Source: a virus. From it: DNA of 64,000 nt. Each line of letters opens with the position of its first letter. Positions within the stretch are counted from its first letter, which is position 1. The notes beneath the pieces were generated by a model. It ran no database searches, had not been told where the DNA came from, and was given only the letters and a program-made list of their open reading frames with translations. Shown here piece by piece: positions 1-64,000 of the stretch. The position numbers and the translations under genes are program-made. The stretch spans positions 124,001-188,000 of IMG/VR virus record IMGVR_UViG_3300007513_000001. The stretch is one strand, 5' to 3'.

Positions 1-1
1 G

Positions 2-475
2 AAAGCTCCTGTGAGTAAAGTCAGAGCTGAGAACGCGGCATTCGACGATACCAGGTTTAGTATTGAAGTTTCCGCTGTTCGAGCTTTAAATGAAGACATT
101 GTTCTCATTATGTCTTCATTAGACTTTTTTAATAATGCTATCGGAAGTCCAGAGCTTCAGTTTGCTGTATCTTATCCCGAGTTAGAAAAAATGCGAAGGA
201 TATATTTTAATAGGCTAGATAAAAAAATGAGTTTCAAACAACTGTTTGAATTCTTTAAATGGTTTGATGATTCTCTTTCAATCATGATTGAAAGGCTAGT
301 ACCACGCCACACTAATTTCCTCGGCATTAACTTTGTAATAGAGTCTCATATGCTAGAAAGAAATAAGATGTGCTATGCATCTCAAGCTGCCGTATATCTC
401 GGAGAAGAAGATAGAAGACAGCTACAGACTGATTTGCTGCTTAGACAAATTGTGATAAACTTGAGGAAGATGTAA
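2..475 (+). CDS. C-terminal part of an unidentified phage protein (5' end outside window)
   Basis: The frame is open from base 2 and ends at a TAA at 473-475. A GTG at 11 could start a 154-residue protein, but no Shine-Dalgarno sequence precedes it and the frame stays open upstream. I therefore read this as the last 158 codons of a longer gene. The visible part is helical and mixed in charge, with no signal peptide or membrane segment and no motif I can name. It overlaps the next gene by one base (TAATG), which suggests translational coupling and a shared operon with the large structural genes that follow. A virion role is inferred from context only. Confidence 0.6.
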   Translation, partial: KAPVSKVRAENAAFDDTRFSIEVSAVRALNEDIVLIMSSLDFFNNAIGSPELQFAVSYPELEKMRRIYFNRLDKKMSFKQLFEFFKWFDDSLSIMIERLVPRHTNFLGINFVIESHMLERNKMCYASQAAVYLGEEDRRQLQTDLLLRQIVINLRKM

Positions 476-3081
476 TGGCTAGTACTGTATATCCGCCACT
501 AACAGCGTCTTACCCATTCGTCCAAGGATTAAATGTAAAGACTTTTAACATTTTCTCTCAACGACTCATCGGGACCGTGGGTAGAAACTCTAGATCTAAA
601 ATAGTGTCTCTCAAGACAGTGGTTTCAAGTTCTACTAGAGGCCATAATTTACCCGCTGGAGGCTCTGGTTACAAGATAATAAACCAATCTATGCCTGGGT
701 ATTTCGATGATTCTCTCTATTCGCAACAGGGAGTTACTGTAGAAAAAGGCTCGGGCCCAGCAACTAATTCTTATGTCACGATCGAAGTATTAACCGCTTC
801 ATGGACGCAGACCGGCTCTCCATTTATTGAAATTCAGGTTTGGGATAATTCAAATCTTTCTTCTGGTGGAGCAGAAGAAATGACTCACGGAACTGGATCT
901 GGTGGAACAGAAATCGATGGAGTACAAAGATGGACTAATGACTCTAGTGCATATACAGTTAATGACGGCATGTTTGGGGTGTATGGAAGCGAAACTGGGA
1001 CGGACGCGGGGTTCGGTGATGCACATAGGTACACCATAGGAACACCGGTATTTTGCATAACTGGAAGTGATGGAACAACAGTTACAGGCTCACAACATGT
1101 GGCGCAAGATTTATGGACTGTGCTGTCGGGAGCCGTGTATTATGGCAGGGATGGCTATGGTATACCAGGCTATTCTAGTGGATGGAATAATGGTCCGGTT
1201 TTCGAAATGGCCAGTCGCTGGTCTGGATTACCTTTAAATGTTGAATATGCACCAAACGGCTTAAGAAATGTAGTAAGAGTATCCGCAGCATCAGGCAGCA
1301 TTACAATTGGCATTACTTCTTCTTTTCCAGAAGATGCAATAAGAGTAACTTCTGTACCTGCTGGCACGGCCGAAGCATCATTTGCCTCCGAAGTAGGGAT
1401 CGCTTCCTTTTCAGAAACTGAAGGCTCTCTAACCTTTTTGCCACAGTATAATTTAGAAATTGCAAATTTTGGGTACGATCAACCAGAAACTTATGAACCA
1501 TTCGTAGAAAAAGTTTCTCTCCTCGGCCGTGGTTTGTCGGACGGAGGAGGCTTATTTACGAGTGTGGGATCTGGATCTGAAAAGGGCGCTGTTTCTGTAA
1601 GAGCTTCTCAAATGTTCGCTAAAAAATCGGACAATTATTCTGCTGGGGTAGCTAGCTCTAAACATCCCTTTGCCGAGAAGGAAGCTTTCCTGAGGACGAA
1701 ATTTAATAAAGCAGTAAATGTAGAGCATCCTGGAAAACTTTATCTTGTCAGTCAATTTATTTCTGGCGCAGAGTTAAACTATGGCACCGAAGGTTCACCA
1801 TCTTATTTTTATACAGAGGGATTAAAATTCTTTCATTACGATTATGATATAGCTCAAATACCGGGCAGTCGATATGATATAAAAAATAAATTCTATTGGA
1901 ATGGAATAATAGAGCCTTTGGACATAAGAAAAGAAATAACGGGCCTGCATACTTTTGTTGGCGATTTCTATGATCCAATTTCAAACACTCTTAAAGGGTC
2001 AGTAAGCTCTACAGAAAGACAGCTTACTCATTTAGGTTTGACAGTTCCAATAAGCGAAAATTATGATATAGTAAACGATATAAAAATTACTCCTTTTGAA
2101 TTTATAGACAAGGGGGCAAACATATACGGTCTTTCGTTCCCGGTAGAAAAATATGTTGAGTCTATTCCTAAGCAGTACAGGATGACGATAACTAACACGT
2201 TTAGGGATCCCGACACTGGCGATATGTTGACTTACGATCCAATTCTCGAAGAAGTCTCGGCTATTCATCTAGAACGAATAAGCGGTGCTGGCGGAAGTTA
2301 CTCATTTAGCCTGATGGGCAGTATAACACCGCATATAGACGCCACCACAGACCCAGACTATTCGCTGGGCCAATTTAGTATTCGACCGAAAGCAAAAATT
2401 GATATCGCTCGCGAAATTACTTTTGCTATTAATTCGGGAACTATGGGATCGTATCTTTCTGCTTCTTGTGCCGAAAATCCACCAACAGTAATTATAAATG
2501 CAATTTCTGGGTCTGTATCTTCAGGCACATCTACCCCTGTTTCTTGGCCGAGTAGTTTCACCCTTAGAGACTTTAATGAAGTCGTCCAAGGATTCGATCA
2601 ATGGTCTTGGTCTAGCATACCATGTCGAGAATCTACAGGCGGATCTTATAATGACTACTCTATTTACCTTAATTTGTTAGACTTGTCTGAAAATCCAGAC
2701 CCATTTATAGAAATTGAAACAAATGTTGAAAATTACGAAACGCTTCTTAGAACTAGTGATAGAGAACTTCAAGTGATATTAGCAGTATCTAGTTCCGTTG
2801 CGACGATCCGCACCGATAAATATGCCGGGGCTATTCCAGATGAAGCTGGCGTAGCGCGCGCTTCAGATGGTGCTATCATCAGGTTTGGTTCTACAGGGCA
2901 TCCTGGGACCCCAGCCGTCTGGGATCAGCGAGGGTACAATCAAAGAATACAACGGTTCACGTCCAATCGTCGACCGATGGACCCATTTTCTGACACAGAG
3001 AGATCTACACCAAGAGGCATAGTTTATGAAAACACTCCATTTGGATATGATTCTATAGCTTATGGAGGTTATAAAAAATGA
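475..3081 (+). CDS. 868-aa predicted virion structural protein, unknown
   Basis: This 868-residue protein is rich in Ser, Gly and Thr and looks almost wholly beta-stranded. It has no signal peptide, membrane helix or enzymatic motif. The composition and the location, inside a run of giant virion-like genes, suggest a baseplate or adsorption-apparatus part. The start is the ATG that overlaps the previous stop by one base. The stop overlaps the next gene's start in an ATGA arrangement (3078-3081), so at least three genes are translationally coupled here. I do not recognise a family, and a structural role is inference from composition and neighbours. Confidence 0.75.
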   Translation: MASTVYPPLTASYPFVQGLNVKTFNIFSQRLIGTVGRNSRSKIVSLKTVVSSSTRGHNLPAGGSGYKIINQSMPGYFDDSLYSQQGVTVEKGSGPATNSYVTIEVLTASWTQTGSPFIEIQVWDNSNLSSGGAEEMTHGTGSGGTEIDGVQRWTNDSSAYTVNDGMFGVYGSETGTDAGFGDAHRYTIGTPVFCITGSDGTTVTGSQHVAQDLWTVLSGAVYYGRDGYGIPGYSSGWNNGPVFEMASRWSGLPLNVEYAPNGLRNVVRVSAASGSITIGITSSFPEDAIRVTSVPAGTAEASFASEVGIASFSETEGSLTFLPQYNLEIANFGYDQPETYEPFVEKVSLLGRGLSDGGGLFTSVGSGSEKGAVSVRASQMFAKKSDNYSAGVASSKHPFAEKEAFLRTKFNKAVNVEHPGKLYLVSQFISGAELNYGTEGSPSYFYTEGLKFFHYDYDIAQIPGSRYDIKNKFYWNGIIEPLDIRKEITGLHTFVGDFYDPISNTLKGSVSSTERQLTHLGLTVPISENYDIVNDIKITPFEFIDKGANIYGLSFPVEKYVESIPKQYRMTITNTFRDPDTGDMLTYDPILEEVSAIHLERISGAGGSYSFSLMGSITPHIDATTDPDYSLGQFSIRPKAKIDIAREITFAINSGTMGSYLSASCAENPPTVIINAISGSVSSGTSTPVSWPSSFTLRDFNEVVQGFDQWSWSSIPCRESTGGSYNDYSIYLNLLDLSENPDPFIEIETNVENYETLLRTSDRELQVILAVSSSVATIRTDKYAGAIPDEAGVARASDGAIIRFGSTGHPGTPAVWDQRGYNQRIQRFTSNRRPMDPFSDTERSTPRGIVYENTPFGYDSIAYGGYKK

Positions 3082-6000
3082 AAAGGGATTTTAGAAGATC
3101 AGAAATTCCTGATCTTAATCAAAATTTTCGAAATTATCGTAGCGGTGCATCTCTTTTAGCGCATTATGTTTTTGGTCAATATGATTCTAATACTGGAACT
3201 ATTGAAAATATAGCTAAGGGCAGCAGCTATGCTGCGTTGACTTATGAATCGTCAGTTGATCCTATTACTGAGTCAGTGTATGGATCGCCCTACGTAGGAA
3301 AAACTGATCTAAGATCATTTTCTTTTAAAAAACTTAGAAAACAAAGTGTTAGATTAGTTTATTCAGCGACTGGACTAAGTTCTAACCAAGCGCCTGTTAC
3401 TATAGCTGGCTGGGCCAGAATGCCATCTTTAGACGGAGACGGTGATGCCACGCTCAGCATATTTACGAGTGTTACGGCTGGATCTACTTATAGTGAAAAC
3501 GTTACAGGAGCTTTAAAGTTTACTTATAGACCATCAATAAGCAAATTTTCTTTTTCTATATCTGGTGTCGATTCAAACGGCTCAACAACTACGCTGGTTT
3601 TACCAACTAGAGTAATTCAAAGTTTTAAAAATTCTAAAGCTATAATGGGCGGTAAATGGTTTCATTTTGCAGTAAACATTTCAAATAGTTTAACTAATGG
3701 TGTTAGCGCAGACGATTTTATTTCTTCTCACACCAGTATTTACATTAACGGAGAGAAAGTCGCTGACGGCTCCAACGCAACAGGCGGTGACGGCACATCT
3801 GGAAATAAACTTGCTGGTAATTTTACTATAGCTAATTTATCTACAGATTTAATATTTGCCAAAGGGCCAAGCGACACTGGATTATTAGCTAATTTTTCTA
3901 CTTTAGAAATTCATGAAACAGCTATCTGGTCGAAAGTTCTTGGAGCTGTTGAAATAAAGTCTCTCTATGAAGCTGCTATAATGTTTGTTGGGAGCGGTGT
4001 AGTAAGTTTGCCGCCAAGAGTGCAAATTCAAAACGTTTCCAACAATGCTATTGTTAACCCATTAAATATTTCAGTGGCACAAGACATCCGCTTGTTAAAT
4101 ACTAGCTCATTTTTTGATGACACTATATCTAGAGAGTTTGGTAGCGAAATATTCATAAACTATTCTGCCAAAGTTCCCGTCACAAGTTTTTCTCACATAT
4201 ATTCAGGTGTGGCAGAAAATGTTATATTAAATCATCTAATAACTGCTTCAGTGGCCTCTCCTTCACTTCCACCAGACATTTATGTTTCTGCTTCTTTGGG
4301 ATCTGCGTTCTCTGCTTCGCACAATGTTTCGACTGGCTCCGGTATTTGGAGTGATGAAACTATTAACAGGGCAGATTTTACAGCAATTAATTATGGAGAT
4401 AATTCCGATCGGCGATATTCGTATCTTAACAATTCTAGGCCGAGTGGCTTTATATTTCCATCTTACGGAAGAGGGTATAGTTGGAATACTTCTAAAACCC
4501 CAGCTCCGTATGAGCCGTTTGTAGATTCTGCAGTAACGTTTGATAAGTGGAACCAGGTTTGGACGAAAGATTCTAAAATAGGGTTAACTTTTAGTGCTAG
4601 TCTTGATGCGCCAAGAACAGATCGAAGAATCGTATCTATTCCGTTTACGAACCTCAGCACGAAAAATCTTAGAAGATACGATGCTGGCGCAGAAGATCAG
4701 GACTACGACGGTTTCAAAGGCGCGGGCAACTCTGCAACAGCATCGACTACGGGATTTTGTTTTTTCGACTGGAAGCAGGGCCGGTGGGCAGACAAAGGAG
4801 ACGGCCTTGCAGACGGAACTAATGGTATATACCATTTTAGGTTAATAGCTGAAAGATTCTATCGGTGGAATTGGCTTACGCAATCAGTAGACCCAGGTGA
4901 TCTTTCATCACCATCCTACCCAAGTAACAACTCGACGTTCTACCTATCTGAGTCATACATAGACGGCCGAGGTTCTGGCGGACCAACTATGCCAATCTAC
5001 AAAAGGGATCCTGTCCCCGGCCAAGTCTGGAGAAAATGTTCGCCGCCAATAGCTGGTTTTGATAGTATACCAAGACAATTTTTCCCTGGTTTCAAAGATG
5101 TAGATAGCTTGTTTAGCAGCCGCTCTTATGCAGAAAGCATCAAAATGCCGGCTTTCTTAACATCGAATAAATATGCTGGACACCCTATGGTTCAATACGG
5201 TGCACCGCAAGACACGAGATATTATGCTCCTGATACGCAAGTTATAGATACTTCTAATTACTTAGCGGCTCCATTCATGCTTGAAAAAATAATATTAGAG
5301 CTTCCCGTTGAAGGGATACGAACCTACTCTAATAAAGATAGATATCCAGGAAATGCATATCCGCAAGATGATTATGTGTTTTTCTTATATAGACAAGAAA
5401 GAAATAATCCTGTGTCTTCTAAGGAAACTTCAACCGCAATCCAGGGAGTGCTCTCTGCGAGCAATAGATATTTAATATGCAGCGGAAACGTTGCTGTTTA
5501 CGCCAACGATTGCTGGGATTCGGATTCGAGATCTGTAAATCCATACGGTGGCGCCCCAGTCGGTCTTCGAGGTAAATCTTACACAGACCATTTTTATGAC
5601 ACAGAAACAGGCGCAACCAATCAATTTTCTCCAGTAAATAGCCCAGATCAGGCTTTACCATTATTAAAATGGAAACTTACTGGGGACCCATTTAACACTG
5701 TTCAAGATATAAAATGGAGCGATAAATATCTTTATTATGGATATCCATCCGCTTTCGCTGGTAGCACCCCGGCAAAAGAAGTAACTACGGGCGAAACTAA
5801 TGTAGTTATTTCAATGACGCCGGCAGTTGCGCCAAAGAGAAGATATGGTAGATTTTGGGAACACACTCAAGTTTTAAAAGTTTATTCTGGAAATTATGAA
5901 CAATTGTCTAAATATGGAAGGCTGTACTACCCGGGAGGAGGGGGAACTTACCGTATCCCAGTGAATAATCAAACAGCTATCAGAGACTCCGAAGGCTTAA

Positions 6001-8678
6001 ATATTAACAAATCTTTTCTTTTTGCTTCTTCGGCGATAAGTGCTCGAAACCCCAACGCTAATATAATGACGATGCCTACCGATATATCGTCTTCTTTAAA
6101 TTATAATTGGTGCGCTCCTGTATGGTCAGTCCCTGGCGGTGCGACATACCCTCAGGGCACTCTTGGACCACAGCCCGTAAATGATAGTGGCGCCCCATCC
6201 GGATATAATGTTAGCGCAAATGGTAATTTTCAATTTAAACATTTTGATATTACTAAAGATCCCACTTTTGCACCAAAATCAGATCCAACTAGCAAGAAGT
6301 GGGTAACCGTTATTCCAGGTGAAGTCCCGCCTGATTTCAATAGGGGAATGCCTGTTTTCTGCACTTGGCTAGGTGGAACGTCTACAGTAGGATTCCACCA
6401 GATCAACGAGGGGATAAGAGAACCATCGTTAGTTAAAACTTACCTGACTAAAAAATCTGCAGCCTCAGCAACTCCTTGGTATGGACAGCGTTTTCCATAT
6501 TCAAAACCACCTGTTACTCTTACACCGCTCGGCGTGATAACAGCTTCAAACGAAACATATTTTAATTATTCTAATGAGCCATTTTCTGCAGTTCCCAATA
6601 GGCACCCTAATGCGTTTTTTGAAATAAATCAATTAAACGAAGTTAATACTAAAAGATATTTTTCTGCCGAAGTTAACGATCCAAGAACCGTTAATCACTC
6701 TTTTTCTCATAGATACACACCATATAGAGAAACGGTTTCATCTTCTTTCTTTTCTGGATCTATCGGAGTCGACGATTTTTATGCAACAGCTAGAGATTTT
6801 GATATTGTTTGGAATAGTACGAGATTAAAATTTGATCCACCGCCTGCAGCTTCATCTACAGAAACTGGATATCTACTTTTTCCAGGAGACGAATTAATAC
6901 TTGGCGTCGAAGCAGCGATCGCTGCTCCTTCGTATTATTGCTCTGGAAGTATAACTTGCATAACAGGGTCTTATCTAAAGTTACTGCCCGGGGATTGCAA
7001 GATTACACTGGTCGGATCTTATGTTAAAGACAAAAAGAGAGTTTTAAATAATTCAGCTCAACAGCTATTAAATGCTAATGCTTCATTTGCGATCGGAATG
7101 GATATTGTCACCGATCAGTTTGAAATAGAGTCTAGAGATTCATATACTGGAAATTTCTTATCTCAAGAAATGTCAGGTGCCGTCGTTACACCGGTGGCCA
7201 AGTCCCCGATACAACCATCGACTATTGCAGTTCATCTCCCGCCATATGGCGCTTACCTGAACGGCAGAACTGTTTTAGAATGGCCAGGAATGGAAAATTT
7301 CCGAAACTACAGAAAAGTAGTTTCGGAGACACTCTATGAAAATATGGGAGATACATATGCATTCAATCGATTTGTTAAACTTTCTCAAAGCGGCTCTCTG
7401 TTTTATGATAGTTTAGTCCCCAATGTTCAAGATTTATGGGCGTCTTATACGCCATTCCAAATAGGGTATAATCCCAGTACGGTAACGCCCGTTCTTGGAA
7501 TGACGTTATCTCCAGGTCCAGATGGAATAATTGATACGCGTCATAAACTTTCTGCATTTGGAACTATTTCTAGAGCTTGGCTCCAAGCTCTTTGGCCAGG
7601 AGCTAAAGGAAGCGCTGATGTAATGAATCCAAGACAGTCTGAAATATTTTTAGAAGCTTATAACGAAAACTGGAATAATTCTTTTCCCTATGAGCCAAAA
7701 TATACCAGAAAGATGAAAACTGCAGATGGTGAAGTATTGACTATTCTGCCAACAAGAAATTCAGAGCAGAAGTTTGTAGGCGTGGCAAATGCTCATGACG
7801 GAAATGGCCCATCGCTCAGCCTTCAGCGGGGTATGGTTGGAATAGTTACCCCTCTTAAGATGACGAATGTAAATAATCTGCTTCCAGATCCTGCTAGCCC
7901 GAGAGCTGGAGTAGATCAAGTTAACTTTTTAGATTCTCCCGGTTTAATAATGTGTTCTCCTAAAAAGAAGTCTAAAGGCTCAGTTCCTTATGTTGCAGGC
8001 ACAACCGCAGCCGGCTCCCCCCCAGACATAAATGCCTTTAGGAATGCTTATTTGGCACCAAACCATAAATTTTGGTATCGCTCAGATGACTCTAAGATGC
8101 TTTTGAAATATCTTTACGGAATAGAAACTGGAAATGATTTCTTCGCAACAAGAACTTATACTTCTGGAGCAGCGCTACAGGATTCTAGAGAGTATATGAT
8201 GGGAGCTAGCACCGGTATAATACGTTGCCCTTATGCTCCATCACCGAGAACTTATCCATACTATCATCAAAAATTTATGACTACTAAACCCAGAGGCTGG
8301 AAATATGGAGTGATGAATGCACTTCCAATCGCGCCTTCCGCTATTTTCCGTGGTAATAGGTTCGGGCAGTTTAGAGATATGTTAGAACAGAGAAGAGATT
8401 CGGTGGTTTTCAATGTTGGAGGAGAAAGTGTGGACTTTTCCACACTTCCAGTTGTTGTTACTTTTAAAGAGCCATCTTGGAAGACGAATTTAACTGATCC
8501 TGGAGGCGAAGTATCTGTTTCTCCAGAAGAAACACACAGCTCCAATCTAAGCTTGTACGCCACTAGTTCTGTTCCATATTTTGACGATCCAAAACAAGCT
8601 CAATATCCTACTGGCCGAAATAGATCTTCTGTATGTGATTTTAGAGATTATGTTGAAGTTACAACTGACACGGAATAA
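3078..8678 (+). CDS. 1866-aa giant virion protein with LamG-like domain
   Basis: A very long beta-rich protein. Residues about 88-297 look like a LamG or concanavalin-like jelly roll: a strand ending in VTIAGWARMP near 107-116, then KWFHFAVNIS near 190, SIYINGEKVADGS near 220, and a final strand around LEIHETAIWSK. Such domains in phages usually bind glycans or other host-surface molecules. The remaining roughly 1500 residues show many aromatic and proline-rich segments and no recognised domain. Near the C-terminus is a helix reading FGQFRDMLEQRRDS. The gene starts in an ATGA overlap with its upstream neighbour and ends just before a gap that holds a candidate promoter. A role as a large adsorption or tail-tip protein is inferred. 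Confidence 0.8.
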   Translation: MKRDFRRSEIPDLNQNFRNYRSGASLLAHYVFGQYDSNTGTIENIAKGSSYAALTYESSVDPITESVYGSPYVGKTDLRSFSFKKLRKQSVRLVYSATGLSSNQAPVTIAGWARMPSLDGDGDATLSIFTSVTAGSTYSENVTGALKFTYRPSISKFSFSISGVDSNGSTTTLVLPTRVIQSFKNSKAIMGGKWFHFAVNISNSLTNGVSADDFISSHTSIYINGEKVADGSNATGGDGTSGNKLAGNFTIANLSTDLIFAKGPSDTGLLANFSTLEIHETAIWSKVLGAVEIKSLYEAAIMFVGSGVVSLPPRVQIQNVSNNAIVNPLNISVAQDIRLLNTSSFFDDTISREFGSEIFINYSAKVPVTSFSHIYSGVAENVILNHLITASVASPSLPPDIYVSASLGSAFSASHNVSTGSGIWSDETINRADFTAINYGDNSDRRYSYLNNSRPSGFIFPSYGRGYSWNTSKTPAPYEPFVDSAVTFDKWNQVWTKDSKIGLTFSASLDAPRTDRRIVSIPFTNLSTKNLRRYDAGAEDQDYDGFKGAGNSATASTTGFCFFDWKQGRWADKGDGLADGTNGIYHFRLIAERFYRWNWLTQSVDPGDLSSPSYPSNNSTFYLSESYIDGRGSGGPTMPIYKRDPVPGQVWRKCSPPIAGFDSIPRQFFPGFKDVDSLFSSRSYAESIKMPAFLTSNKYAGHPMVQYGAPQDTRYYAPDTQVIDTSNYLAAPFMLEKIILELPVEGIRTYSNKDRYPGNAYPQDDYVFFLYRQERNNPVSSKETSTAIQGVLSASNRYLICSGNVAVYANDCWDSDSRSVNPYGGAPVGLRGKSYTDHFYDTETGATNQFSPVNSPDQALPLLKWKLTGDPFNTVQDIKWSDKYLYYGYPSAFAGSTPAKEVTTGETNVVISMTPAVAPKRRYGRFWEHTQVLKVYSGNYEQLSKYGRLYYPGGGGTYRIPVNNQTAIRDSEGLNINKSFLFASSAISARNPNANIMTMPTDISSSLNYNWCAPVWSVPGGATYPQGTLGPQPVNDSGAPSGYNVSANGNFQFKHFDITKDPTFAPKSDPTSKKWVTVIPGEVPPDFNRGMPVFCTWLGGTSTVGFHQINEGIREPSLVKTYLTKKSAASATPWYGQRFPYSKPPVTLTPLGVITASNETYFNYSNEPFSAVPNRHPNAFFEINQLNEVNTKRYFSAEVNDPRTVNHSFSHRYTPYRETVSSSFFSGSIGVDDFYATARDFDIVWNSTRLKFDPPPAASSTETGYLLFPGDELILGVEAAIAAPSYYCSGSITCITGSYLKLLPGDCKITLVGSYVKDKKRVLNNSAQQLLNANASFAIGMDIVTDQFEIESRDSYTGNFLSQEMSGAVVTPVAKSPIQPSTIAVHLPPYGAYLNGRTVLEWPGMENFRNYRKVVSETLYENMGDTYAFNRFVKLSQSGSLFYDSLVPNVQDLWASYTPFQIGYNPSTVTPVLGMTLSPGPDGIIDTRHKLSAFGTISRAWLQALWPGAKGSADVMNPRQSEIFLEAYNENWNNSFPYEPKYTRKMKTADGEVLTILPTRNSEQKFVGVANAHDGNGPSLSLQRGMVGIVTPLKMTNVNNLLPDPASPRAGVDQVNFLDSPGLIMCSPKKKSKGSVPYVAGTTAAGSPPDINAFRNAYLAPNHKFWYRSDDSKMLLKYLYGIETGNDFFATRTYTSGAALQDSREYMMGASTGIIRCPYAPSPRTYPYYHQKFMTTKPRGWKYGVMNALPIAPSAIFRGNRFGQFRDMLEQRRDSVVFNVGGESVDFSTLPVVVTFKEPSWKTNLTDPGGEVSVSPEETHSSNLSLYATSSVPYFDDPKQAQYPTGRNRSSVCDFRDYVEVTTDTE

Positions 8679-8709
8679 CCATTTATAATATCTCTCTTTT
8701 TTAGGCTGC

Positions 8710-8717
8710 ATATTTAT
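8710..8717 (+). promoter_or_regulatory. Candidate phage promoter core ATATTTAT
   Basis: ATATTTAT lies in the 80-base gap before the 2349-aa fibre gene, 41 bases upstream of its ATG. The same motif recurs at a similar distance before several other leading genes. No Shine-Dalgarno sequence or T4-type TATAAATA is obvious in this gap. No terminator is evident for the upstream gene, only a T-run with no convincing hairpin. Confidence 0.45.
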
Positions 8718-8758
8718 GGTATACTTTAGAAACAAGATCACTATCTAAGAGCGAATCT

Positions 8759-11700
8759 ATGGCCAGAATTAAAAAATCTAAGCTTAAAACTAGCGATTTC
8801 TTAACCATATCTAACAGTCGATCTGGAAAAATCGATACTTTAGTAGCTCCTAATGATTTGCAGATCGGTTTAGATGACGCAGGCTTTCGATCTTCTCTTA
8901 CTTCTACTGGAATAATAGTCGCCAAGCAGGGTTTTTCTGGCTCTTTAACTAAATTAGTAGATGGTAGCCCATATCTTAAAGCTGGAAGTAACGTTGCTTT
9001 AGCGACAGGCTCTGATGGAGCAGTAACAATTTCTGCTTCTGGATTTACAAATAATCCATTGACTGCTACAGTTGCTGGCGGTTTATTTTTTGATACTGGC
9101 ACCACTTACGATGGGTCTGCTGCAAAAACTTTAGCTATTGATATATTCCAGTCTCGGGGTCTCAGTATCCATTCAAGCTATGGTCTGCAAATTGATTTTA
9201 CATCAGCTTCATCTGCAACCCCAGTAACTTCAGACAGAATTTTAATCGGTGACGCTGGTTCTTCATATGCTGCAAAATACTGCACAATAAGTGATATATT
9301 AAGCTTAGGGACCACTAGCACACTTTCAAATGCAATAACTTTTGGAAACGGAATAGAAGATTCTGCAGGTGCAGCTTCATCTTATAATAATACGGCTGCA
9401 GTCACTTTAGCAATAACTGCAGAATCTTCTAAGGGTATAGGAGTAACTTCAAGTGGAGTAAAAATAGACCCTTCCACACTATCTTCTGCTACTGTAGCTA
9501 CTGGTGACAAAGTTTTAATTGGAGATGTTGACGACAGCGATAATATAAAGTATGTAACAGCCCAATCAATTGCCAACTTGGCAACAGTTGGAACATTAGA
9601 TAACGCTCTGACCGTTGGAGATGGACTACAGTTAGATTCAGGAACAACTTTTACAGGAGCTAGCGCTAGAACAATTTCAGCCCAAGCTGCTGACGCTACA
9701 ATTTCAGTTGGTGGTTCTGGTTTAAGCGTTTTAAAAGTTCCTAATCATCTTACGAGTGCACGTGGTATTTCTAGTTTTTCTTACGACGGCTCAACTTCTA
9801 GTGTTTCAGTTGCAGTAGCATTAAGGTCGAACGGGGGAATAGGTTTTGACACAGACGATAAATTAGCGCTCAACATCTATAATTTAGCAGACGCAGATAT
9901 TTCTCTTTATGACTATATTCCATTTTATGACTATAGTGGAGGAACTTCAGCAGTTTCAAAAACCTCAGTTGGTCAATTAAAAACTTTAATATCAGGGGAT
10001 ATTACTGCTGTTTTAGCTGGAAACGGTCTCACTGGAGGAGGGACTTCAGGAGATGTTACTTTAGCTATAGACGACAGTATTGTTGCGACGGTGTCTGGAG
10101 CTACTTTTACTGGAGGTGTTAATTTTAATTCTGGTGCAGATTTTACAGGTGCAGCTAAATTTAACACTGGATTAAGTGGCTCATTAACTAAGCTCGCAGA
10201 TGGAAGCGACTTTTTAATACCTGGCGCAAACGTATCTTTGAGTGTCGGTGCAAAAGGCCAAATTACTATTAGCGCAGTCGCTGGCGGCGGCGGAATAGCA
10301 GATGGAAATGCTGAGTATTTAGTGCTGGCAGCTACAGGGTCATTATCTAATGAAAGAGTGCTTACTATGGGCACTGGACTAACTTCTTCTGATTCTGGCG
10401 CAGGAAACAACTATACGCTAACGGTAAGAGATTCTATTTTCGCAGCCTTAACTGGTTCTCAGTTCTCCGGAAACATCGGAGCAACAGGATCTATAGGATC
10501 TACTACTCTCGTAACTTCTCCAGCCTTTTCTGGGTCTTTAACACGCCTTCAAAATGGTTCTTCTTATTTAGTCGCTGGAACTGGAATAACTATAGCATCT
10601 GCATCTAACGGCCAGGTAACAATCACAGGAAACGTTGGCGATATTACAGGCGTCACCGCCGGTACTGGACTTACCGGAGGAGGCACTTCTGGCGATGTTA
10701 CTTTAAATGTAGATGATGGAGTAGTGGCCACAGTTTCTGGATCTACTTTTACAGGCGCTGTCCAGTTTAATTCAGGGATGAGTGGATCTCTTACACAACT
10801 TACAGATGGATCGTCTTATATAGTCGCTGGATCTGGAATCACGATAGCATCTGCTTCAAATGGCGCAATCACTATCACGAATGACGGTACGGTAGGAGAT
10901 ATTACAGGCGTCACCGCTGGAACTGGCTTAAGCGGTGGAGGGACGTCTGGTGATGTAACTCTCAATATAAGAGACTCTATCGTAGCTACCCTAACAGGTT
11001 CTCAGTTTTCTGGAAATGTTGGCGTAACAGGATCGATCGGATCTACTACTCTCATAACAGCTCCATCATTTTCCGGGTCTTTGACTCACTTACAAGATGG
11101 CACTTCATATATTTTAGCTGGCGCTAATATAACTGTAGCTTCTGCCTCGAATGGGTCTATTACAATAACCTCCGCTGATACGACTTATACAGCAGGCGAC
11201 GGCCTAGACCTTTCAGGCACTATTTTCAGTGCAGATTTAAAATCATCTGGCGGTTTGAAAATAGATTCTACTGAGATGGCTATTGATGACTCTGTTGTCG
11301 CTACCGTTTCTGGTTCTACGTTCACAGGTGCAGTTAAGTTTGATTCAGGAATGAGTGGTTCACTTACGCAACTTACAGATGGAACGTCATATTTGATAGC
11401 TGGTTCTGGGATCGGAATTACTTCAGCGTCTAACGGCGCAATTACAATTACAAATGACGGAACCGTTGGAGATATTACCGGAGTTACTGCTGGCACTGGA
11501 TTAACTGGCGGGGGTACCTCTGGGACGGTAACTCTAAACATCAATGATTCTATTGTCGCCACTCTTTCTGGTTCTCAGTTTTCTGGAGAGGTTGGTGTAA
11601 CAGGATCGATCGGATCTACTACAGTCATAACTTCACCAGCATTTTCAGGATCTTTAACAAATCTTCAAGATGGTACTTCATATCTAGTTGCTGGAAACAA

Positions 11701-14700
11701 TATCCAGATAGCAACCGGTTCTTCAGGCGCAATTACAATTACGGGGACTTCTACAGGCGATATTACTTCTGTAGTCGCTGGAATCGGATTATCGGGCGGT
11801 GGAGCTTCTGGAGATGTTACTTTAAATATAGACAATAGCGTTGTAGCTACCCTGACAGGATCTCAGTTCTCCGGGAATGTAGGAGTAACTGGATCTATAG
11901 GGTCAACGACAGCTATTACTTCTCCAGCCTTCTCTGGGTCTTTAACACAACTTCAAAATGGTACTTCTTATTTAGTCGCTGGCGCAAACATAACAATAGC
12001 TTCAGCTTCAAGTGGCCAAATTACTATTACCAGTACAGCAACATCAACTGATTCATATTTCGATAGTCCCTCTAGTGGCAATTTAGTTACAACCGGGTCT
12101 ACTAGCTTTTCTGGCGGAAAAGGTTCTTCTTATGAGACTTCCAACGTTGGAACTGATACTTTTTTCTTTGTTAGCGGATCTTTAACGTCTAAAGATACCA
12201 CAACCCGCGGTACTGCTGTATTTGGTGGCGATCTAGTTGTTTCTGGAACAATGTATGGAACAGGAACTATTGGACCAGCTGAAGATGGAACTTATACTGA
12301 TGGCCTTTTTGCTAGCTTTGTATCTACTACTCCAATAGGTACAGCAATAGACAGGTTTAACGAAGTGCTTAAAGCTCTTTCACCTGCTCCTGCTCCAGAT
12401 CTAGATAATATAAACAGTGCAGAAACCGGTGTTACTTCTTTCCTTTCTTTTGGTACTAGTAATGCTGTTGGTGGTTATACTAATGTGGCGGCTTCAGCAG
12501 GGCTAGGTTCTGCCGTAGATGTCAATGGTGCATATCAAATAACTACAGCTAGTAATAATATTAGAGTTGCAACTTTTGCAGGTTCAACTTCTATGACGGG
12601 AACGCTGAATTCTGATATAGCGGCTAGCAATTACTCTAATGGAGTAACCAACTACTTTACATCTTCTTTTGGCGATGCTAATACTGGCGTTTTAAGATTA
12701 ATGGTTAACGGCTCTAATGTTAAAGAGATAGATTTAACTGTTGGGTCAATAGGCTCTGGTATTCCAGGCGCAGGTACGGGAACTTACACGAATTCTAATG
12801 GCTCTGGGTTTATTCAATTTTCTCAAACTGGATCAGCAGTATTTTCTGATAGCAATACTTTAGCTTTCTTTCAACACCGTACAGGAAAATATGTAGTGTC
12901 TACCACAGACCAAAGAGATGGCTGGAATTATGCAAGAGTTCTCCACGTAGTAACTGGAAGCACAAAACAAACAAATTACATAGAGTGGGTTAATGATTCT
13001 AATGCCAATGCTTTGGCAGCTAGCGGCGAAAAAATTGATAACTTCGATTTAGGAAAGGGGATACACCTTTCCGGAATTCAATATTACATTAGCGGCACTG
13101 CAGACTACAAAGTAAACGTTAGCAATGTCTATAGAAATGTTTATAGCGGATCTTCTACTTTTAATACTACTAATTGTTCTATATCTAGCCAAACAATTCC
13201 ATCTCTTAATACTGGAGCTGGTGAAAATAACACAACAGTTCTTAAAGTTACTGGTTCTGCTACTATTACAGCAACAACTTTATTAAACCAGTCTATAGCA
13301 TCTTCAATTAATGTCGACCATCCAATCAAAAGCAATCTTTCTACTGGGGGTGCAGTAACTTCTGGTGGAATTCTTTTATATAGTGCATCTAATGATTCTA
13401 CTGTATTAGTAGAAACTTTTAAGAGAGAAAACTATAGAATAACATCAGCTTCTTATGACACTCAATCTTCTGTTACTGATGCTGCAGCTTCTTGGAATTC
13501 TACTTTTCATCTTTCTTCTTCGCTTTCTCAATCTGATGGATTAATATTTTATAACCAAAAGCTCTATACACCTACAAATTCTTTGCTTTCGGGAGATTTT
13601 AGAAACAGTGCTGATGGAGGCTCAATCACTTACGCTCCAGCGTCAAATCCAAACTATTCTGGATTGACTTCTGGCATTAAAACATTTTATAGATATTTTC
13701 AAAATACTGGTGCAGCAAAAAGAGACTTTTCTATAGATATTGATGGTTCCGGAACTATAGTTCAACAAGGCACAACTAATGATACTTCAAAAATATCTGT
13801 TTTATTTAAGCTTCCAAATACGAGCACATATCAAACAGGATGGCTTGATTTAAGTCAGGCGTTTGTTGCAGGAAGCTACTCAAATGCAGCTGGGTGTTTA
13901 GTTGGAAGTCTAGATTCTAGCTTAGATGCAGTCAATATAGCAACTTTTGGAACTCAATCTATTGGAACCAATGAATACATTGTGGCGAAAATAGAGGCTA
14001 GCGCTTCTTGGACTGGAAATATAGATGACATTACTATATCTTTTGGCGCTGGAACAGGAGTTGCGCCTTCTGAAGCTCCAGCATTAGATGATATAGATTG
14101 CGACGATTCAGGAACTGGAACAAAACTTTCTTTTGGAAGCGCTCAATCTATCTCTGGGTACACTAATGTAGCGGCTTCTGCTGGTTTAGGTTCGGCAGTA
14201 GATGTAAATGGAAATTATATACAAACTAACTCTGGGAACAATTTAAGAAGAGCAGTTTTTGATGGATCTACTATAGTAAATGGAACTCTTAATGAAGATG
14301 TTTCATCTAATGGATCTAGTTACGTAGCTAATGCTTTTAGCAGTGGATCTTTTGGATCTCTTAAACTAGAAGTTAATGGTTCTGTAGTGCATACTACTAA
14401 CTTAGTGAATTTTAGTTCTGGAAATAGTTTGAATGGAAATAGTTCTGGTTTTAAAAGTTTGCTGTCTGCTACGCCTGGGGAATATAGCGGAAACAGCGTA
14501 CCAGATTATACGTTGATATATAGAACAGGCGAATTTCAAGTTGGAACAGCCGATCAGCGCGACGGCTGGAATTATGTTAGGGTGATTCATTCAGTTAATG
14601 GATCTGATACAGTAACAAATTATGTAGAGTGGGTTAATGATCCAAATTCAGATGCGTTGTCAACATCTGGAGAAGTTTTTGATAACTTTGGATCTAATTC

Positions 14701-15808
14701 TACATTATTTTATCAAAGTGGCGTAAAATACTTTATATCTTGCACATCTAGTTTTGCTTATTCTGCTGAGAATGTTTATAAAAACGTTTATTCTAGAAAC
14801 TCTGCGGCTGTTACATCTCCAGTTAGAAGCAATATAAACGTAACGCAAATATCAATTAACGGAGACGGAGTAACTAACAGCACTAACGCAAACTATTTTA
14901 GCTCTCTTGCTTCTTTAGACACATCTATTGCAAATTGCGAACAAAAAAATATCGGTGTGACAGGATCTATTTCTTTCGGCCAAAGCAATTCTACGGTCGG
15001 TCCATATGGAGCAGGGTATTATACAGCTTCTATTTCTGGACAAGTCCTTCACCCTCTAAAAAGTAACACTACAACTTCTACTTTTGCTAAATCCAACTTT
15101 TTAGTATTTAGCGCTAGCCAAACTTCTACAAAATATACTACAGAAAATTTTGATGACGAAAACTATAGATTAACATCTGGCTCTTTTACAACTCAGTTAT
15201 CAGTCAACAGCGCAACTTGGGACCCTTCTATTTCTATGAATGATGGATCTCAAGCTGCTTATTATGACGGATTGCTAATATATAATGGTCGTTTAATTAG
15301 TCCAAAAACCGGAGCTATGGGCAATGGAGATTTCCGAAGCGTAAGAGATGGAGGAACGCTACAGTCTCCTGATAGCAATGTAAATTATTCTTCTTTGAGC
15401 TTGAGCACTAGAAACTACACAAGATATTTTGAAAACAATACCACAAACGACGTACCCCAAATAAACGTTATGATGACAGGAAGCGCGACATTAGTAGCAC
15501 AATCTGGCCCAAATTCTGGATCTTTAGGAGCTAATAATAATTTTCATTGCTCGGTTAAAATACCTGGAAAGACGGGCTGGCTTGATATCGCAAAACCTTC
15601 TGCTGGAGCTGGTACCACATCAGATAACGATGGAGGCTTAAGCGGAGACTTAACATCTGCAGTTAGTCCTACTGGAATTTTAAATATTTGTACTTTTAAT
15701 GCAGAGACTCAAAATGGTACCACTTCGGGTGCAGAATATGTAGTAATAAGAATAATTGCTCACGAAAATTGGATAGGAAACTTATCTAATATTACAGTTG
15801 GATATTAA
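8759..15808 (+). CDS. 2349-aa cassette-repeat fibre-like protein
   Basis: This is the longest gene in the window. Residues about 60-1100 consist largely of repeated modules in which a unit of the form SGSLTxLxDGTSYLxAG, followed by an IxIxSASNGxITI strand, alternates with GTGLTGGGTSGDVTL and a segment ending VVATLTGSQFSGNVG. I count eight copies of the SGSLT unit. Similar Gly/Thr/Ser stretches in phages form thin beta-helical trimeric shafts. The C-terminal half is a tandem duplication of a unit of roughly 560-580 residues, each with a DQRDGWNY segment and a YxEWVND segment. The same SGSLT modules occur in the next gene, which begins at the base after this stop. Host-range fibre or whisker is inferred; no adhesin or chaperone domain is named. 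Confidence 0.85.
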   Translation: MARIKKSKLKTSDFLTISNSRSGKIDTLVAPNDLQIGLDDAGFRSSLTSTGIIVAKQGFSGSLTKLVDGSPYLKAGSNVALATGSDGAVTISASGFTNNPLTATVAGGLFFDTGTTYDGSAAKTLAIDIFQSRGLSIHSSYGLQIDFTSASSATPVTSDRILIGDAGSSYAAKYCTISDILSLGTTSTLSNAITFGNGIEDSAGAASSYNNTAAVTLAITAESSKGIGVTSSGVKIDPSTLSSATVATGDKVLIGDVDDSDNIKYVTAQSIANLATVGTLDNALTVGDGLQLDSGTTFTGASARTISAQAADATISVGGSGLSVLKVPNHLTSARGISSFSYDGSTSSVSVAVALRSNGGIGFDTDDKLALNIYNLADADISLYDYIPFYDYSGGTSAVSKTSVGQLKTLISGDITAVLAGNGLTGGGTSGDVTLAIDDSIVATVSGATFTGGVNFNSGADFTGAAKFNTGLSGSLTKLADGSDFLIPGANVSLSVGAKGQITISAVAGGGGIADGNAEYLVLAATGSLSNERVLTMGTGLTSSDSGAGNNYTLTVRDSIFAALTGSQFSGNIGATGSIGSTTLVTSPAFSGSLTRLQNGSSYLVAGTGITIASASNGQVTITGNVGDITGVTAGTGLTGGGTSGDVTLNVDDGVVATVSGSTFTGAVQFNSGMSGSLTQLTDGSSYIVAGSGITIASASNGAITITNDGTVGDITGVTAGTGLSGGGTSGDVTLNIRDSIVATLTGSQFSGNVGVTGSIGSTTLITAPSFSGSLTHLQDGTSYILAGANITVASASNGSITITSADTTYTAGDGLDLSGTIFSADLKSSGGLKIDSTEMAIDDSVVATVSGSTFTGAVKFDSGMSGSLTQLTDGTSYLIAGSGIGITSASNGAITITNDGTVGDITGVTAGTGLTGGGTSGTVTLNINDSIVATLSGSQFSGEVGVTGSIGSTTVITSPAFSGSLTNLQDGTSYLVAGNNIQIATGSSGAITITGTSTGDITSVVAGIGLSGGGASGDVTLNIDNSVVATLTGSQFSGNVGVTGSIGSTTAITSPAFSGSLTQLQNGTSYLVAGANITIASASSGQITITSTATSTDSYFDSPSSGNLVTTGSTSFSGGKGSSYETSNVGTDTFFFVSGSLTSKDTTTRGTAVFGGDLVVSGTMYGTGTIGPAEDGTYTDGLFASFVSTTPIGTAIDRFNEVLKALSPAPAPDLDNINSAETGVTSFLSFGTSNAVGGYTNVAASAGLGSAVDVNGAYQITTASNNIRVATFAGSTSMTGTLNSDIAASNYSNGVTNYFTSSFGDANTGVLRLMVNGSNVKEIDLTVGSIGSGIPGAGTGTYTNSNGSGFIQFSQTGSAVFSDSNTLAFFQHRTGKYVVSTTDQRDGWNYARVLHVVTGSTKQTNYIEWVNDSNANALAASGEKIDNFDLGKGIHLSGIQYYISGTADYKVNVSNVYRNVYSGSSTFNTTNCSISSQTIPSLNTGAGENNTTVLKVTGSATITATTLLNQSIASSINVDHPIKSNLSTGGAVTSGGILLYSASNDSTVLVETFKRENYRITSASYDTQSSVTDAAASWNSTFHLSSSLSQSDGLIFYNQKLYTPTNSLLSGDFRNSADGGSITYAPASNPNYSGLTSGIKTFYRYFQNTGAAKRDFSIDIDGSGTIVQQGTTNDTSKISVLFKLPNTSTYQTGWLDLSQAFVAGSYSNAAGCLVGSLDSSLDAVNIATFGTQSIGTNEYIVAKIEASASWTGNIDDITISFGAGTGVAPSEAPALDDIDCDDSGTGTKLSFGSAQSISGYTNVAASAGLGSAVDVNGNYIQTNSGNNLRRAVFDGSTIVNGTLNEDVSSNGSSYVANAFSSGSFGSLKLEVNGSVVHTTNLVNFSSGNSLNGNSSGFKSLLSATPGEYSGNSVPDYTLIYRTGEFQVGTADQRDGWNYVRVIHSVNGSDTVTNYVEWVNDPNSDALSTSGEVFDNFGSNSTLFYQSGVKYFISCTSSFAYSAENVYKNVYSRNSAAVTSPVRSNINVTQISINGDGVTNSTNANYFSSLASLDTSIANCEQKNIGVTGSISFGQSNSTVGPYGAGYYTASISGQVLHPLKSNTTTSTFAKSNFLVFSASQTSTKYTTENFDDENYRLTSGSFTTQLSVNSATWDPSISMNDGSQAAYYDGLLIYNGRLISPKTGAMGNGDFRSVRDGGTLQSPDSNVNYSSLSLSTRNYTRYFENNTTNDVPQINVMMTGSATLVAQSGPNSGSLGANNNFHCSVKIPGKTGWLDIAKPSAGAGTTSDNDGGLSGDLTSAVSPTGILNICTFNAETQNGTTSGAEYVVIRIIAHENWIGNLSNITVGY
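8935..12045 (+). repeat. Eight divergent fibre cassettes (SGSLT modules)
   Basis: Copies of the SGSLTxLxDGxSYL coding unit begin near 8935, 10174, 10529, 10780, 11071, 11353, 11645 and 11932. From 10174 the spacing is about 250-355 bases. Two module flavours alternate: one entering through a TSPAFSGSLT segment and one through an FNSGMSGSLT segment. DNA identity is patchy, with many synonymous differences, so the array is old but clearly homologous. Confidence 0.85.
12391..15805 (+). repeat. Tandem duplication of ~1.7-kb C-terminal fibre unit
   Basis: The first unit runs from about 12391 to 14047 and the second from about 14071 to 15805. Shared landmarks in the same order are GYTNVAASAGLGSAVDVNG, DQRDGWNY, a YxEWVNDxN segment, NVYxNVYS, FRxxxDGG and a closing WxGNxxxIT strand. 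The units have diverged strongly outside these landmarks. Confidence 0.8.
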
Positions 15809-17908
15809 ATGGCTGGAAAAACTACTACAACTGCTTTAGACTTTGCTTTTAAAAAGCTTTTGGGAAAAGCTAATACTTCTAATCTTAAGTCTGACTCTCA
15901 AGAAACTATAGGGAGCAATATTCAGGTAGGAGCAACTACTGTATTTGGTTTGCCTCTACCGCCATCTCCGTCTAAGAGTTTGTACACAGTTCAAAATAAT
16001 GCAGTAGAATATGTGGTTTTTGATATAAGCGCAATCCCTGGAACGAGCTATGATGCTAACGACCCAGGCGGAGGAGGAGACGAAGGCTCTAATCCAGGCA
16101 CGCACGGTTATGCATTAGCTCTTACCGGTAGTTATCAATCTCTTACAAACAATTCTAAATCTGGAACTTTTCCATTTACTAACAGCCAAGTTCTTTCGGG
16201 GTCTGCTGGAGCGTTGCAAATTGTTCCAGAGCTTTTTTCTTCAGATTCTCCAAACCCATATTCACTAACTCTTTATGAATCAAACGGGTCTGGTGGAATA
16301 GGAGACCAAATACCTTTACTTGACGAAGTAGACTGGCTAATAGATACATTTAGCGGAGTTTTATTTCTTCAAGAATATGATTCTACTAAAATACCAGCGT
16401 ATGCAAAAGCGTTTATATACGTTGGAGATATGATGAGTTCGCTCACTGGTTCCGGCGGCGGCTCTGGACCCGGGGATGCGAATGCAGAATATTTAGTTTT
16501 GTCTGCTACTGGTTCATTAAATGCAGAAAGAGTTTTAACTGCTGGAACAGGAATAAAATCAGTTGATTCTGGAGCAGGGTCTGCTTTTACTTTGTCCATC
16601 GACAATTCTGTTGTAGCCACTCTGACAGGCTCTCAGTTTTCTGGAAACCTTGGGGTAACAGGATCTATAGGATCAACGACCGCTATTACTTCTCCAGCTT
16701 TTTCTGGGTCTTTAACGCAACTTTTAGATGGAACTAGTTATCTAGTTGCCGGTTCCAATGTTACAATAACTTCTGCTTCTAATGGTTCTGTTACGATAGC
16801 TTCTACCGGAGGTGGAGGCGGCTCAGGTGATGGAGATTCAAAAGCTGAATACTTAGTAAGCAAAATTACTGGCTCTTTATCTAACGCAAAATTAATAGAA
16901 GCTGGTTCTGGAATTACTATAGTAACTGGGTCTAATTCTCTTACTATTTCTTCTAACTCTTCTAACATTACTGGTAGAAGCAAACAAAGTTATTTTATAA
17001 CAAGTTCTATACCTGCAAACTCTCAAATAGAAACTCAGTTTTCTAACTTTTCTGATGTTCTTTTTGATAAAGACTTAATAGATGTTTATTTAAACGGACA
17101 ACTACTACATTCTGGTACGGCTGCCGAAGTTTCTTCTTCAGACAAAGACTATACTGTTTTTACTTCTGGGAGCGTTAAGCTAGCTTTCGGCCTTGAGGAT
17201 GACGATCAACTAGACGTAATACTTTCAAAGCTGTCTGGAAACGCAACTGGCACTGGAGATACAAGCGCTCAGTATTTAGTGTTGCAGGCAACTGGATCTT
17301 TAAGTGCTGAAAGAGTTTTAACTGCTGGTACCGGAATAAAATCAGTTGATTCTGGAGCTGGGAGTCCATTTACTCTATCAGTAGACAATTCTGTTGTAGC
17401 CACTCTGACAGGCTCTCAGTTCTCCGGAAACATAGGAATAACAGGATCTATAGGATCTACTACTTTCGTAACTTCTCCGGCTTTTTCTGGGTCTTTAACA
17501 AACATACAAGATGGTACTTCGTATTTAGTTGCTGGCTCTGGAATAACTATTACTTCTGCTTCTAATGGATCTATCAATATATCTTCTTCTGGTGGTACTA
17601 TTACAGGAGTTACGGCTGGAAATGGATTATCTGGCGGAGGGTCTAGCGGAAATGTTACTCTAGCAACGGCACCTAGTTCTAGTTTATATTTTGTTACCGG
17701 CACTCATGCTTCTGATAGCACTCTTTCAATTCCAAGTGCAGATTTTTCTAAAAATTCTTATGATTATGAAAAAACACAAATTTTTGTAAACGGAGTATGC
17801 ATGATATCTGGTTCTTCTTTAGATTATGAATTAGATGGAAACACCACTGACATAACATTTAAATTCACGTTAGAATCAGACGATATTATTTTAGTGAAAT
17901 ACTTGTAG
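15809..17908 (+). CDS. 699-aa fibre-like protein sharing cassettes with its neighbour
   Basis: It begins at the base after the stop of the 2349-aa gene. After a roughly 210-residue N-terminal region come modules AEYLVLxATGSLxAERVL, VVATLTGSQFSGN and SPAFSGSLT, which are the same cassettes found in the preceding fibre; there are two full SGSLT copies here. Between the copies, around residues 390-475, sits a compact domain with the pattern DVYLNGQLLHSG, then an acidic and hydrophobic end. A second version of that domain closes the protein with FVNGVCMISGSSLDYEL. The same domain also ends the 690-aa protein downstream. A trimeric fibre with terminal beta domains is likely, probably working together with the 2349-aa protein. 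Confidence 0.82.
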   Translation: MAGKTTTTALDFAFKKLLGKANTSNLKSDSQETIGSNIQVGATTVFGLPLPPSPSKSLYTVQNNAVEYVVFDISAIPGTSYDANDPGGGGDEGSNPGTHGYALALTGSYQSLTNNSKSGTFPFTNSQVLSGSAGALQIVPELFSSDSPNPYSLTLYESNGSGGIGDQIPLLDEVDWLIDTFSGVLFLQEYDSTKIPAYAKAFIYVGDMMSSLTGSGGGSGPGDANAEYLVLSATGSLNAERVLTAGTGIKSVDSGAGSAFTLSIDNSVVATLTGSQFSGNLGVTGSIGSTTAITSPAFSGSLTQLLDGTSYLVAGSNVTITSASNGSVTIASTGGGGGSGDGDSKAEYLVSKITGSLSNAKLIEAGSGITIVTGSNSLTISSNSSNITGRSKQSYFITSSIPANSQIETQFSNFSDVLFDKDLIDVYLNGQLLHSGTAAEVSSSDKDYTVFTSGSVKLAFGLEDDDQLDVILSKLSGNATGTGDTSAQYLVLQATGSLSAERVLTAGTGIKSVDSGAGSPFTLSVDNSVVATLTGSQFSGNIGITGSIGSTTFVTSPAFSGSLTNIQDGTSYLVAGSGITITSASNGSINISSSGGTITGVTAGNGLSGGGSSGNVTLATAPSSSLYFVTGTHASDSTLSIPSADFSKNSYDYEKTQIFVNGVCMISGSSLDYELDGNTTDITFKFTLESDDIILVKYL
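16600..17600 (+). repeat. Two further copies of the fibre cassette
   Basis: Units coding for VVATLTGSQFSGN plus SPAFSGSLT begin near 16610 and 17393 and match those of the upstream 2349-aa gene. The DNA coding GSQFSGN and the following GSIGSTT is very similar between copies in the two genes. These are coding repeats, not spaced CRISPR-like repeats. Confidence 0.8.
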
Positions 17909-17938
17909 CAAGACCTAAGAAACTGTTCGTTTTTCTTT

Positions 17939-17946
17939 ATACTTAC
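17939..17946 (+). promoter_or_regulatory. Candidate phage promoter core ATACTTAC
   Basis: ATACTTAC lies 39 bases before the ATG of the 73-aa gene, in a 77-base gap. It is a variant of the ATATTTAY core seen before other leading genes and is identical to the element at 18219. Confidence 0.35.
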
Positions 17947-17985
17947 AGATGCAGGTCATGTTTCTTCTACGGGGTAAATTAATCG

Positions 17986-18207
17986 ATGTTTATTATTAAC
18001 GATTTAGGACTAGCAGCTTATTTTATGATAAATGGGCTGGTTTTGAAAGACGCCCGCGTAAATGACCGAGGAGTTTTTGTTTTTGAGTTTGATGATCCAA
18101 ACAAAGAAGCAAAAAAACTTTCAATAAATTTTTTAAACTCTGAGTGTTCAAGATTTGACCAGCAGGTAAGAAATTTAAGAACTCTTCTAAAAACTTCTGG
18201 AAATTAA
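17986..18207 (+). CDS. 73-aa small protein, DUF5659-like
   Basis: A 73-residue soluble protein with an amphipathic N-terminal segment (LGLAAYFMINGL), a central pair of strands including VFVFEFDDP, and a helical C-terminus rich in Arg and Leu. The pattern of an 'AAYxxxNGL' helix followed by 'FxFExxD' resembles the small phage and bacterial family DUF5659, whose function is not known. That match is from memory of the pattern and is tentative. It stands alone between two gaps, each with a candidate promoter element, and separates the cassette fibres from the 690-aa fibre. A regulatory or assembly role is possible but nothing in the sequence decides it. Confidence 0.65.
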   Translation: MFIINDLGLAAYFMINGLVLKDARVNDRGVFVFEFDDPNKEAKKLSINFLNSECSRFDQQVRNLRTLLKTSGN

Positions 18208-18218
18208 TCTAGTTTTTA

Positions 18219-18226
18219 ATACTTAC
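18219..18226 (+). promoter_or_regulatory. Candidate promoter core ATACTTAC with long leader
   Basis: ATACTTAC sits 91 bases before the ATG of the 690-aa fibre gene. The leader between them is T-rich with several CGTT steps and ends in a strong AAGGAG (18306-18311), six bases before the ATG. The element is identical to the one at 17939. Confidence 0.4.
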
Positions 18227-18317
18227 ATTCGTTACGTTAAATCGTTTTATTTCGTTTTTTTAGTTAGTTTAGGTTTTTTTATACGTTTAGCCTAATTTTT
18301 AAAAAAAGGAGTAAATA

Positions 18318-20390
18318 ATGGCTAATAGAACACAATTAAGATTGACCCAACTCACCGCATCTTTTGGTACGGCAGCTGGCGAGATCAATGATCAAATCAG
18401 TTCATCCCAGACAGGATCTGCACTAAATGTTGATTTCACCGGAGTGATGAGCATGGTAGCTGGTGCTATTAAAAGAATTAACGGAGCTGACTCATTCAGT
18501 CAGTCGGCCGCTGGTCTTTTTACCCACGCCACGTCGACCTTCTCTGGAGATATCAGACTTAATGGTAACGACATTCAGGCTTCTGATGGCGTAGCTACTT
18601 TAACAATGTCTGGTAGAGATCTTACTGTTGCTGGAGATCTTACTGTTACTGGTAATGATATTAAAGGCTCTGGCGGAACAGTAATCACGCTAGATGGTTC
18701 CAACAACGCAGCTTTTGCAGGCGACGTTAGTGTTAATGGCGGAGACATTGTAGTAACAGCAGCCAATGATACAGGTGCCACTCTTAATCTTCAAGCTGAT
18801 AATAATGATGATAATGGAGACGCTTGGACACTTGGAGCTCAAACATCTCAAGCCTTTGGAGTTTTAAACAATATCAGTGGCACGCCAGCTACTATGTTGA
18901 GTATCGTTCCACACGCTACTCCAACAAACTCAGTTACAAATGTTGCTGGTAAGCTTAAGGTTTCTGGTCTTGAGATTCAGAACGCTGACGGTGAAGCTTG
19001 CATTAGTATTGATGCAGATCAAAATGCTACAGTTGCCGCTGACCTTACTGTTGCTGGTAATGATATTGACTTTTCTGCTGCAAATGCTGCAATTGGTGCT
19101 AGTGTTGGAGCTAACGTTCTTTCGCTTGGTGCAGCTACTTCTACAGTTGCTGCTCTTAACCACCTACGCGTTGACGGTAACATCCTCGCTGACGCCAACG
19201 AAGCTAAAGAAATTTTTGCTGCTGTAACAAGCGCAAATATTACTCTTGGTGGCGGTGGTAAAGTTATCATTCCCGGTGACCTAAATGTTGAAGGAACAAC
19301 TACTACTATTGACTCTGTCAATCTTTTAGTTAAAGATCCAGTTATTGCGATGGGCGCTGGTAACACTACTGCTGACTCTAATGGCGGTATGGCAATCATC
19401 TCTGGTTCATCTGCAGGTACTGATTTAGTTTTTGGTAGGGTTGCTGCTGACACCATGGCCGTTGGTATCCTTGATACCCAGAGTGGCTCTGTAGCTTCAG
19501 TTGCAGGTATGGCGGTTACTAACTTCCGTGCTGGAAGACTAGAAGTCGACACTGCTACTAACTACATTGATAGAAATGCTGAGAACCACATGATAGTTGT
19601 TTCTGCTGCAGATCTAATTCTTGATCCAGGCGGTAGCGATGTGTTGGTCGATGGTCATTTAATACCATCTACTTCTAACGGTGGTGCTCTTGGCTCCGCG
19701 ACGATGCAGTGGCAAGACCTCTTCCTTGCGGAAGGTGGTGTTATTAACTGGGACGGCGGCGATATGACGATGACTCAAGCTAGCAACGTTCTTACTGTTG
19801 CTGGTGGCGATCTCAACATGGACGGCGCCCAGAAAGTAACTTTTGGTGGATCTAGTAACTCAATTCAGTTAGATACTGATCTTAAGATTGTTGCTGCTGC
19901 TGATATCCGTATGGATGCTGGTGGTAATGACGTTCAGCTGGTGTCAGTTGGAACAAATCCATTCTTGCAGTTCAATCGTGCATCCGCTAACACTTCATAT
20001 TTGAACTTTAGCACAAACGATGGTGCGGCGATCGGTAACGGTTCCGCTGGTTTTGGTATTCGCAACAACAATGGTACTATGCAGTTTAAAAATAGTACTG
20101 GAGCCTGGACTACTTTCGGAGCCGGTGCAACTGCAGACAAGAAAACTCTCGAAGTTTCTGGTTCGGGCATTGCGTCTGGTGATAGAGCCCACATTGGAGC
20201 TTTAGATCTCAGCTCTATTCCAGTTGCTGACAGAGAAGACCGTGTTGATGCATACGTTAATGGACAGCTTCTGCTTTCTGGATCTAGCAAAGATTACATT
20301 CTTGACCAGACTGATGGCGCTGCCGCGACTGATATTAGAGTTCAGTTCGCCCTTGTAAACGATGACGTTCTTACTGTTATCGTTAGATAA
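18318..20390 (+). CDS. 690-aa repetitive fibre-like structural protein
   Basis: The protein is built of repeats of the type DLTVAGDLTVTGNDI, followed by a middle part with GDLNVEGTTTTIDSVN, features seen in shaft-like phage fibre and appendage proteins. It ends in the domain DAYVNGQLLLSGSSKDYIL plus a final DDVLTVIV strand, which is shared with the 699-aa protein. A strong Shine-Dalgarno sequence, codon choice with many GGT, GCT and C-ending codons (like the capsid genes and unlike its neighbours), and a private terminator all point to very high expression. It may be a major decoration or abundant fibre subunit rather than a minor tail tip. The exact structure it belongs to cannot be told from the sequence. 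Confidence 0.82.
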   Translation: MANRTQLRLTQLTASFGTAAGEINDQISSSQTGSALNVDFTGVMSMVAGAIKRINGADSFSQSAAGLFTHATSTFSGDIRLNGNDIQASDGVATLTMSGRDLTVAGDLTVTGNDIKGSGGTVITLDGSNNAAFAGDVSVNGGDIVVTAANDTGATLNLQADNNDDNGDAWTLGAQTSQAFGVLNNISGTPATMLSIVPHATPTNSVTNVAGKLKVSGLEIQNADGEACISIDADQNATVAADLTVAGNDIDFSAANAAIGASVGANVLSLGAATSTVAALNHLRVDGNILADANEAKEIFAAVTSANITLGGGGKVIIPGDLNVEGTTTTIDSVNLLVKDPVIAMGAGNTTADSNGGMAIISGSSAGTDLVFGRVAADTMAVGILDTQSGSVASVAGMAVTNFRAGRLEVDTATNYIDRNAENHMIVVSAADLILDPGGSDVLVDGHLIPSTSNGGALGSATMQWQDLFLAEGGVINWDGGDMTMTQASNVLTVAGGDLNMDGAQKVTFGGSSNSIQLDTDLKIVAAADIRMDAGGNDVQLVSVGTNPFLQFNRASANTSYLNFSTNDGAAIGNGSAGFGIRNNNGTMQFKNSTGAWTTFGAGATADKKTLEVSGSGIASGDRAHIGALDLSSIPVADREDRVDAYVNGQLLLSGSSKDYILDQTDGAAATDIRVQFALVNDDVLTVIVR

Positions 20391-20415
20391 TTTTTAGCTT
20401 TTAGCTATTTTGTCT

Positions 20416-20447
20416 GTGGGGACCTCTTCGGGGGTCCCCACTTTTTT
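20416..20447 (+). terminator. Intrinsic terminator with UUCG tetraloop
   Basis: GTGGGGACC (20416-20424) pairs with GGTCCCCAC (20433-20441). The stem extends through a T-G wobble and a C-G pair closing a TTCG loop. Six T follow (20442-20447). This is a textbook strong rho-independent terminator for the 690-aa fibre gene. Confidence 0.95.
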
Positions 20448-20500
20448 ACTTTGGTATGAAAGAAGATATTTTTTATCTGTATTTTTATTTTGGAGAAAAA

Positions 20501-21025
20501 ATGTCAAGTACTATTTCTGACAAAGTTACAAACTTTATAAAAAATGCAGAAAATGATTTAACTAAATGCAATCAAGACCTAGCAAAATTATTAGATTCTA
20601 AAAGTCAGATTTCAAGTTTATGTAATTCTATTTCTTCTTATTTAACTAACGTTATTAATGGAGTAACTACAGTAGAGAACTTAGAAGATCAGGCAACGAT
20701 GCTGCTTAATTCTTTTGGCGAGCTTTTACAGTTTTCGCAAAAATATCCAGCAGAAATAAATGATAGCTTTAATATTTTGAACGCTAAAAAAGAAATTCAA
20801 ATAAAGAATCTACAGGATCTTAGCGTTCTTTTAGTAGAGATAAAAGAAGTAGAAAAGCATCAAAAAGAAATAATGGAGCAATTAGAGATTGGAAATTCCG
20901 GCTCTAACAAAACTAAAAAATCCCGTCGAAAACCAGGCCAGCGGCCGGAAAGTGTGAAAACTAAAAGATCTTCCTTGCCAAATGTTAAAGAAGAAGATGG
21001 AGAAATTGCTCTCGAAGATATTTAG
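20501..21025 (+). CDS. 174-aa coiled-coil protein, unknown
   Basis: I choose the ATG at 20501 because TGGAG (20491-20495) precedes it by five bases; an in-frame ATG at 20456 has no such site. Residues 1-135 are predicted helical and heptad-rich, with many Lys, Glu, Leu and Gln, so a coiled coil is likely. The last 40 residues are basic, with NKTKKSRRKPGQR, then turn acidic at the end. There is no enzymatic motif. It lies between the 690-aa fibre and a run of large structural genes and may be an assembly factor or chaperone for fibres or baseplate, which is inference from place and form only. Confidence 0.7.
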   Translation: MSSTISDKVTNFIKNAENDLTKCNQDLAKLLDSKSQISSLCNSISSYLTNVINGVTTVENLEDQATMLLNSFGELLQFSQKYPAEINDSFNILNAKKEIQIKNLQDLSVLLVEIKEVEKHQKEIMEQLEIGNSGSNKTKKSRRKPGQRPESVKTKRSSLPNVKEEDGEIALEDI

Positions 21026-21043
21026 TCTAAGAAGGAACATATT

Positions 21044-22000
21044 ATGGCCGGCATATTAGACAACAAAACTCGAGTAATGGACGTTATAATCACTCCGCTC
21101 GGAAGATCTCAGATGGCTTCTGGTAGGATGAAAATTGAATATGCATCTTTTACAGACAGACAGATTATTTATGAATCTGGTTCTTCAGGAGCTCTTTTAG
21201 ATTTAACAGATAATCTCTATTTTGAAGCTTCTCATACTGAAAATGATCAAATAATTTATGAAATTGATCCCGACGGCAATCTTGCGCCATTTCAGTCTGG
21301 AGAGTATGTAATAAACGGGCAAGATGTTACATTTACGACTGGGTCTGCTCAGGGTGCAGCTTATACCGGATCAATTGATTTAATATCGGAAACTATTTGC
21401 AATAATGCTACAGATCATTTTAGGGCTCAAAGAATTATTGGCACCAGAGACCTCTTCAAAGAAGACAAAGGGGCAACATTTAAAATAAATCCAACTACTG
21501 CATCATTTTATGTCTCCGACGACGGTCCTTTAAACGAAGACGAAGATTTAACTAGTATTTCTCAAGATGATGTAGAATGTGTCTTTCAATCTTCTATGTT
21601 TTCTCACTTACCAAATTTTAAATATTTGCCCCCTATGTCTAAACCGCATCTCGACGCTCCGGACGGAGCAGTCTTAGCTGAATATACTCAAATTAACGGT
21701 GTGGGAACAACCGAGTGGTCTACTGTTGAAAGTTATCTCTCAAAATACGATTATCAAACTATAGACTTTGAAGAAACTTCTGGAGAAAATAATATACTGT
21801 GCCAAATTTTTGAAGAAATTTCTGATAGTAGCTCAGGTGGCACCTTGGAAAAACTTTCCGTAATAGATTATGGTACTTTTAATATAGAGTCAGACAGGTC
21901 AGCTCACGTATTTTTTGTGGGTAAGTTATTTAGAGATTCAGTAGGGTCTTTATGTTTCGCAAATTTGATGACTTTAGTATTTGACGATGAGGCAGACTAA
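21044..22000 (+). CDS. 318-aa structural protein with GILDNKTR-type N-terminus
   Basis: The N-terminus reads GILDNKTRVMDVIITPLGRSQ and continues with an A-S-G segment and FTDRQIIYE. The 234-aa protein encoded at 33005 starts with the same pattern (GFLDHST, D-x-x-L-T-x-x-GRKKLAEG, then a D-x-x-x-Y segment). The shared N-terminal 55 residues look like a common docking domain. The rest is acidic and mostly beta, with no recognised motif. A Shine-Dalgarno-like AAGGAAC lies before the ATG. The stop overlaps the next start (TAATG at 21998-22002). A baseplate or tail-appendage role is inferred from neighbours. Confidence 0.75.
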   Translation: MAGILDNKTRVMDVIITPLGRSQMASGRMKIEYASFTDRQIIYESGSSGALLDLTDNLYFEASHTENDQIIYEIDPDGNLAPFQSGEYVINGQDVTFTTGSAQGAAYTGSIDLISETICNNATDHFRAQRIIGTRDLFKEDKGATFKINPTTASFYVSDDGPLNEDEDLTSISQDDVECVFQSSMFSHLPNFKYLPPMSKPHLDAPDGAVLAEYTQINGVGTTEWSTVESYLSKYDYQTIDFEETSGENNILCQIFEEISDSSSGGTLEKLSVIDYGTFNIESDRSAHVFFVGKLFRDSVGSLCFANLMTLVFDDEAD

Positions 22001-25000
22001 TGGGTGGATTCGGTGATTCGATACTTGACTCAGAGGGCGACGGGTCTTCTGGTACAGACAGCGATAGTGAAACTTTCACTCCAGAGACTCACGGTCGAAC
22101 TTTCGCTGAGCCCGGTGGGCCCACCTCGGGCCCCGGTGGGTACACTACTCCCGGGGGCACGACGGGCACCGATGAAGGAAGCTGTGTTATAGAGGGAACG
22201 CTAATTCAAACTCAAAGAGGCTCTATACCTGTTGAGTGGGTTGAGCTTGGAGATAAAGTATATTCTTATGATTTTGATTCTTGTAAATTCGGGTATTTCG
22301 AAGTCTTAGAAATTTTACTACCTGTTAAAAAAGCTTCATGGTTTAAAATAACTACGGCTCTTGGATATACTCTTAGTTGCACAGCTGATCACCCTATTTT
22401 TAGTACTAGCATAGAATCTGGTGAGCTTCCAGTGTCAGAAGCTGAAATAGGAGATCCAGTTTATGTTTTTCAAGATGGAGAAATTGTTAAAGATTTCTTA
22501 GTTTCAAAAGAAAAAATAATCGAAGAAACGATAGTATATAACTTTGAAATCGATATCGTTCATTCTTATTTTAGTGATGGCATCCTTTCCCACAACGCTG
22601 GCACCAAAGGCAGAACTGCAGAAGAAACTATGGAATCTGCCACTGACGCAGCTAGCGCTTCTAGTAAATCGACGTGGCTTGGCGAAGTCGCAGACACCAC
22701 TTCAACGTTCGTGTCGGCAGGGAGGGTCATGGGTGGCTACTATGCCATGGACGCAGCAGATGGCTCAGAGTTATCCACAACAATACCGACCGAAGTGGAC
22801 GGGTGGTCCGGCTCAAGCTATTATATTAATAGTGATGTCGGTCCCTGTATTACTGATATGAAAATAGATTTAGTCGGGACCGATGCAGATTCTGGCAGAA
22901 GTAATTACTTGATGACTCTAGAGTGCACCGCTTGGATAAGAGAGATAGATTTATACAACATTGGCGTTTCCACAGTAGTCGGCCAGCTTTGCAAAAGCTC
23001 TGGTGGAACCACAGCTGATTATTTTTCTTCTGTAGATCCATCTTCTGCCGATGTTATATTTTCGACAATGTCTACGGGTGGACCAGGTCAAGAATTCGTA
23101 GACGAAATTGAAGAAACAGATTATTCTGTAGTTGAAGTATGCAGCGATTGGCCATCTGATCCAGGTATAGTGTTCGGTGACAATATTTCTCTCGATTCGA
23201 GCCACCGTCTTTCGCTTGAATACAACCAAAGAGATACTGCCACTAACGTATTGTTGGAAGCAAGCGCTCTTTTAGAGAGAAGCGGTGACTCTACACCTAC
23301 GCTGATCAATTCTCTTATGGAATTCAATATAGATCCAGCCCTGATAGGCACACTTCAATCTCCAATAGAGACTTGGGAACAATATTATGCAGGGACCCTT
23401 TCGCCGTCCGGCCTGTATACAGTCGAAGGACATGAGTATAGAACACAATATCGATTGTTATATGAGTACCAAGATAGTTTAACTGAGGTTAGCAGCCCCG
23501 TGGCCGCAGGTATTCGTAGTACTTCGCTAAACTTAGCGTATACTCCAATGAAGTTTTATTTTGTTGGATCTATGAGTGACACTCAATTTGAAGATTTCGC
23601 TAGTGACGATTTATTTCTTCGACTTACGTATGTTGCTAGTCCAATGGGTACTTTTACTGAAGCTGATTTAACTTCAGATTTAAAACAAGGGGCCACTAGC
23701 GTTTCATTAGACATACAGGCCGCAGCTAGGGGATATTTTGCTAGAGATTTTGAAACAGTTAACATTAGCGTAGATTCAGCAAACGCTGAAAGACCTTATG
23801 ATATTATTGAATTAGTAAATCCGAATCCGTTTTATGTAAATTGCACAGTAGAAGAAATATCTTATCTTCCGTCCTATGAAAGAACAGCTCAAACTGTGAA
23901 AATGGAACCACTTTCTACCACTTCGATCCATTCACTCAATAATTATCAATTAACTGACACTAGATTTTATAGGTGTGCAGCAACAAGCGCTTTAGATACA
24001 GAGATACAAGTTTACGACGCTGCTGAGTTCAACTCTTGGACCAGGTCAGTATGTATAGCGAGAGCGGATGTATCTATAGACTCTAATGGAGATACTTGGT
24101 TTATTAATTTGCCATCATCATGCACTAAAATAAAGTGGGTAGCTTTTGAAAAGGGAAAAGAAGGAGCTACCGGAATTGAAAAATCGGTACCCTCTCAAAA
24201 TACGATTTATAAAGGGACTATATCTGTTACTACTGAAGAACAAATATCATCATCGTTCACGCGGCGACTCGATATAGGATATGGTAACGGCGCAACTTAT
24301 ACTGTCGAATTTATTTTTCAAGATTCGGATGGTACTATGTTGGGATATTGGGATGCTGCGTATACTACTGCGAGAACTTTTATGGACGCACCAGTGCAGC
24401 CGATTTCTTTTGCGGTAGTGTACGATGCAGATGAGTCGACTGGCTCTGTTAGCATCACCATAGCCGAAGCGATATCTTCTAATTTAACAAGCGAATATAT
24501 GACCGCAGCTACATTTGGAAGCTCTGGTGGAGCGTGGCAGTCAGAAGTAGAATCGATAAAAAATAATGCTGGTATGGTTACAACTTATACAATAACACGC
24601 CAAGATTGTATTACTGGCGAAGAAGAAGTTTTGTCGTCAAATGCCATTGCGGGAGCTACGACTTCATATTCTATTAATAGCGGTGGAGAGTCTAGTAGAA
24701 AAGTAAAATTTAAAGTTGCTCTAAAAGTTGCTTCGTTAGCCGCAGCTTCTGAACAAACAGCAGTCACAACAAAAGAAACAAGGAGTGGAGTAGGAGACGT
24801 GCAATTTGCTTATTTAGCTCAAGAATTAAACTGGCCGCAACTTTTCTACGGCGCAGCTAATCCTGGCCAAGTGTATGGTTTAACAGATTATTTTGAGCAA
24901 CTTTATACGCAAAAAGAAGTTTATTTCACCATAGACCCTAGAGGAGAACTTTCTACCCCGTATGTTATTTCTGTAGATGTAGAAAGAAGCCTAATAGCGC

Positions 25001-25332
25001 AAGCTAATATTGTTACTGTTACGGTTGGTGGAACTTTAGATGAAATAGATCATATTATTTTATATTTGGATCACAATGGTGTTGTCGCTCCTTATAAAGT
25101 CGGCTCGCCGCTGAATTCTAAAGTAGTGTTTGTAGATAAAGACCACTACGATTCGATTGGATACCTATATTATAGGGCCTCTATTTTCTTTGGCACAGAT
25201 AAAACTTATACTCCGGCGAGCGACAGTCCCGCGGGACAAATATTTAGATATAGCGATATCGACTTAAATACAGCTTCCGATGGAATTTGGGGAAGTACAG
25301 ATACCATAGAATCGCTAGAAGGAACGGGGTGA
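22000..25332 (+). CDS. 1110-aa virion-type protein carrying an intein-like Hint domain
   Basis: After 61 Gly/Thr-rich residues comes a complete Hint fold, residues 62-199. It has Cys62 with the GTLIQTQRG block, the CTADHPIF block with Thr128 and His131, and the VYNFEIDIVHSYFSDG block leading to His198-Asn199. The next residue is Ala200, not the Cys, Ser or Thr needed for ordinary splicing, and there is no homing endonuclease insert. This matches bacterial-intein-like (BIL) type A or cleaving mini-inteins. The remaining 910 residues are beta-rich, typical of large baseplate or fibre proteins. The gene overlaps its upstream neighbour by one base. Self-cleavage to release a mature protein beginning near Ala200 is my inference. 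Confidence 0.85.
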   Translation: MGGFGDSILDSEGDGSSGTDSDSETFTPETHGRTFAEPGGPTSGPGGYTTPGGTTGTDEGSCVIEGTLIQTQRGSIPVEWVELGDKVYSYDFDSCKFGYFEVLEILLPVKKASWFKITTALGYTLSCTADHPIFSTSIESGELPVSEAEIGDPVYVFQDGEIVKDFLVSKEKIIEETIVYNFEIDIVHSYFSDGILSHNAGTKGRTAEETMESATDAASASSKSTWLGEVADTTSTFVSAGRVMGGYYAMDAADGSELSTTIPTEVDGWSGSSYYINSDVGPCITDMKIDLVGTDADSGRSNYLMTLECTAWIREIDLYNIGVSTVVGQLCKSSGGTTADYFSSVDPSSADVIFSTMSTGGPGQEFVDEIEETDYSVVEVCSDWPSDPGIVFGDNISLDSSHRLSLEYNQRDTATNVLLEASALLERSGDSTPTLINSLMEFNIDPALIGTLQSPIETWEQYYAGTLSPSGLYTVEGHEYRTQYRLLYEYQDSLTEVSSPVAAGIRSTSLNLAYTPMKFYFVGSMSDTQFEDFASDDLFLRLTYVASPMGTFTEADLTSDLKQGATSVSLDIQAAARGYFARDFETVNISVDSANAERPYDIIELVNPNPFYVNCTVEEISYLPSYERTAQTVKMEPLSTTSIHSLNNYQLTDTRFYRCAATSALDTEIQVYDAAEFNSWTRSVCIARADVSIDSNGDTWFINLPSSCTKIKWVAFEKGKEGATGIEKSVPSQNTIYKGTISVTTEEQISSSFTRRLDIGYGNGATYTVEFIFQDSDGTMLGYWDAAYTTARTFMDAPVQPISFAVVYDADESTGSVSITIAEAISSNLTSEYMTAATFGSSGGAWQSEVESIKNNAGMVTTYTITRQDCITGEEEVLSSNAIAGATTSYSINSGGESSRKVKFKVALKVASLAAASEQTAVTTKETRSGVGDVQFAYLAQELNWPQLFYGAANPGQVYGLTDYFEQLYTQKEVYFTIDPRGELSTPYVISVDVERSLIAQANIVTVTVGGTLDEIDHIILYLDHNGVVAPYKVGSPLNSKVVFVDKDHYDSIGYLYYRASIFFGTDKTYTPASDSPAGQIFRYSDIDLNTASDGIWGSTDTIESLEGTG
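22183..22596 (+). other. Hint (intein-like/BIL) domain coding region
   Basis: Codons for Cys62 through Asn199 of the 1110-aa protein, 138 residues, the size of a minimal Hint fold. Blocks A, B, F and G of inteins are all visible in order. The segment just upstream (about 22110-22175) is locally very GC-rich and encodes Gly/Pro/Thr linkers, including a 12-base palindrome GGTGGGCCCACC at 22114-22125. Confidence 0.85.
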
Positions 25333-25336
25333 ATAA

Positions 25337-28300
25337 ATGTCTGGCACTAATGACTCTACTAATTTTAATTTATGGACTACAGATAATCTAAGCACTACTA
25401 GCGGAGAATCTGCAGTTGATATTTCAGCTTCTAGCGTTGCTTTGGATTCATCAGTCAGTGATATTCCAAGTACGACTAATTCTTCTTCTGGGCTGTCTAC
25501 TACATCTGCAACGATTGATAATGCGGGCACAAATAGAATGCTGACTGAAGTGTTACTTAATCCATTACGCCCAGAGCTTTTAGCAATTTTAGACCTAAAG
25601 TCTTTTAAAGAGTCATCTGATGGTGGCCTGACTCGCACCGATAGTTCTTTTTATGATTACGCCGTAGCAAAACTTGCAGTAAGAGCGTCTGATGCATCGA
25701 CAGTTGCAGAAACTATAGAAAGTCTTTCTACTAGTTATCCAGATGAATTTAGGTCTGCGCTGGCGCAATATGAAACTTCACTTTCTTCTTCTTCTAGCGA
25801 AATAGAGATGCTTAAGCTAGCGTATATGCTAAAACAATATGCTATTTTAGGACCAAATTTTCGTGATTTTTTAGAGATCTTTGATTTCGAAGGTTCAACT
25901 AGCGTAGACCTTGGTCTTGTCACAGATGACGAATACAACGTTTATGATTATTATAGAAAAGTTTTTGGAATTCGAGAGGATGACGATATTTACGTTCCTA
26001 GTAGTACGTTTTTTGCTGAAGCAATTCAACAAACTGCTTTTATGACAGTTATTGGTGCCCCCTATACTATCATGGGCTTTGATCTCAAATCATATGATTC
26101 CGATCTCCGCCCCACAATGTCCCGCAGTTATGTCGGGTGGTCTAATAATTTTGCACTTCCTGAATCTTCAGGCCCCGGCAAATATAACGTTTTCCGCCGC
26201 GGCGGACGATCTACGGAGATGGGTAATATCTCAACCATGCGCCGCGGCGGAAATAGGGGATATTTAGATGCTGAGCGGGCTGTCAGAATAAGAGTTGCCG
26301 TATACAATTCTTTAGATGGTGAATCAGAAAACGCATATCAATCTAAGCATTATCCGCACACTCAAGTATTTTCTTCTATATTGGGAAATAATTTAAACTC
26401 AAGCTATGTAGTAAAACAATGCCAAAAAACCGATGGAGCTTTTGACACTGTTTTGTGGAGCATATTAAAAAAGAAAGCGGGCGCGATCGTTAACACTTCT
26501 TTTTCTACACCTGGAGCGTCAATTTTTAAAAGCTTGGCTGGTTGGGATCCATATTTACAGACACGCTTTAATTCTTCAAAACTGGAAGATGATTCGTTGA
26601 TTAATAGACAGTTTTTACCTGATTTGACCATGTTCGAAAATGGAATTATGGGAGCTGCTTTTGAAGAAAATGAATGCTATGTAGAAAAATGTAAGGTTCA
26701 ATACACAAGCGACACAGGAGACACTGTAGAAACTTCTTCTATCAGAAAAACAATCAATGAAGCTTTTGGTAGTGTAGACGGATCAATATCTTTTGGTGAT
26801 TATGAATCGATTGCAAATAACTTGAGTTCTGCTTGCAAGGATTTTGGCAAAGCGATGGGAAAAATGCATCGATCTGGTAAATACCAAAACTTAAACAAAG
26901 CAGAACAAAATGCTCCTATGAATAAGGGTATTTTTAAAAATTATCCACAGACAGCTTTTGACCCAGGCTCTGTATTTAGCGCGTGTCTTGAGACATTCAA
27001 AGAGAGATTTGCAGAAAATTTTGAAGAATATTATCTTTGGTATGGATTTCAGTTAGATCCAACAATCCCAGACGCATCCACTTCATGGCCCAGGGGAATG
27101 CACGCCACAAGCACTGAAAACATGCTTGGCATGTTCAGTCAACCAGATCCACATCATATTAAAAGGTTTGCTTCTTTGATGGCGTACGGAATAATAAATT
27201 CTGATGACCAAGTAGGAAACAATAACGCAAGATGTTTCGGCCTCGCTATAGCTAAACAAATAGCGGGAGCTTTTGTTGGAGACTTTTATAAAGGCCACTT
27301 AACATTCAGCAACGAAACTGAGGAAGTTGTAGAATTTGAAACCGTTACGTCTACAGATAGCGAAGGGAATCCAACCACAAGCGTACAAGAAACTAAATTC
27401 ATGGCAAAAGTGAACGCCAATCCACTCACTGGCGCGCCAGCGTCGTTAAGAGGCTCATCAAGCGGGGTTTGGGGTGTTTTAGTTCCTCCTAAAGATTTAG
27501 TCGCTTCAGATGGGTCGATAATGAAAAATGTTGCAGATATGAATGTAGACACCGATAAGGCGACAGTCAGCTCAGATTATTTAGCTATCTATCAAAGATC
27601 TGCACACGGTAATGGTTTCATAGCAGATAATGCTTTTGCTGGTGAATCGCTGGGCGGAACCAATTTTTCCGATATGCAGCTGTCTGGCTGGATGCAGTGG
27701 GCCCCATGGTTTAATCCAGAAGCAGATAATATATACGGTGGCGGAGCTCACTTTTTTACCAAACAGTTCTGCTCTTTACGCTCAGCCGGAGGGGGCGGCC
27801 AAGCCTATCTCAAGGATAAGTTCGATGAGCTCTTAGAGTCTTCTTATCAAGAAGCAGAAATCTCTTGGGGCGCTGACACCCTCCACGCGAGCGGTAAGAC
27901 TTTTACTCCCAAGGACTCTCTTTTTGAAGCTTGCAACATGTGGAAATATTCTTGGCATTGGGCGAAAGATTTCCACGAAGAGTCAGATGTTCCTTACATT
28001 CCACTTTTGGCAAATTTATGGGCTGCTGAAATGATAGAGATGTGTTTATTGACTTTTAGAAAAATTTTAAAAACAAGAGGACATAATATTGGACCAGCAA
28101 GCCCAGCTGATCTTTGTTTTCCATTCGAAGCTAATACAGCTCCATATACAGACTCGGGTGGATATGCAGATATAATAATGGACAACTTAGAACGAGTTGG
28201 CGAAACGGATTGTGAAGATTTTCCAGCCAGCGAGTGTTTCTGGCAGGCTGAGGCGCACGATCAAGATTATTCTACTGGGATTGGGTTTAGATACTGGGTA

Positions 28301-31138
28301 CCAACAATGAGATCTATCCACGAGAACTTTTGTAATGATGATGGTACTTTAGCTGCTACTGGAAAACCATTAGCAGAAATATTCGGCCATATTATTGATA
28401 ATATGGCAATGATAATGAAGCAGACTTATCCATTTTTTCATGTTGCTTATATACAATGGGAAGGGGTTGGTACCTCAAATGCCTATACGCGTTTTCCAAT
28501 ACTCGGAAATTATCACAACATGGTAGACGGAGATGCTGTTGCATCTGGAGAAACTCGAGAAAAAGTCGGCGCGCCCGTTTATCCCAGGATGCTGTACCCC
28601 TATTACAATTCCCACCACGATGATGCACTCGACAATGACAAGTTGTTGAAATACACTGACCACCTCGTTGAGCAATGGATTGAAATGAACCTGAGACAGA
28701 ACGACGATACCGCGACACATCTTGCAGTCGATATGCAAAATGTGACAACTAGCTGGTATGGTATGGAACAGACTGACTCGAATAAGATAGGCGAGGGCGT
28801 GGGTACCGCCATCAGCGGCGAACGAAGCCGTACGGGTGACACGATTAGATCAAATTTTGTTGGCGAAGAGGTTATATGGAACCGCGTTACTTTTCCAGAA
28901 ATTCTTGAAGCCGATGATATTATTTATTGGGATTCTACTTCGAATCACGACGACCAGGATATTTCATTAATAGATTTTTCTGTGCTTTTTGCCTTGACAG
29001 GAAACACGAGTTTAGATTCATTCGCGGATTCGGAAGTAAACGATCTCACAGACTTCACCGGAAGAGCTAGGTGGATAAAGGGAGGCTATTATAATAGCGA
29101 CGACGAAAACGTCGATGCATGGGGAGACATCATCTCATCTGGAGATACCGGTATGACGCCTCGCGCTTTTTGGGTGCCATGGTATATAGCTGCGATTCCC
29201 ACTATTATTGAAAAGCTACTAGAGTTAGAAATAACTCCTGCTGATACTGGTGCGCTCTCTTATACTTCATCTGATAGTGTTCTACAACGAATGATGGGTG
29301 GATTGGTTGAAAACAGTTCGGGGATATATAGTTTTGGAGATGACGGGATATTATTGGGTGTAGCCCCAATGTTATCTTTAACAGGCTACACCCCTTATTT
29401 AAACTCTGGAGGCACCGGGCCGACCGGTTATGCTGGCGTCGGTGGCCTGGGTCAAACAGGTAATGGGGGTGATGCTCGATTTGGTGGCACAGTCACCAAC
29501 GGCCATCTCCGATACATAAATAATTATATAAATAAGCTTTGGAGAGGTTTGATTTTATCCTGTAGAGAACCATATTTTAAAGCTATAGCTTTTAATTTGT
29601 TTGATAAGTTCGGCGAAAGAATCGAAGATTATTCTGGCACCGCTATTAAAGCTTTTAACAGAGACGGCGATGCGAAGAACCTCGAGCCGGTGGTTGAATA
29701 TATTAGTGATCTTATAGAGTCAGGCGAAGCTGGTGCCGATATATTGCAGAATTTAACAGATCAGCAGATGGCTTTGAAATATTTATCTTTTTATCGTCAG
29801 AAAGGAGATAGCAGCAGTGGATTGATACCAGCACAAGAGACCATAGACTCTAAATTAATGGCGGCAATTAATTTAATGTTTGACACCCGTGATATGTCAA
29901 AAGAGGGTTTGAGAACGTTGTGTTTTGGTATACCTGCTACCGGCGTAGAAGAGTTTGATGATTCCTCAAGTGCTAGTAATACCCTGGGTGGCTCTAGATA
30001 TATCCCACAAAACATGTGGATAGGAATTACAGGTTACAATTTTGAATACCCTCAAGTGTCACTAGAGCCCATTTGCATACCTTTTAATGCCAATTTGTTC
30101 GTTGTTACTGAAAGTTTTGAAGACTTAACTATTGAAGATATATTGTCTTATGGATCGATTAGCGATATAAGAGATAATATGAAATTCTTAAAAGCAGAAT
30201 TAAGCGTACAAGAAGGCGAAGGGGAATCGACTCAAATAATAGTGAATGATGACGTTAGGATTGCTACTTTATCTGATTTGTATGGAGATGATTTAAATGA
30301 TAGAATTCTTGTATCAGCATACCATATTCTAAGAAGCTATTTGTTAGAAAATTATTATAGGATAGTTTTAGGTGTCAGCATAAATGAAGACACATTCCCA
30401 AGCACCTCAGAAGAACTTGGTCTAGGAATTAATGATTATGCTTCTAATTTTGCTGAAGCTCTTTCATCTGAATTTTCATCCTACAATTCTGGAGTTTCAT
30501 CGGCAGTTTCTCAAGTGATGAGCTCATTATCAACTTCAGTTTCAAATTACAATACAATCGCTTCTGGATTTAGCACAACGTTGGGAGCAACTAGATTTGA
30601 AGATCTTTCAGATGAAATTTTAGATTCTGCCACTAATGCTGTGGGGTCAAGATTATATACTGCGGAATCTATGCGGCAGCAAATTATCGGAGCTAAGAGA
30701 TTTGATAGAGTTATATTTTTCCCATTTCATCCAGACGATTTTTGCGTACGCTGGGAAAACTCAGTGGGCACAACTGCGGGATCTCCAGCATGGGATGATA
30801 TGGTGCCTTATACTACTGGTGATGATGTCAGAGAATTGATAGGCTACCGCTTCACTGGCGAAACCGAGACCGCCGTCACTTTAGACGATGAGGGCTGGAT
30901 TTTAACTACCGGAGTAGAAGAAGCTGCAGACGGTGATGACACTGTACAAGAAAGTGATTATAATAATCTTTATGATAATATGCTCTTCAGCTACTCCGGT
31001 CTCGTGGAATACAGTTCCTGGGGCACTGTGATTGACACAGGGATAAAATTTAAAGCTCGTGACGGTGAAAATAGTATTAATTTCTTTAGAGCTTCCGTAA
31101 TTATATACGACGGAAATACGTTGGGAGACGATGCATAA
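25337..31138 (+). CDS. 1933-aa giant structural protein, unknown
   Basis: A very long soluble protein with a Ser/Thr-rich N-terminal 60 residues and then a mixed helix and strand region (LNPLRPELLAILDL near 75). There is a central part with many Trp, Tyr and His residues and a GGTGPTGYAGVGGLG glycine segment near residue 1360. The C-terminal part has Ser-rich coiled-coil-like helices around residues 1690-1760. There is no signal peptide, no long hydrophobic tape-measure helices and no enzyme motif. It begins five bases after the previous stop and ends in a TAATG overlap with the next gene. Several short stretches use GC-rich codons unlike the rest of the gene. It is probably a baseplate or tail-tip scaffold-sized protein. 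Confidence 0.75.
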   Translation: MSGTNDSTNFNLWTTDNLSTTSGESAVDISASSVALDSSVSDIPSTTNSSSGLSTTSATIDNAGTNRMLTEVLLNPLRPELLAILDLKSFKESSDGGLTRTDSSFYDYAVAKLAVRASDASTVAETIESLSTSYPDEFRSALAQYETSLSSSSSEIEMLKLAYMLKQYAILGPNFRDFLEIFDFEGSTSVDLGLVTDDEYNVYDYYRKVFGIREDDDIYVPSSTFFAEAIQQTAFMTVIGAPYTIMGFDLKSYDSDLRPTMSRSYVGWSNNFALPESSGPGKYNVFRRGGRSTEMGNISTMRRGGNRGYLDAERAVRIRVAVYNSLDGESENAYQSKHYPHTQVFSSILGNNLNSSYVVKQCQKTDGAFDTVLWSILKKKAGAIVNTSFSTPGASIFKSLAGWDPYLQTRFNSSKLEDDSLINRQFLPDLTMFENGIMGAAFEENECYVEKCKVQYTSDTGDTVETSSIRKTINEAFGSVDGSISFGDYESIANNLSSACKDFGKAMGKMHRSGKYQNLNKAEQNAPMNKGIFKNYPQTAFDPGSVFSACLETFKERFAENFEEYYLWYGFQLDPTIPDASTSWPRGMHATSTENMLGMFSQPDPHHIKRFASLMAYGIINSDDQVGNNNARCFGLAIAKQIAGAFVGDFYKGHLTFSNETEEVVEFETVTSTDSEGNPTTSVQETKFMAKVNANPLTGAPASLRGSSSGVWGVLVPPKDLVASDGSIMKNVADMNVDTDKATVSSDYLAIYQRSAHGNGFIADNAFAGESLGGTNFSDMQLSGWMQWAPWFNPEADNIYGGGAHFFTKQFCSLRSAGGGGQAYLKDKFDELLESSYQEAEISWGADTLHASGKTFTPKDSLFEACNMWKYSWHWAKDFHEESDVPYIPLLANLWAAEMIEMCLLTFRKILKTRGHNIGPASPADLCFPFEANTAPYTDSGGYADIIMDNLERVGETDCEDFPASECFWQAEAHDQDYSTGIGFRYWVPTMRSIHENFCNDDGTLAATGKPLAEIFGHIIDNMAMIMKQTYPFFHVAYIQWEGVGTSNAYTRFPILGNYHNMVDGDAVASGETREKVGAPVYPRMLYPYYNSHHDDALDNDKLLKYTDHLVEQWIEMNLRQNDDTATHLAVDMQNVTTSWYGMEQTDSNKIGEGVGTAISGERSRTGDTIRSNFVGEEVIWNRVTFPEILEADDIIYWDSTSNHDDQDISLIDFSVLFALTGNTSLDSFADSEVNDLTDFTGRARWIKGGYYNSDDENVDAWGDIISSGDTGMTPRAFWVPWYIAAIPTIIEKLLELEITPADTGALSYTSSDSVLQRMMGGLVENSSGIYSFGDDGILLGVAPMLSLTGYTPYLNSGGTGPTGYAGVGGLGQTGNGGDARFGGTVTNGHLRYINNYINKLWRGLILSCREPYFKAIAFNLFDKFGERIEDYSGTAIKAFNRDGDAKNLEPVVEYISDLIESGEAGADILQNLTDQQMALKYLSFYRQKGDSSSGLIPAQETIDSKLMAAINLMFDTRDMSKEGLRTLCFGIPATGVEEFDDSSSASNTLGGSRYIPQNMWIGITGYNFEYPQVSLEPICIPFNANLFVVTESFEDLTIEDILSYGSISDIRDNMKFLKAELSVQEGEGESTQIIVNDDVRIATLSDLYGDDLNDRILVSAYHILRSYLLENYYRIVLGVSINEDTFPSTSEELGLGINDYASNFAEALSSEFSSYNSGVSSAVSQVMSSLSTSVSNYNTIASGFSTTLGATRFEDLSDEILDSATNAVGSRLYTAESMRQQIIGAKRFDRVIFFPFHPDDFCVRWENSVGTTAGSPAWDDMVPYTTGDDVRELIGYRFTGETETAVTLDDEGWILTTGVEEAADGDDTVQESDYNNLYDNMLFSYSGLVEYSSWGTVIDTGIKFKARDGENSINFFRASVIIYDGNTLGDDA

Positions 31139-32907
31139 TGACAACTAGTTATCCATCATACGGAGCCTTTGTTTTTGACGTACCAGAACCAGGCAGTTTT
31201 TCTGGGCAATTTATATACAATTTTTATGTTTCTAATGAAAGAACTTCTATAAATACGCATATAGTTGAAGAAGTTGATGGCGAAGAAAAAGATTATGGCT
31301 ACGCTCGATATATTCAATTAGAGCTTACACCTCCAGTAGATGCTTCACTGTTATCGGCAGTAGAAACTATTGACATTGAAGCTGCAGAAAAAGCAGCTAT
31401 TCTAAACACATACTATGACACACTGAATTCTGAACATACAATTCAAGGAAACAATTTTTCTACTATTACGTTAGAAGATTCTGAAATTTCTGGAGATGTT
31501 ACGGCAGCCATTATTGAAGCAGCCGCAACCCAGTCTGGATTCACTAATCTTGGTTTGGCAGATGCTTTGAGTTTGATGTCTACAACCAAAGATGTTCTTG
31601 ACGTAGATGCTTTAATGAATGGAGCTCAAATAGATTCTGCGAATGAATATTCTTATTACGATCCATCTTTGGGAACGGCTGTTCAATACTCTCAAACAGA
31701 AGAAAATGGTGAATTTTCGATGACGTTTGCTGTTAATAATAAATTTTTATCTGATATTTTAGCCTTTTCAGAATCTGCTCCATTGAGCTCCCTGTTTGGA
31801 AAAATAGATTCAGATTTATCATCTGCTGCATCCACTCAGGCTGGTGCTAGAGCAGGTCAAGATTCTTCTTTGCTGTCTATAGACCAATATATGCCAACAA
31901 TGCAGGTTATGTCTGAAGAATCTTCTACATCTTCAGATTCTGGTTTTATGCCAGGAATTGCTTTCATGGGGTATGTAGTTGATAAAAGCGAAATAATAGA
32001 TTCTTCTACAGAAGAATTCATTACCAGAGCATTTTTTACTGGAGATAACACGGATGCTTTAGACAGCGTTGCAGATTACGAAGTTAAATACGGCTCCACT
32101 TATTGTTATCAAATAAGTACGGTTTATTTGCTACGGTGGAATGAATATTCTGCTTCTGGTGAGGATACAATAACAACACAAAAATATTCTTTAGTTAAGT
32201 CTCGCTCTGCTCCAAAAGCTGTTGTAGAGTGTGTCGAAAAAATACCACCAGAGCCACCATCTGGAGTCGAGTTTCATAGAAATTCTAATGGAACTATAAA
32301 AATAATTTGGACTCCAGGCGCAAACCCTCAATTAGACGTTGTAAAATATCAAGTTTTTAGAAGGTCTTCTATTGATGATCCATTCGTTCTTCAAATGGAA
32401 ATAGATTTTGACTACACCGAAGATCAACAAGAACCATCTGAAAATGTTCCATCTCAATATATCAACAAAGTAGAATACCAAATATGTTCTTATACTGATT
32501 CTGGCTTTGATAATGAATCTGATTATATTTACGCTATTTGTGCTGTCGACACGCATATGCTGAGCTCAAACTATTCAGCGCAATATAGAGTAAAATATGA
32601 TAAAACTAACGGCCAGCTCGATATTTCATGGATTTCTCCTAAAGGGTCTCCGAAGCCATATCCAAATTTTTTAATTCCGGGTATTTTAACAGAAGATTCA
32701 ATTAAAGACAGCTTACATAGTTATCTTAAGATATATTTTACGCCAGACTATTATAAAATATTAGATGCTGATGGTGTTGACAGTCAATTTATTCCTTGGA
32801 CTAATGCTAATGATATCGGTGGCGCTAGAATGCAAATAATTAACTTAGATAGGCAAAATAGTAAAAATATAAGAATTAGATTCAAAGATCAGAGGACTAT
32901 ATCTTAA
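31138..32907 (+). CDS. 589-aa structural protein with FN3-like region
   Basis: It starts in a TAATG overlap with the 1933-aa gene. Residues 1-365 are beta-rich and acidic without a known family. Residues about 369-470 have a fibronectin type III look: a PPEPPSGVEFH entry strand, an IKIIWTPG strand, VVKYQVFRRSS and a later YAICAVDTHMLSS strand. FN3 domains are common in phage tail and baseplate proteins, where they probably help attachment or spacing. The C-terminus continues with a second strand-rich section starting near YRVKYDK. A weak hairpin terminator covers its stop codon. Function in the virion is inferred. Confidence 0.75.
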   Translation: MTTSYPSYGAFVFDVPEPGSFSGQFIYNFYVSNERTSINTHIVEEVDGEEKDYGYARYIQLELTPPVDASLLSAVETIDIEAAEKAAILNTYYDTLNSEHTIQGNNFSTITLEDSEISGDVTAAIIEAAATQSGFTNLGLADALSLMSTTKDVLDVDALMNGAQIDSANEYSYYDPSLGTAVQYSQTEENGEFSMTFAVNNKFLSDILAFSESAPLSSLFGKIDSDLSSAASTQAGARAGQDSSLLSIDQYMPTMQVMSEESSTSSDSGFMPGIAFMGYVVDKSEIIDSSTEEFITRAFFTGDNTDALDSVADYEVKYGSTYCYQISTVYLLRWNEYSASGEDTITTQKYSLVKSRSAPKAVVECVEKIPPEPPSGVEFHRNSNGTIKIIWTPGANPQLDVVKYQVFRRSSIDDPFVLQMEIDFDYTEDQQEPSENVPSQYINKVEYQICSYTDSGFDNESDYIYAICAVDTHMLSSNYSAQYRVKYDKTNGQLDISWISPKGSPKPYPNFLIPGILTEDSIKDSLHSYLKIYFTPDYYKILDADGVDSQFIPWTNANDIGGARMQIINLDRQNSKNIRIRFKDQRTIS

Positions 32908-32924
32908 CAAGCATGCTTGTTTTT
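32906..32924 (+). terminator. Weak hairpin terminator, perfect palindrome at stop codon
   Basis: AACAAGCATGCTTGTT (32906-32921) is a perfect 16-base palindrome that begins within the TAA stop of the 589-aa gene and is followed by T to 32924. The stem is short and partly A-T, so termination would be incomplete. It might instead be a protein-binding palindrome. Confidence 0.5.
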
Positions 32925-32955
32925 AATATGATTCTCTTGTTTATTAGGGTTGAAT

Positions 32956-32963
32956 ATATTTAT
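32956..32963 (+). promoter_or_regulatory. Candidate phage promoter core ATATTTAT
   Basis: Found in the context TTGAATATATTTATTTG, 41 bases before the ATG of the 234-aa gene. That is the same distance as the elements at 8710 and 50507. It follows the weak terminator at 32906, as expected for a new transcription unit. Confidence 0.5.
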
Positions 32964-33004
32964 TTGATGAGTAGTATTGCTATAATTAAAGCATTGGAGA
33001 AAAA

Positions 33005-33709
33005 ATGGGATTTTTAGATCACTCTACCAACAATATTATTGTGGATGCAGTTTTAACTGACATTGGAAGAAAAAAACTCGCTGAAGGAACCTTTTCAATA
33101 TCAAAATTTGGTTTGGGCGATGACGAAGTAGACTACACTATTATTAAAAAGTTTGGTAGAACAGTCGGTAAAGAGAAAATAGAGAAGAACACGCCCGTGT
33201 TCGAAGCTCAGACTAACGCTGATTTAGCTTTAAAACATAAGTTAGTAACAGTCAGCAATCCATATTTAACGAAACTGCCGTATTTAGAAGTTTCTTCAAC
33301 ATCAAATGTTACGGAAGCAACTAGAGGAGTAACTTCAACTATTTCAGTAGTTCAGAAACCAGATGATCTGTTTTCGTCTTCTACTGCGACGGGTGCTTCT
33401 GATGTAAGAGATACTCTTTTTACAATTGAATATGATTCTAGATTTTTGTCCCTATCGACTGCGAGCTCTACTGTTGGTAATAACAATATAGCTACTGCGA
33501 CAGTTGACTATTCCGGAAACGCTAGCGCCTCAGGTTGGAACGGAGCGGCTGTTACGCTATCGTTTACAGTGAGAAGCTTTTCTGATTCTTATTTTGCGTA
33601 TTATTCTACTAACGCTTCTAACAGCACTATAACGACTTATGTTGAAATTACTGGCGTGTTCAGTGGCCAACGAGTAGTTCAAGCAGTAAACATCGTTAAA
33701 TCATCATAA
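33005..33709 (+). CDS. 234-aa structural protein, GFLDHST-type N-terminus
   Basis: The first 50 residues share a pattern with the 318-aa protein at 21044: G-x-L-D-x-x-T, then D-x-x-x-T-x-x-GRxxxAxG, then an acidic segment ending in Y. Residues 95-234 form a likely immunoglobulin-like beta domain, with LFTIEYDSRFLSL, VTLSFTVRSF and a closing VVQAVNIVKS strand. GGAG precedes the ATG by five bases. It leads a group of three structural genes that ends at 37657. It is most likely a small baseplate or tail-fibre connector, inferred from its paralogue and neighbours. Confidence 0.75.
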   Translation: MGFLDHSTNNIIVDAVLTDIGRKKLAEGTFSISKFGLGDDEVDYTIIKKFGRTVGKEKIEKNTPVFEAQTNADLALKHKLVTVSNPYLTKLPYLEVSSTSNVTEATRGVTSTISVVQKPDDLFSSSTATGASDVRDTLFTIEYDSRFLSLSTASSTVGNNNIATATVDYSGNASASGWNGAAVTLSFTVRSFSDSYFAYYSTNASNSTITTYVEITGVFSGQRVVQAVNIVKSS

Positions 33710-33723
33710 TGGAGAAATTTTAA

Positions 33724-35109
33724 ATGGCAACTTTTACTAGCATAAATGCCAGCGCTGGAGATTCTACTACGTCTACTAGCGATTTGACTCAATTAGTAGA
33801 CGTCATCCAAGAAGATGTCTCGGGGTCTAGTACCAGAAGAGCATATCAAGTTTTTGTTACGGGGGGTATCGGCCCTGGGGTGACTTCTTCTTTGTTTCAA
33901 ACAGTGTATGATCAAGATTTCTCTCTGCAGACTTCTAACGCGATCATGGATATGACTTTTGGGATATTTAGCGGAAGCTCTATGGTTACCGATGTAAGAA
34001 CTGGTATTGACACTAATGGAAAATACATGTTTCCATCCGAGTCTTTGATGATGCGAGAAAAACTCTCAAACTACGGTCAATATGCGCAAGTTCTATTAGG
34101 AAATGCAAACAAGCAGTTTTACGCCCCTGGAGTCACTGCCTTTGATAGCAGCTTAAGCAGTAACTCGCAACTTGGAATAAAGGGAGATAGAATAGAGCAG
34201 GCGCTATTTTTGAACTTCAGAAGACTTTTTGCTCGAGATGAGATCAAAAAAGAAACTTTTGCAATGAGATTATTTCAATCTGCCACTTTTGATAATTTTG
34301 ACTATTGGGACTCTTCTACAAATAGAAGATCTGATGAAGCAACCGCACTTCAAAAAGTCGGATGGTATCTTACAGGGTCTACTGGAATTTTTAATGGGTT
34401 AGATGCGTTTACTGGCTCTTGGGGATCTAATGTTTCGCGCACTTCTACCAGCGGATCATCTATTTATGCGGATATCAATGCTTCTACAAGACAGCTTAAA
34501 TCAGATGGAGGAGATGTAGCTTATATAGTCAACACTTCTAACACTAGCGAATATGTTGGATTAATGTTTTATGATCAAGGAATCGCAGTACTTGATATGG
34601 GTAAAATTTTCATGTATGATCAGCATATGTCGGGGACTATCTCGGCTATGCGAGCCGGCTCGACAACCAGCGACGGCATAACTATTAATCCGGGACAAAC
34701 TGTTATAGGAAATGGTAGATTTGGAAATCCAAATGCTCTCTTTATGCCAGACTTTTTATGTTCTGGGTCTATTGATAACATTATAGACCATCTTGCAACT
34801 TGCAGATTTGGTTCTGGTAGTTTAACATCAGCTACTTTTCAAAATGTCACTAAGATTAATTCTAACATCTATTTCTGCCGTGCTAAATCAAGTGAATACA
34901 ATTATTCATCTAACCCAAGTTATACGGACGAATCAGGAAATATTAATGTAATAGATGACCCCACGACAGACCAGAGAACGTTTACATATATCACAACTGT
35001 TGGATTATATGATTCTGCTAACAATCTATTGGCGGTCGCTAAGTTGTCTAGACCAATTGAAAAGAACGATGAAAAAGATCTTACTTTGAGAGTTCGTCTG
35101 GATTTCTAA
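33724..35109 (+). CDS. 461-aa tail/baseplate-type structural protein
   Basis: A mixed alpha/beta protein with no enzyme motif. The C-terminal 80 or so residues read EYNYSSNPSYTDESG, then TFTYITTVGLYDSANNLLAV, then LSRPIEKN and a final LTLRVRLDF. The last part of the 844-aa protein downstream has the same layout (NSSSNPTF, VAISEVLLHDNNLNVVGRA, LSQPVVK, LFRIKMDY). Related C-termini in neighbouring genes suggest the two products occupy similar positions in one assembly. A GGAG site precedes the start. The exact virion location cannot be read from the sequence. Confidence 0.75.
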   Translation: MATFTSINASAGDSTTSTSDLTQLVDVIQEDVSGSSTRRAYQVFVTGGIGPGVTSSLFQTVYDQDFSLQTSNAIMDMTFGIFSGSSMVTDVRTGIDTNGKYMFPSESLMMREKLSNYGQYAQVLLGNANKQFYAPGVTAFDSSLSSNSQLGIKGDRIEQALFLNFRRLFARDEIKKETFAMRLFQSATFDNFDYWDSSTNRRSDEATALQKVGWYLTGSTGIFNGLDAFTGSWGSNVSRTSTSGSSIYADINASTRQLKSDGGDVAYIVNTSNTSEYVGLMFYDQGIAVLDMGKIFMYDQHMSGTISAMRAGSTTSDGITINPGQTVIGNGRFGNPNALFMPDFLCSGSIDNIIDHLATCRFGSGSLTSATFQNVTKINSNIYFCRAKSSEYNYSSNPSYTDESGNINVIDDPTTDQRTFTYITTVGLYDSANNLLAVAKLSRPIEKNDEKDLTLRVRLDF

Positions 35110-35122
35110 GCGATGGATATAA

Positions 35123-37657
35123 ATGTCAATTATAGCATTAAATGCAAAGAATTTTGATGTCGTAACCCTACAGATGCATCCGAAGAGAATGTTCTCTTCA
35201 TCATCTAACGGAATTACGGGATCTATCTTCGTATATGCAGAGAGATCAACGTCTATAAAAGATCAAGCTCACCCGACTTATTCTTCATCTGCGGGAGCTT
35301 CTGGGTTTAATGATAGCAGTTTAGACGAATTTAGAAGCGTGTTGTGGGCTACAGCTTCTGTTGCCGAAGAGATAATGCAAGATGGAAATAGAAACTCTCA
35401 TGGAGTTCTTTTATCAGATCTAGGATTATCAACCACTCTCTTTCCATCTTCGTCGGTTCAGCCGATGGTCTCTAGCGGCTCCCTACACGATTCATTCGTT
35501 CACTATCTCACGGGAGTAAATGAAGTTGTTCAGTCTCCAAACTTGAAAAAATATGTAGAGATTTTAAGGTTTAAACCAACTAATAAATTTACTTCAGACA
35601 CTCTTAGAAAAACTGTAGTAGTCAATAATCTTTTCAAATATTACAGAGTTCAATATCCGCAAGCTCAATTTTCTTACACTAACTATAATGCTATTAATTT
35701 CTTTACAGCATCGTCGGTTTCTCCAAACAGAGCGCTAATTTATCCTTCGCCTTCTACTACAGCCGATCCAAGCGTAGGGACTTATGCTATAACTGGTTCG
35801 TTTAATATTAGTTTTTATATAAACCCTAGATACACCACTGAAGGTCCTGAACTAGAATATAAAGCGGGCACCCTTATGCACATGAGTTCCTGCTATGCTG
35901 TGACTCTCCATACGGGCTCAGGACTAAACATGAAAGGGCTGCCTAACACTTTCCGAGTGGCACTTCAGCTATCATCGTCAGCCGATACAAAACCTTCTGA
36001 GATAGATTTAAGCATTAAAAATAATTCTAGATCTTACCCGCAAGATTTAATATTTGTCTCAGACGAGCATTCTTTAAAATTAAATCACTGGCATCATGTG
36101 TCGATCAACTATATGGGCAAAGCGGCCTGGGCTGAGGGGGGAACTGGGTCTTTTTGGATAGACGGTGTGGAACAGAATAAATCTATGTTTAGTGTCCCAT
36201 CTAGTTCTTTCAACGAACCGTTTTATACGAAGTTTAATCCGTTGTTTATCGGAAATTATTACGATGGCCAGAACTCTGGAGCGACATCAGATCTCCGCGC
36301 GTTTTTTAACGAAAATGCAGCGTCAACAGAAGGTGTACAAGATTGGGGCGTTGGTTTTTCATCAGACCCAACTGCCACTCTTTTAAATCATCCACTAAAT
36401 GCAGAATTTCACGATCTTAGAATATACAATAGAGTTAATACTACTAACGAAATTATAACTGCTAGCATCAAAGGTCCCTCAAGAGAAGTGTTGGATGCGT
36501 CGATTAAATTTTATTTACCCCCATTTTTTACTAAAGATAGCACATCTAGAAAAGTTTTGAGAACACCGTTTCAGTCTATAAAACAAAAAACCGAGCAGCC
36601 ATTTAATACTTGGTTATCTTTTGACGTAGATGGAAAAGATATAAATTTGCAAAATTTTGTTAGAGATCATCGTCATCACACGTTCCCCCGGTTGTTTCAT
36701 CTTACATCTTCAGAAATATCTGATACGACTAAAGATTGGCAGACCGCGAATCGACTTCTTTACGAATTTGGCGTTCAGTCTTCTTATGTTAGGGCAAGAA
36801 ATCTTACTATTGTTCCATGCGACAATGGGTTATTTAGTCCATCTTTCGATCTTTTAATGACAGCTTCAGATCCGAATGGAGTTACTTCTATTTTGGGTTC
36901 TGCACCGGCCTCAGGATCTTTTATAAGTTCTTATGTTGATGATTTGGGCCTCTCTAATCTTTCTTTGATAACTTTGAGAGATATGCATAAGATGCCTATG
37001 TTGGTCACAGGCACAATGCAAGACGATTCTGATAGCTCTTATGTAGTTCAAATGACAGAATCTGGTGATTGGTCAAGTCGTTCCGAACCGCAGATATTGC
37101 AGCTTACAAGAGATAATTCTTCTGATGAAGTAGTATTTTTTGATTCTTCTAATTTATTCTATGGTCAATCTATTAAACCTGGAACTTATTCTTTGTTCGA
37201 TAAAGCTATTACTGGGTCTAATGGAAAAGTTTCGATGAGAATAGTTGATGACCTAAGAGGAAATCTATATAGGGCTGACTCTGCAACTCCACCAGCCACT
37301 TGGAATTCAGTTGGAAATGTTCTTTACGAAGAAGGTATCTCTATTATAAAATCTCCAAATATTCTATTTTTTGGAAGAGATCAATTTGAAGTAAATCTAG
37401 AAGGCTACCAAAATGTCCATTCGCAAGAAGTGAATATTAACGCCAACGTAGGAAGAATTAACTCATCTTCAAATCCCACGTTTCATCCCATGAAACCAGA
37501 TAATTACGCGAATACTGACACGGATGTATTCGTTGCGATTAGTGAAGTCTTGCTTCATGATAATAACTTGAATGTCGTTGGTAGAGCACAGCTTTCTCAG
37601 CCAGTAGTTAAAAAAATAACTGATAAATATCTTTTTAGGATTAAAATGGATTATTAA
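35123..37657 (+). CDS. 844-aa structural protein with LamG-like domain
   Basis: Residues about 220-450 look like a LamG or concanavalin-type jelly roll: GSFNISFYINPRYT, then LNHWHHVSINYMGKA, a strand with FWIDGVEQN, and the closing AEFHDLRIYNRVNTTNEI. This is the second such domain in the window, after the 1866-aa protein. The C-terminus shares the SSNPTF to RIKMDY layout with the upstream 461-aa protein. Glycan or surface binding by a baseplate or tail-tip part is the usual role of such domains in phages; here it is inferred. The stop overlaps the RuvC-like gene start as TAATG. Confidence 0.8.
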   Translation: MSIIALNAKNFDVVTLQMHPKRMFSSSSNGITGSIFVYAERSTSIKDQAHPTYSSSAGASGFNDSSLDEFRSVLWATASVAEEIMQDGNRNSHGVLLSDLGLSTTLFPSSSVQPMVSSGSLHDSFVHYLTGVNEVVQSPNLKKYVEILRFKPTNKFTSDTLRKTVVVNNLFKYYRVQYPQAQFSYTNYNAINFFTASSVSPNRALIYPSPSTTADPSVGTYAITGSFNISFYINPRYTTEGPELEYKAGTLMHMSSCYAVTLHTGSGLNMKGLPNTFRVALQLSSSADTKPSEIDLSIKNNSRSYPQDLIFVSDEHSLKLNHWHHVSINYMGKAAWAEGGTGSFWIDGVEQNKSMFSVPSSSFNEPFYTKFNPLFIGNYYDGQNSGATSDLRAFFNENAASTEGVQDWGVGFSSDPTATLLNHPLNAEFHDLRIYNRVNTTNEIITASIKGPSREVLDASIKFYLPPFFTKDSTSRKVLRTPFQSIKQKTEQPFNTWLSFDVDGKDINLQNFVRDHRHHTFPRLFHLTSSEISDTTKDWQTANRLLYEFGVQSSYVRARNLTIVPCDNGLFSPSFDLLMTASDPNGVTSILGSAPASGSFISSYVDDLGLSNLSLITLRDMHKMPMLVTGTMQDDSDSSYVVQMTESGDWSSRSEPQILQLTRDNSSDEVVFFDSSNLFYGQSIKPGTYSLFDKAITGSNGKVSMRIVDDLRGNLYRADSATPPATWNSVGNVLYEEGISIIKSPNILFFGRDQFEVNLEGYQNVHSQEVNINANVGRINSSSNPTFHPMKPDNYANTDTDVFVAISEVLLHDNNLNVVGRAQLSQPVVKKITDKYLFRIKMDY

Positions 37658-38205
37658 TGATACTTGGACTTGACATATCAACTAGTTGCACGGGGTGGTG
37701 TTTGGTCGACGTTTCTGGAAAATTAATAAAAATGGGATACGTCGATCTTCAAAAAGAGAAGTCTTCGTTTGCGAAAGCAAAAAAAGTTAGAAGTCTTCTT
37801 GGGCAGCTAAATATTGATTATGAAATTGAAAGAATTTGTATTGAAGAAAACTTGCAAGCTTTTCGCCCAGGGCTCTCTTCTGCAAAAACACTTTTAACGC
37901 TAGCTCGATTTAATGGAGTAGTTAGCTATCTAGCCCAAGATGAGTTTTGCGTAGCTCCAGAATTCATAAACGTAAACACGGCTAGGAAATCGTTGGGGAT
38001 TAAAATTGTTAGGGGAAAGAAGGCAGAAAAATCTACTAAAGAACAAGTTTTAGACTGGGTAGATTCTCAACTGAAAACTTTCGATTGGCCGGTTAAAATT
38101 CTTAAAAGCGGACCCAGAAAAGGGCAATCGGTTTTAGAATCTAGCTGTTATGATATGGCAGACGCTTATGTTATTTCCATGGCTGGGATCGTTCTTGAAC
38201 AATAG
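37657..38205 (+). CDS. RuvC-like Holliday junction resolvase (RNase H fold)
   Basis: A 182-residue protein with the RNase H-like resolvase signature. Asp6 sits in GLDISTSCTGW, acidic residues 63-64 in ICIEENLQ, and Asp166 and Asp169 in CYDMADAYVIS; these would bind two metal ions. A conserved AKTLLTLARFNG segment follows the second motif. RuvC-type enzymes cut four-way junctions, and in phages they resolve branched replicated DNA before packaging, a job T4 gives to the unrelated gp49. The gene overlaps the stop of the preceding structural gene by one base and opens a DNA-metabolism cluster that leads into the terminase gene. Confidence 0.85.
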   Translation: MILGLDISTSCTGWCLVDVSGKLIKMGYVDLQKEKSSFAKAKKVRSLLGQLNIDYEIERICIEENLQAFRPGLSSAKTLLTLARFNGVVSYLAQDEFCVAPEFINVNTARKSLGIKIVRGKKAEKSTKEQVLDWVDSQLKTFDWPVKILKSGPRKGQSVLESSCYDMADAYVISMAGIVLEQ

Positions 38206-38230
38206 CATAAATTAAGTTACTATTTATTAG

Positions 38231-39190
38231 ATGCAACAAAATTTATCTGCGAAAGCCGCTTTTTTACAAGCTACATTTGGACCCGGAATAGTTAACGGCG
38301 AAAGCATAGCTCTCACATGTCCACAGTGTTCTAAAGACAGGAAAGATAAAAAAAAGCTAATAGTTAAATTGATCAATGGAATGCATCACTGTTGGGTTTG
38401 CGGGCTAAAGGGAAAAACTCTCAAATACACTATTAGAAAATACGCTCCTAAAAAATACAGTGAATACCAATCTCTGTTTTTTGAGGGCGAATCTGAAGAA
38501 GTGATAGAGCCAGAAGCTTTTATTAAAGTAGAAATTCCAAAAGGGTTTGTATTGCTAGCACAAAATTTAAAATCTAGAGATCCAGATATTAGAAGCACTA
38601 TAGAATATGCAGTCTCTAGAGGCTTATCTGAAAAAGATTTATGGTTTTATAAATTTGGAACTTGTCGATCTGGAAGTTTCAGGCGTAGATTGATTATGCC
38701 TTCTTTTGATAAACTTGGAAATTTAAATTATTACACGGGAAGAAGCATAGACGGTTCTAGTCGTAGAAAATACTTGAATGCTAAAGCCAAAAAGAAAGAT
38801 TTAATCTTTAATGAAATAAATATTGATTGGGATAAAGAGCTTACGATCGTTGAGGGCCCTCTAGATTTGGTGAAGTGCAATTATAATGCAACTTCAATTT
38901 TAGGGTCTTTTTTAAACAAAGATTATGCTTTGTTTCAAGAAATTGTAGCTCACTCCACGCCTGTAATTCTGGCTTTAGATATAGACGCAAAGCTTAAACA
39001 ACAGAAAATATGCCAATCTTTATATTCGTATGGGATAAAAGTCAGAATTTTAAATGTTGAAAATTATGATGACGTCGGCGAAATGACAAGGGCGCAATTT
39101 ATAAAATTGAAAGATACCGCAAAAATTTGGAGCCCTAGAGATATTCTAAAATATAGAATAAAATCTATTAAAAGCGGATCTTTGGTGTAG
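38231..39190 (+). CDS. DNA primase, gp61-like (zinc ribbon plus TOPRIM)
   Basis: A 319-residue protein with an N-terminal zinc ribbon, Cys30-x2-Cys33 and Cys54-x2-Cys57 (CPQC and CWVCG). After a linker comes a TOPRIM-type catalytic core, with Glu208 and Asp212 in VEGPLDLVK and Asp250-x-Asp252 in ALDIDAK. This is the DnaG and T4 gp61 layout, for making RNA primers on the lagging strand. There is no helicase domain, so the helicase should be encoded elsewhere. The start has no Shine-Dalgarno sequence in front; the 25-base gap is AT-rich. The length is close to T4 gp61 (342 aa). Confidence 0.85.
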   Translation: MQQNLSAKAAFLQATFGPGIVNGESIALTCPQCSKDRKDKKKLIVKLINGMHHCWVCGLKGKTLKYTIRKYAPKKYSEYQSLFFEGESEEVIEPEAFIKVEIPKGFVLLAQNLKSRDPDIRSTIEYAVSRGLSEKDLWFYKFGTCRSGSFRRRLIMPSFDKLGNLNYYTGRSIDGSSRRKYLNAKAKKKDLIFNEINIDWDKELTIVEGPLDLVKCNYNATSILGSFLNKDYALFQEIVAHSTPVILALDIDAKLKQQKICQSLYSYGIKVRILNVENYDDVGEMTRAQFIKLKDTAKIWSPRDILKYRIKSIKSGSLV

Positions 39191-39198
39191 GAAAAAAT

Positions 39199-42100
39199 AT
39201 GTCTTTTAAATGTATCCACCTTTCTGATGTTCACTTCCGCGGGTTATCTCGTCACGAAGAATACAGAGAATCTTTTTTAGATTTCTTTGAAAAAGCTAGG
39301 AAAATTAACCCTGATTTAATATTTGTCGGTGGAGATATAGTCCATTCAAAAACACAGGGAATATCTCCAGAGTTAATTGATATTTTATCTTGGTGGTTTG
39401 AAGAATTAGCTAAAGTAGCTCCAACTCATGTTATTCTTGGAAATCACGATGGCTTAATTTCTAACCCACACAGGCAAGATGCTATATCTCCTATAATTTC
39501 AGCCCTTAATAACAGCAATTTGCACTTGTATAAGGATTCTGGAACTTACTCAACTGGCATCCCTGGCTTTAACTGGGGAGTTTTTTCTTGCTTTGATGAA
39601 GAGAATTGGGAAAATGTTAAGCCTGTAGAGGGAGAAGTAAATATTGCTCTGTTTCACGGTGGAGTGCTCGGATCTTTTACGGATATCAATTGGGAAATTG
39701 AGGGTGAAGTAGAGCACACATTCTTTAAAGATTTTGAGTTTGCTTTTCTTGGAGACATCCATAAATTTCAGTTTTTAAATGAGTCTAAAACTATAGCGTA
39801 CCCCGGATCTACTATACAACAAAACTACGGAGAAGATCCTGGAAAAGGATTTTTAGTGTGGGACATAAGATCAGCTGATGATTTTGACGTTGACTTTGTT
39901 GAAGTTTTTCACTCTAAGCCTTTCGCCACTATAGACTGGAAAGACACTGTTGTAGATACCGTTAGGGAATCTAGCAAATATCCAGATGGTTCGAGATTTA
40001 GGATTAGATCGCAATTTCAAATACCCCAAACCGAGATAAAGCATTTATATTCTGAGCTAAAAGAAAAGAAAAAAGCTTCTGAAATAGTTTTTAAATTCGA
40101 CGATATAAAATCTCAAATTATAGAATCATCAACTAACGATGAGTCTTTTTCTAATTTTAGAGACCCTTCAGTTATTTTAGACTTACTAAAGCAATACTAC
40201 AAAGAAGCGTCTATATCTGAAGAAGAATGGCAAGAAATTTCAGTGTTGTTGAAAAAATATACAGGCTCAGTAATAGAAAATGACACCCCCAGAAACGTTA
40301 AATGGTCAATAAAAAAGCTTCAATTTGACAATGTTTTTTCTTATGGAAAAAATAACGTTATCAACTTTGATTCTCTTCACGGCGTGGTGGGTCTTTTCGG
40401 TAAAAATAGATCTGGAAAATCTTCTATTCCAGGATCGATCATGTATGGTCTTTATAACACAACGGATCGAGGATCTATTAAAAATCTTCACGTAATCAAT
40501 ACCCGAAAGGGCCACTGTAAAGTTGAGCTTGATTTTTTAGTAAACGGAGTTTGTCACAGATTGGAGCGCCAATCAGTAAAACACCAAAACCGACGTGGCG
40601 AGATCAATGCTGTCACTCACTTAAACCTCTATCGTGTAGACACCAATGGAGAACTCAAGGATTTATCTGGTGGCCAACGAAGGGAAACTGACGCAATATT
40701 AAGATCTTTAGTTGGAACTTACGAAGACTTTATGTTAACTTCCTTTGCGTCGCAGGGAGGGATAAACACTTTTATAAAGCACCGCGCGACTAAAAGAAAA
40801 GAAATTTTAGCTAGTTTTTTAGATTTGAATATATTCGAAACTATTTTGAACAACGCAAAAGAAGACTCTATTCATATTAAGGCTTTACTAGACAAATCTC
40901 CTGAAAGAGAGTGGAACACTCTTATATTAGAAAAGGGCTTGATTTTAAAAAGTCTAAAAGAAGAGAGGCTGAAAATCGATTCTGATTTAGCTTCTGCAAA
41001 TTCTAAAATTCAAGAAATAAAAGTTGAATCAGCATCTTCTTTTTCTGAAATCATAACAGAAGCTGATTTAACTAAATCAGAAAGCGAGATATCTGAAAAT
41101 AGAGAACGAATTTCTGAGCTAAATTCAGCTGTAGAAACTAACCAGATAACTCTGGACAATCTCGATGCAAAATTAACTAAAATAGATCAACTAAAGAACC
41201 AGTTCCCAATTGATCAATTAAAAGAAAAATATGGAGCTCAACTTGAGCTAGAAAAGACTTTATTGGTTTTGGAGGGTAGTCTAGATCAAGAAAAATCTAC
41301 TTTAAAAAATAAGAGAGACTCTATCTCGCTTTTAGACCAAGTTCCCTGTGGAGATAAGTTTCCAACATGCAAATTTATTAAAAGATCTCATCTCGACAAA
41401 AGTCTAATTGAAGAACAAGTTAATTTAGTAGAAAATATAGAGAAGCAAATCCAATCAGCGAAAAAAGCTTTTTCTATATTGCTTGACGAAGATTTAAAGT
41501 CTAAAATTGATAAATACCAAAACCTTTTAGAAAAAGAGAGTAATTTCAAAATAGAAAGATCTACGTTAGAAGCTAAATCTAGAGAGGCAGAATCTGCAAA
41601 AGATAGAATTTCTTTGCTTATATTAGAATTAGAAAAAGAGTATGAAAGTCTAAAATCTAGAGTGGATATGTCAGATAAATCTGAGAGGATTAATTCTATA
41701 AAAATAGAGCTTATGAAACTCGAAAAAACAGCTAGAGATTTAGACGCTCAAAGAATAAGTACAAGTGAATCTATCGGACTAACGACTTCAGAGCTAGCTA
41801 AGCTAAAAGAAGAAAAAACTAGCTATGAAAATCTATTGATGGAGTGGAGGATATACGAAATTTTGATGAATGGCGTGAACAAAAAGGGCATACCACTTCA
41901 TATTTTGACAATGCAGCTTCCTAAAATCAATAAAGAAATTGCAAAGATACTACATGGAGTTGTAGAGTTTACTGTTGAGCTTGAAGCTGACTTAAAATCA
42001 AATTCTATGGATGTTTTTATAAATTATGGAGACTCAAAGAGAATTATTGAATGCGCTTCAGGCATGGAGAAAATGATATCCTCTATAGCTATTAGAGTGG

Positions 42101-42330
42101 CGTTAGTAAATGTTTCTTCTTTACCAAAGTGCGACACGTTTATAATTGATGAAGGATTCGGAGCTTTAGATGAAACTAACGTCGAAGCTTGTAATAGACT
42201 TCTTCAATCATTGAAAAAATGGTTTAAGAATATTTTAGTTATTTCTCACGTAGATGCTGTGAAAGATAGCGTAGATACTATTTTAGATATATTTTCAAAA
42301 GGTATTGATTCGCAGGTGATTCATGAATAA
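39199..42330 (+). CDS. Fused Mre11-Rad50-type nuclease/ATPase (gp47-gp46 fusion)
   Basis: A single 1043-residue protein. Residues 1-330 are an Mre11/SbcD/gp47 phosphoesterase, with Asp10 and His12 in HLSDVHF, Asp46 in VGGDIVHS, Asn82-His83-Asp84 in GNHDG, His153 in LFHGGV and His188 in GDIHKF. From about residue 365 it is Rad50/SbcC/gp46: Walker A GKNRSGKSS at 401-409, long coiled coils, a hook with Cys717 and Cys724, a signature-like CASGMEKMISS and Walker B TFIIDEGFGALDE near the C-terminus. In T4 these are two genes. The enzyme would process DNA ends for recombination-dependent replication and host DNA breakdown. Frame and domains are intact, so the fusion looks functional. Confidence 0.93.
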   Translation: MSFKCIHLSDVHFRGLSRHEEYRESFLDFFEKARKINPDLIFVGGDIVHSKTQGISPELIDILSWWFEELAKVAPTHVILGNHDGLISNPHRQDAISPIISALNNSNLHLYKDSGTYSTGIPGFNWGVFSCFDEENWENVKPVEGEVNIALFHGGVLGSFTDINWEIEGEVEHTFFKDFEFAFLGDIHKFQFLNESKTIAYPGSTIQQNYGEDPGKGFLVWDIRSADDFDVDFVEVFHSKPFATIDWKDTVVDTVRESSKYPDGSRFRIRSQFQIPQTEIKHLYSELKEKKKASEIVFKFDDIKSQIIESSTNDESFSNFRDPSVILDLLKQYYKEASISEEEWQEISVLLKKYTGSVIENDTPRNVKWSIKKLQFDNVFSYGKNNVINFDSLHGVVGLFGKNRSGKSSIPGSIMYGLYNTTDRGSIKNLHVINTRKGHCKVELDFLVNGVCHRLERQSVKHQNRRGEINAVTHLNLYRVDTNGELKDLSGGQRRETDAILRSLVGTYEDFMLTSFASQGGINTFIKHRATKRKEILASFLDLNIFETILNNAKEDSIHIKALLDKSPEREWNTLILEKGLILKSLKEERLKIDSDLASANSKIQEIKVESASSFSEIITEADLTKSESEISENRERISELNSAVETNQITLDNLDAKLTKIDQLKNQFPIDQLKEKYGAQLELEKTLLVLEGSLDQEKSTLKNKRDSISLLDQVPCGDKFPTCKFIKRSHLDKSLIEEQVNLVENIEKQIQSAKKAFSILLDEDLKSKIDKYQNLLEKESNFKIERSTLEAKSREAESAKDRISLLILELEKEYESLKSRVDMSDKSERINSIKIELMKLEKTARDLDAQRISTSESIGLTTSELAKLKEEKTSYENLLMEWRIYEILMNGVNKKGIPLHILTMQLPKINKEIAKILHGVVEFTVELEADLKSNSMDVFINYGDSKRIIECASGMEKMISSIAIRVALVNVSSLPKCDTFIIDEGFGALDETNVEACNRLLQSLKKWFKNILVISHVDAVKDSVDTILDIFSKGIDSQVIHE

Positions 42331-42586
42331 ATTTGAATTTTTAAACATAGTAGACAAAACAAACAAAGAAAATTTTATTCCTTTCGATTGTCCGGTTTGT
42401 CTTACTTTAATGAGAGATAATCATGATTGCTCTACGATTAATAAATATGGATGTTGCTCTCTTTGCGTAGACGAAGTAGTGTGGCCAAATAAGAAGCGCT
42501 GGGATCGAAATTGGAGGCCTGGCAAAAGAAAGAAGGCACAGATGAGAAAAAAACGATTAGAGTTGCCTAGTTATTATGTGAAGTAG
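42323..42586 (+). CDS. 87-aa zinc-ribbon-like protein, unknown
   Basis: A small protein with a CPVC pair at the N-terminal third and a CCSLC cluster about 20 residues later, spaced as in a zinc ribbon or treble-clef. The C-terminal 35 residues are strongly basic (Arg, Lys, Trp), suited to nucleic-acid binding. Its ATG lies inside the end of the Mre11-Rad50 gene (8-base overlap), so its translation is probably coupled to that protein. It could be a partner of the nuclease or of the terminase nearby. I do not recognise the family. Confidence 0.75.
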   Translation: MNKFEFLNIVDKTNKENFIPFDCPVCLTLMRDNHDCSTINKYGCCSLCVDEVVWPNKKRWDRNWRPGKRKKAQMRKKRLELPSYYVK

Positions 42587-42597
42587 AGGATTACAAA

Positions 42598-42969
42598 ATG
42601 CTTTCAATTCAACAAACCAATGTACTCGGACAGATTTTAGAAACTTCTTGGGGTAAGAGTAGCCAAACTTATAGCTGTAAAGCTAATTTAGTTGGAGAAA
42701 ATACTCTTAGAGTAATGTTTAGCACGATAGTGTATTTAGCATCAGAGCGAGGAATGGAAGTTCAAATTCCAAGAGTTGCCGAAGAAGCAAATGAACGAAT
42801 CGCGGGACTCATATCAAACTGTAAACAACAGTATAAAGATATTTCAGGCGAAGCTTTAGGACTAAAAGAAGAATCTCAAAGAGACAGTGTAGAGCTAGTT
42901 CAAGCATCTTCAGTAAATCCCCGTCGAGTAGCGCTCTATAGAAAATTTGTAGATTTTTCCATAAGCTAA
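42598..42969 (+). CDS. 123-aa conserved-looking protein upstream of terminase
   Basis: A 123-residue, soluble, mixed alpha/beta protein with no known motif. It begins with IQQTNVLGQILETSWG, then a strand with LRVMFSTIVYLASERG, and ends in a basic helix (RRVALYRKFVDF). A Shine-Dalgarno-like AGAGGA lies before the ATG. It sits directly before the large terminase gene, where phages often place the small terminase. However, it lacks an obvious N-terminal helix-turn-helix and I do not call it one. Function unknown. Confidence 0.65.
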   Translation: MLSIQQTNVLGQILETSWGKSSQTYSCKANLVGENTLRVMFSTIVYLASERGMEVQIPRVAEEANERIAGLISNCKQQYKDISGEALGLKEESQRDSVELVQASSVNPRRVALYRKFVDFSIS

Positions 42970-42985
42970 CTAACGATGGGTAGAG

Positions 42986-44581
42986 ATGGCTCCGCAAAAT
43001 AAAAAAAGACAAGTTAAAGAAATAATAAAGTGCGGAAAAGACCCTCTTTACTTCATTAACACTTATGTCAAAATTCAGCATCCTTTGCGAGGGACTATAG
43101 ATTTTAAAACGTACCCTTTTCAAAATGATTGCGTTAATGATTTTGTTGAACACAGGTTCAACGTTGTTTTAAAGTCTAGACAGCTCGGCTTATCTACTCT
43201 TGCGGCAGCTTACGCCGCTTGGTTAGCTTTATTCTATAAAGATAAAAATGTCTTAATTATTGCGACAAAATTAAGCGTGGCTATGAACTTTATTAAAAAA
43301 GTTAAAACAGCTATGCGGGGATTACCTCCATGGTTAGTTTTGCCAGAGATAACTGGAAACAATAAGCAGAGCGTAGAATTTAGTAATGGCTCACAAATAA
43401 AAGCTGTTCCAACTTCCGAAGACGCTGGTAGATCTGAAGCGTTATCACTGCTTATCGTAGATGAGGCTGCATTTGTTAGAAATTTTGATGAGCTTTGGAT
43501 GGGGCTATATCCCACTTTGTCCACTGGCGGTAGAGCAATAATACTTTCGACACCAAATGGCGTGGGAGGACAATATTATGATCTTTATATTAAGGCCGAA
43601 TCTAAAGAGAATGAATTTAACCCTATAAAACTTCAATGGGACGTGCATCCGGAAAGAGACGATGCATGGTTTGAAGAAGAGTGCAAAAACCTTTCCGACA
43701 AACAAGTCGCTCAAGAGCTGTTGTGTGATTTTGCTGCTTCTGGAGAAACATTTTTAAAAGCAGAAGATGTAGAATATCTTCGATACATGGTAAAATCGCC
43801 CATGGAAAGATGGGGTCCTGAAATGGCTTGTTGGCAATGGAAATATTCTCTTACTGATCACGATTATATCATTTCCGCAGATGTTTCTAGGGGAGACTCT
43901 AAAGACTATTCAGCTTTTCATGTTATAGACACTAATGAATCTGAAATAGTTTGCGAATTTAAAGGAAAAATCCCGCCAGACCAATTTGGAATATTGTTAG
44001 TTGAAGCTGGAAAAAGATTTAACAACGCCGTGATCTGTCCAGAGTCTAATACATACGGTTATGCAGTTTTAGTTAAATTAAAAGAACTTGGATACACCAA
44101 CATATATTTTGCAAAAGAGAAAGAAAAATATGACGTCTTATATGGAAATGGAAGCATCGGCAAAGCTGGTTTTTCTACCCAGGGTAATAACCGTGGAAAA
44201 ATTCTTACTCGTCTAGAAGAAGTTTTAAGAAACAAGCAGATAAAAATATATTCTTCCAGATTTTATGAAGAGATGAAAACTTTTATTTGGAAAAACAATA
44301 AAGCGCAAGCTATGCGTGATAAAAACGATGATCTAGTTATGGCTTTAGCTATAGGGTTATGGCTTTATGACACCAGTGAAGCCTTCAACAAACAGAGTGT
44401 CGATCTCAACCAAGCAATGCTTCAAGCTATGGGCGTGATGAGTAATGCTCCAAAGGGCATTTTAGATCCTAAGCTTAAAACAGTCAATCAAATCAATCCA
44501 TTTAAGCCAGTCATTTTAGATGAAGCTGATATGGAAGATGACGAAAAAAAGCCATATAGTTTTGGCTGGCTGTTGAAATAG
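42986..44581 (+). CDS. Terminase large subunit (T4 gp17-like)
   Basis: This 531-residue protein is the motor that pumps DNA into the prohead. Residues 63-71, KSRQLGLST, form the Walker A-like loop. LLIVDE (155-160) is Walker B with its catalytic glutamate, and ILSTPNG near 186-192 is the coupling motif. The C-terminal nuclease has the RNase H-type acidic set: Asp299 in ISADVSRGD, Glu353 in ICPESNTYG, and Asp448 or Asp449 in KNDDLVMALAIGLW. Length and motif order fit gp17. The portal gene follows 55 bases later, after a palindrome and a candidate promoter. No separate small terminase is evident. Confidence 0.95.
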   Translation: MAPQNKKRQVKEIIKCGKDPLYFINTYVKIQHPLRGTIDFKTYPFQNDCVNDFVEHRFNVVLKSRQLGLSTLAAAYAAWLALFYKDKNVLIIATKLSVAMNFIKKVKTAMRGLPPWLVLPEITGNNKQSVEFSNGSQIKAVPTSEDAGRSEALSLLIVDEAAFVRNFDELWMGLYPTLSTGGRAIILSTPNGVGGQYYDLYIKAESKENEFNPIKLQWDVHPERDDAWFEEECKNLSDKQVAQELLCDFAASGETFLKAEDVEYLRYMVKSPMERWGPEMACWQWKYSLTDHDYIISADVSRGDSKDYSAFHVIDTNESEIVCEFKGKIPPDQFGILLVEAGKRFNNAVICPESNTYGYAVLVKLKELGYTNIYFAKEKEKYDVLYGNGSIGKAGFSTQGNNRGKILTRLEEVLRNKQIKIYSSRFYEEMKTFIWKNNKAQAMRDKNDDLVMALAIGLWLYDTSEAFNKQSVDLNQAMLQAMGVMSNAPKGILDPKLKTVNQINPFKPVILDEADMEDDEKKPYSFGWLLK

Positions 44582-44597
44582 TTTATTCTAGAATAAA
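44582..44597 (+). repeat. Perfect 16-base palindrome after terminase gene
   Basis: TTTATTCTAGAATAAA lies immediately after the terminase stop and five bases before the candidate promoter core at 44603. It could be a weak transcription stop or an operator-like site. It has too little GC to be a strong terminator. Confidence 0.45.
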
Positions 44598-44602
44598 AAT
44601 GA

Positions 44603-44610
44603 ATATTTAT
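44603..44610 (+). promoter_or_regulatory. Candidate phage promoter core ATATTTAT
   Basis: Seen in the context AAATGAATATTTATTG, 25 bases before the portal ATG. The TGAATATTTA core also occurs at 50504 and 59835. Confidence 0.5.
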
Positions 44611-44635
44611 TGTAAGAACAAGAGTGATATAGAAA

Positions 44636-46636
44636 ATGGCTGATAACTCACCAAGTTTATTTAGAAGATTAACTGCTCTTTTTAGAGCTGGTCCGTCTAT
44701 TAAAAGAAGAATAAAGTCTTTTGATGGTAAAAATCCTGGACCCGCGAGTTCTTTACAGCAGTTTAGGAAATCACATAGCGACATATACACAAATACAATG
44801 TCCGCATATGGGTCTTTTGACAGGATGGCAAGATATTCTGATTTTTCAGAAATGGAAGCCACTCCAGAGATTTCTTCTGCTTTAGACATATATTCAGAAG
44901 AAACTGCATCAGTAGACGATAAAGGGAATGTACTCCACATATATTCTGAAAATAGAAAAATAAGAGAGCTATTGTTTACTCTTTTTTATGATACTCTGAA
45001 TTTAGATTTTAATCTTCCAATGTGGGTTAGAAATTTATGTAAGTACGGAGATTTTTTCTTGTTTAACGATGTTTCTCCTGAGTTTGGTGTAATAGCTTGC
45101 TATCCAATTCCAATCTCTGAAATAGAAAGAGAAGAAGGTTACGATCCTGAAAATCCAGGAGCGGTTAGGTTTCGCTGGATGACGCAAGGAAATCAGATTC
45201 TTGAAAATTGGCAAATCACCCACTTTCGCTTACTTGGCAACGACGCGTTTCTTCCATACGGCTCTAGCGTATTAGAGTCAGCTCGAAGAATTTGGAGACA
45301 GTTGATTCTCATCGAAGATGCGATGTTAGTTTATCGTATCATACGCGCACCTGAGCGCCGTGTATTTAAAATTGACGTAGGAAATGTTCCACCGGAAAAT
45401 GTGGCCGAATATCTTGAGCAAGCTAAAACTTCTCTTAAGAGAGAGCCAGTTGTTAATAAATCGGATGGCAGAGTAGATCTCAGATATAACCCTCTTTCCG
45501 TGGATGAGGATTACTTCATCCCGGTTCGCGGAGGTGACTCAGGGACCGATATATCTTCTCTGGCTGGAGGACAAAACACGTCAGCTATTGAAGATGTAGA
45601 GTATATTCAAAAGAAATTATTTGCAGCTCTTAAAATTCCAAAAGCATATCTTGGATATGACGAAGAAATAGGGTCAAAAGCAACGTTGGCTCAAGAAGAT
45701 ATAAGATTTAGTAGGACAATTCAAAGAATTCAAAAAACGGTTATATCAGAGTTGAATAAGCTTGCAATGATTCATCTTTATTCTCATGGATTTACTGGCG
45801 ATGATTTGGTAGATTTTGACTTAAAACTCTCTAACCCCTCAAGCATAGCCCAGCAACAGAAACTAGAACTAATTTCTCAAAAATTCGACATTGCTGGAAA
45901 AGTGCCAGAAGGAATGTTGGATAAAGATTGGGTTAGAAAAAATGTTTTAGGTCTTACTAATGAAGAAATAGCATTAGTGGAAGAGGGAAGAGCAAATGAC
46001 AAAAAGAGAGACGCAGAACTTGAAGCTTCGGGTGGAGAGGGCGGTGGTGACGACGCTGGTGGCGGAGATGAAGGCGGAGATGAAGGTGGCTTATTCGCAG
46101 CTGATCAAGTAGTTGGTGATGTACTAGATGGTAACGTCCTCCCAATAGGAGTTTCTCCACTTCCAGAAGCAGATTCAATAAATGAAGATGACGATGAAGA
46201 TGACGATGAAGATGACGATGAAATTATAAAGTTTTCTTTAGATGATGAATCAGGACCAGCTCGTGTAGACAACATGGTTAAAAATATATGGAATGAACCT
46301 ATAAAAAAATCTAGATCTTCTAAATCGCAAAGATTGCATTCTCCAGATTTTAAATCTATGACCGGAGTAGGGTCTTCTACAAGGAAGAGGGATTCTATGA
46401 ACAGCCCTTACGATTCTGAATTTTTTAAAAATCCTTTTGGCGAAAACATGAATTCAGAAGTATCGACACTTTTAGATCATAGCGTAAATGCGCCGAGAAT
46501 GGATGCTTCTATGAAAGATGTTATAAGTAACCTTTCAAATATTATAGATAATCATAGTAGGGGTCTTCTTTCTGAACAAGATGACTCTGCTTTAGAATTT
46601 GATCTAGAAGATTTAAACGAAATGGATGAAGGATAA
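44636..46636 (+). CDS. Portal protein (T4 gp20-like)
   Basis: A 666-residue protein forming the dodecameric vertex through which DNA enters and leaves the head. Recognisable gp20 features are the central MWVRNLCKYGDFFLF segment, the RAPERRVFKIDVGN strand, and the KIPKAYLGYDEEIGSKATLAQED loop region followed by the long helix before HLYSHGF. The C-terminal 200 residues are unusually acidic and Gly-rich (DEDDDEDDDE near 520), longer than in T4 gp20 (524 aa). The extension may contact the core or scaffold. It is followed by a small unknown gene and the prohead protease, as in T4-like heads. Confidence 0.93.
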   Translation: MADNSPSLFRRLTALFRAGPSIKRRIKSFDGKNPGPASSLQQFRKSHSDIYTNTMSAYGSFDRMARYSDFSEMEATPEISSALDIYSEETASVDDKGNVLHIYSENRKIRELLFTLFYDTLNLDFNLPMWVRNLCKYGDFFLFNDVSPEFGVIACYPIPISEIEREEGYDPENPGAVRFRWMTQGNQILENWQITHFRLLGNDAFLPYGSSVLESARRIWRQLILIEDAMLVYRIIRAPERRVFKIDVGNVPPENVAEYLEQAKTSLKREPVVNKSDGRVDLRYNPLSVDEDYFIPVRGGDSGTDISSLAGGQNTSAIEDVEYIQKKLFAALKIPKAYLGYDEEIGSKATLAQEDIRFSRTIQRIQKTVISELNKLAMIHLYSHGFTGDDLVDFDLKLSNPSSIAQQQKLELISQKFDIAGKVPEGMLDKDWVRKNVLGLTNEEIALVEEGRANDKKRDAELEASGGEGGGDDAGGGDEGGDEGGLFAADQVVGDVLDGNVLPIGVSPLPEADSINEDDDEDDDEDDDEIIKFSLDDESGPARVDNMVKNIWNEPIKKSRSSKSQRLHSPDFKSMTGVGSSTRKRDSMNSPYDSEFFKNPFGENMNSEVSTLLDHSVNAPRMDASMKDVISNLSNIIDNHSRGLLSEQDDSALEFDLEDLNEMDEG

Positions 46637-46637
46637 A

Positions 46638-47477
46638 ATGCCGAAGCATAATAAAAAAAGAAATGTTGGAATTATCTATGAACAACTACTTTCTTCTCTA
46701 TCACGCGCTTTAGTAGAGGGCAAAAATGGAGAAGTTAAAATAGTAAAAGGAATCATTGATAAACACTTCAAGCCTGGAACAGAGCTCTATAAAGAGTTTA
46801 GGCTTTTTCAAGCTATGGTTAAAACAAAGGTGCCTCGAGAGTCTTTAGCTATTAAAATATTAGGAGAGGCAAAAACAGCTTCTGTTAATAGAAATGCAAA
46901 AAAACTCCAAAGAGAAAAATCTATGTTGATAAAAGACATAAATTACAAAATGGGCAATTCTAATTTTTATAACCAGAGAGTCCAAGAATATAAAGAATAC
47001 GCAACCGTTCAAAATCTTTTAAACTTGTGGGAAAAAGGTGAGGCGGGATCGCTACAAGAAGCCATCAGATATGAATCTTTAGTGCAGGACATGCTTCTAA
47101 GAGAAGAAGACCAGCATAATTTCGAAGATGAAAAAACTGAAGATGTAAATAAGCTAACTGTGAAAATAATGTTAGAAAAATTTAATAAAAAATATGATTC
47201 TAGCTTAAATCAAATGCAAACAAAAATAATTAAAGAATACGTTTTTTGTTCTGGAGAAAATTCTTTAAAGAGTTTATTAAACGAAGTAAAAATTGCTGCC
47301 ATGCACGAAATATCCCAAGTTCCAAATTCGCATAGCAATAAGGTCATTTGTGAAAAAGTTAACAAAGTTAAAAATAACATTTCTAGATTAGACGAAAATA
47401 TTCATGATGACGAAAATATTTCTAGATTCTTGTTGCTTTCTAAACTTTCAGAAGAACTTAAGGAGGATTCAGTATGA
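46638..47477 (+). CDS. 279-aa unknown protein between portal and protease
   Basis: I choose the ATG at 46638, preceded by GAAGGA inside the end of the portal gene; an in-frame ATG at 46626 is also possible. The protein is helical and highly charged, starting MPKHNKKRNVGIIYEQLLS and containing basic helices (NAKKLQREKSMLIKD) and later acidic ones. The position between gp20 and gp21 genes matches where T4 places small prohead core proteins (gp67, gp68). An internal core or assembly role is plausible, but the similarity is of place only. Its end overlaps the protease start by four bases (ATGA). Confidence 0.72.
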   Translation: MPKHNKKRNVGIIYEQLLSSLSRALVEGKNGEVKIVKGIIDKHFKPGTELYKEFRLFQAMVKTKVPRESLAIKILGEAKTASVNRNAKKLQREKSMLIKDINYKMGNSNFYNQRVQEYKEYATVQNLLNLWEKGEAGSLQEAIRYESLVQDMLLREEDQHNFEDEKTEDVNKLTVKIMLEKFNKKYDSSLNQMQTKIIKEYVFCSGENSLKSLLNEVKIAAMHEISQVPNSHSNKVICEKVNKVKNNISRLDENIHDDENISRFLLLSKLSEELKEDSV

Positions 47478-48085
47478 GCGATTCTAAATTACATTTGCTC
47501 ACGAGTTGGACTCCGTTTGAATATACTGTAGATCAAATTAAAGAATCTAGAGAAAATAACGGCGGAAAAATTTTAATGCGAGGCGTACTTCAAAAGTCTG
47601 ATACGCTTAATCAAAACGGCAGAGTCTATCCTCGCGTTATCTTAGATAGAGAAGTTAGAAACTATCAAAAATTCATAGCAGAAAATCGAGCGCTTGGAGA
47701 GTGCGATCATCCCGACTCTTCAGTTGTCGAACTTAAAAACGTGTCTCACATAGTAAGAGAAGCTTATATGGACGGAGATATATGCTATGGAACTGTAGAG
47801 CTTTTAGATACTCCAGCTGGAAAAATACTCCAGAGTTTAGTCGAATCTGGAGTGACTTTAGGTATATCATCTCGAGGAGTTGGATCTACTAAAAATGAGG
47901 GAGATCACCAAGTAGTTCAAGACGATTTTCAATTAATTTGCTGGGATTTCGTTAGTGAGCCTTCGACTCCAGGAGCTTTTATGATGCGTGAAGGTGTAGA
48001 AGTTAGAAGGTCTGATTTAAATAAGCATTTTAATAAAACAGATAGAATTGATAGAATATTTAACGATATTTTAGATTGGGAGTAA
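47474..48085 (+). CDS. Prohead maturation protease (T4 gp21-like)
   Basis: This 203-residue serine protease of the herpes/T4 type cleaves scaffold and capsid proteins inside the prohead. The catalytic His79 lies in GECDHPDSS and the catalytic Ser (132 or 133) in LGISSRGVGS; NQNGRVYPR near 46-54 is a family motif. The length matches T4 gp21 (212 aa). An AGGAGG lies just before the ATGA overlap with its upstream neighbour. T4 gp21 cuts after Glu in Leu/Ile-x-Glu, and such a site (LRE before Ala) occurs at residue 61 of both capsid proteins here. Confidence 0.93.
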   Translation: MSDSKLHLLTSWTPFEYTVDQIKESRENNGGKILMRGVLQKSDTLNQNGRVYPRVILDREVRNYQKFIAENRALGECDHPDSSVVELKNVSHIVREAYMDGDICYGTVELLDTPAGKILQSLVESGVTLGISSRGVGSTKNEGDHQVVQDDFQLICWDFVSEPSTPGAFMMREGVEVRRSDLNKHFNKTDRIDRIFNDILDWE

Positions 48086-48088
48086 AAA

Positions 48089-48544
48089 ATGTCAAATTAT
48101 AGAACTGGCCCCGGTTGGAACTTTGCGCCGGAATACCAGTGTTCTGGCACGCCTTTTGTAACATCAAGCAATTATGATGAAATCAGCAGTAGTGGTGTGG
48201 TAAGTGTTAAGTTTCCAACTGTTACAAGATGGGTCCAAATTAGAAATATCGGCGCTAAAGAATTAAGAGTTGGTTTTACCGAAAATGGAGTTGATGGAAG
48301 AGGCGGGTCTGTTTCAGGCTCAGCCGTTGAAGCACAGGGTAATAGCCGCAATTATTATATAATACCAACCGGCTCACTTGACGGAACTTCCACTGTTTTG
48401 TGGGAGCTTCGTTGCGATAAATTGTTTTTTACATCGGGTGAATCTGGCGGAACTGGATTTTCATTGGTAGCTGGGCTTACTAATATTAGACCTTCAGAAT
48501 TCTTTAAACTCACAGGATCCCTTGGTTTCCGAGGAGTTGGATAA
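48089..48544 (+). CDS. 151-aa beta-rich protein, possible capsid decoration
   Basis: A Gly- and Ser-rich protein with regular short strands, such as TRWVQIRNIGAKELRVGF, YYIIPTGS, VLWELRCDKLFF and FSLVAGLTNI. This resembles a compact jelly roll or beta sandwich. It has no signal peptide. It sits four bases after the protease gene and overlaps the next gene by one base. Proteins of this size and type in the head cluster are often decoration or vertex proteins, so I suggest a head-surface role. That is inference from fold impression and place. Confidence 0.7.
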   Translation: MSNYRTGPGWNFAPEYQCSGTPFVTSSNYDEISSSGVVSVKFPTVTRWVQIRNIGAKELRVGFTENGVDGRGGSVSGSAVEAQGNSRNYYIIPTGSLDGTSTVLWELRCDKLFFTSGESGGTGFSLVAGLTNIRPSEFFKLTGSLGFRGVG

Positions 48545-48975
48545 TGGCAAAAATTTCAAAATCTATGTTGAAGGGCATCGTAAAAGAGTGCTTGGTAGAA
48601 ATTCTTGCAGAGGGCCTTCTTGCAGACAGCCCTGCTTCAAGTCTAAAAGAGTCTAGATCTAAAACAAGAACCAAAGCCGGCTCTAAAAAATCAACCCCCA
48701 CTACTCGAAGGCCCGCATTAGATCATATTAAAATGCAGAAAAGAGAAGAATCTATCAATCCGATAGTACCAGATGTAAAAGATCCCATAATGGCGAGTAT
48801 TTTTGCAGATACTGCTGCTAATACATTTCAAACACAAGTATTAGCTGAGACAAAAAATTCTACCGCCCAAAGGATGACCCACGGCGATGCTGCAACTAAA
48901 GCAATGGCCCAAAATGACCCAATGGACATCTTTGACGGTGCAGATAATTGGGCAAAATTAGCGTTTGATAAGTAA
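48544..48975 (+). CDS. 143-aa small head-cluster protein, unknown
   Basis: It begins with an amphipathic helix (ISKSMLKGIVKECLVEILAEG) followed by a long basic, Ser/Thr-rich linker (SRSKTRTKAGSKKSTPTTRR) and a helical, more acidic C-terminal half. It overlaps its upstream neighbour as ATAATGG at 48542-48546. The product could be packaged within the head, where basic disordered segments bind DNA or the scaffold. The next gene's product starts with a similar amphipathic helix. No known family. Confidence 0.68.
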   Translation: MAKISKSMLKGIVKECLVEILAEGLLADSPASSLKESRSKTRTKAGSKKSTPTTRRPALDHIKMQKREESINPIVPDVKDPIMASIFADTAANTFQTQVLAETKNSTAQRMTHGDAATKAMAQNDPMDIFDGADNWAKLAFDK

Positions 48976-49032
48976 AAAAAACGCGGGAAGATGATAAGTA
49001 ATAAGGAACAACCCCGTTCTAGGAGTTTTAAA

Positions 49033-49323
49033 ATGTCGAAAAGAAGAAGCACAAAGAAATTAACACCATCCCTTTTAAGAAGATTGGTATTGCAAGAAAG
49101 AAAGAAAATGGTAGAGACTTCTGACCCAGTTGCGTCAGGAGTTGAAGATCCATCTTATGTTCACGCTGAAGAAGTAGATGCCGACGAACTTGCAGGTAGT
49201 TTAGAGAAAGATTTAGACCATCTCAAAGCTCTTAAAATTAAGGAAGGCAAACTTAGACGCGAACTTACTAAAGTTCACGAAGCAAGAAAGCGCCTTGGTC
49301 GAAGAGTACTTAAAGCACTTTAA
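49033..49323 (+). CDS. 96-aa basic coiled-coil protein
   Basis: The ATG at 49033 is preceded by TAGGAG at 49019-49024; an upstream ATG at 48991 lacks a site, so I use 49033. The N-terminus reads MSKRRSTKKLTPSLLRRLV, an amphipathic basic helix. A long charged helix at the C-terminus (EGKLRRELTKVHEARKRLGR) looks like a coiled coil. It may be a prohead core protein like T4 gp67 or gp68, judged by size and place only. Confidence 0.68.
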   Translation: MSKRRSTKKLTPSLLRRLVLQERKKMVETSDPVASGVEDPSYVHAEEVDADELAGSLEKDLDHLKALKIKEGKLRRELTKVHEARKRLGRRVLKAL

Positions 49324-49344
49324 TATTTTTTCAGGAGAAAACAA

Positions 49345-49869
49345 ATGCCCACCCACAAACAAGGAACCGTTACTCCAATTCCGGGAACCGGATACGGAAC
49401 AGGAACCGCAAGATCTAAAGGATCCGCTAATCATGGAGAAATTATAGCTAGTTTCCCTGGTTCGCCATTGAATAATGCTGACCAACTCTTAGATGATGGA
49501 AGCGGTTCTCCATCGACAATGGCTGCATGGTATACTGCAAATGTACTCCAAGCGACTATCAACGATGGTGGGCATACTTTCGGCGAGCAGCCGATGGATT
49601 GGGGATTAAATATTCCAGCTGGAGATATTTCTAATGATGGTGGAGGAGCTCCAGCAAACCAATGGGTGCCCAACACTGTATCTCCGGGCGAAGGCAGCTC
49701 AAACCCAGCAGATCAGCCTGCTGCTCCAGACAGCTTAGCTAACATGGAGCCAAGCGATCCGCCTGGCGTTGGAGTTGGTTCTGGCTTGAGCATTACTGAT
49801 TCTTCCACGGCACAAAATACATCTGCTATCGGAGAACTCGCGTTTGGTAGTTCACCTTACGGAACTTGA
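49345..49869 (+). CDS. 174-aa Gly/Pro/Ser-rich protein, unknown
   Basis: The sequence has low complexity with many Gly, Pro, Ser, Asn and Asp residues and few long hydrophobic runs, so it is probably largely disordered. CAGGAGA precedes the ATG. It has no motif, signal or membrane segment. Its place in the head cluster before the scaffold gene suggests a capsid-associated or assembly role. The codon use is ordinary for the window and the frame is uninterrupted, which supports it as a real gene. Confidence 0.65.
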   Translation: MPTHKQGTVTPIPGTGYGTGTARSKGSANHGEIIASFPGSPLNNADQLLDDGSGSPSTMAAWYTANVLQATINDGGHTFGEQPMDWGLNIPAGDISNDGGGAPANQWVPNTVSPGEGSSNPADQPAAPDSLANMEPSDPPGVGVGSGLSITDSSTAQNTSAIGELAFGSSPYGT

Positions 49870-49885
49870 CGAGTTAGAGTGAGTA

Positions 49886-50470
49886 ATGCCACTAAAAAAT
49901 CATGGCCTCGGTCACCCCGCACCTTATGATCCACGGGATGACCTGGGCTATGGTCGTCTAAAAAGAAAGTTTGATTTATCGCGATCTTTTGTTCAGTATC
50001 CAGAAAAAGACGAAGAGGATATAGAAGCTGAAGAGTTTATAGATGATGATACTTACGAATCTATACTGACTAAAGCTTTAGGCTATGAGCCTTCTGATCC
50101 ATACGCCAAATATGGAAATGATCCGTTTCATTTTGTTGATGGAGCTACAAAAATGTCAGAAAATTCGACATCTAAAGGAATGGTTCCTTTTCCAAAAATG
50201 TATAGAGGAAGGACTGGCTCTGGAACTGGCGGGTCGGGTGCTGCTTTACCACACCCCGGTCCAACTAATACTTTTAGAACAGTTTCTAGACCAACGGGCA
50301 CAAAAAAAGGTTATTCTTCTGCACCAGAGCCAATTGAAATTTTACAAGACTTAAATGGCCCCAACTATTCTTTAGAAGATATTATTTTTGGAGATGAAGA
50401 CTTGGCGCACATAGAAAGACTTCAAAATCAAACTGAAAAAATTCATCAAATTCAAAAATATGGGAAATAA
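49886..50470 (+). CDS. 194-aa unknown head-cluster protein
   Basis: A mixed, fairly acidic protein: a basic N-terminal 30 residues (RLKRKFDLSRSFVQY), an acidic stretch (EKDEEDIEAEEFIDDD) and a Gly-rich middle (GRTGSGTGGSG). It ends in a helical tail with EDLAHIERLQNQTEKIHQI. No family is recognised. It is the last gene before the gap with the candidate promoter at 50507 that begins the scaffold and capsid unit. A structural or core role is possible from position only. Confidence 0.65.
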   Translation: MPLKNHGLGHPAPYDPRDDLGYGRLKRKFDLSRSFVQYPEKDEEDIEAEEFIDDDTYESILTKALGYEPSDPYAKYGNDPFHFVDGATKMSENSTSKGMVPFPKMYRGRTGSGTGGSGAALPHPGPTNTFRTVSRPTGTKKGYSSAPEPIEILQDLNGPNYSLEDIIFGDEDLAHIERLQNQTEKIHQIQKYGK

Positions 50471-50506
50471 TTTGGCTTATAGAATTAAATCTTCGCTTTT
50501 AGATGA

Positions 50507-50514
50507 ATATTTAC
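50507..50514 (+). promoter_or_regulatory. Candidate phage promoter core ATATTTAC
   Basis: Context GATGAATATTTACGAATAC, 41 bases before the scaffold ATG. It would drive the scaffold and the two capsid genes as a unit ending at the terminator at 56171. Confidence 0.55.
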
Positions 50515-50555
50515 GAATACATAGTGATATTAGTTTCTTCTAAAGAGAGAGGGAA

Positions 50556-52244
50556 ATGAGCAAAAATCTTTATAACGAAGCCATCGCAGAAGCAAAACAA
50601 CTGCGTGACATGGCTGAACAAAACGCAAAAAATAAAATTATTGAAGCCGTTACTCCTAGAATCAGAAGTCTTATTGAACAGCAGCTTATTGATGATGTTG
50701 AAGAAGAATCAGATTTAGTAATAGGGGATGAAGCAGAAGAATCTGCAGAAGAAATGGTAGATTTAGCAATTGAAGAATTGCCAATGGCTGCGCCGGCAGA
50801 AGAGCCACCCCCCGCTGCTCCCACTGTATCGATTACTGTTCAGGGTGATCTAGATATGGATCTTGGCGAGGGTGATGATGACGAAGAAGAAGATCTTATT
50901 TTAAGTCAAGAGTCTTTTTTGCGTTTAGAGAATTTTTTGCATAATGTGTCAAAAACAAAGAATATTTCTGGCCGTGTTGTTTCTTTATCTAGAAAATTCA
51001 ACATGCTAAGAGAAGCGATTGATGGAGTAAATCTTAATAGATGTAGCTCTGTTGAAAAACAAACAGCGATTATATTTTATGGTCGTCTGTTAGAAGAAGT
51101 TATTACTTTATCTAATAATTTAATACTTATGAAAGAGTCCATTGACAATAGACTCGAATTACAATTAACTCAACTAATAAAGGAGATGAGCAAAATGTCT
51201 AGAAGACGTGACGCAGCAGCTTTCAGGAGACTCTTTGAAGAGTTAACAAAGGATGAGAGTCTTGAGGAAGTGGGCATGTTTGAACAAGAAGAAGAAGAAG
51301 TTGACCTCGATGTAGATGTCGAGGAAGACGTAGAAGTCGCAGCTGAACCCGATGTGGAAGCAGCTGAAGACGCAATATTAGATCTTGGGGCCGCACTCGG
51401 TCTCGACGTTGAAGTCGCACCAGCCGAAGAAGAGGTTGAAGTCGAGGAAGATGTCGAAGAAGAAGAAGAAATTACTTTAGAAAGTGATGATTCTGACGAC
51501 GGGGACGGAGAAGATCTTGACGAAGTTTACGAAATTGATGAAGCTGCGCTACGTCGTGAGCTCTTTAAAATGAGAAGACTTCGTGAGCAAGAAGAGGGAA
51601 GAGCTGCCGCAGCCGATCCTGCACTTGCACATGGTGGAGAAGATGAAGGTGACGTTATTGTCGATGTCGACGAAGACGCTCTTCTTAACGCTCTCGCTGA
51701 TGAACTAGGTGATCCTGGAGTTCCTGCACCGCAGGTTGAAGCTTTTATTCGCCGTAGACTCCGCAGAGCAAGCCGCCAGTTAGCTGAATCACAGCGACGT
51801 AATCGTAGAACTCGTGGAACTCGTAGAAACAGAAGAATTTCAGAGTCACGTCGCACCAGAAGAGCTGCTCCAGCCCGTAACACTAAAAGAGCCGTCATGG
51901 CTGAAAGAACTGTTACTAAATTAAAGAAGCAGCTTGCAGAAATGAATCTTTTTAACGCTAAGCTTCTGTTTGCTAATAAGCTCATGCAAAATCGTGGGCT
52001 TTCAACAAAGCAGCAGCGTGTAGTAGTCGAAGCACTCGACAAAGCACGCACAATCAGAGAAGCCAAACTCCTTTATAAGAGTTTGAGTGCATCTCTAAAT
52101 CGGGGTTCCGGTAAGACTCTATCTGAGAGTCGCTCCCGATTGCTCGCATCTTCATCCAAATCAACCCGGTCAGGCGCGCCTGCCAGCAATGGGAATGAGG
52201 TAGATCGTTGGGCTTTACTCGCCGGGTTAACGTCAGACAAATAG
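50556..52244 (+). CDS. Prohead core scaffold (T4 gp22-like), enlarged
   Basis: This 562-residue protein lies between the protease cluster and the capsid genes, as gp22 does in T4. The N-terminal 60 residues are helical and the next part strongly acidic. A conserved-looking helix region (LENFLHNVSKTKNISGRVVS) precedes a very acidic coiled section. The C-terminus reads KLLFANKLMQNRGLSTKQQ then ALDKARTIREAKLLYKSL, the gp22-type ending. Residues about 395-447 are extremely Arg-rich, which is unusual. T4 gp22 is 269 aa, so this one is about twice as long. It should form the inner core on which the capsid assembles and be degraded by the protease. Confidence 0.85.
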   Translation: MSKNLYNEAIAEAKQLRDMAEQNAKNKIIEAVTPRIRSLIEQQLIDDVEEESDLVIGDEAEESAEEMVDLAIEELPMAAPAEEPPPAAPTVSITVQGDLDMDLGEGDDDEEEDLILSQESFLRLENFLHNVSKTKNISGRVVSLSRKFNMLREAIDGVNLNRCSSVEKQTAIIFYGRLLEEVITLSNNLILMKESIDNRLELQLTQLIKEMSKMSRRRDAAAFRRLFEELTKDESLEEVGMFEQEEEEVDLDVDVEEDVEVAAEPDVEAAEDAILDLGAALGLDVEVAPAEEEVEVEEDVEEEEEITLESDDSDDGDGEDLDEVYEIDEAALRRELFKMRRLREQEEGRAAAADPALAHGGEDEGDVIVDVDEDALLNALADELGDPGVPAPQVEAFIRRRLRRASRQLAESQRRNRRTRGTRRNRRISESRRTRRAAPARNTKRAVMAERTVTKLKKQLAEMNLFNAKLLFANKLMQNRGLSTKQQRVVVEALDKARTIREAKLLYKSLSASLNRGSGKTLSESRSRLLASSSKSTRSGAPASNGNEVDRWALLAGLTSDK

Positions 52245-52268
52245 AATAAACATAAAGGAGAAATTCAA

Positions 52269-54167
52269 ATGTCTAAGAAATTTACACTGAATCAGTTAAC
52301 CGAGGGTATTCGTCAACGTAATGTTGGAACGGGTAACAGAAGGTTAATTGAAAAGTGGTCCCGCACTGGTCTCCTTAGAGGCCTTGAGGGCACCACTCGC
52401 GAAAATATGGCTACGCTGCTTGAAAATCAGGCATCACAGGTCTTACGCGAGGCTAACTCAATTTCCACCGGTGGTGGAAACTTAACTAGTTCTGGAGACC
52501 TCCGCGGTTTTCAAAACATTGCATTCCCAATCGTTCGTAGAGTTTTCGGCGGCCTGGTTGCTAATGAGCTTGTATCTGTACAGCCCATGAGCCTTCCATC
52601 TGGCCTCCTTTTCTATCTTGATTACACCTACGGAACCAACGTTGGTGGTCGCGACGACTCAGGTATCGATGCATCTTACCCATCTGGAAGTTCAATTTAC
52701 AATTCTCCAGTCGGTAAAGGCATACGTTCTGGTTCTCTTGGAATCGGCGGTCAGTATAATCTTGCTGGCTCTGGTTATTCAAGAGTACATAAGATTGCTT
52801 CGAGCGTAACGCTCCTTGCATCTGGCGCCTATATGGGGAATACAACATTCTCAGCTGACGCTATCGATGAAGTAAGACGTATGGTCGCTACTGGTTCTGA
52901 TGGCAAGCTTCTACAGTTCGATGAGCAGATTTGTAGAATTATTGAAGATAACCCCAACGATGCAGGCCTCGGCGTATTCAAGGCTTACTTTGTTGACTTT
53001 AGTTCAGGCAAGTTTAGTAATGCAGACGCCACTATGGTAAAAGACTTTGCTCTTATACCACCTGATGGCACTGCGCCGACTATTCTTTCACCAACCTTGA
53101 AATCTCAGGATATTCAAGCAAGTGGCGATAGAGTGCTTAATGTTCGTAGGCTTAATCAGCTTGGTAAGTGGGATGGAACTTCGTTCACCGCAGATCCGCT
53201 AGTTAGAGCTGGTGATGCTAACGCAGCTATTCTAATGATCGTTTCTGGTACTAAGGGCAGCACGGCCGAGCAGACTTATAGCGTTGACTATGTTCTCAGC
53301 CCAAGTCTTGATGCAGGGTCAGATGGTGATGCTCTTACTATTCCAACCTTTGAGTCTAACTTCGCTACTTCGCCTTCACCAGAGATCCCAGAGATCGACA
53401 TTAAGGTAGAGTCAATCGCAGTTACTGCAGTAACCCGTAAGCTCCGCGCTCGCTGGTCACCAGAACTCGCACAGGACTTGAATGCTTATCACAGTCTTGA
53501 CGCTGAAGTTGAGCTTACTCAGATCCTTTCCGAGCAGATTGCTCTTGAGCTTGATAGAGAGATCCTTAATGATCTACTCACTCAGGCTAAGACGAACTTC
53601 TACTGGTCACGTTCACCAGGCAAGTTCATGAACAAGAGAAATGGTAACCTTGTCACTCCTGGTGGAGCTGGTTCTATTGGTCCAAGCTTCACAGGCACCG
53701 TCCGCGAATGGTATGAGACTCTGGTCGAGACCATTATTGATGTTGCTAATGAGATCCACAGACTTACTCTAAGAGGATCAGCTAACTTCATCGTAGTGTC
53801 ACCCGACATCGCGACTATTCTTGAAGCGTCTGTTCTTTACCGTCCAAGCTACAGCTTAGATGGTGATGGCCAGGTTGGTACTCCAATGAGCATTGGTGCA
53901 GAGAAGATGGGAACCCTTAGTAACCGTTTCACGGTATACAAAGATCCTTACTTCCCACGCAACAAAGTTCTCGTAGGATTCAAGGGCGGAAGCTATCTTG
54001 AGACCGGTTATGTATACGCTCCATACGTACCACTTATTGTCACTCCAACAATCTTCGCTCCAGAGGACTTCACCCCACGTAAGGGTGTTATGACTCGCTA
54101 TGGTAAGAAGATGGTTCGTTCTGACTTCTATGGTACTGTTACAGTTGCAGATCTTAACGTAATCTAA
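52269..54167 (+). CDS. Major capsid protein, copy 1 (T4 gp23-like)
   Basis: A 632-residue HK97-fold capsid protein of the gp23 type. The family core is seen in ESIAVTAVTRKLRARWSPEL, the AQDLNAYHSLDAEVELTQIL helix and LELDREILNDLL, and the C-terminal KKMVRSDFYGTVTVADLNVI. A probable protease site follows Glu61 (LRE before Ala62), as in T4 gp23 near residue 65, so the mature protein would begin at Ala62. AAAGGAG lies before the ATG. Codons favour C-ending and GGT/CGT types, fitting very high expression. A second copy follows after 93 bases, with near-identical ends and a diverged middle (residues about 124-350). Confidence 0.95.
   Translation: MSKKFTLNQLTEGIRQRNVGTGNRRLIEKWSRTGLLRGLEGTTRENMATLLENQASQVLREANSISTGGGNLTSSGDLRGFQNIAFPIVRRVFGGLVANELVSVQPMSLPSGLLFYLDYTYGTNVGGRDDSGIDASYPSGSSIYNSPVGKGIRSGSLGIGGQYNLAGSGYSRVHKIASSVTLLASGAYMGNTTFSADAIDEVRRMVATGSDGKLLQFDEQICRIIEDNPNDAGLGVFKAYFVDFSSGKFSNADATMVKDFALIPPDGTAPTILSPTLKSQDIQASGDRVLNVRRLNQLGKWDGTSFTADPLVRAGDANAAILMIVSGTKGSTAEQTYSVDYVLSPSLDAGSDGDALTIPTFESNFATSPSPEIPEIDIKVESIAVTAVTRKLRARWSPELAQDLNAYHSLDAEVELTQILSEQIALELDREILNDLLTQAKTNFYWSRSPGKFMNKRNGNLVTPGGAGSIGPSFTGTVREWYETLVETIIDVANEIHRLTLRGSANFIVVSPDIATILEASVLYRPSYSLDGDGQVGTPMSIGAEKMGTLSNRFTVYKDPYFPRNKVLVGFKGGSYLETGYVYAPYVPLIVTPTIFAPEDFTPRKGVMTRYGKKMVRSDFYGTVTVADLNVI
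52323..52378 (+). repeat. 56-base block identical to 54315-54370 in capsid copy 2
   Basis: This run is base-for-base identical in the two capsid genes while the codons on both sides differ synonymously. A second such block, 44 bases, is at 53565-53608 and 55548-55591. Two more identical blocks lie nearer the 3' ends of the genes. Confidence 0.9.
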
Positions 54168-54260
54168 TAATGTTTGATTAATCGAATGGCGGCGTCCTGC
54201 GCATAGCGTCGGGGCGCCGTCTCAGATTAAAAAGCATCCATTTAAAAGGAATAAAACAAA
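54167..54260 (+). promoter_or_regulatory. Intergenic hairpin between the two capsid genes
   Basis: GGCGGCGTCC (54188-54197) pairs with GGGCGCCGTC (54212-54221) as a ten-pair stem with two wobble pairs and a 14-base loop. No T-tract follows, so it is not a classical terminator. It may slow or protect transcripts and set the ratio of the two capsid proteins. AAAGGAATAAAAC precedes the second ATG; no promoter motif was seen here. Confidence 0.6.
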
Positions 54261-56150
54261 ATGTCAAAAAAATTTACACTGAATCAGTTAACTGAAGGTA
54301 TTCGCCAACGCAACGTTGGAACGGGTAACAGAAGGTTAATTGAAAAGTGGTCCCGCACTGGTCTCCTTAGGGGATTGGAAGGTACCACTCGCGAAAATAT
54401 GGCGACCTTACTTGAAAACCAAGCATCGCAAGTACTTCGTGAAGCCAACTCAATTTCCACCGGTGGTGGAAACTTAACTTCGTCTGGAGATCTTCGTGGT
54501 TTTCAGAATATCGCATTTCCAATTGTTCGCAGAGTTTTCGGCGGACTAGTTGCTAATGAATTAGTGTCAGTTCAGCCAATGAGCCTTCCGTCTGGATTGC
54601 TTTTTTATCTAGACTACACATATGGAACCTCTGTAGGTGGCCAGTCTGATGGTGATTCTGCTACGTACCCTTCAGGAAGCTCTATTTATAATGCTCCTAC
54701 GGGTAAAGGCGTACGTTCTGGTTCTCTTGGAATCGGTGGCCAGTACAATCTTGCTGGCTCTGGTTATTCAAGAGTCCACCAGTTAGCTAACACTATTACT
54801 CTACTTGCTTCTGGAGCATACCAGGGAACTACTACGTTCTCGGGCGGTGGCACTAGCTATAAACGCATGACCGCTACCGGTTCTGATGGTAAGCTTCTCC
54901 AGTTTGACGAACAGATTTGTAGGCTGATCGAAGATCATCCAAACAGCGAAGGCTTAGGCGTTTTCACTGCTGTTTTTGTAGACCTGAACTCTACTCAGTT
55001 TAGTAATGGTGATCTTTCAATGGTTAAGGATTTCGCTCTTATACCATCGGCATCCGCTATTAACTTTGCAGGTCCCTCGCAGACTCTTAAAGATCAAGAC
55101 GTTCAAATTTCAGGAAACAAGGTTATTAACGTTAGACGACTTAACCAGATTGGTAAATGGGATGGAACTTCATTCACTCACGATCCGTTAACTAAGGCGG
55201 GTGATTCAAACGCTGCAATATTGATGATTATCTCAGGTACAGATTCTTTCTCTGAGGGAATGGATATTGATTATATTTTATCACCAAGCTTAAATGTCGG
55301 CAGTGATGGAGACGCGCTAACGATTCCAACCTTTGAGTCTAACTTCGGTACTACACCTTCACCAGAGATTCCAGAGATTGATATTAAAGTTGAATCTATT
55401 GCGGTTACTGCAGTTACTAGAAAGCTCCGCGCTCGCTGGTCACCAGAGCTTGCTCAAGATCTTAACGCGTATCACTCTTTAGACGCAGAAGTTGAGCTTA
55501 CTCAGATCCTTTCTGAACAAATTGCTCTTGAGTTGGATCGTGAAATTCTTAATGATCTACTCACTCAGGCTAAGACGAACTTCTACTGGTCGCGCTCACC
55601 AGGTAAGTTCATGAACAAGCGGAGTGGCGCTCTAGTTACTCCAGGCGGAGCAGGGAACATTGGTCCAAGCTTCACCGGTACAGTTCGTGAATGGTATGAG
55701 ACTCTAGTTGAGACCATTATTGATGTTGCTAATGAGATTCATAGGCTTACATTACGCGGATCAGCTAACTTCATCGTAGTTTCTCCAGATATTGCAACTA
55801 TCCTCGAAGCTTCAGTTCTGTATAGACCTACTTATAGCTTGGACGGAGACGGCCAAGTCGGAACTCCAATGAGTATTGGAGCCGAACAGGTTGGAACCCT
55901 TAGTAACCGTTTCACGGTATACAAAGATCCTTACTTCCCAAGAAATAAGGTTCTCGTAGGATTCAAGGGCGGAAGCTATCTTGAGACCGGTTATGTATAC
56001 GCACCTTATGTGCCTCTAATCGTTACTCCAACAATCTTCGCTCCAGAGGACTTCACGCCGCGTAAGGGCGTTATGACTCGCTATGGCAAGAAGATGGTTA
56101 GAAGCGATTTTTATGGTACTGTTACGGTTGCAGATCTTAACGTAATCTGA
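54261..56150 (+). CDS. Major capsid protein, copy 2 (T4 gp23-like)
   Basis: A 629-residue paralogue of the preceding gene. The first 123 residues are essentially the same protein and the last 275 or so differ at only a few sites, such as GAEQVGT here against GAEKMGT in copy 1. The middle third differs by many substitutions and small indels, in the region that in gp23 corresponds to the surface insertion and peripheral loops. The same LRE/Ala cleavage site is kept at 59-62. T4 itself has a diverged vertex paralogue (gp24), but these two are far closer to each other. A strong terminator follows at 56171. Confidence 0.94.
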   Translation: MSKKFTLNQLTEGIRQRNVGTGNRRLIEKWSRTGLLRGLEGTTRENMATLLENQASQVLREANSISTGGGNLTSSGDLRGFQNIAFPIVRRVFGGLVANELVSVQPMSLPSGLLFYLDYTYGTSVGGQSDGDSATYPSGSSIYNAPTGKGVRSGSLGIGGQYNLAGSGYSRVHQLANTITLLASGAYQGTTTFSGGGTSYKRMTATGSDGKLLQFDEQICRLIEDHPNSEGLGVFTAVFVDLNSTQFSNGDLSMVKDFALIPSASAINFAGPSQTLKDQDVQISGNKVINVRRLNQIGKWDGTSFTHDPLTKAGDSNAAILMIISGTDSFSEGMDIDYILSPSLNVGSDGDALTIPTFESNFGTTPSPEIPEIDIKVESIAVTAVTRKLRARWSPELAQDLNAYHSLDAEVELTQILSEQIALELDREILNDLLTQAKTNFYWSRSPGKFMNKRSGALVTPGGAGNIGPSFTGTVREWYETLVETIIDVANEIHRLTLRGSANFIVVSPDIATILEASVLYRPTYSLDGDGQVGTPMSIGAEQVGTLSNRFTVYKDPYFPRNKVLVGFKGGSYLETGYVYAPYVPLIVTPTIFAPEDFTPRKGVMTRYGKKMVRSDFYGTVTVADLNVI

Positions 56151-56170
56151 TAACTGTTTAGATAATAGTT

Positions 56171-56205
56171 GGGGCGGCACTTAATGTGCCGCCCCTTTTG
56201 TTTTT
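56171..56205 (+). terminator. Strong intrinsic terminator after capsid genes
   Basis: GGGGCGGCAC (56171-56180) pairs perfectly with GTGCCGCCCC (56186-56195) around the loop TTAAT. TTTTGTTTTT follows. This ends the scaffold and capsid transcription unit. Confidence 0.97.
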
Positions 56206-56260
56206 ATTAAACGTTTCTGAGAAAAAAATATAATCTAATCTGAATTTGGAGATTCTTATC

Positions 56261-56539
56261 ATGCCTGAAACTACTAAAACTACGAAACCTCGCACAACTA
56301 GAAAAACAACTGCAAAAAAAGAAACCAACACTGATCTTGATGCAGTAAAAAATGCGTTGGCTCGACTTCAACTTCGCGTTGATACCCTTGAAGCTAAGTG
56401 TGCTAAGTTGGAAAAGGCTAAACCAGTAGCTAATTCAGGCGGCGGACTTTCTGAAGAGAGATGGAGTTCACTTAAGCTATTCTTAGAAAAAAAGTTTGGA
56501 AGAGAGCTCTTGAAAAGCAGTGGTATTTGGTTTAAATAA
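56261..56539 (+). CDS. 92-aa basic coiled-coil protein, unknown
   Basis: The ATG at 56261 is preceded by TTGGAG at 56246-56251. The first 28 residues are Thr/Lys-rich and probably disordered (TTKTTKPRTTRKTTAKK). Residues 30-57 form a heptad helix (LARLQLRVDTLEAKCAKLEK), likely a coiled coil that makes a dimer or trimer. The C-terminal 30 residues are a compact helical piece ending SSGIWFK. It is a single small gene between the capsid terminator and the next candidate promoter. The role is unknown; it may be a head-associated or neck assembly factor. Confidence 0.68.
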   Translation: MPETTKTTKPRTTRKTTAKKETNTDLDAVKNALARLQLRVDTLEAKCAKLEKAKPVANSGGGLSEERWSSLKLFLEKKFGRELLKSSGIWFK

Positions 56540-56573
56540 GTTTTTTTGAAAAAAATATAGTCTTAATGAATGA

Positions 56574-56581
56574 GTATTTAT
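56574..56581 (+). promoter_or_regulatory. Candidate promoter core GTATTTAT
   Basis: Context AATGAATGAGTATTTATGTG, a one-base variant of the ATATTTAT core. It lies 96 bases before the ATG at 56678, upstream of the long hairpin at 56624. Confidence 0.35.
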
Positions 56582-56623
56582 GTGATTAATTACACGTAGA
56601 AATTTGTTAGGGCAACAATCTAG

Positions 56624-56677
56624 CTCGGTAATTATGAACTTTAACTTAATAGTTAGTCATAGTTGCCGAGTTTTTTT
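56624..56677 (+). terminator. Long hairpin plus T7 that abuts a start codon
   Basis: CTCGGTAATTATGA (56624-56637) pairs with TCATAGTTGCCGAG (56657-56670), 14 pairs with two wobbles and a small inner stem in the loop. Seven T (56671-56677) follow and touch the ATG at 56678. GGCAAC at 56611-56616 could instead pair with GTTGCC at 56662-56667, giving two mutually exclusive folds. It may be a terminator or attenuator, or a translation-control element for the gp13-like gene. Confidence 0.7.
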
Positions 56678-57865
56678 ATGTCAAAATTTTTTCAAACATT
56701 AAATCCAACGCCTTTTGGCTTTTTTGACGACGATTTAGATTTTCAAAAAGAAGCTGATTCTATGATCACGTATGTTAAAAGAAAGCTAGGCGACGATATT
56801 TTAAGTGTAGAGTTAACTAAAAAACAAATATGGGCGTGTTTGGAAGAATCAACATTAGAGTATGGCTCTTTAGTAAACGAATTTCAAACTAAATCGCAGC
56901 TTAGTAACGTTTTAGGGGCTTCTACAGGTTCTAATATTCAGGGTAAATATGCTCATGAAACTCTTGATTTCATCCTTAGATTAGCTGAGCCTTATGCTCA
57001 AGATGCAGGGATTGGAGGGTCTTATAATACGCTGTCTGGATCTATTAAATTGGAATCTGGACGTCAAGATTATGATATTTACAGCGAACTAAAAGACGAT
57101 TCAGGAAATTTAATTTTTTCTTCTAGTTTGAACAATAATGGTTCTGGAAAAATGAAAATACTAGAAGTTTTCCACTTCAGTCCCCAAGCAGCCTATAGAT
57201 TCTTTGATACAACTTCAGCAATAAATTATCTCAATAACGAATTTTCTTTTGAGTCATTTACTCCAGAGACAGTGTTTTATGTTCTTCCAGTTTTCGAAGA
57301 CGTCCTCCGCGGAGGTCAAATGAGCTTATCTAATCGAGTAAGAAGATCTAACTACTCTTTCAGGACTCAGGGAACGAAAATAAGAATTTTTCCATCTCCA
57401 ACTTTTAATGATGGAAATAGTGTGGCTGAAAAAAATAGAAAGCTTTGGATAAGAGTTGGGTTTGGGAGCGATCCATTTAACCCAGCTTATAATGACGGAA
57501 CCATAAATGGTGTAAGCGATTTTTCTAACATTCCATACGATAATATAAAATTTGAAAATATTAACAGTATGGGTCGACAGTGGATTAGAGAGTTTTGTTT
57601 AGCTTCTTCTAAAGAGCTGCTTGGTTTAGTTCGCAGTAAATTCTCTTCAGTTCCTATACCAGGTGGAGATTTGCAATTAGATGGGTCTAATTTAGTCTCT
57701 CAGGGCAGGGAAGACCAAGAGAAACTAAGAACCTCAATGAAAGAACTGCTAGATAGTCTGACTTACGATAAGATGCTAGAGGGCGAAGCTGGAAAAGCTG
57801 GAAACTTACAAACTGTCTTAAAGACAATACCCATCCCTATGGGTAAATGCATTATAATTGGATGA
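56678..57865 (+). CDS. Neck protein (T4 gp13-like)
   Basis: A 395-residue head-completion protein that closes the filled head and binds the tail. The C-terminal gp13 pattern is clear: IPYDNIKFENINSMGRQWI, then LASSKELLGLVRSKFSSVP and PGGDLQLDGSNLVSQGRED. The N-terminal ADSMITYVKRKLG and the middle FHFSPQAAYRFFDT also fit. A TTG five codons upstream is in frame, but I take the ATG, which directly follows the T7 run of the hairpin. There is no Shine-Dalgarno sequence, so expression may depend on that structure. The gp14-like gene follows nine bases later. Confidence 0.88.
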   Translation: MSKFFQTLNPTPFGFFDDDLDFQKEADSMITYVKRKLGDDILSVELTKKQIWACLEESTLEYGSLVNEFQTKSQLSNVLGASTGSNIQGKYAHETLDFILRLAEPYAQDAGIGGSYNTLSGSIKLESGRQDYDIYSELKDDSGNLIFSSSLNNNGSGKMKILEVFHFSPQAAYRFFDTTSAINYLNNEFSFESFTPETVFYVLPVFEDVLRGGQMSLSNRVRRSNYSFRTQGTKIRIFPSPTFNDGNSVAEKNRKLWIRVGFGSDPFNPAYNDGTINGVSDFSNIPYDNIKFENINSMGRQWIREFCLASSKELLGLVRSKFSSVPIPGGDLQLDGSNLVSQGREDQEKLRTSMKELLDSLTYDKMLEGEAGKAGNLQTVLKTIPIPMGKCIIIG

Positions 57866-57874
57866 ATTAAATAA

Positions 57875-58543
57875 ATGGCTAGACTTTTTATTACCCCCAG
57901 AGAAATAGATCTAATTTCCGATATTAATAAGGAGATTGTCAAAGACGTCATTGGGCAAAAAGTTTATTATTATAAAGTCCGTGAAGATTTATCTGAAGTT
58001 CATGACGTTTATGAAGAATCACACCAAAAAATATTCGATCCGCCAATAGATTTAGATGCGAGAATTGAATGGAATCAAGCAGAAATACGAACCAATCAAT
58101 TCGGCTCAGAAGAATATAGCACTATAACGGTTTACGTACAATATAGAGACGTGCTAGATAAAGAAATAGACGTTCAAGAAGGTGATTATGTAAGTTACGG
58201 AGATACTTTTTTTGAAATAGTTACATCGGTTATTGATAGTACTATTTTCGGCGAAATAGAATATTCTACTGGCTATAAAATGACTTGTAAGCAAGCTAGA
58301 AAGGGTCTTATAGATAAAATTCCGCTCGGTCCTACTGACGAAGCATATTCAGACGCTGATGCAGTTGAGAAAACATTTGTTCAGCAGAGAGGGTTTAAAG
58401 AAAATAAAAATGGACCAACTGGTGACGTGAGAGTCCTTCAACAACAGGGAAAACTTCAAAAAGCTCCCGATGGTCCAGTAGAAGTTTCTCCAAAGGGAGA
58501 TGAAGAAGGTATTTCTTCTTCGTTTTATGGAGATGATTGTTAA
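57875..58543 (+). CDS. Neck protein (T4 gp14-like)
   Basis: A 222-residue protein with the gp14 features: an opening ITPREIDLISDINKEIVKDV, the KVYYYKVRED strand, a YEESHQKIFDPP segment and the QEGDYVSYGDTFFEIV strand, followed by a long C-terminal stretch with RGFKENKNGPTGD. Together with gp13 it forms the collar that joins head and tail. It sits between gp13-like and gp15-like genes as in T4-like phages. The stop overlaps the next ATG by one base (TAATG at 58541-58545). The C-terminal 60 residues look disordered. Confidence 0.85.
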   Translation: MARLFITPREIDLISDINKEIVKDVIGQKVYYYKVREDLSEVHDVYEESHQKIFDPPIDLDARIEWNQAEIRTNQFGSEEYSTITVYVQYRDVLDKEIDVQEGDYVSYGDTFFEIVTSVIDSTIFGEIEYSTGYKMTCKQARKGLIDKIPLGPTDEAYSDADAVEKTFVQQRGFKENKNGPTGDVRVLQQQGKLQKAPDGPVEVSPKGDEEGISSSFYGDDC

Positions 58544-59817
58544 TGTCTACTAGAAAAGAAACTTCTCCAAACTTTATGCCAATGGGCTCGAGTATAGATC
58601 CTGATTTTAATCTTCCTTCTTGCACCGTAGAAGATGTAGATAGGGCTCTGTTTAATTTGTTTGACAAAGATTTAAATTTAATTTTTGAGCAAAAGAAAAC
58701 TACTAAAAAAGTTCCGATAATTTTTGCCACCGGAGAAAGATTTGCGGTTTTGAGAAGAAAGCAACCACTTAGAGACAAAGCTGGCGCTATAATTTTGCCG
58801 CTTATATCTATTCAAAGAACTGGAATAGAGCAATCTCCAACAAAGGGCAACGCTACAAATCAAACATCTCCTATAACAATTAAGAAAAAGCTTTCTCCTG
58901 GAGATTCTACATATCAACAAATTTTAAACAAAGAAAGATTACAAAACTCAGATGAGAGAGCTACCCCTAACCACGAATTAACGACTAGCGAAACCAAAGG
59001 CGGCCAAGGCCGCGGCGCTTCTCCTGGCACCGTTGCGACTCGAAGAAAAGCTCCTAATAAAAAGCAGAAATTCTCTGAGGGAAAACTAATTTCTGATAGT
59101 TTATCAAATAATATTTACGAAATTTACACGCTTCAACCGCCGAAGTATTTTGTCGCTCAATATGAAATAACTGTTTGGGCACAATATACTCAGCAAATGA
59201 ATAATCTTTTAACTGCCATTATGACTTCTTATCACTCTTATGGGCAAAGAACTTTTAGAATAGAGACTGAAAAAGGTTATTATTTTGTTGCTTATTTTGG
59301 AGCATCTATTGGAACTGATAATAATTTTGATGATTTTACGGATAGCGAAAGAATAGTTAGAAACACGTTCACGGTAGAAGTTCCGGGATATATAGTCAAT
59401 CCAGAGTATCCCGGGTCTATGCCGACCCACCGCCGGTATATATCGGCTCCATCGATTTCATTTGATATGACACAAGTAAACGCAATACCGAATAAGATAA
59501 TGGTAGAGGGAATTCCAAGTGGAAATCCAAACGACTATATTTTGCAAGATATTTCTTCTATAGAAGATCCGTCTATTTCAAGCTTAGTTGGTGGAAAAGG
59601 CGTGGTTCCAGGAAAATATTTTAAAAATACCAGCGTTGGTGGTTCACAAGCTGGTAATGTGCCCTTAACAGTAAAAAGAATAGAAATTGACCCTGTTACC
59701 GGGCAAACAATTAAAAAACAACTCACAGTGAGAACTAGAAACCAAAGAAAAGGTGAAACAGTTTATAAAGAATTGCTAACTTATGACTTGGGAGATCTAG
59801 TAATTGAACCAGAATGA
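58543..59817 (+). CDS. Tail terminator/sheath stabiliser (T4 gp15-like)
   Basis: The ATG at 58543 overlaps the gp14 stop; a TTG at 58537 is a less likely start. It is 424 residues. The gp15-like core is seen in ALFNLFDKDL, KKVPIIFATGERFAVL, the AIILPLISIQRTG strand, YEITVWAQYTQQMNNLL and the RNTFTVEVPGYIVNPE strand. gp15 caps the tail tube and sheath and binds the neck. This protein is longer than T4 gp15 (272 aa), with an inserted Lys/Thr-rich linker around residues 105-175 and a C-terminal extension of more than 130 residues. The assignment rests on pattern and gene order. Confidence 0.82.
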   Translation: MSTRKETSPNFMPMGSSIDPDFNLPSCTVEDVDRALFNLFDKDLNLIFEQKKTTKKVPIIFATGERFAVLRRKQPLRDKAGAIILPLISIQRTGIEQSPTKGNATNQTSPITIKKKLSPGDSTYQQILNKERLQNSDERATPNHELTTSETKGGQGRGASPGTVATRRKAPNKKQKFSEGKLISDSLSNNIYEIYTLQPPKYFVAQYEITVWAQYTQQMNNLLTAIMTSYHSYGQRTFRIETEKGYYFVAYFGASIGTDNNFDDFTDSERIVRNTFTVEVPGYIVNPEYPGSMPTHRRYISAPSISFDMTQVNAIPNKIMVEGIPSGNPNDYILQDISSIEDPSISSLVGGKGVVPGKYFKNTSVGGSQAGNVPLTVKRIEIDPVTGQTIKKQLTVRTRNQRKGETVYKELLTYDLGDLVIEPE

Positions 59818-59837
59818 GATTTTTGGGTTTGAAATGA

Positions 59838-59845
59838 ATATTTAT
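59838..59845 (+). promoter_or_regulatory. Candidate phage promoter core ATATTTAT
   Basis: Context GAAATGAATATTTATGAAAG, 34 bases before the first sheath ATG. The leader also holds a TGAGGAG site near 59865-59871. It closely resembles the elements at 44603 and 50507. Confidence 0.55.
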
Positions 59846-59879
59846 GAAAGACAGCAAATATGCTTGAGGAGAGATTTAA

Positions 59880-62800
59880 ATGGCTGAACAGACCTTCCGT
59901 TCTCCAGGGTTTTTTGAACAAGAGATAGATCTTTCACAGAGAGAGAAAGCTCCTGTAGGTACTCCTGCGGGTATTATTGGAACCTCACAAAAGGGTCCAG
60001 CTTTCGTACCTGTGATTGTCGGTTCTTTTGCAGATTTCGAAACGCGATTTGGTACATTAGATTCAAACCGTTTTGGTCCCTATGCAGTTAGAGAATACTT
60101 AAAAAACAAAGATGCAATAACTTATCTAAGAGTACTTGGTGCAGGATCTAACGACACCAGTTCTGAAATAAGCAACACACAAAATTATGGAATCGTTTCC
60201 AAAGCTGGATTCGTTGTTTCCGGGTCTCGGGTAGTTGGCTCTACCGGAGCGGGCAGTGGAGATCAGCGACATCGCGGATGCGTGCAGTTCTTATGCGCTC
60301 GCCACTACCTTTCAGCTTCTGAAGGCTCAGTTGGATATCCAATTTTCGACGATAACGATTCCTTTCCGGGGCTGTCTTCTGTTAGTACCCGTGGAACTAT
60401 CAACGTTATCAACTTAGTTCGTGGAATGATAATTCCAGCATCAGGAACTAGAGTTATGTTAGCTAATTGGGATGAATCTATTGGGGGGTCTTCATATTCG
60501 CCTCCAACTGAAGATATTGCTACTAGAAACGATAATCCAACCGCTGAAGCTTATAATACTTTTAAAATTATTATTTCTTCTTCGGCAGGTACAGGTTTTG
60601 CAAATGATGATGCTGTAGCTGGCTTTAGAATTTATTCAGCCTCTTTAGATCCGAATAATGACAATTATATTTCTAAAGTCTTAAATACAGATCCGTGGAA
60701 GTTTGGAGAAGAGCAACATATCTTATGGGCTGATTTCCCTGTAGAAAATGAATTGGCTCCAGTATCCGAGGGCGCAGGCGCCATTGGGATTCTTTCCGGT
60801 ACAAACGCTACAAATGGGATTGGATTAAGCGAGAATTGGAGAGATTCTTTCGGTAGATTTGATACTAGATACACGGCACCACGAACACCATCTCTTATAT
60901 CACAGCCTTTCGGTGGCACAGAATATGATCTGTTCCACTTTGAGTCTCTTTCTGATGGTTCCTATGCAAACTCGAAGCATAAGGTCTCTATTGCCAATCT
61001 CCGGGCTTCTACAGACGAAAATTACCCATATGGTACTTTCGAAGTTCAGCTAAGAAAATTTGATGATAACGACCTTTCAAAAGAAGTGATTGAGGTTTAT
61101 CCAGAGTGTACTCTTGATCCTAAGAGTGATAGATTTATTGGACTTCAGATTGGTGATAAAAAAGTATTTTATGATTTTGACTCTGAAGATCCAGAAGAGC
61201 GTAGACTAGTAGTCGAAGGGAAATATCCTAATCGCTCTCCAAATATTAGAGTGGTAGTTAATAACGCTGTATATAACGGAGAAGTTCCGAAAGCTTCCTT
61301 GCCTTTCGGTTTCCGCGGTATTCCAGTACTTAAAACCACTGATACATTTACTGATATTCCAAGCAGTACAATTACTGGCTGGGAAGGAGGCTGGGGTTCG
61401 ACCGGCACAAGGGTTTGCGGAGTTTTGAACCGGGACACAGCTTCTGGACTTTCTGGTTCTATTTTACCTCCACTACCATATAGATTTAAGTGCACAAGAG
61501 GTCAAGTGGATTCATCTCCGGCATTTGCTGGTGATCCAGGCAAAAACGAGAGAGCAGATTCAAGACTTTATTGGGGAACAATGCCCACGCGTTTACCTCT
61601 CACAGCTTCAGTAACTCACGCTACTTATGATGCTAATATCGGAAGCTTAACCAACAACTTGGTTAAGGGATATACAACATTCCAGGGGATTGTGAAACTA
61701 GACAACTTAGTTACTGGCTCTGGTGCAGATGCGTTTAATAATAACAAGTTTACTCTTGCTAGAGTAGCTCTTTATAACACTGAGACAAACTTGAGCAAAA
61801 TTACTGGCTCTGCCAATGAGCACATGCTCGATGCTGCGTATATTAGAAACGGAATTTATAGTTCTACTGATTATACACTTAGTGATGGCGTCAGGTCTGG
61901 AAGACTTACTTTGGCGACTTTAATAAATTCTAGTTCTATTAAGTTTAACCGGTTCCAAGATTACGCGAAGTTTACTCTTCCGTTCTATGGCGGTTTTGAT
62001 GGACTAAACGTTTTAAATAAAGCTAACGCGCTTATGAATGATAGAGCAGCCTCTACAGATCCAAAAGGTCTTGCTGGGGATGATCCACCGGGCGGTGGAC
62101 TCGGTCTTGGCGGAACAGCTGGAAACGGATCAATGTCTGGGCTGGGACGCCAAAACAACGTAGTTTTCTCTTACAGAAAAGCTGTAGAGATTATGACTGA
62201 TCCAATGATAGTCAACACTAATCTTCTTGCGGTACCAGGCATAAGAGATCCATTCATTACTGATCTTGCTGCTGATAGAACTAGAGATTATTCAATGGCT
62301 ATGTATGTTATGGACATTCAGCAGTACGACGAAGATGAAAATAGACTGTTTGATTCTGACACTGCGAAGCGAGATGTAAGAGAAACTGCCGAGCAGTTTG
62401 AAGGCCGTAGAGTTAATAACAACTATGCTGCGACTTACTTCCCCGACGTATATATCGATGACCCAGTTAATAATAAGAGTGTTTTAGTTCCTTCATCTGT
62501 AGTTGCTATGGGGGCTTTGGGTTATAACGACACTGTAGCATATCCTTGGTTCGCGCCTGCTGGATTTAACCGCGGATCATTAGACAACGTTAGAAATACT
62601 GCGGTGAGATTAACTGCTGGAGATAGAGATGAGCTATATGATGCTAGAGTTAATCCTATAGCTAATTTTCCAAATGGCGGATTCGTCATCTTCGGCCAAA
62701 AGACCCTGCAGATCAACAAGAGTGCGCTTGACAGGGTAAACGTTCGAAGAATGTTACTTGAAGTCAAGAGATTAGTGGTTCAAGTAGCAGATAGACTGTT

Positions 62801-63044
62801 ATTCGAACCAAACACACCGGCAACAAGATCGAGATTTATTTCTCAAGTTGCACCAATTTTAGCACTAGTTCAATCACAGGCAGGTATAGAGAAGTTTTCT
62901 GTGGTCATGGACGACACAAACAATTCGCCACAAGATGTAGAGCAAAATAAACTGAATGGTAGAATAGTGGTTGTTCCCACTCGTTCTGTTGAATTCATTG
63001 CTATTGACTTTATTATCACAAATAGTGGCGTATTGTTCATGTAA
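59880..63044 (+). CDS. Tail sheath protein, copy 1 (T4 gp18-like)
   Basis: A 1054-residue contractile sheath subunit. The N-terminus has the sheath signature TFRSPGFFEQEIDLS, then PAGIIGTSQKGPAFVPV and a D-F-x-x-x-F-G pattern. The C-terminus has RVNVRRMLLEVKRLVVQVAD and ends in IVVVPTRSVEFIAIDFIITN, the strands that interlock subunits. It is longer than T4 gp18 (659 aa), with the extra residues in the middle, in surface-exposed domains. A GAGGAG site precedes the ATG. A second sheath gene begins 41 bases after the stop. Confidence 0.93.
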   Translation: MAEQTFRSPGFFEQEIDLSQREKAPVGTPAGIIGTSQKGPAFVPVIVGSFADFETRFGTLDSNRFGPYAVREYLKNKDAITYLRVLGAGSNDTSSEISNTQNYGIVSKAGFVVSGSRVVGSTGAGSGDQRHRGCVQFLCARHYLSASEGSVGYPIFDDNDSFPGLSSVSTRGTINVINLVRGMIIPASGTRVMLANWDESIGGSSYSPPTEDIATRNDNPTAEAYNTFKIIISSSAGTGFANDDAVAGFRIYSASLDPNNDNYISKVLNTDPWKFGEEQHILWADFPVENELAPVSEGAGAIGILSGTNATNGIGLSENWRDSFGRFDTRYTAPRTPSLISQPFGGTEYDLFHFESLSDGSYANSKHKVSIANLRASTDENYPYGTFEVQLRKFDDNDLSKEVIEVYPECTLDPKSDRFIGLQIGDKKVFYDFDSEDPEERRLVVEGKYPNRSPNIRVVVNNAVYNGEVPKASLPFGFRGIPVLKTTDTFTDIPSSTITGWEGGWGSTGTRVCGVLNRDTASGLSGSILPPLPYRFKCTRGQVDSSPAFAGDPGKNERADSRLYWGTMPTRLPLTASVTHATYDANIGSLTNNLVKGYTTFQGIVKLDNLVTGSGADAFNNNKFTLARVALYNTETNLSKITGSANEHMLDAAYIRNGIYSSTDYTLSDGVRSGRLTLATLINSSSIKFNRFQDYAKFTLPFYGGFDGLNVLNKANALMNDRAASTDPKGLAGDDPPGGGLGLGGTAGNGSMSGLGRQNNVVFSYRKAVEIMTDPMIVNTNLLAVPGIRDPFITDLAADRTRDYSMAMYVMDIQQYDEDENRLFDSDTAKRDVRETAEQFEGRRVNNNYAATYFPDVYIDDPVNNKSVLVPSSVVAMGALGYNDTVAYPWFAPAGFNRGSLDNVRNTAVRLTAGDRDELYDARVNPIANFPNGGFVIFGQKTLQINKSALDRVNVRRMLLEVKRLVVQVADRLLFEPNTPATRSRFISQVAPILALVQSQAGIEKFSVVMDDTNNSPQDVEQNKLNGRIVVVPTRSVEFIAIDFIITNSGVLFM

Positions 63045-63047
63045 TGA

Positions 63048-63055
63048 ATAGTTAC
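63048..63055 (+). promoter_or_regulatory. Candidate promoter core ATAGTTAC
   Basis: Context TAATGAATAGTTACTTG, 30 bases before the second sheath ATG. It differs by one or two bases from the other cores but keeps the AATGAATA lead-in seen at 59838. Confidence 0.35.
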
Positions 63056-63085
63056 TTGTAAGAGAAATTTTAGGAGCACAAATAA

Positions 63086-64000
63086 ATGGCTGAATTAACT
63101 TTTAAAAGTCCGGGAGTTGCAACAAGGGAGATTGACCTTTCAGGTCCGACTAGTGTTGCCCCTCAAGGTACCCCAGCTGGAATAATCGCTACGGCAAATC
63201 AAGGTCGAGCTTTTGTTCCAGTGACAGTTGCTACTTACCAAGATTTCATCGCAACATTCGGAGCTTCCGATGGCGAGAAATTTGGACCGTTAGCTATGAA
63301 CGAATGGATGAGAAATGCAAAGGCGGGTACTTATCTAAGAGTTCTCGGCGTTGGCGATGGAAAAAAGAGAATTACATCGCAAACAACAGATGCTGGTGGT
63401 TACGACATTTATCCTGGAGCAGTAAAAAATGCAGGATTTATTGTAGGGACCAAACAATTAAACGATAAAGGATACCTCAACACTAACGTTTATGCTTACG
63501 ACTATGGTGTAGCTGGCGGAACATATATGTTTGGCGCACTAATGTCTGAATCTGCAGGAAGTACAATATTTTCCGATGCGGGTTTGCAGAGCAAAAATTA
63601 TTCGTGGATTGGATATGGCGCAAAAGCAGTTCCAATTTTAAGAGCTGTTTTAATGGTTGCATCTGGTGTTACTTTAGGACTTTCTGGCAACTTAGTTAAA
63701 GGGCCGGGCGCTGGAGTTGTAACAGCTTCTGCCACAGGAACAAAGGGAATATTAAGCTCTGCGTTTGACGGCGGTGCAAGTTGGGGAGAGCTAGATCTTA
63801 CCTCGGCAAACCACTACAACTTTACAATGCTGTTAAACGGGCACAAGAACACCTCGGCTTATCCAAATACAATTACAGCTTCTATGTCTCCTTGGAGCCC
63901 TTCATATTTTACAAATGTATTCAACACAGATCCAACTAAACTACAGCAAGCTGGATATTATATGTACACGCATTATGATATTGCTCCAACTCTTGCGGTT
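63086..64000 (+). CDS. Tail sheath protein, copy 2 (T4 gp18-like), 3' end outside window
   Basis: An open frame from the ATG at 63086 runs to the window edge, 305 codons. TAGGAG at 63071-63076 precedes the start. The beginning, MAELTFKSPGVATREIDLSG, then PAGIIATANQGRAFVPV, an F-x-x-x-F-G-A-S segment, and YLRVLGVGDG, aligns with copy 1 position for position. Identity is clearly lower than between the two capsid copies, so this is an old duplicate rather than a recent one. It may build part of the sheath, or a mixed sheath with copy 1. The C-terminal strands cannot be seen. Confidence 0.9.
   Translation, partial: MAELTFKSPGVATREIDLSGPTSVAPQGTPAGIIATANQGRAFVPVTVATYQDFIATFGASDGEKFGPLAMNEWMRNAKAGTYLRVLGVGDGKKRITSQTTDAGGYDIYPGAVKNAGFIVGTKQLNDKGYLNTNVYAYDYGVAGGTYMFGALMSESAGSTIFSDAGLQSKNYSWIGYGAKAVPILRAVLMVASGVTLGLSGNLVKGPGAGVVTASATGTKGILSSAFDGGASWGELDLTSANHYNFTMLLNGHKNTSAYPNTITASMSPWSPSYFTNVFNTDPTKLQQAGYYMYTHYDIAPTLAV

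Follow-up and report, generated by a model that had tools for sequence, protein, structure and literature searches.

A candidate self-removing Hint domain on a tail-region protein of a T4-like giant phage

The stretch of DNA analysed here (hereafter the window) comprises 64,000 nucleotides, positions 124,001 to 188,000 of the IMG/VR record IMGVR_UViG_3300007513_000001. Its source contig measures 293,409 bases, and the same virus is represented by two more IMG/VR contigs (99.97 and 100% identical). The window encodes a T4-type portal protein gp20, two gp23 proteins, a terminase and a gp21-type prohead protease, and therefore belongs to a T4-like giant phage, the gp20, gp23 and gp21-type protease genes of the T4-like virion cluster being found together on one contig. 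A tail-sheath-like protein is also encoded, with sheath domains that score barely under cut-off. The two gp23-type major capsid protein genes adjoin each other (window positions 52269-54167 and 54261-56150), and the gp21-type protease (Peptidase_S77; 47474-48085) implies that head maturation in this phage is probably also driven by a protease in the ordinary way. Elsewhere in the window, a 300-base direct repeat (16490-16789 and 17273-17572, 81% identical) lies within a 699-aa gene (15809-17908).

The locus of interest is a conserved tail module, in which a 318-aa gene is followed by genes C, D and E. Its features, in window coordinates, are as follows.

21044..22000, + strand: 318-aa gene upstream of gene C, marker of the conserved tail module
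22000..25332, + strand: gene C, encoding a 1110-aa tail-region protein (P0001) with an N-terminal Hint domain; defined by its ORF, an orthologue and homologues
22000..22182, + strand: N-terminal tag, residues 1-61, acidic and rich in Gly/Ser/Thr/Pro
22183..22596, + strand: Hint domain, residues 62-199 (138 aa), from profiles, phmmer and AlphaFold2/Foldseek
22183..22185, + strand: Cys62, block A nucleophile, invariant across a four-member clade
22381..22392, + strand: Thr128-Ala-Asp-His131, block B, T/S and H conserved
22561..22563, + strand: His188, block F, invariant within the clade, unlike Asp185
22591..22596, + strand: His198-Asn199, block G
22597..22599, + strand: Ala200, the +1 residue and predicted new N-terminus on cleavage
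22597..22900, + strand: linker of about 100 residues, rich in Ser/Thr/Ala/Gly, ahead of the conserved core
25337..31138, + strand: gene D, 1933 aa, whose positional counterpart at locus L160 bears an N-terminal Hint domain
31138..32907, + strand: gene E, 589 aa, which closes the conserved module

At least 135 IMG/VR loci encode the 318-aa gene; of the 80 examined, 77 showed a gene of 250 aa or more after it. Neither the 318-aa nor the 589-aa neighbour had a match in named phages. One module relative devoid of a Hint domain, L244 (NHDW01000006.1; 318-aa gene 31% identical), sits on a 306-kb contig that is listed under a Methylococcaceae MAG (TMED69); binning may have assigned phage DNA to a bacterium here.

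The ATG of gene C overlaps the stop of the upstream gene (TAATG), and the full chain has a mass of 120.4 kDa. The C-terminal part of P0001 is homologous to the gene occupying the same position in other phages, while the linker that follows the Hint domain mostly has no counterpart in relatives lacking it. Against named phages, P0001 matched through its Hint domain alone, mostly at about 21-33% identity, and no full-length relative emerged. The family was modelled on the Hint-less relative L136 (pLDDT 79); the PDB entries that this model matches are fibronectin-III arrays, and its matches in a set of viral models are FnIII, minor tail and gpJ-type proteins. Because full-length matches to both sets are generic FnIII arrays with low TM scores (0.1-0.2), we restrict the claim to a domain type: the gene C family is predicted to consist of successive FnIII-like domains, an arrangement characteristic of tail proteins. 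From gene context and fold we infer that the products of gene C, gene D and the upstream gene A are virion proteins, which agrees with the earlier note in placing the Hint domain at the N-terminus of a protein of the virion region.

Residues 62-199 of gene C constitute a complete Hint domain without endonuclease, for which 138 aa leave no room. The blocks that the earlier note had read from the sequence were all verified (Cys62, Thr128/His131, His198-Asn199, followed by Ala200), as was a short Gly-rich tag ahead of them, 61 aa long, acidic and 66% Gly/Ser/Thr/Pro. The profile search that it had proposed gave a PT-HINT match above cut-off in Pfam (4.4e-7; 30.7 bits against 27.7), the only one in the 293,409-base contig, and an Intein_splicing match below it (4.5e-7; 30.2 bits against 35.8). 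With NCBIfam models, intein_Cterm scored above its cut-off (17.0 bits against 15.6) and intein_Nterm slightly under (23.3 against 24.5). Among solved structures, phmmer found its best match in the bacterial intein-like (BIL) domain 2LWY (5.4e-7). The AlphaFold2 model (pLDDT 91) also has 2LWY as its top Foldseek match (E 2.3e-10, TM 0.85), followed by gp41-1, other inteins and the ciliate BIL2. The domain thus combines the fold with blocks A, B, F and G that together define the Hint superfamily, and its non-nucleophilic +1 residue and nearest relative in both sequence and fold bear out the likeness to type A BILs proposed earlier.

Comparison with relatives extends the earlier note in three respects: the Hint domain out-conserves the rest of its protein, its clade occupies the termini of three different genes, and most module relatives are Hint-less. 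The sole orthologous pair is formed with IMGVR_UViG_3300012952_003952 (242 kb; L054/L133), which carries the Hint-bearing gene C in the same placement. Between the window and L054, the Hint domain is 63.8% identical (88/138) against 30.3% (271/894) for residues 200-1110, which argues that it is under stronger constraint and makes it the best-kept part of the gene C protein; the 318-aa neighbour is 62% identical. The tags measure 61 and 20 aa, respectively, and share a MGGxxDxxL start, the remainder being unconserved.

When the ORFs of the 80 module loci were searched with a Hint profile, four loci stood out with strong matches, namely the window, L054, L160 and L200. A further match comes from L199, where the intein of a helicase-like gene (L199:735-2838) is split over two ORF pieces (HN-Cys), perhaps through a frameshift or a sequencing error. 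A profile designated A6, which includes the L054, L160 and L200 domains themselves, was run against 76 module contigs, which may be incomplete, and found nothing strong beyond these three; their contigs alone scored above 200 bits, all others reaching about 50 bits or less. Weaker matches in module contigs (read with the exception of a few on the minus strand) mostly resemble ordinary inteins, several of them containing a long insert or having Cys/Ser at +1. A pattern scan of a collection of 84,980 genomes confirmed no further Hint domain of the window clade.

In a tree confined to viral Hint domains (44 mini-Hints), the four domains form one clade with 99/99 support and pairwise identities of 37-63%. 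Cys1, the block-B His, the block-F His and the terminal His-Asn are invariant in all four, while the block-F Asp varies (D, D, S, K). The +1 residue is Ala in the window, L054 and L200 and Met in L160, and never Cys, Ser or Thr. At L160 the domain lies at the N-terminus of gene D behind a 15-aa tag. At L200 it lies near the C-terminus of gene A, about 14 residues past a FDGxxRN-like motif near which gene A of relatives ends, and is followed by a 38-residue tail. The occurrence of one clade in genes A, C and D points to a single Hint lineage placed on three module proteins, always near an end. Since most relatives do without it, the domain is unnecessary for this tail architecture. The idea that cutting at L160 regenerates the exact ancestral start Met (SHN/MAAAG) was unsupported by alignment to the Hint-less gene D of L149.

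The 44 distinct full-length mini-Hints were gathered with BIL-like queries and constitute a sample, not a census; in 29 of them the +1 position is occupied by a residue other than Cys, Ser or Thr (15 Lys, 8 Ala, 2 Met, and one each of Arg, Glu, Leu and Gly), and in the other 15 by Cys or Ser. Where annotated or readable, the genes that carry the latter include one for a terminase, one for a polymerase-like protein and some without assignment. A lambda gpJ-type tail tip protein (L080:3857-7654; FNIII-A_GpJ, Pfam E 4.6e-45) carries an N-terminal Hint domain between two Gly-rich stretches, with Gly at +1; among 411 phage records that matched this query, not one covered 80% of it, that is, both the Hint domain and the gpJ part. 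Several viral proteins (L059, L084, L036, L044 and L046) contain two or three tandem Hint domains, with His-Asn and then Lys, Arg or Ile at the junctions; a single chain of this kind could cut itself several times. Others (L068-L072, L074-L079 and L081) end in a Hint domain and YLVHNK-stop, with a single Lys past the Asn, and a sizeable product could arise there only from N-side chemistry. In the Alcaligenes phage Afa-NA1, a putative tail protein with collagen-like repeats (L030:4032-5459) has a Hint domain near its C-terminus, with Met at +1 and 12 residues remaining; a neighbouring gene bears the annotation "large intein domain protein". The literature covered on Hint domains in virion proteins, a body without the founding BIL papers, contained inteins of phage terminases and DNA enzymes and no tail-protein BIL.

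Among the known Hint classes, type A BILs offer the closest parallel. The C. thermocellum (Clostridium thermocellum) domain 2LWY shares with gene C its fold, its size, Cys at position 1, the T/S-x-x-H of block B, the C-terminal His-Asn, the absence of endonuclease and of a +1 nucleophile (in four of four clade members) and a variable context, here seen in the unconserved tag and linker and the many Hint-less relatives. It differs in that BILs of this type occur in variable bacterial proteins, whereas the viral domains form a separate clade at protein termini of a phage tail module. That the gene C domain works like a type A BIL can be said more firmly than that it is one, an assignment suggested by sequence and modelled fold. 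The class 1 mini-intein gp41-1 (PDB 6QAZ) is similar in fold (TM 0.80) and in blocks A, B, F and G; however, the window domain is followed by Ala200 in place of a host nucleophile, its clade is spread over three genes, and there is no conserved insertion site, as Hint-less relatives start near the core and have no counterpart of an N-extein. A homing intein is ruled out by the lack of endonuclease and the non-homologous sites. The intein-like C-terminal motif His198-Asn199 excludes a type B BIL. Hedgehog (Hog) proteins place a Hint domain and a sterol-recognition region at the C-terminus, unlike the N-terminal domain and subsequent FnIII-like tail protein seen here. Pretoxin Hint domains (PT-HINT, PF07591) provide the sole Pfam match above cut-off and the idea of an autocatalytic release of the C-terminal part, but that part is a toxin there and an FnIII-like tail protein here, and P0001 has no Pfam match to a toxin family. 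The L080 protein has a comparable layout (short Gly-rich tag, Hint domain, non-nucleophilic +1, tail protein) in another Hint lineage and another tail protein, and was seen here in a viral contig only. Ciliate BUBL BIL2 (PDB 6Y75, 6TMM) has a similar Hint/BIL fold (TM 0.86) and is linked to ubiquitin-like domains; the gene C domain has no such partner.

On balance, the sequence, the modelled fold, the conservation and terminal positions of the clade and the published behaviour of type A BILs favour a catalytically intact, BIL type A-like Hint domain that would cap a phage tail-region protein and then remove itself, a reading built on four clade members, one orthologous pair and fragmentary metagenome contigs. 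Without a +1 nucleophile, no branched intermediate is formed, yet Asn cyclisation and thioester formation are still possible (PMC4031507, PMC7664689, PMC7765530). Once the domain has folded, His198 would assist the cyclisation of Asn199, and the chain would be cut before Ala200, releasing a 911-residue FnIII-like protein (98.9 kDa) from a 199-residue piece (21.4 kDa) composed of tag and Hint domain. The uncut chain would be marked by the tryptic peptide IIEETIVYNFEIDIVHSYFSDGILSHNAGTK, and in the cleaved form the peptide IIEETIVYNFEIDIVHSYFSDGILSHN would bear a C-terminal succinimide. In parallel, Cys62 could form a thioester with Ser61, whose hydrolysis would free the 61-residue tag, while attack on it by the Ala200 amine would yield a minor spliced product. 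The cut itself, the bond at which it would predominate and its service to virion assembly are projected from the chemistry of BILs. The earlier note held that Ala at +1 should make the domain cleave rather than splice. Cleavage is indeed the likely main outcome; the ban on splicing was too strong, because type A BILs lacking a +1 nucleophile do splice at a low level by aminolysis, with cleavage dominating (PMC4031507, PMC7664689).

The same chemistry could give splicing the upper hand, with the Hint domain excised and the tag joined to Ala200 through amine attack on the Cys62 thioester; the product would be a 972-residue protein (104.8 kDa) with the splice peptide TFAEPGGPTSGPGGYTTPGGTTGTDEGSAGTK. 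Type A BILs manage this without a +1 nucleophile (PMC4031507, PMC7664689), Gly/Ser flanks would be flexible on either side of the domain, and the partly kept MGGxxDxxL start looks as if it were retained in the product. Dominant splicing is nevertheless unlikely given that the BILs studied yield mainly cleavage products (PMC4031507) and that the tag is mostly unconserved, its length spanning about fourfold (61, 20 and 15 aa). Alternatively, the thioester could be attacked by another virion protein through an amine or thiol, which would tie that protein covalently to whatever precedes the Hint domain, the tag in the window or the gene A product in L200. The Hedgehog domain performs such a transfer with cholesterol. 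The L200 domain, which comes after an entire tail-region protein, has the Hedgehog-like order, and many other viral Hint domains terminate in HNK-stop, where C-cleavage would free one Lys and N-side chemistry would have to matter. For gene C we regard transfer as quite unlikely: only a 61-residue low-complexity tag precedes the domain, the acceptor is hypothetical, and Asn199 and His198 are retained, though superfluous for transfer alone.

A non-nucleophilic +1 residue would also be expected of an inactive Hint domain kept as a folded spacer, or of an intein decaying after the loss of its nucleophile. This is very unlikely in view of a conservation twice that of the remaining protein and of catalytic residues invariant in four divergent copies; decay at a single homing site also fails to explain one clade at the termini of three genes. 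The patchy distribution, in genes that differ between phages, might instead suggest a selfish mini-intein that hops among tail genes and hardly affects the proteins hosting it. We give this scarcely any credence, since the domain is endonuclease-free and found at non-homologous sites, at termini instead of conserved active-site interiors, and since the missing +1 nucleophile would make it inefficient at removing itself without a scar.

The self-removing cap thus remains our preferred reading, and the presence of its clade on the ends of three tail-region proteins suggests a self-trimming step built into virion making. More tentatively, and with the odds against it, a virus-specific Hint lineage may act in T4-like giant phages as an interchangeable self-processing cap that fits on the end of any of several adjacent tail proteins, whose autocatalytic cut or ligation, and not a protease, would time a step of tail assembly. 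To our knowledge, BIL domains have no well-established natural role to date. Such a role could be tested in a defined setting with the present Hint lineage, which is better conserved than the rest of its tail protein and caps different proteins of one module. With about two-thirds of complete viral mini-Hints lacking a +1 nucleophile in a sample drawn with BIL-like queries, the phenomenon may be wider, and the gene C Hint domain suggests an autocatalytic alternative to protease-driven maturation of phage tails.

What the first reader, a model, noticed from the sequence alone, without database searches (positions are those of the whole stretch)
52269..56150. Two tandem major capsid genes with a diverged central region
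Two gp23-type genes encode nearly the same N- and C-terminal parts, but about 220 residues in the middle differ by many substitutions and indels. Both keep the cleavage site and full core. This looks like a capsid built from two alternate subunits or selection for variety on the outer surface, rather than the old gp23/gp24 split.
Basis: partly seen in the sequence, partly recalled or inferred. Interest (0 to 1): 0.65.

Follow-up and report, generated by a model that had tools for sequence, protein, structure and literature searches.

The report
Phage with two coexisting capsid subunits
A large virus of bacteria carries two neighbouring genes for its main shell protein that share almost the same building frame but differ in the domain thought to face outward, and the pair is old and kept in related viruses, which suggests a shell made of two kinds of brick.

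Summary
Two intact gp23-type major capsid genes lie in tandem (W1 52269-54167, W2 54261-56150). N part: 0 of 122 residues differ; C part: 6 of 260; middle: 73 of 246 plus 5 gap columns. The pair recurs in six same-species records (five distinct) and in two further species, X (242 kb contig, both copies complete) and Y. It is not a recent copy: flank dS is about 1. The middle domains form a copy-2 clade across species (support 100/100; grouping by phage rejected, AU p 0.00015 and 0.0012), whereas the flank proteins reject grouping by copy (p about 0.02) although N-flank DNA still groups by copy. So the pair predates the species split, the lattice frame stays matched within each phage, and the outer domains keep separate identities. 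Copy 1 is the ancestral form, copy 2 the derived one. However, the variable middle is ordinary for this family: single-copy relatives vary there too, so 'selection for variety' is not shown. Best reading: a two-subunit HK97 shell, probably mosaic; dosage and positional specialisation remain open. No gp24-like third gene was found in either long record.

The parts
52269..54167 (+). Copy 1 (W1): gp23-type major capsid protein, 632 aa; retains the ancestral form of the middle domain
   Evidence: L007 matches copy 1 at 9 of 10 copy-diagnostic columns and copy 2 at 0
54261..56150 (+). Copy 2 (W2): gp23-type major capsid protein, 629 aa; derived form of the middle domain
   Evidence: copy-2 clade {W2,X2,Y2} 100/100
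52635..53381 (+). Divergent middle of W1 (residues 123-371), inferred to lie in the E-loop/insertion-domain region
   Evidence: position between T4-matching parts; part of it modelled as a beta-rich domain
54627..55364 (+). Divergent middle of W2 (residues 123-368)
   Evidence: a slightly longer stretch modelled alone, mean pLDDT 77
52443..52451 (+). L59-R60-E61 of W1, candidate prohead-protease site (motif recalled)
   Evidence: L59 and E61 invariant in 76 of 76 rows
54435..54443 (+). L59-R60-E61 of W2, candidate prohead-protease site (motif recalled)
54188..54221 (+). GC-rich hairpin between the copies, without a following T run; the 93-nt spacer folds at -37.4 kcal/mol, z -6.1
   Evidence: hairpins without a T run also lie between the copies in X and Y
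56171..56205 (+). Terminator-like hairpin plus T run after copy 2
   Evidence: hairpin followed by a T-rich stretch also after copy 2 in X and Y
47474..48085 (+). Prohead core protease (Peptidase_S77, T4 gp21 type), same head module
   Evidence: (E 5e-24)
50556..52244 (+). 562-aa acidic and Arg/Lys-rich protein just upstream, candidate scaffold (gp22 position); function inferred from place and composition only
   Evidence: no Pfam or PHROG match

Best explanation
The phage builds its head from two major capsid subunits that share one HK97 lattice frame but carry two different outer (E-loop/insertion) domains. Shown: an old tandem duplication that predates the split of at least three species; both genes under strong purifying selection; the middle domains descend as two separate lineages, copy 1 keeping the ancestral form; the frame proteins stay matched within each phage; a hairpin without a T run separates the genes, while a terminator-like hairpin follows copy 2. 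Inferred: the genes are co-transcribed through the hairpin, the two products co-assemble in the same hexamers (mosaic shell), the frame is held alike because each subunit must fit both itself and its partner, and the two outer domains give the surface two interaction faces (for example for two decoration or receptor partners).
For: Tandem pair in three species. Middle: {W2,X2,Y2} 100/100, {W1,W2} rejected p 0.00015, {X1,X2} p 0.0012. Flank protein: copy grouping rejected p 0.0195 and 0.0185, while N-flank DNA groups by copy (96/95) and rejects phage grouping p 0.036 and 0.027. Informative flank residues 5 phage, 0 copy, 0 cross, against flank third positions 22 phage, 40 copy, 24 cross (Fisher p 0.0017 with sites treated as independent). 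At residue 24 X1 uses AGT and X2 TCT for Ser, and in codon 462 base 1 follows phage while base 3 follows copy: parallel amino-acid change without copying of DNA. Paralogue flanks have fewer protein changes than any of 2195 orthologue pairs with flank dS > 0.8. Precedent: a two-component encapsulin whose two HK97 shell proteins co-assemble into mixed shells (PMC12407261, passages).
Against: No virion, expression or stoichiometry data. Only five informative flank residues; residue 629 looks like short gene conversion (the informative bases of codons 626-631 all carry the phage pattern). C-flank DNA does not resolve the two histories cleanly, and {W1,X1} is not recovered as a clade in the middle tree, though not rejected (p 0.17). 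The middle is variable in the whole family, so its divergence needs no special selection. The 2195 pairs are not independent. Only one other species has both copies complete.
Confidence: 0.5

Rival explanations
1. Positional specialisation: one copy is used at particular lattice sites (vertices, end caps or portal surround), a young analogue of gp24, while the other builds the bulk of the shell.
For: No third gp23/gp24-like gene in the 293 kb and 242 kb records at E 0.1; T4 precedent, and T4 gp24 probably arose from gp23 (PMC9958956). Copy identity is kept across species.
Against: The four longer single-copy relatives searched also have just one such gene, so no separate vertex protein seems needed, though these are fragments. 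Some T4 gp24-bypass mutations lie in the A domain at subunit interfaces; here the frame is the part that hardly differs, and all 10 copy-diagnostic columns lie in the middle.
Confidence: 0.2
2. Dosage: the second gene simply raises capsid protein output for a large head; the middle drifted as it does in the whole family.
For: Middle divergence matches the family's ordinary variability; large records of 242 and 293 kb; genes in tandem.
Against: A 257 kb record with a single copy exists. The two middle types persist as separate lineages across species instead of being homogenised.
Confidence: 0.2
3. Alternative use: the two subunits are expressed in different hosts or conditions, or one is a spare form used by recombination to switch the outer domain.
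For: A hairpin separates the genes in all three species. Strain variants nearly always differ towards the other copy's base (23 of 24 differing bases in the five strain copies compared).
Against: The two multi-base tracts whose borders I checked lie between identical runs of 25-53 nt, so they may be assembler bubble collapse. None replaces the whole middle. The genes are direct, not inverted, repeats.
Confidence: 0.1

Closest known systems
T4 gp23 / gp24 (major capsid and vertex proteins)
   Same: Both products are gp23-family HK97-fold proteins (PF07068; T4 gp23 is the best solved match) beside an S77 prohead protease; two paralogous shell proteins in one phage
   Different: The paralogues are about 87% identical, not ~20%; the shared part is the lattice frame and the differing part is the insert; no sign of a pentamer specialist
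Two-component Family 2B encapsulins (Sl-Enc1/Sl-Enc2, PMC12407261, passages read)
   Same: Two HK97 shell genes with conserved order; most variation in an extra domain; Enc1 and Enc2 lineages largely separate across genomes
   Different: Cellular compartment with co-assembly shown by experiment; here a phage head with co-assembly inferred
Single-copy relatives of this family (L007, L009, L102 and others, IMG/VR)
   Same: Same frame and same variable middle
   Different: Only one gene seen, followed by a hairpin, mostly with a T run, in the eight loci read by eye
Archaeal filamentous viruses with paralogous major capsid pairs (recalled; PMC7189273 seen only as a listing with the start of its abstract)
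   Same: Two paralogous major capsid proteins in one virus
   Different: Unrelated fold and helical virion (recalled)

Membership tests
T4-type gp23 major capsid family (PF07068) | Sequence match over the curated cut-off | tested here: met
   253.0 and 254.2 bits against 24.4
T4-type gp23 major capsid family (PF07068) | HK97 core fold | tested here: met
   W1 399-629 aligns to T4 gp23 270-521, Z 11.3, 161 residues, rmsd 5.4; the model is of low confidence overall (mean pLDDT 60.6)
T4-type gp23 major capsid family (PF07068) | Insertion domain in the E loop on the outer surface | tested here: inconclusive
   By sequence, W1 124-351 (about 226 residues) stands where gp23* has 69-160 (about 90); the modelled domain (mean pLDDT 77) found no confident PDB match
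T4-type gp23 major capsid family (PF07068) | N-terminal propeptide cut by the prohead protease | tested here: inconclusive
   S77 protease gene present and L-x-E invariant; cleavage itself not tested
gp23/gp24 hexamer/pentamer split | Strongly diverged second paralogue adapted to vertices | tested here: not met
   Paralogues 87% identical, flanks 6 differences in 382; no third PF07068 gene. Vertex use itself was not testable
Two-component HK97 shell (as in encapsulins) | Two shell genes with conserved order and separate lineages | tested here: met
   (two species with both copies complete, a third with copy 2 and the tail of copy 1)
Two-component HK97 shell (as in encapsulins) | Both products co-assemble in one shell | not testable with these tools
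   Needs virion proteomics or cryo-EM

The most novel reading that the evidence does not exclude
A natural tailed-phage head built of mosaic capsomers from two interchangeable major capsid subunits, in which selection keeps the lattice frames of the two paralogues matched at the amino-acid level within each phage while their outer domains keep two separate, heritable identities.
Probability: 0.45. Interest if true: 0.75.

Novelty: new variant of a known kind. Interest (0 to 1): 0.58.

Why it matters
Apart from T4, larger HK97-type shells are described as built from a single major subunit, with the two-component encapsulin reported as a new assembly mode (PMC12407261, passages). A phage lineage that keeps two nearly identical frames with different outer domains would be a natural case of a mixed phage shell, and would let one ask directly how paralogous subunits stay compatible in a lattice: the frames here change in step while the DNA behind them has diverged. 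It also gives three related species and many single-copy relatives as a ready comparison set.

Tried and rejected
Recent duplication or assembly duplicate: rejected; flank dS is about 1, and the pair is in six other records of the species and in two other species.

Gene conversion as the cause of the identical flanks: whole-flank conversion rejected, because synonymous sites are far apart and N-flank DNA groups by copy. Short conversion is possible (codons 626-631). Strain variants L003, L005 and L006 differ from the window copies towards the other copy at 23 of 24 differing bases, which looked like conversion, but the L005 tract lies exactly between identical runs of 53 and 32 nt and the L003 copy-2 tract between runs of 25 and 29 nt, so assembler bubble collapse explains them equally well; I do not use them.

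'Divergent middle shows special selection': rejected as stated; single-copy orthologue pairs do the same, e.g. L038/L044 2 flank v 41 middle differences, L023/L042 8 v 53, L051/L062 10 v 60.

Fold of the middle domain: no confident match in PDB (best Foldseek E 0.48; best Z 3.6) and one borderline BFVD match without a name (UPI000018F68D, E 1e-3). The absence of a match is not evidence of a new fold.

Other tandem pairs: patterns covering spacers of roughly -40 to 200 nt found only species W and X, Y; 0 hits in the two other spacer ranges, 0 in genome contigs for the one range tried. The pattern needs exact matches to two motifs, so pairs with changed motifs would be missed. Tandem pairs among the 2498 named phage records with a match were not sought one by one; the 40 best rows each have one place.

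Papers: nine searches gave listings; beyond those I read passages in PMC7824862, PMC10343443, PMC10580926, PMC12407261 and PMC9958956 (of the last also section 2.1). I saw no report of a tandem gp23-type pair of this sort; one search was swamped by an unrelated meaning of 'MCP', and most subscription papers are not held, so this is weak evidence of absence.

Rows dropped: of the 80 loci, L004 (same alignment as L003), L012 and L063 (incomplete gene) were left out of the pair statistics; the window species was left out of the orthologue pairs (74 sequences, 2701 pairs). Pairs with undefined dS enter the amino-acid counts but not the dS-filtered count.
Full report
OBSERVATION. The window is part of a 293,409-base virus record. 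Two intact ORFs of 632 and 629 aa stand in tandem at 52269-54167 and 54261-56150; I call them W1 and W2. Both match the T4 gp23 family far above cut-off and PHROG 138. No other member was found in the record. The head module around them holds an S77 prohead protease at 47474-48085, a 562-aa protein of scaffold-like composition at 50556-52244 with no family match, and downstream a head-tail adaptor and a tail sheath.

DIVERGENCE PROFILE. W1 and W2 are identical at all 122 N-terminal residues, differ at 73 of 246 aligned middle residues (plus 5 gap columns) and at 6 of 260 C-terminal residues. The DNA is not identical: NG86 dS is about 1.04 (N), 1.01 (C) and 1.68 (middle). So the identity of the flanks is kept by selection on protein, not by recent copying. 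The middle is also the variable part in the whole family: mean column entropy 0.61 (N), 1.75 (middle), 0.41 (C) bits over 59 sequences, and W1/W2 differ at the family-variable columns (2.61 v 1.36 bits, p 1e-17). Single-copy orthologue pairs have the same contrast. What is unusual is how little the flanks differ: among 24 orthologue pairs with a similar middle divergence (0.25-0.35) none has flanks as similar as W1/W2 (minimum 3.4%, W1/W2 1.6%), and of 2195 orthologue pairs with flank dS above 0.8 none has so few flank changes. These pairs are not independent.

HOW OLD AND HOW WIDE. Of 80 loci found with W1, 4 belong to the window species; the 76 others show one capsid ORF each within the stretch held; of 74 complete single genes, 33 have at least 2 kb on both sides and so could have shown a neighbour. 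A scan of viral contigs for the tandem architecture found six records of the window species (two of the same length and the same alignment to the window) and two new species, X (241,978-base contig) and Y (5,267-base contig). X has both copies complete; Y has copy 2 complete and the last 28 residues of copy 1. Two other spacer ranges gave nothing.

TWO HISTORIES IN ONE GENE. In the middle, W1-X1 differ at 61/248, W2-X2 at 59/242 and W2-Y2 at 54/242, but W1-W2 at 71/243 and X1-X2 at 76/241. In the flanks the order is reversed: W1-W2 6/383 and X1-X2 6/383, against W1-X1 11/383 and W2-X2 14/383 (sums of the N and C counts). Trees with eight single-copy outgroups agree: middle protein, {W2,X2,Y2} 100/100 and phage grouping rejected (p 0.00015 for W, 0.0012 for X); {W1,X1} is not recovered but not rejected (p 0.17). 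Flank protein rejects copy grouping (p 0.0195 and 0.0185) and does not reject phage grouping. N-flank DNA again groups by copy ({W2,X2,Y2} 96/95; phage grouping rejected p 0.036 and 0.027). C-flank DNA is mixed: {X1,X2} rejected p 0.017, {W1,W2} p 0.071, copy grouping not rejected (p 0.13 and 0.38). Site counts over W1, W2, X1 and X2 tell the same: flank residues 5 phage, 0 copy, 0 cross; flank third positions 22, 40, 24; middle first and second positions 9, 34, 4; middle third positions 21, 15, 12 (Fisher p 0.0017 for flank residues against flank third positions). Of the five residues, 24 (Ser by AGT in X1, TCT in X2) and 462 (base 1 by phage, base 3 by copy) look like parallel change, 629 like short conversion, 8 and 449 are open. 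With so few sites this is suggestive, not proof; the groupings were tested after the distances had been seen.

POLARITY. At 10 columns, all in the middle, copy 1 and copy 2 are fixed for different states in W, X and Y (Y by copy 2 only); the nearest single-copy relative L007 has the copy-1 state at 9 and the copy-2 state at none. Copy 1 is thus taken as the ancestral form and copy 2 as the derived one.

REGULATION. Between the copies a GC-rich hairpin lies in all three species, without a T run, shortly before the start of copy 2; after copy 2 a hairpin with a T-rich tail follows. In eight single-copy loci read by eye the gene is followed by a hairpin, in most with a T run. I infer that the duplicated unit was gene plus terminator and that the inner one lost its T run, giving read-through with perhaps less copy 2; no expression data exist here.

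STRUCTURE. Sequence matches to T4 gp23 cover W1 80-124 and 351-612, so the divergent middle sits where T4 has its E-loop region; T4's insertion domain lies in that loop, makes bumps on the capsid surface and rests on the neighbouring subunit (PMC9958956 section 2.1). The W1 model is weak overall but W1 399-629 superposes on the T4 gp23 core, Z 11.3, rmsd 5.4 over 161 residues. The middle of W2 alone models as a beta-rich domain, mean pLDDT 77, without a confident PDB match. W1/W2 differences fall in predicted loops at 54 of 175 and in strands or helices at 20 of 85 residues. Outer-surface exposure is therefore inferred from T4, not shown.

INTERPRETATION. I favour a shell of two subunits with a shared frame and two outer domains, probably mixed in the same capsomers: a subunit that must fit both itself and its partner would explain why the frames change in step within a phage. 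Precedent for mixed HK97 shells exists in a two-component encapsulin (PMC12407261, passages), whose authors name T4 as another two-protomer HK97 assembly and state that no evidence of hetero-capsomers has been found there. Positional use, dosage and alternative expression remain possible (see rivals).

Noticed in passing
window 59880-63044: Tail sheath of 1054 aa; the best-scoring family stretch covers only residues 829-1053, so a very large extra N-terminal or inserted part is present.
   Followed up: no
window 50556-52244: 562-aa protein with long acidic tracts and an Arg-rich stretch, no family match, at the place of a scaffold protein.
   Followed up: no
L005 copy 1 codons 584-591; L003 copy 2 codons 159-162; L006 copy 2 codons 614-622: Strain variants carry short patches of the other copy's bases; either short gene conversion or collapse by the assembler.
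   Followed up: partly
L031 and L034 against L047: Single-copy relatives whose flanks differ at only 21-22 of 383 residues but whose middles differ at 106 of 249 with 18 gap columns, which hints at swapping of the middle domain between phages.
   Followed up: no
window 54168-54260, L098 6571-6634, L093 87-146: The hairpin between the copies is kept in position but hardly in sequence across the three species.
   Followed up: partly
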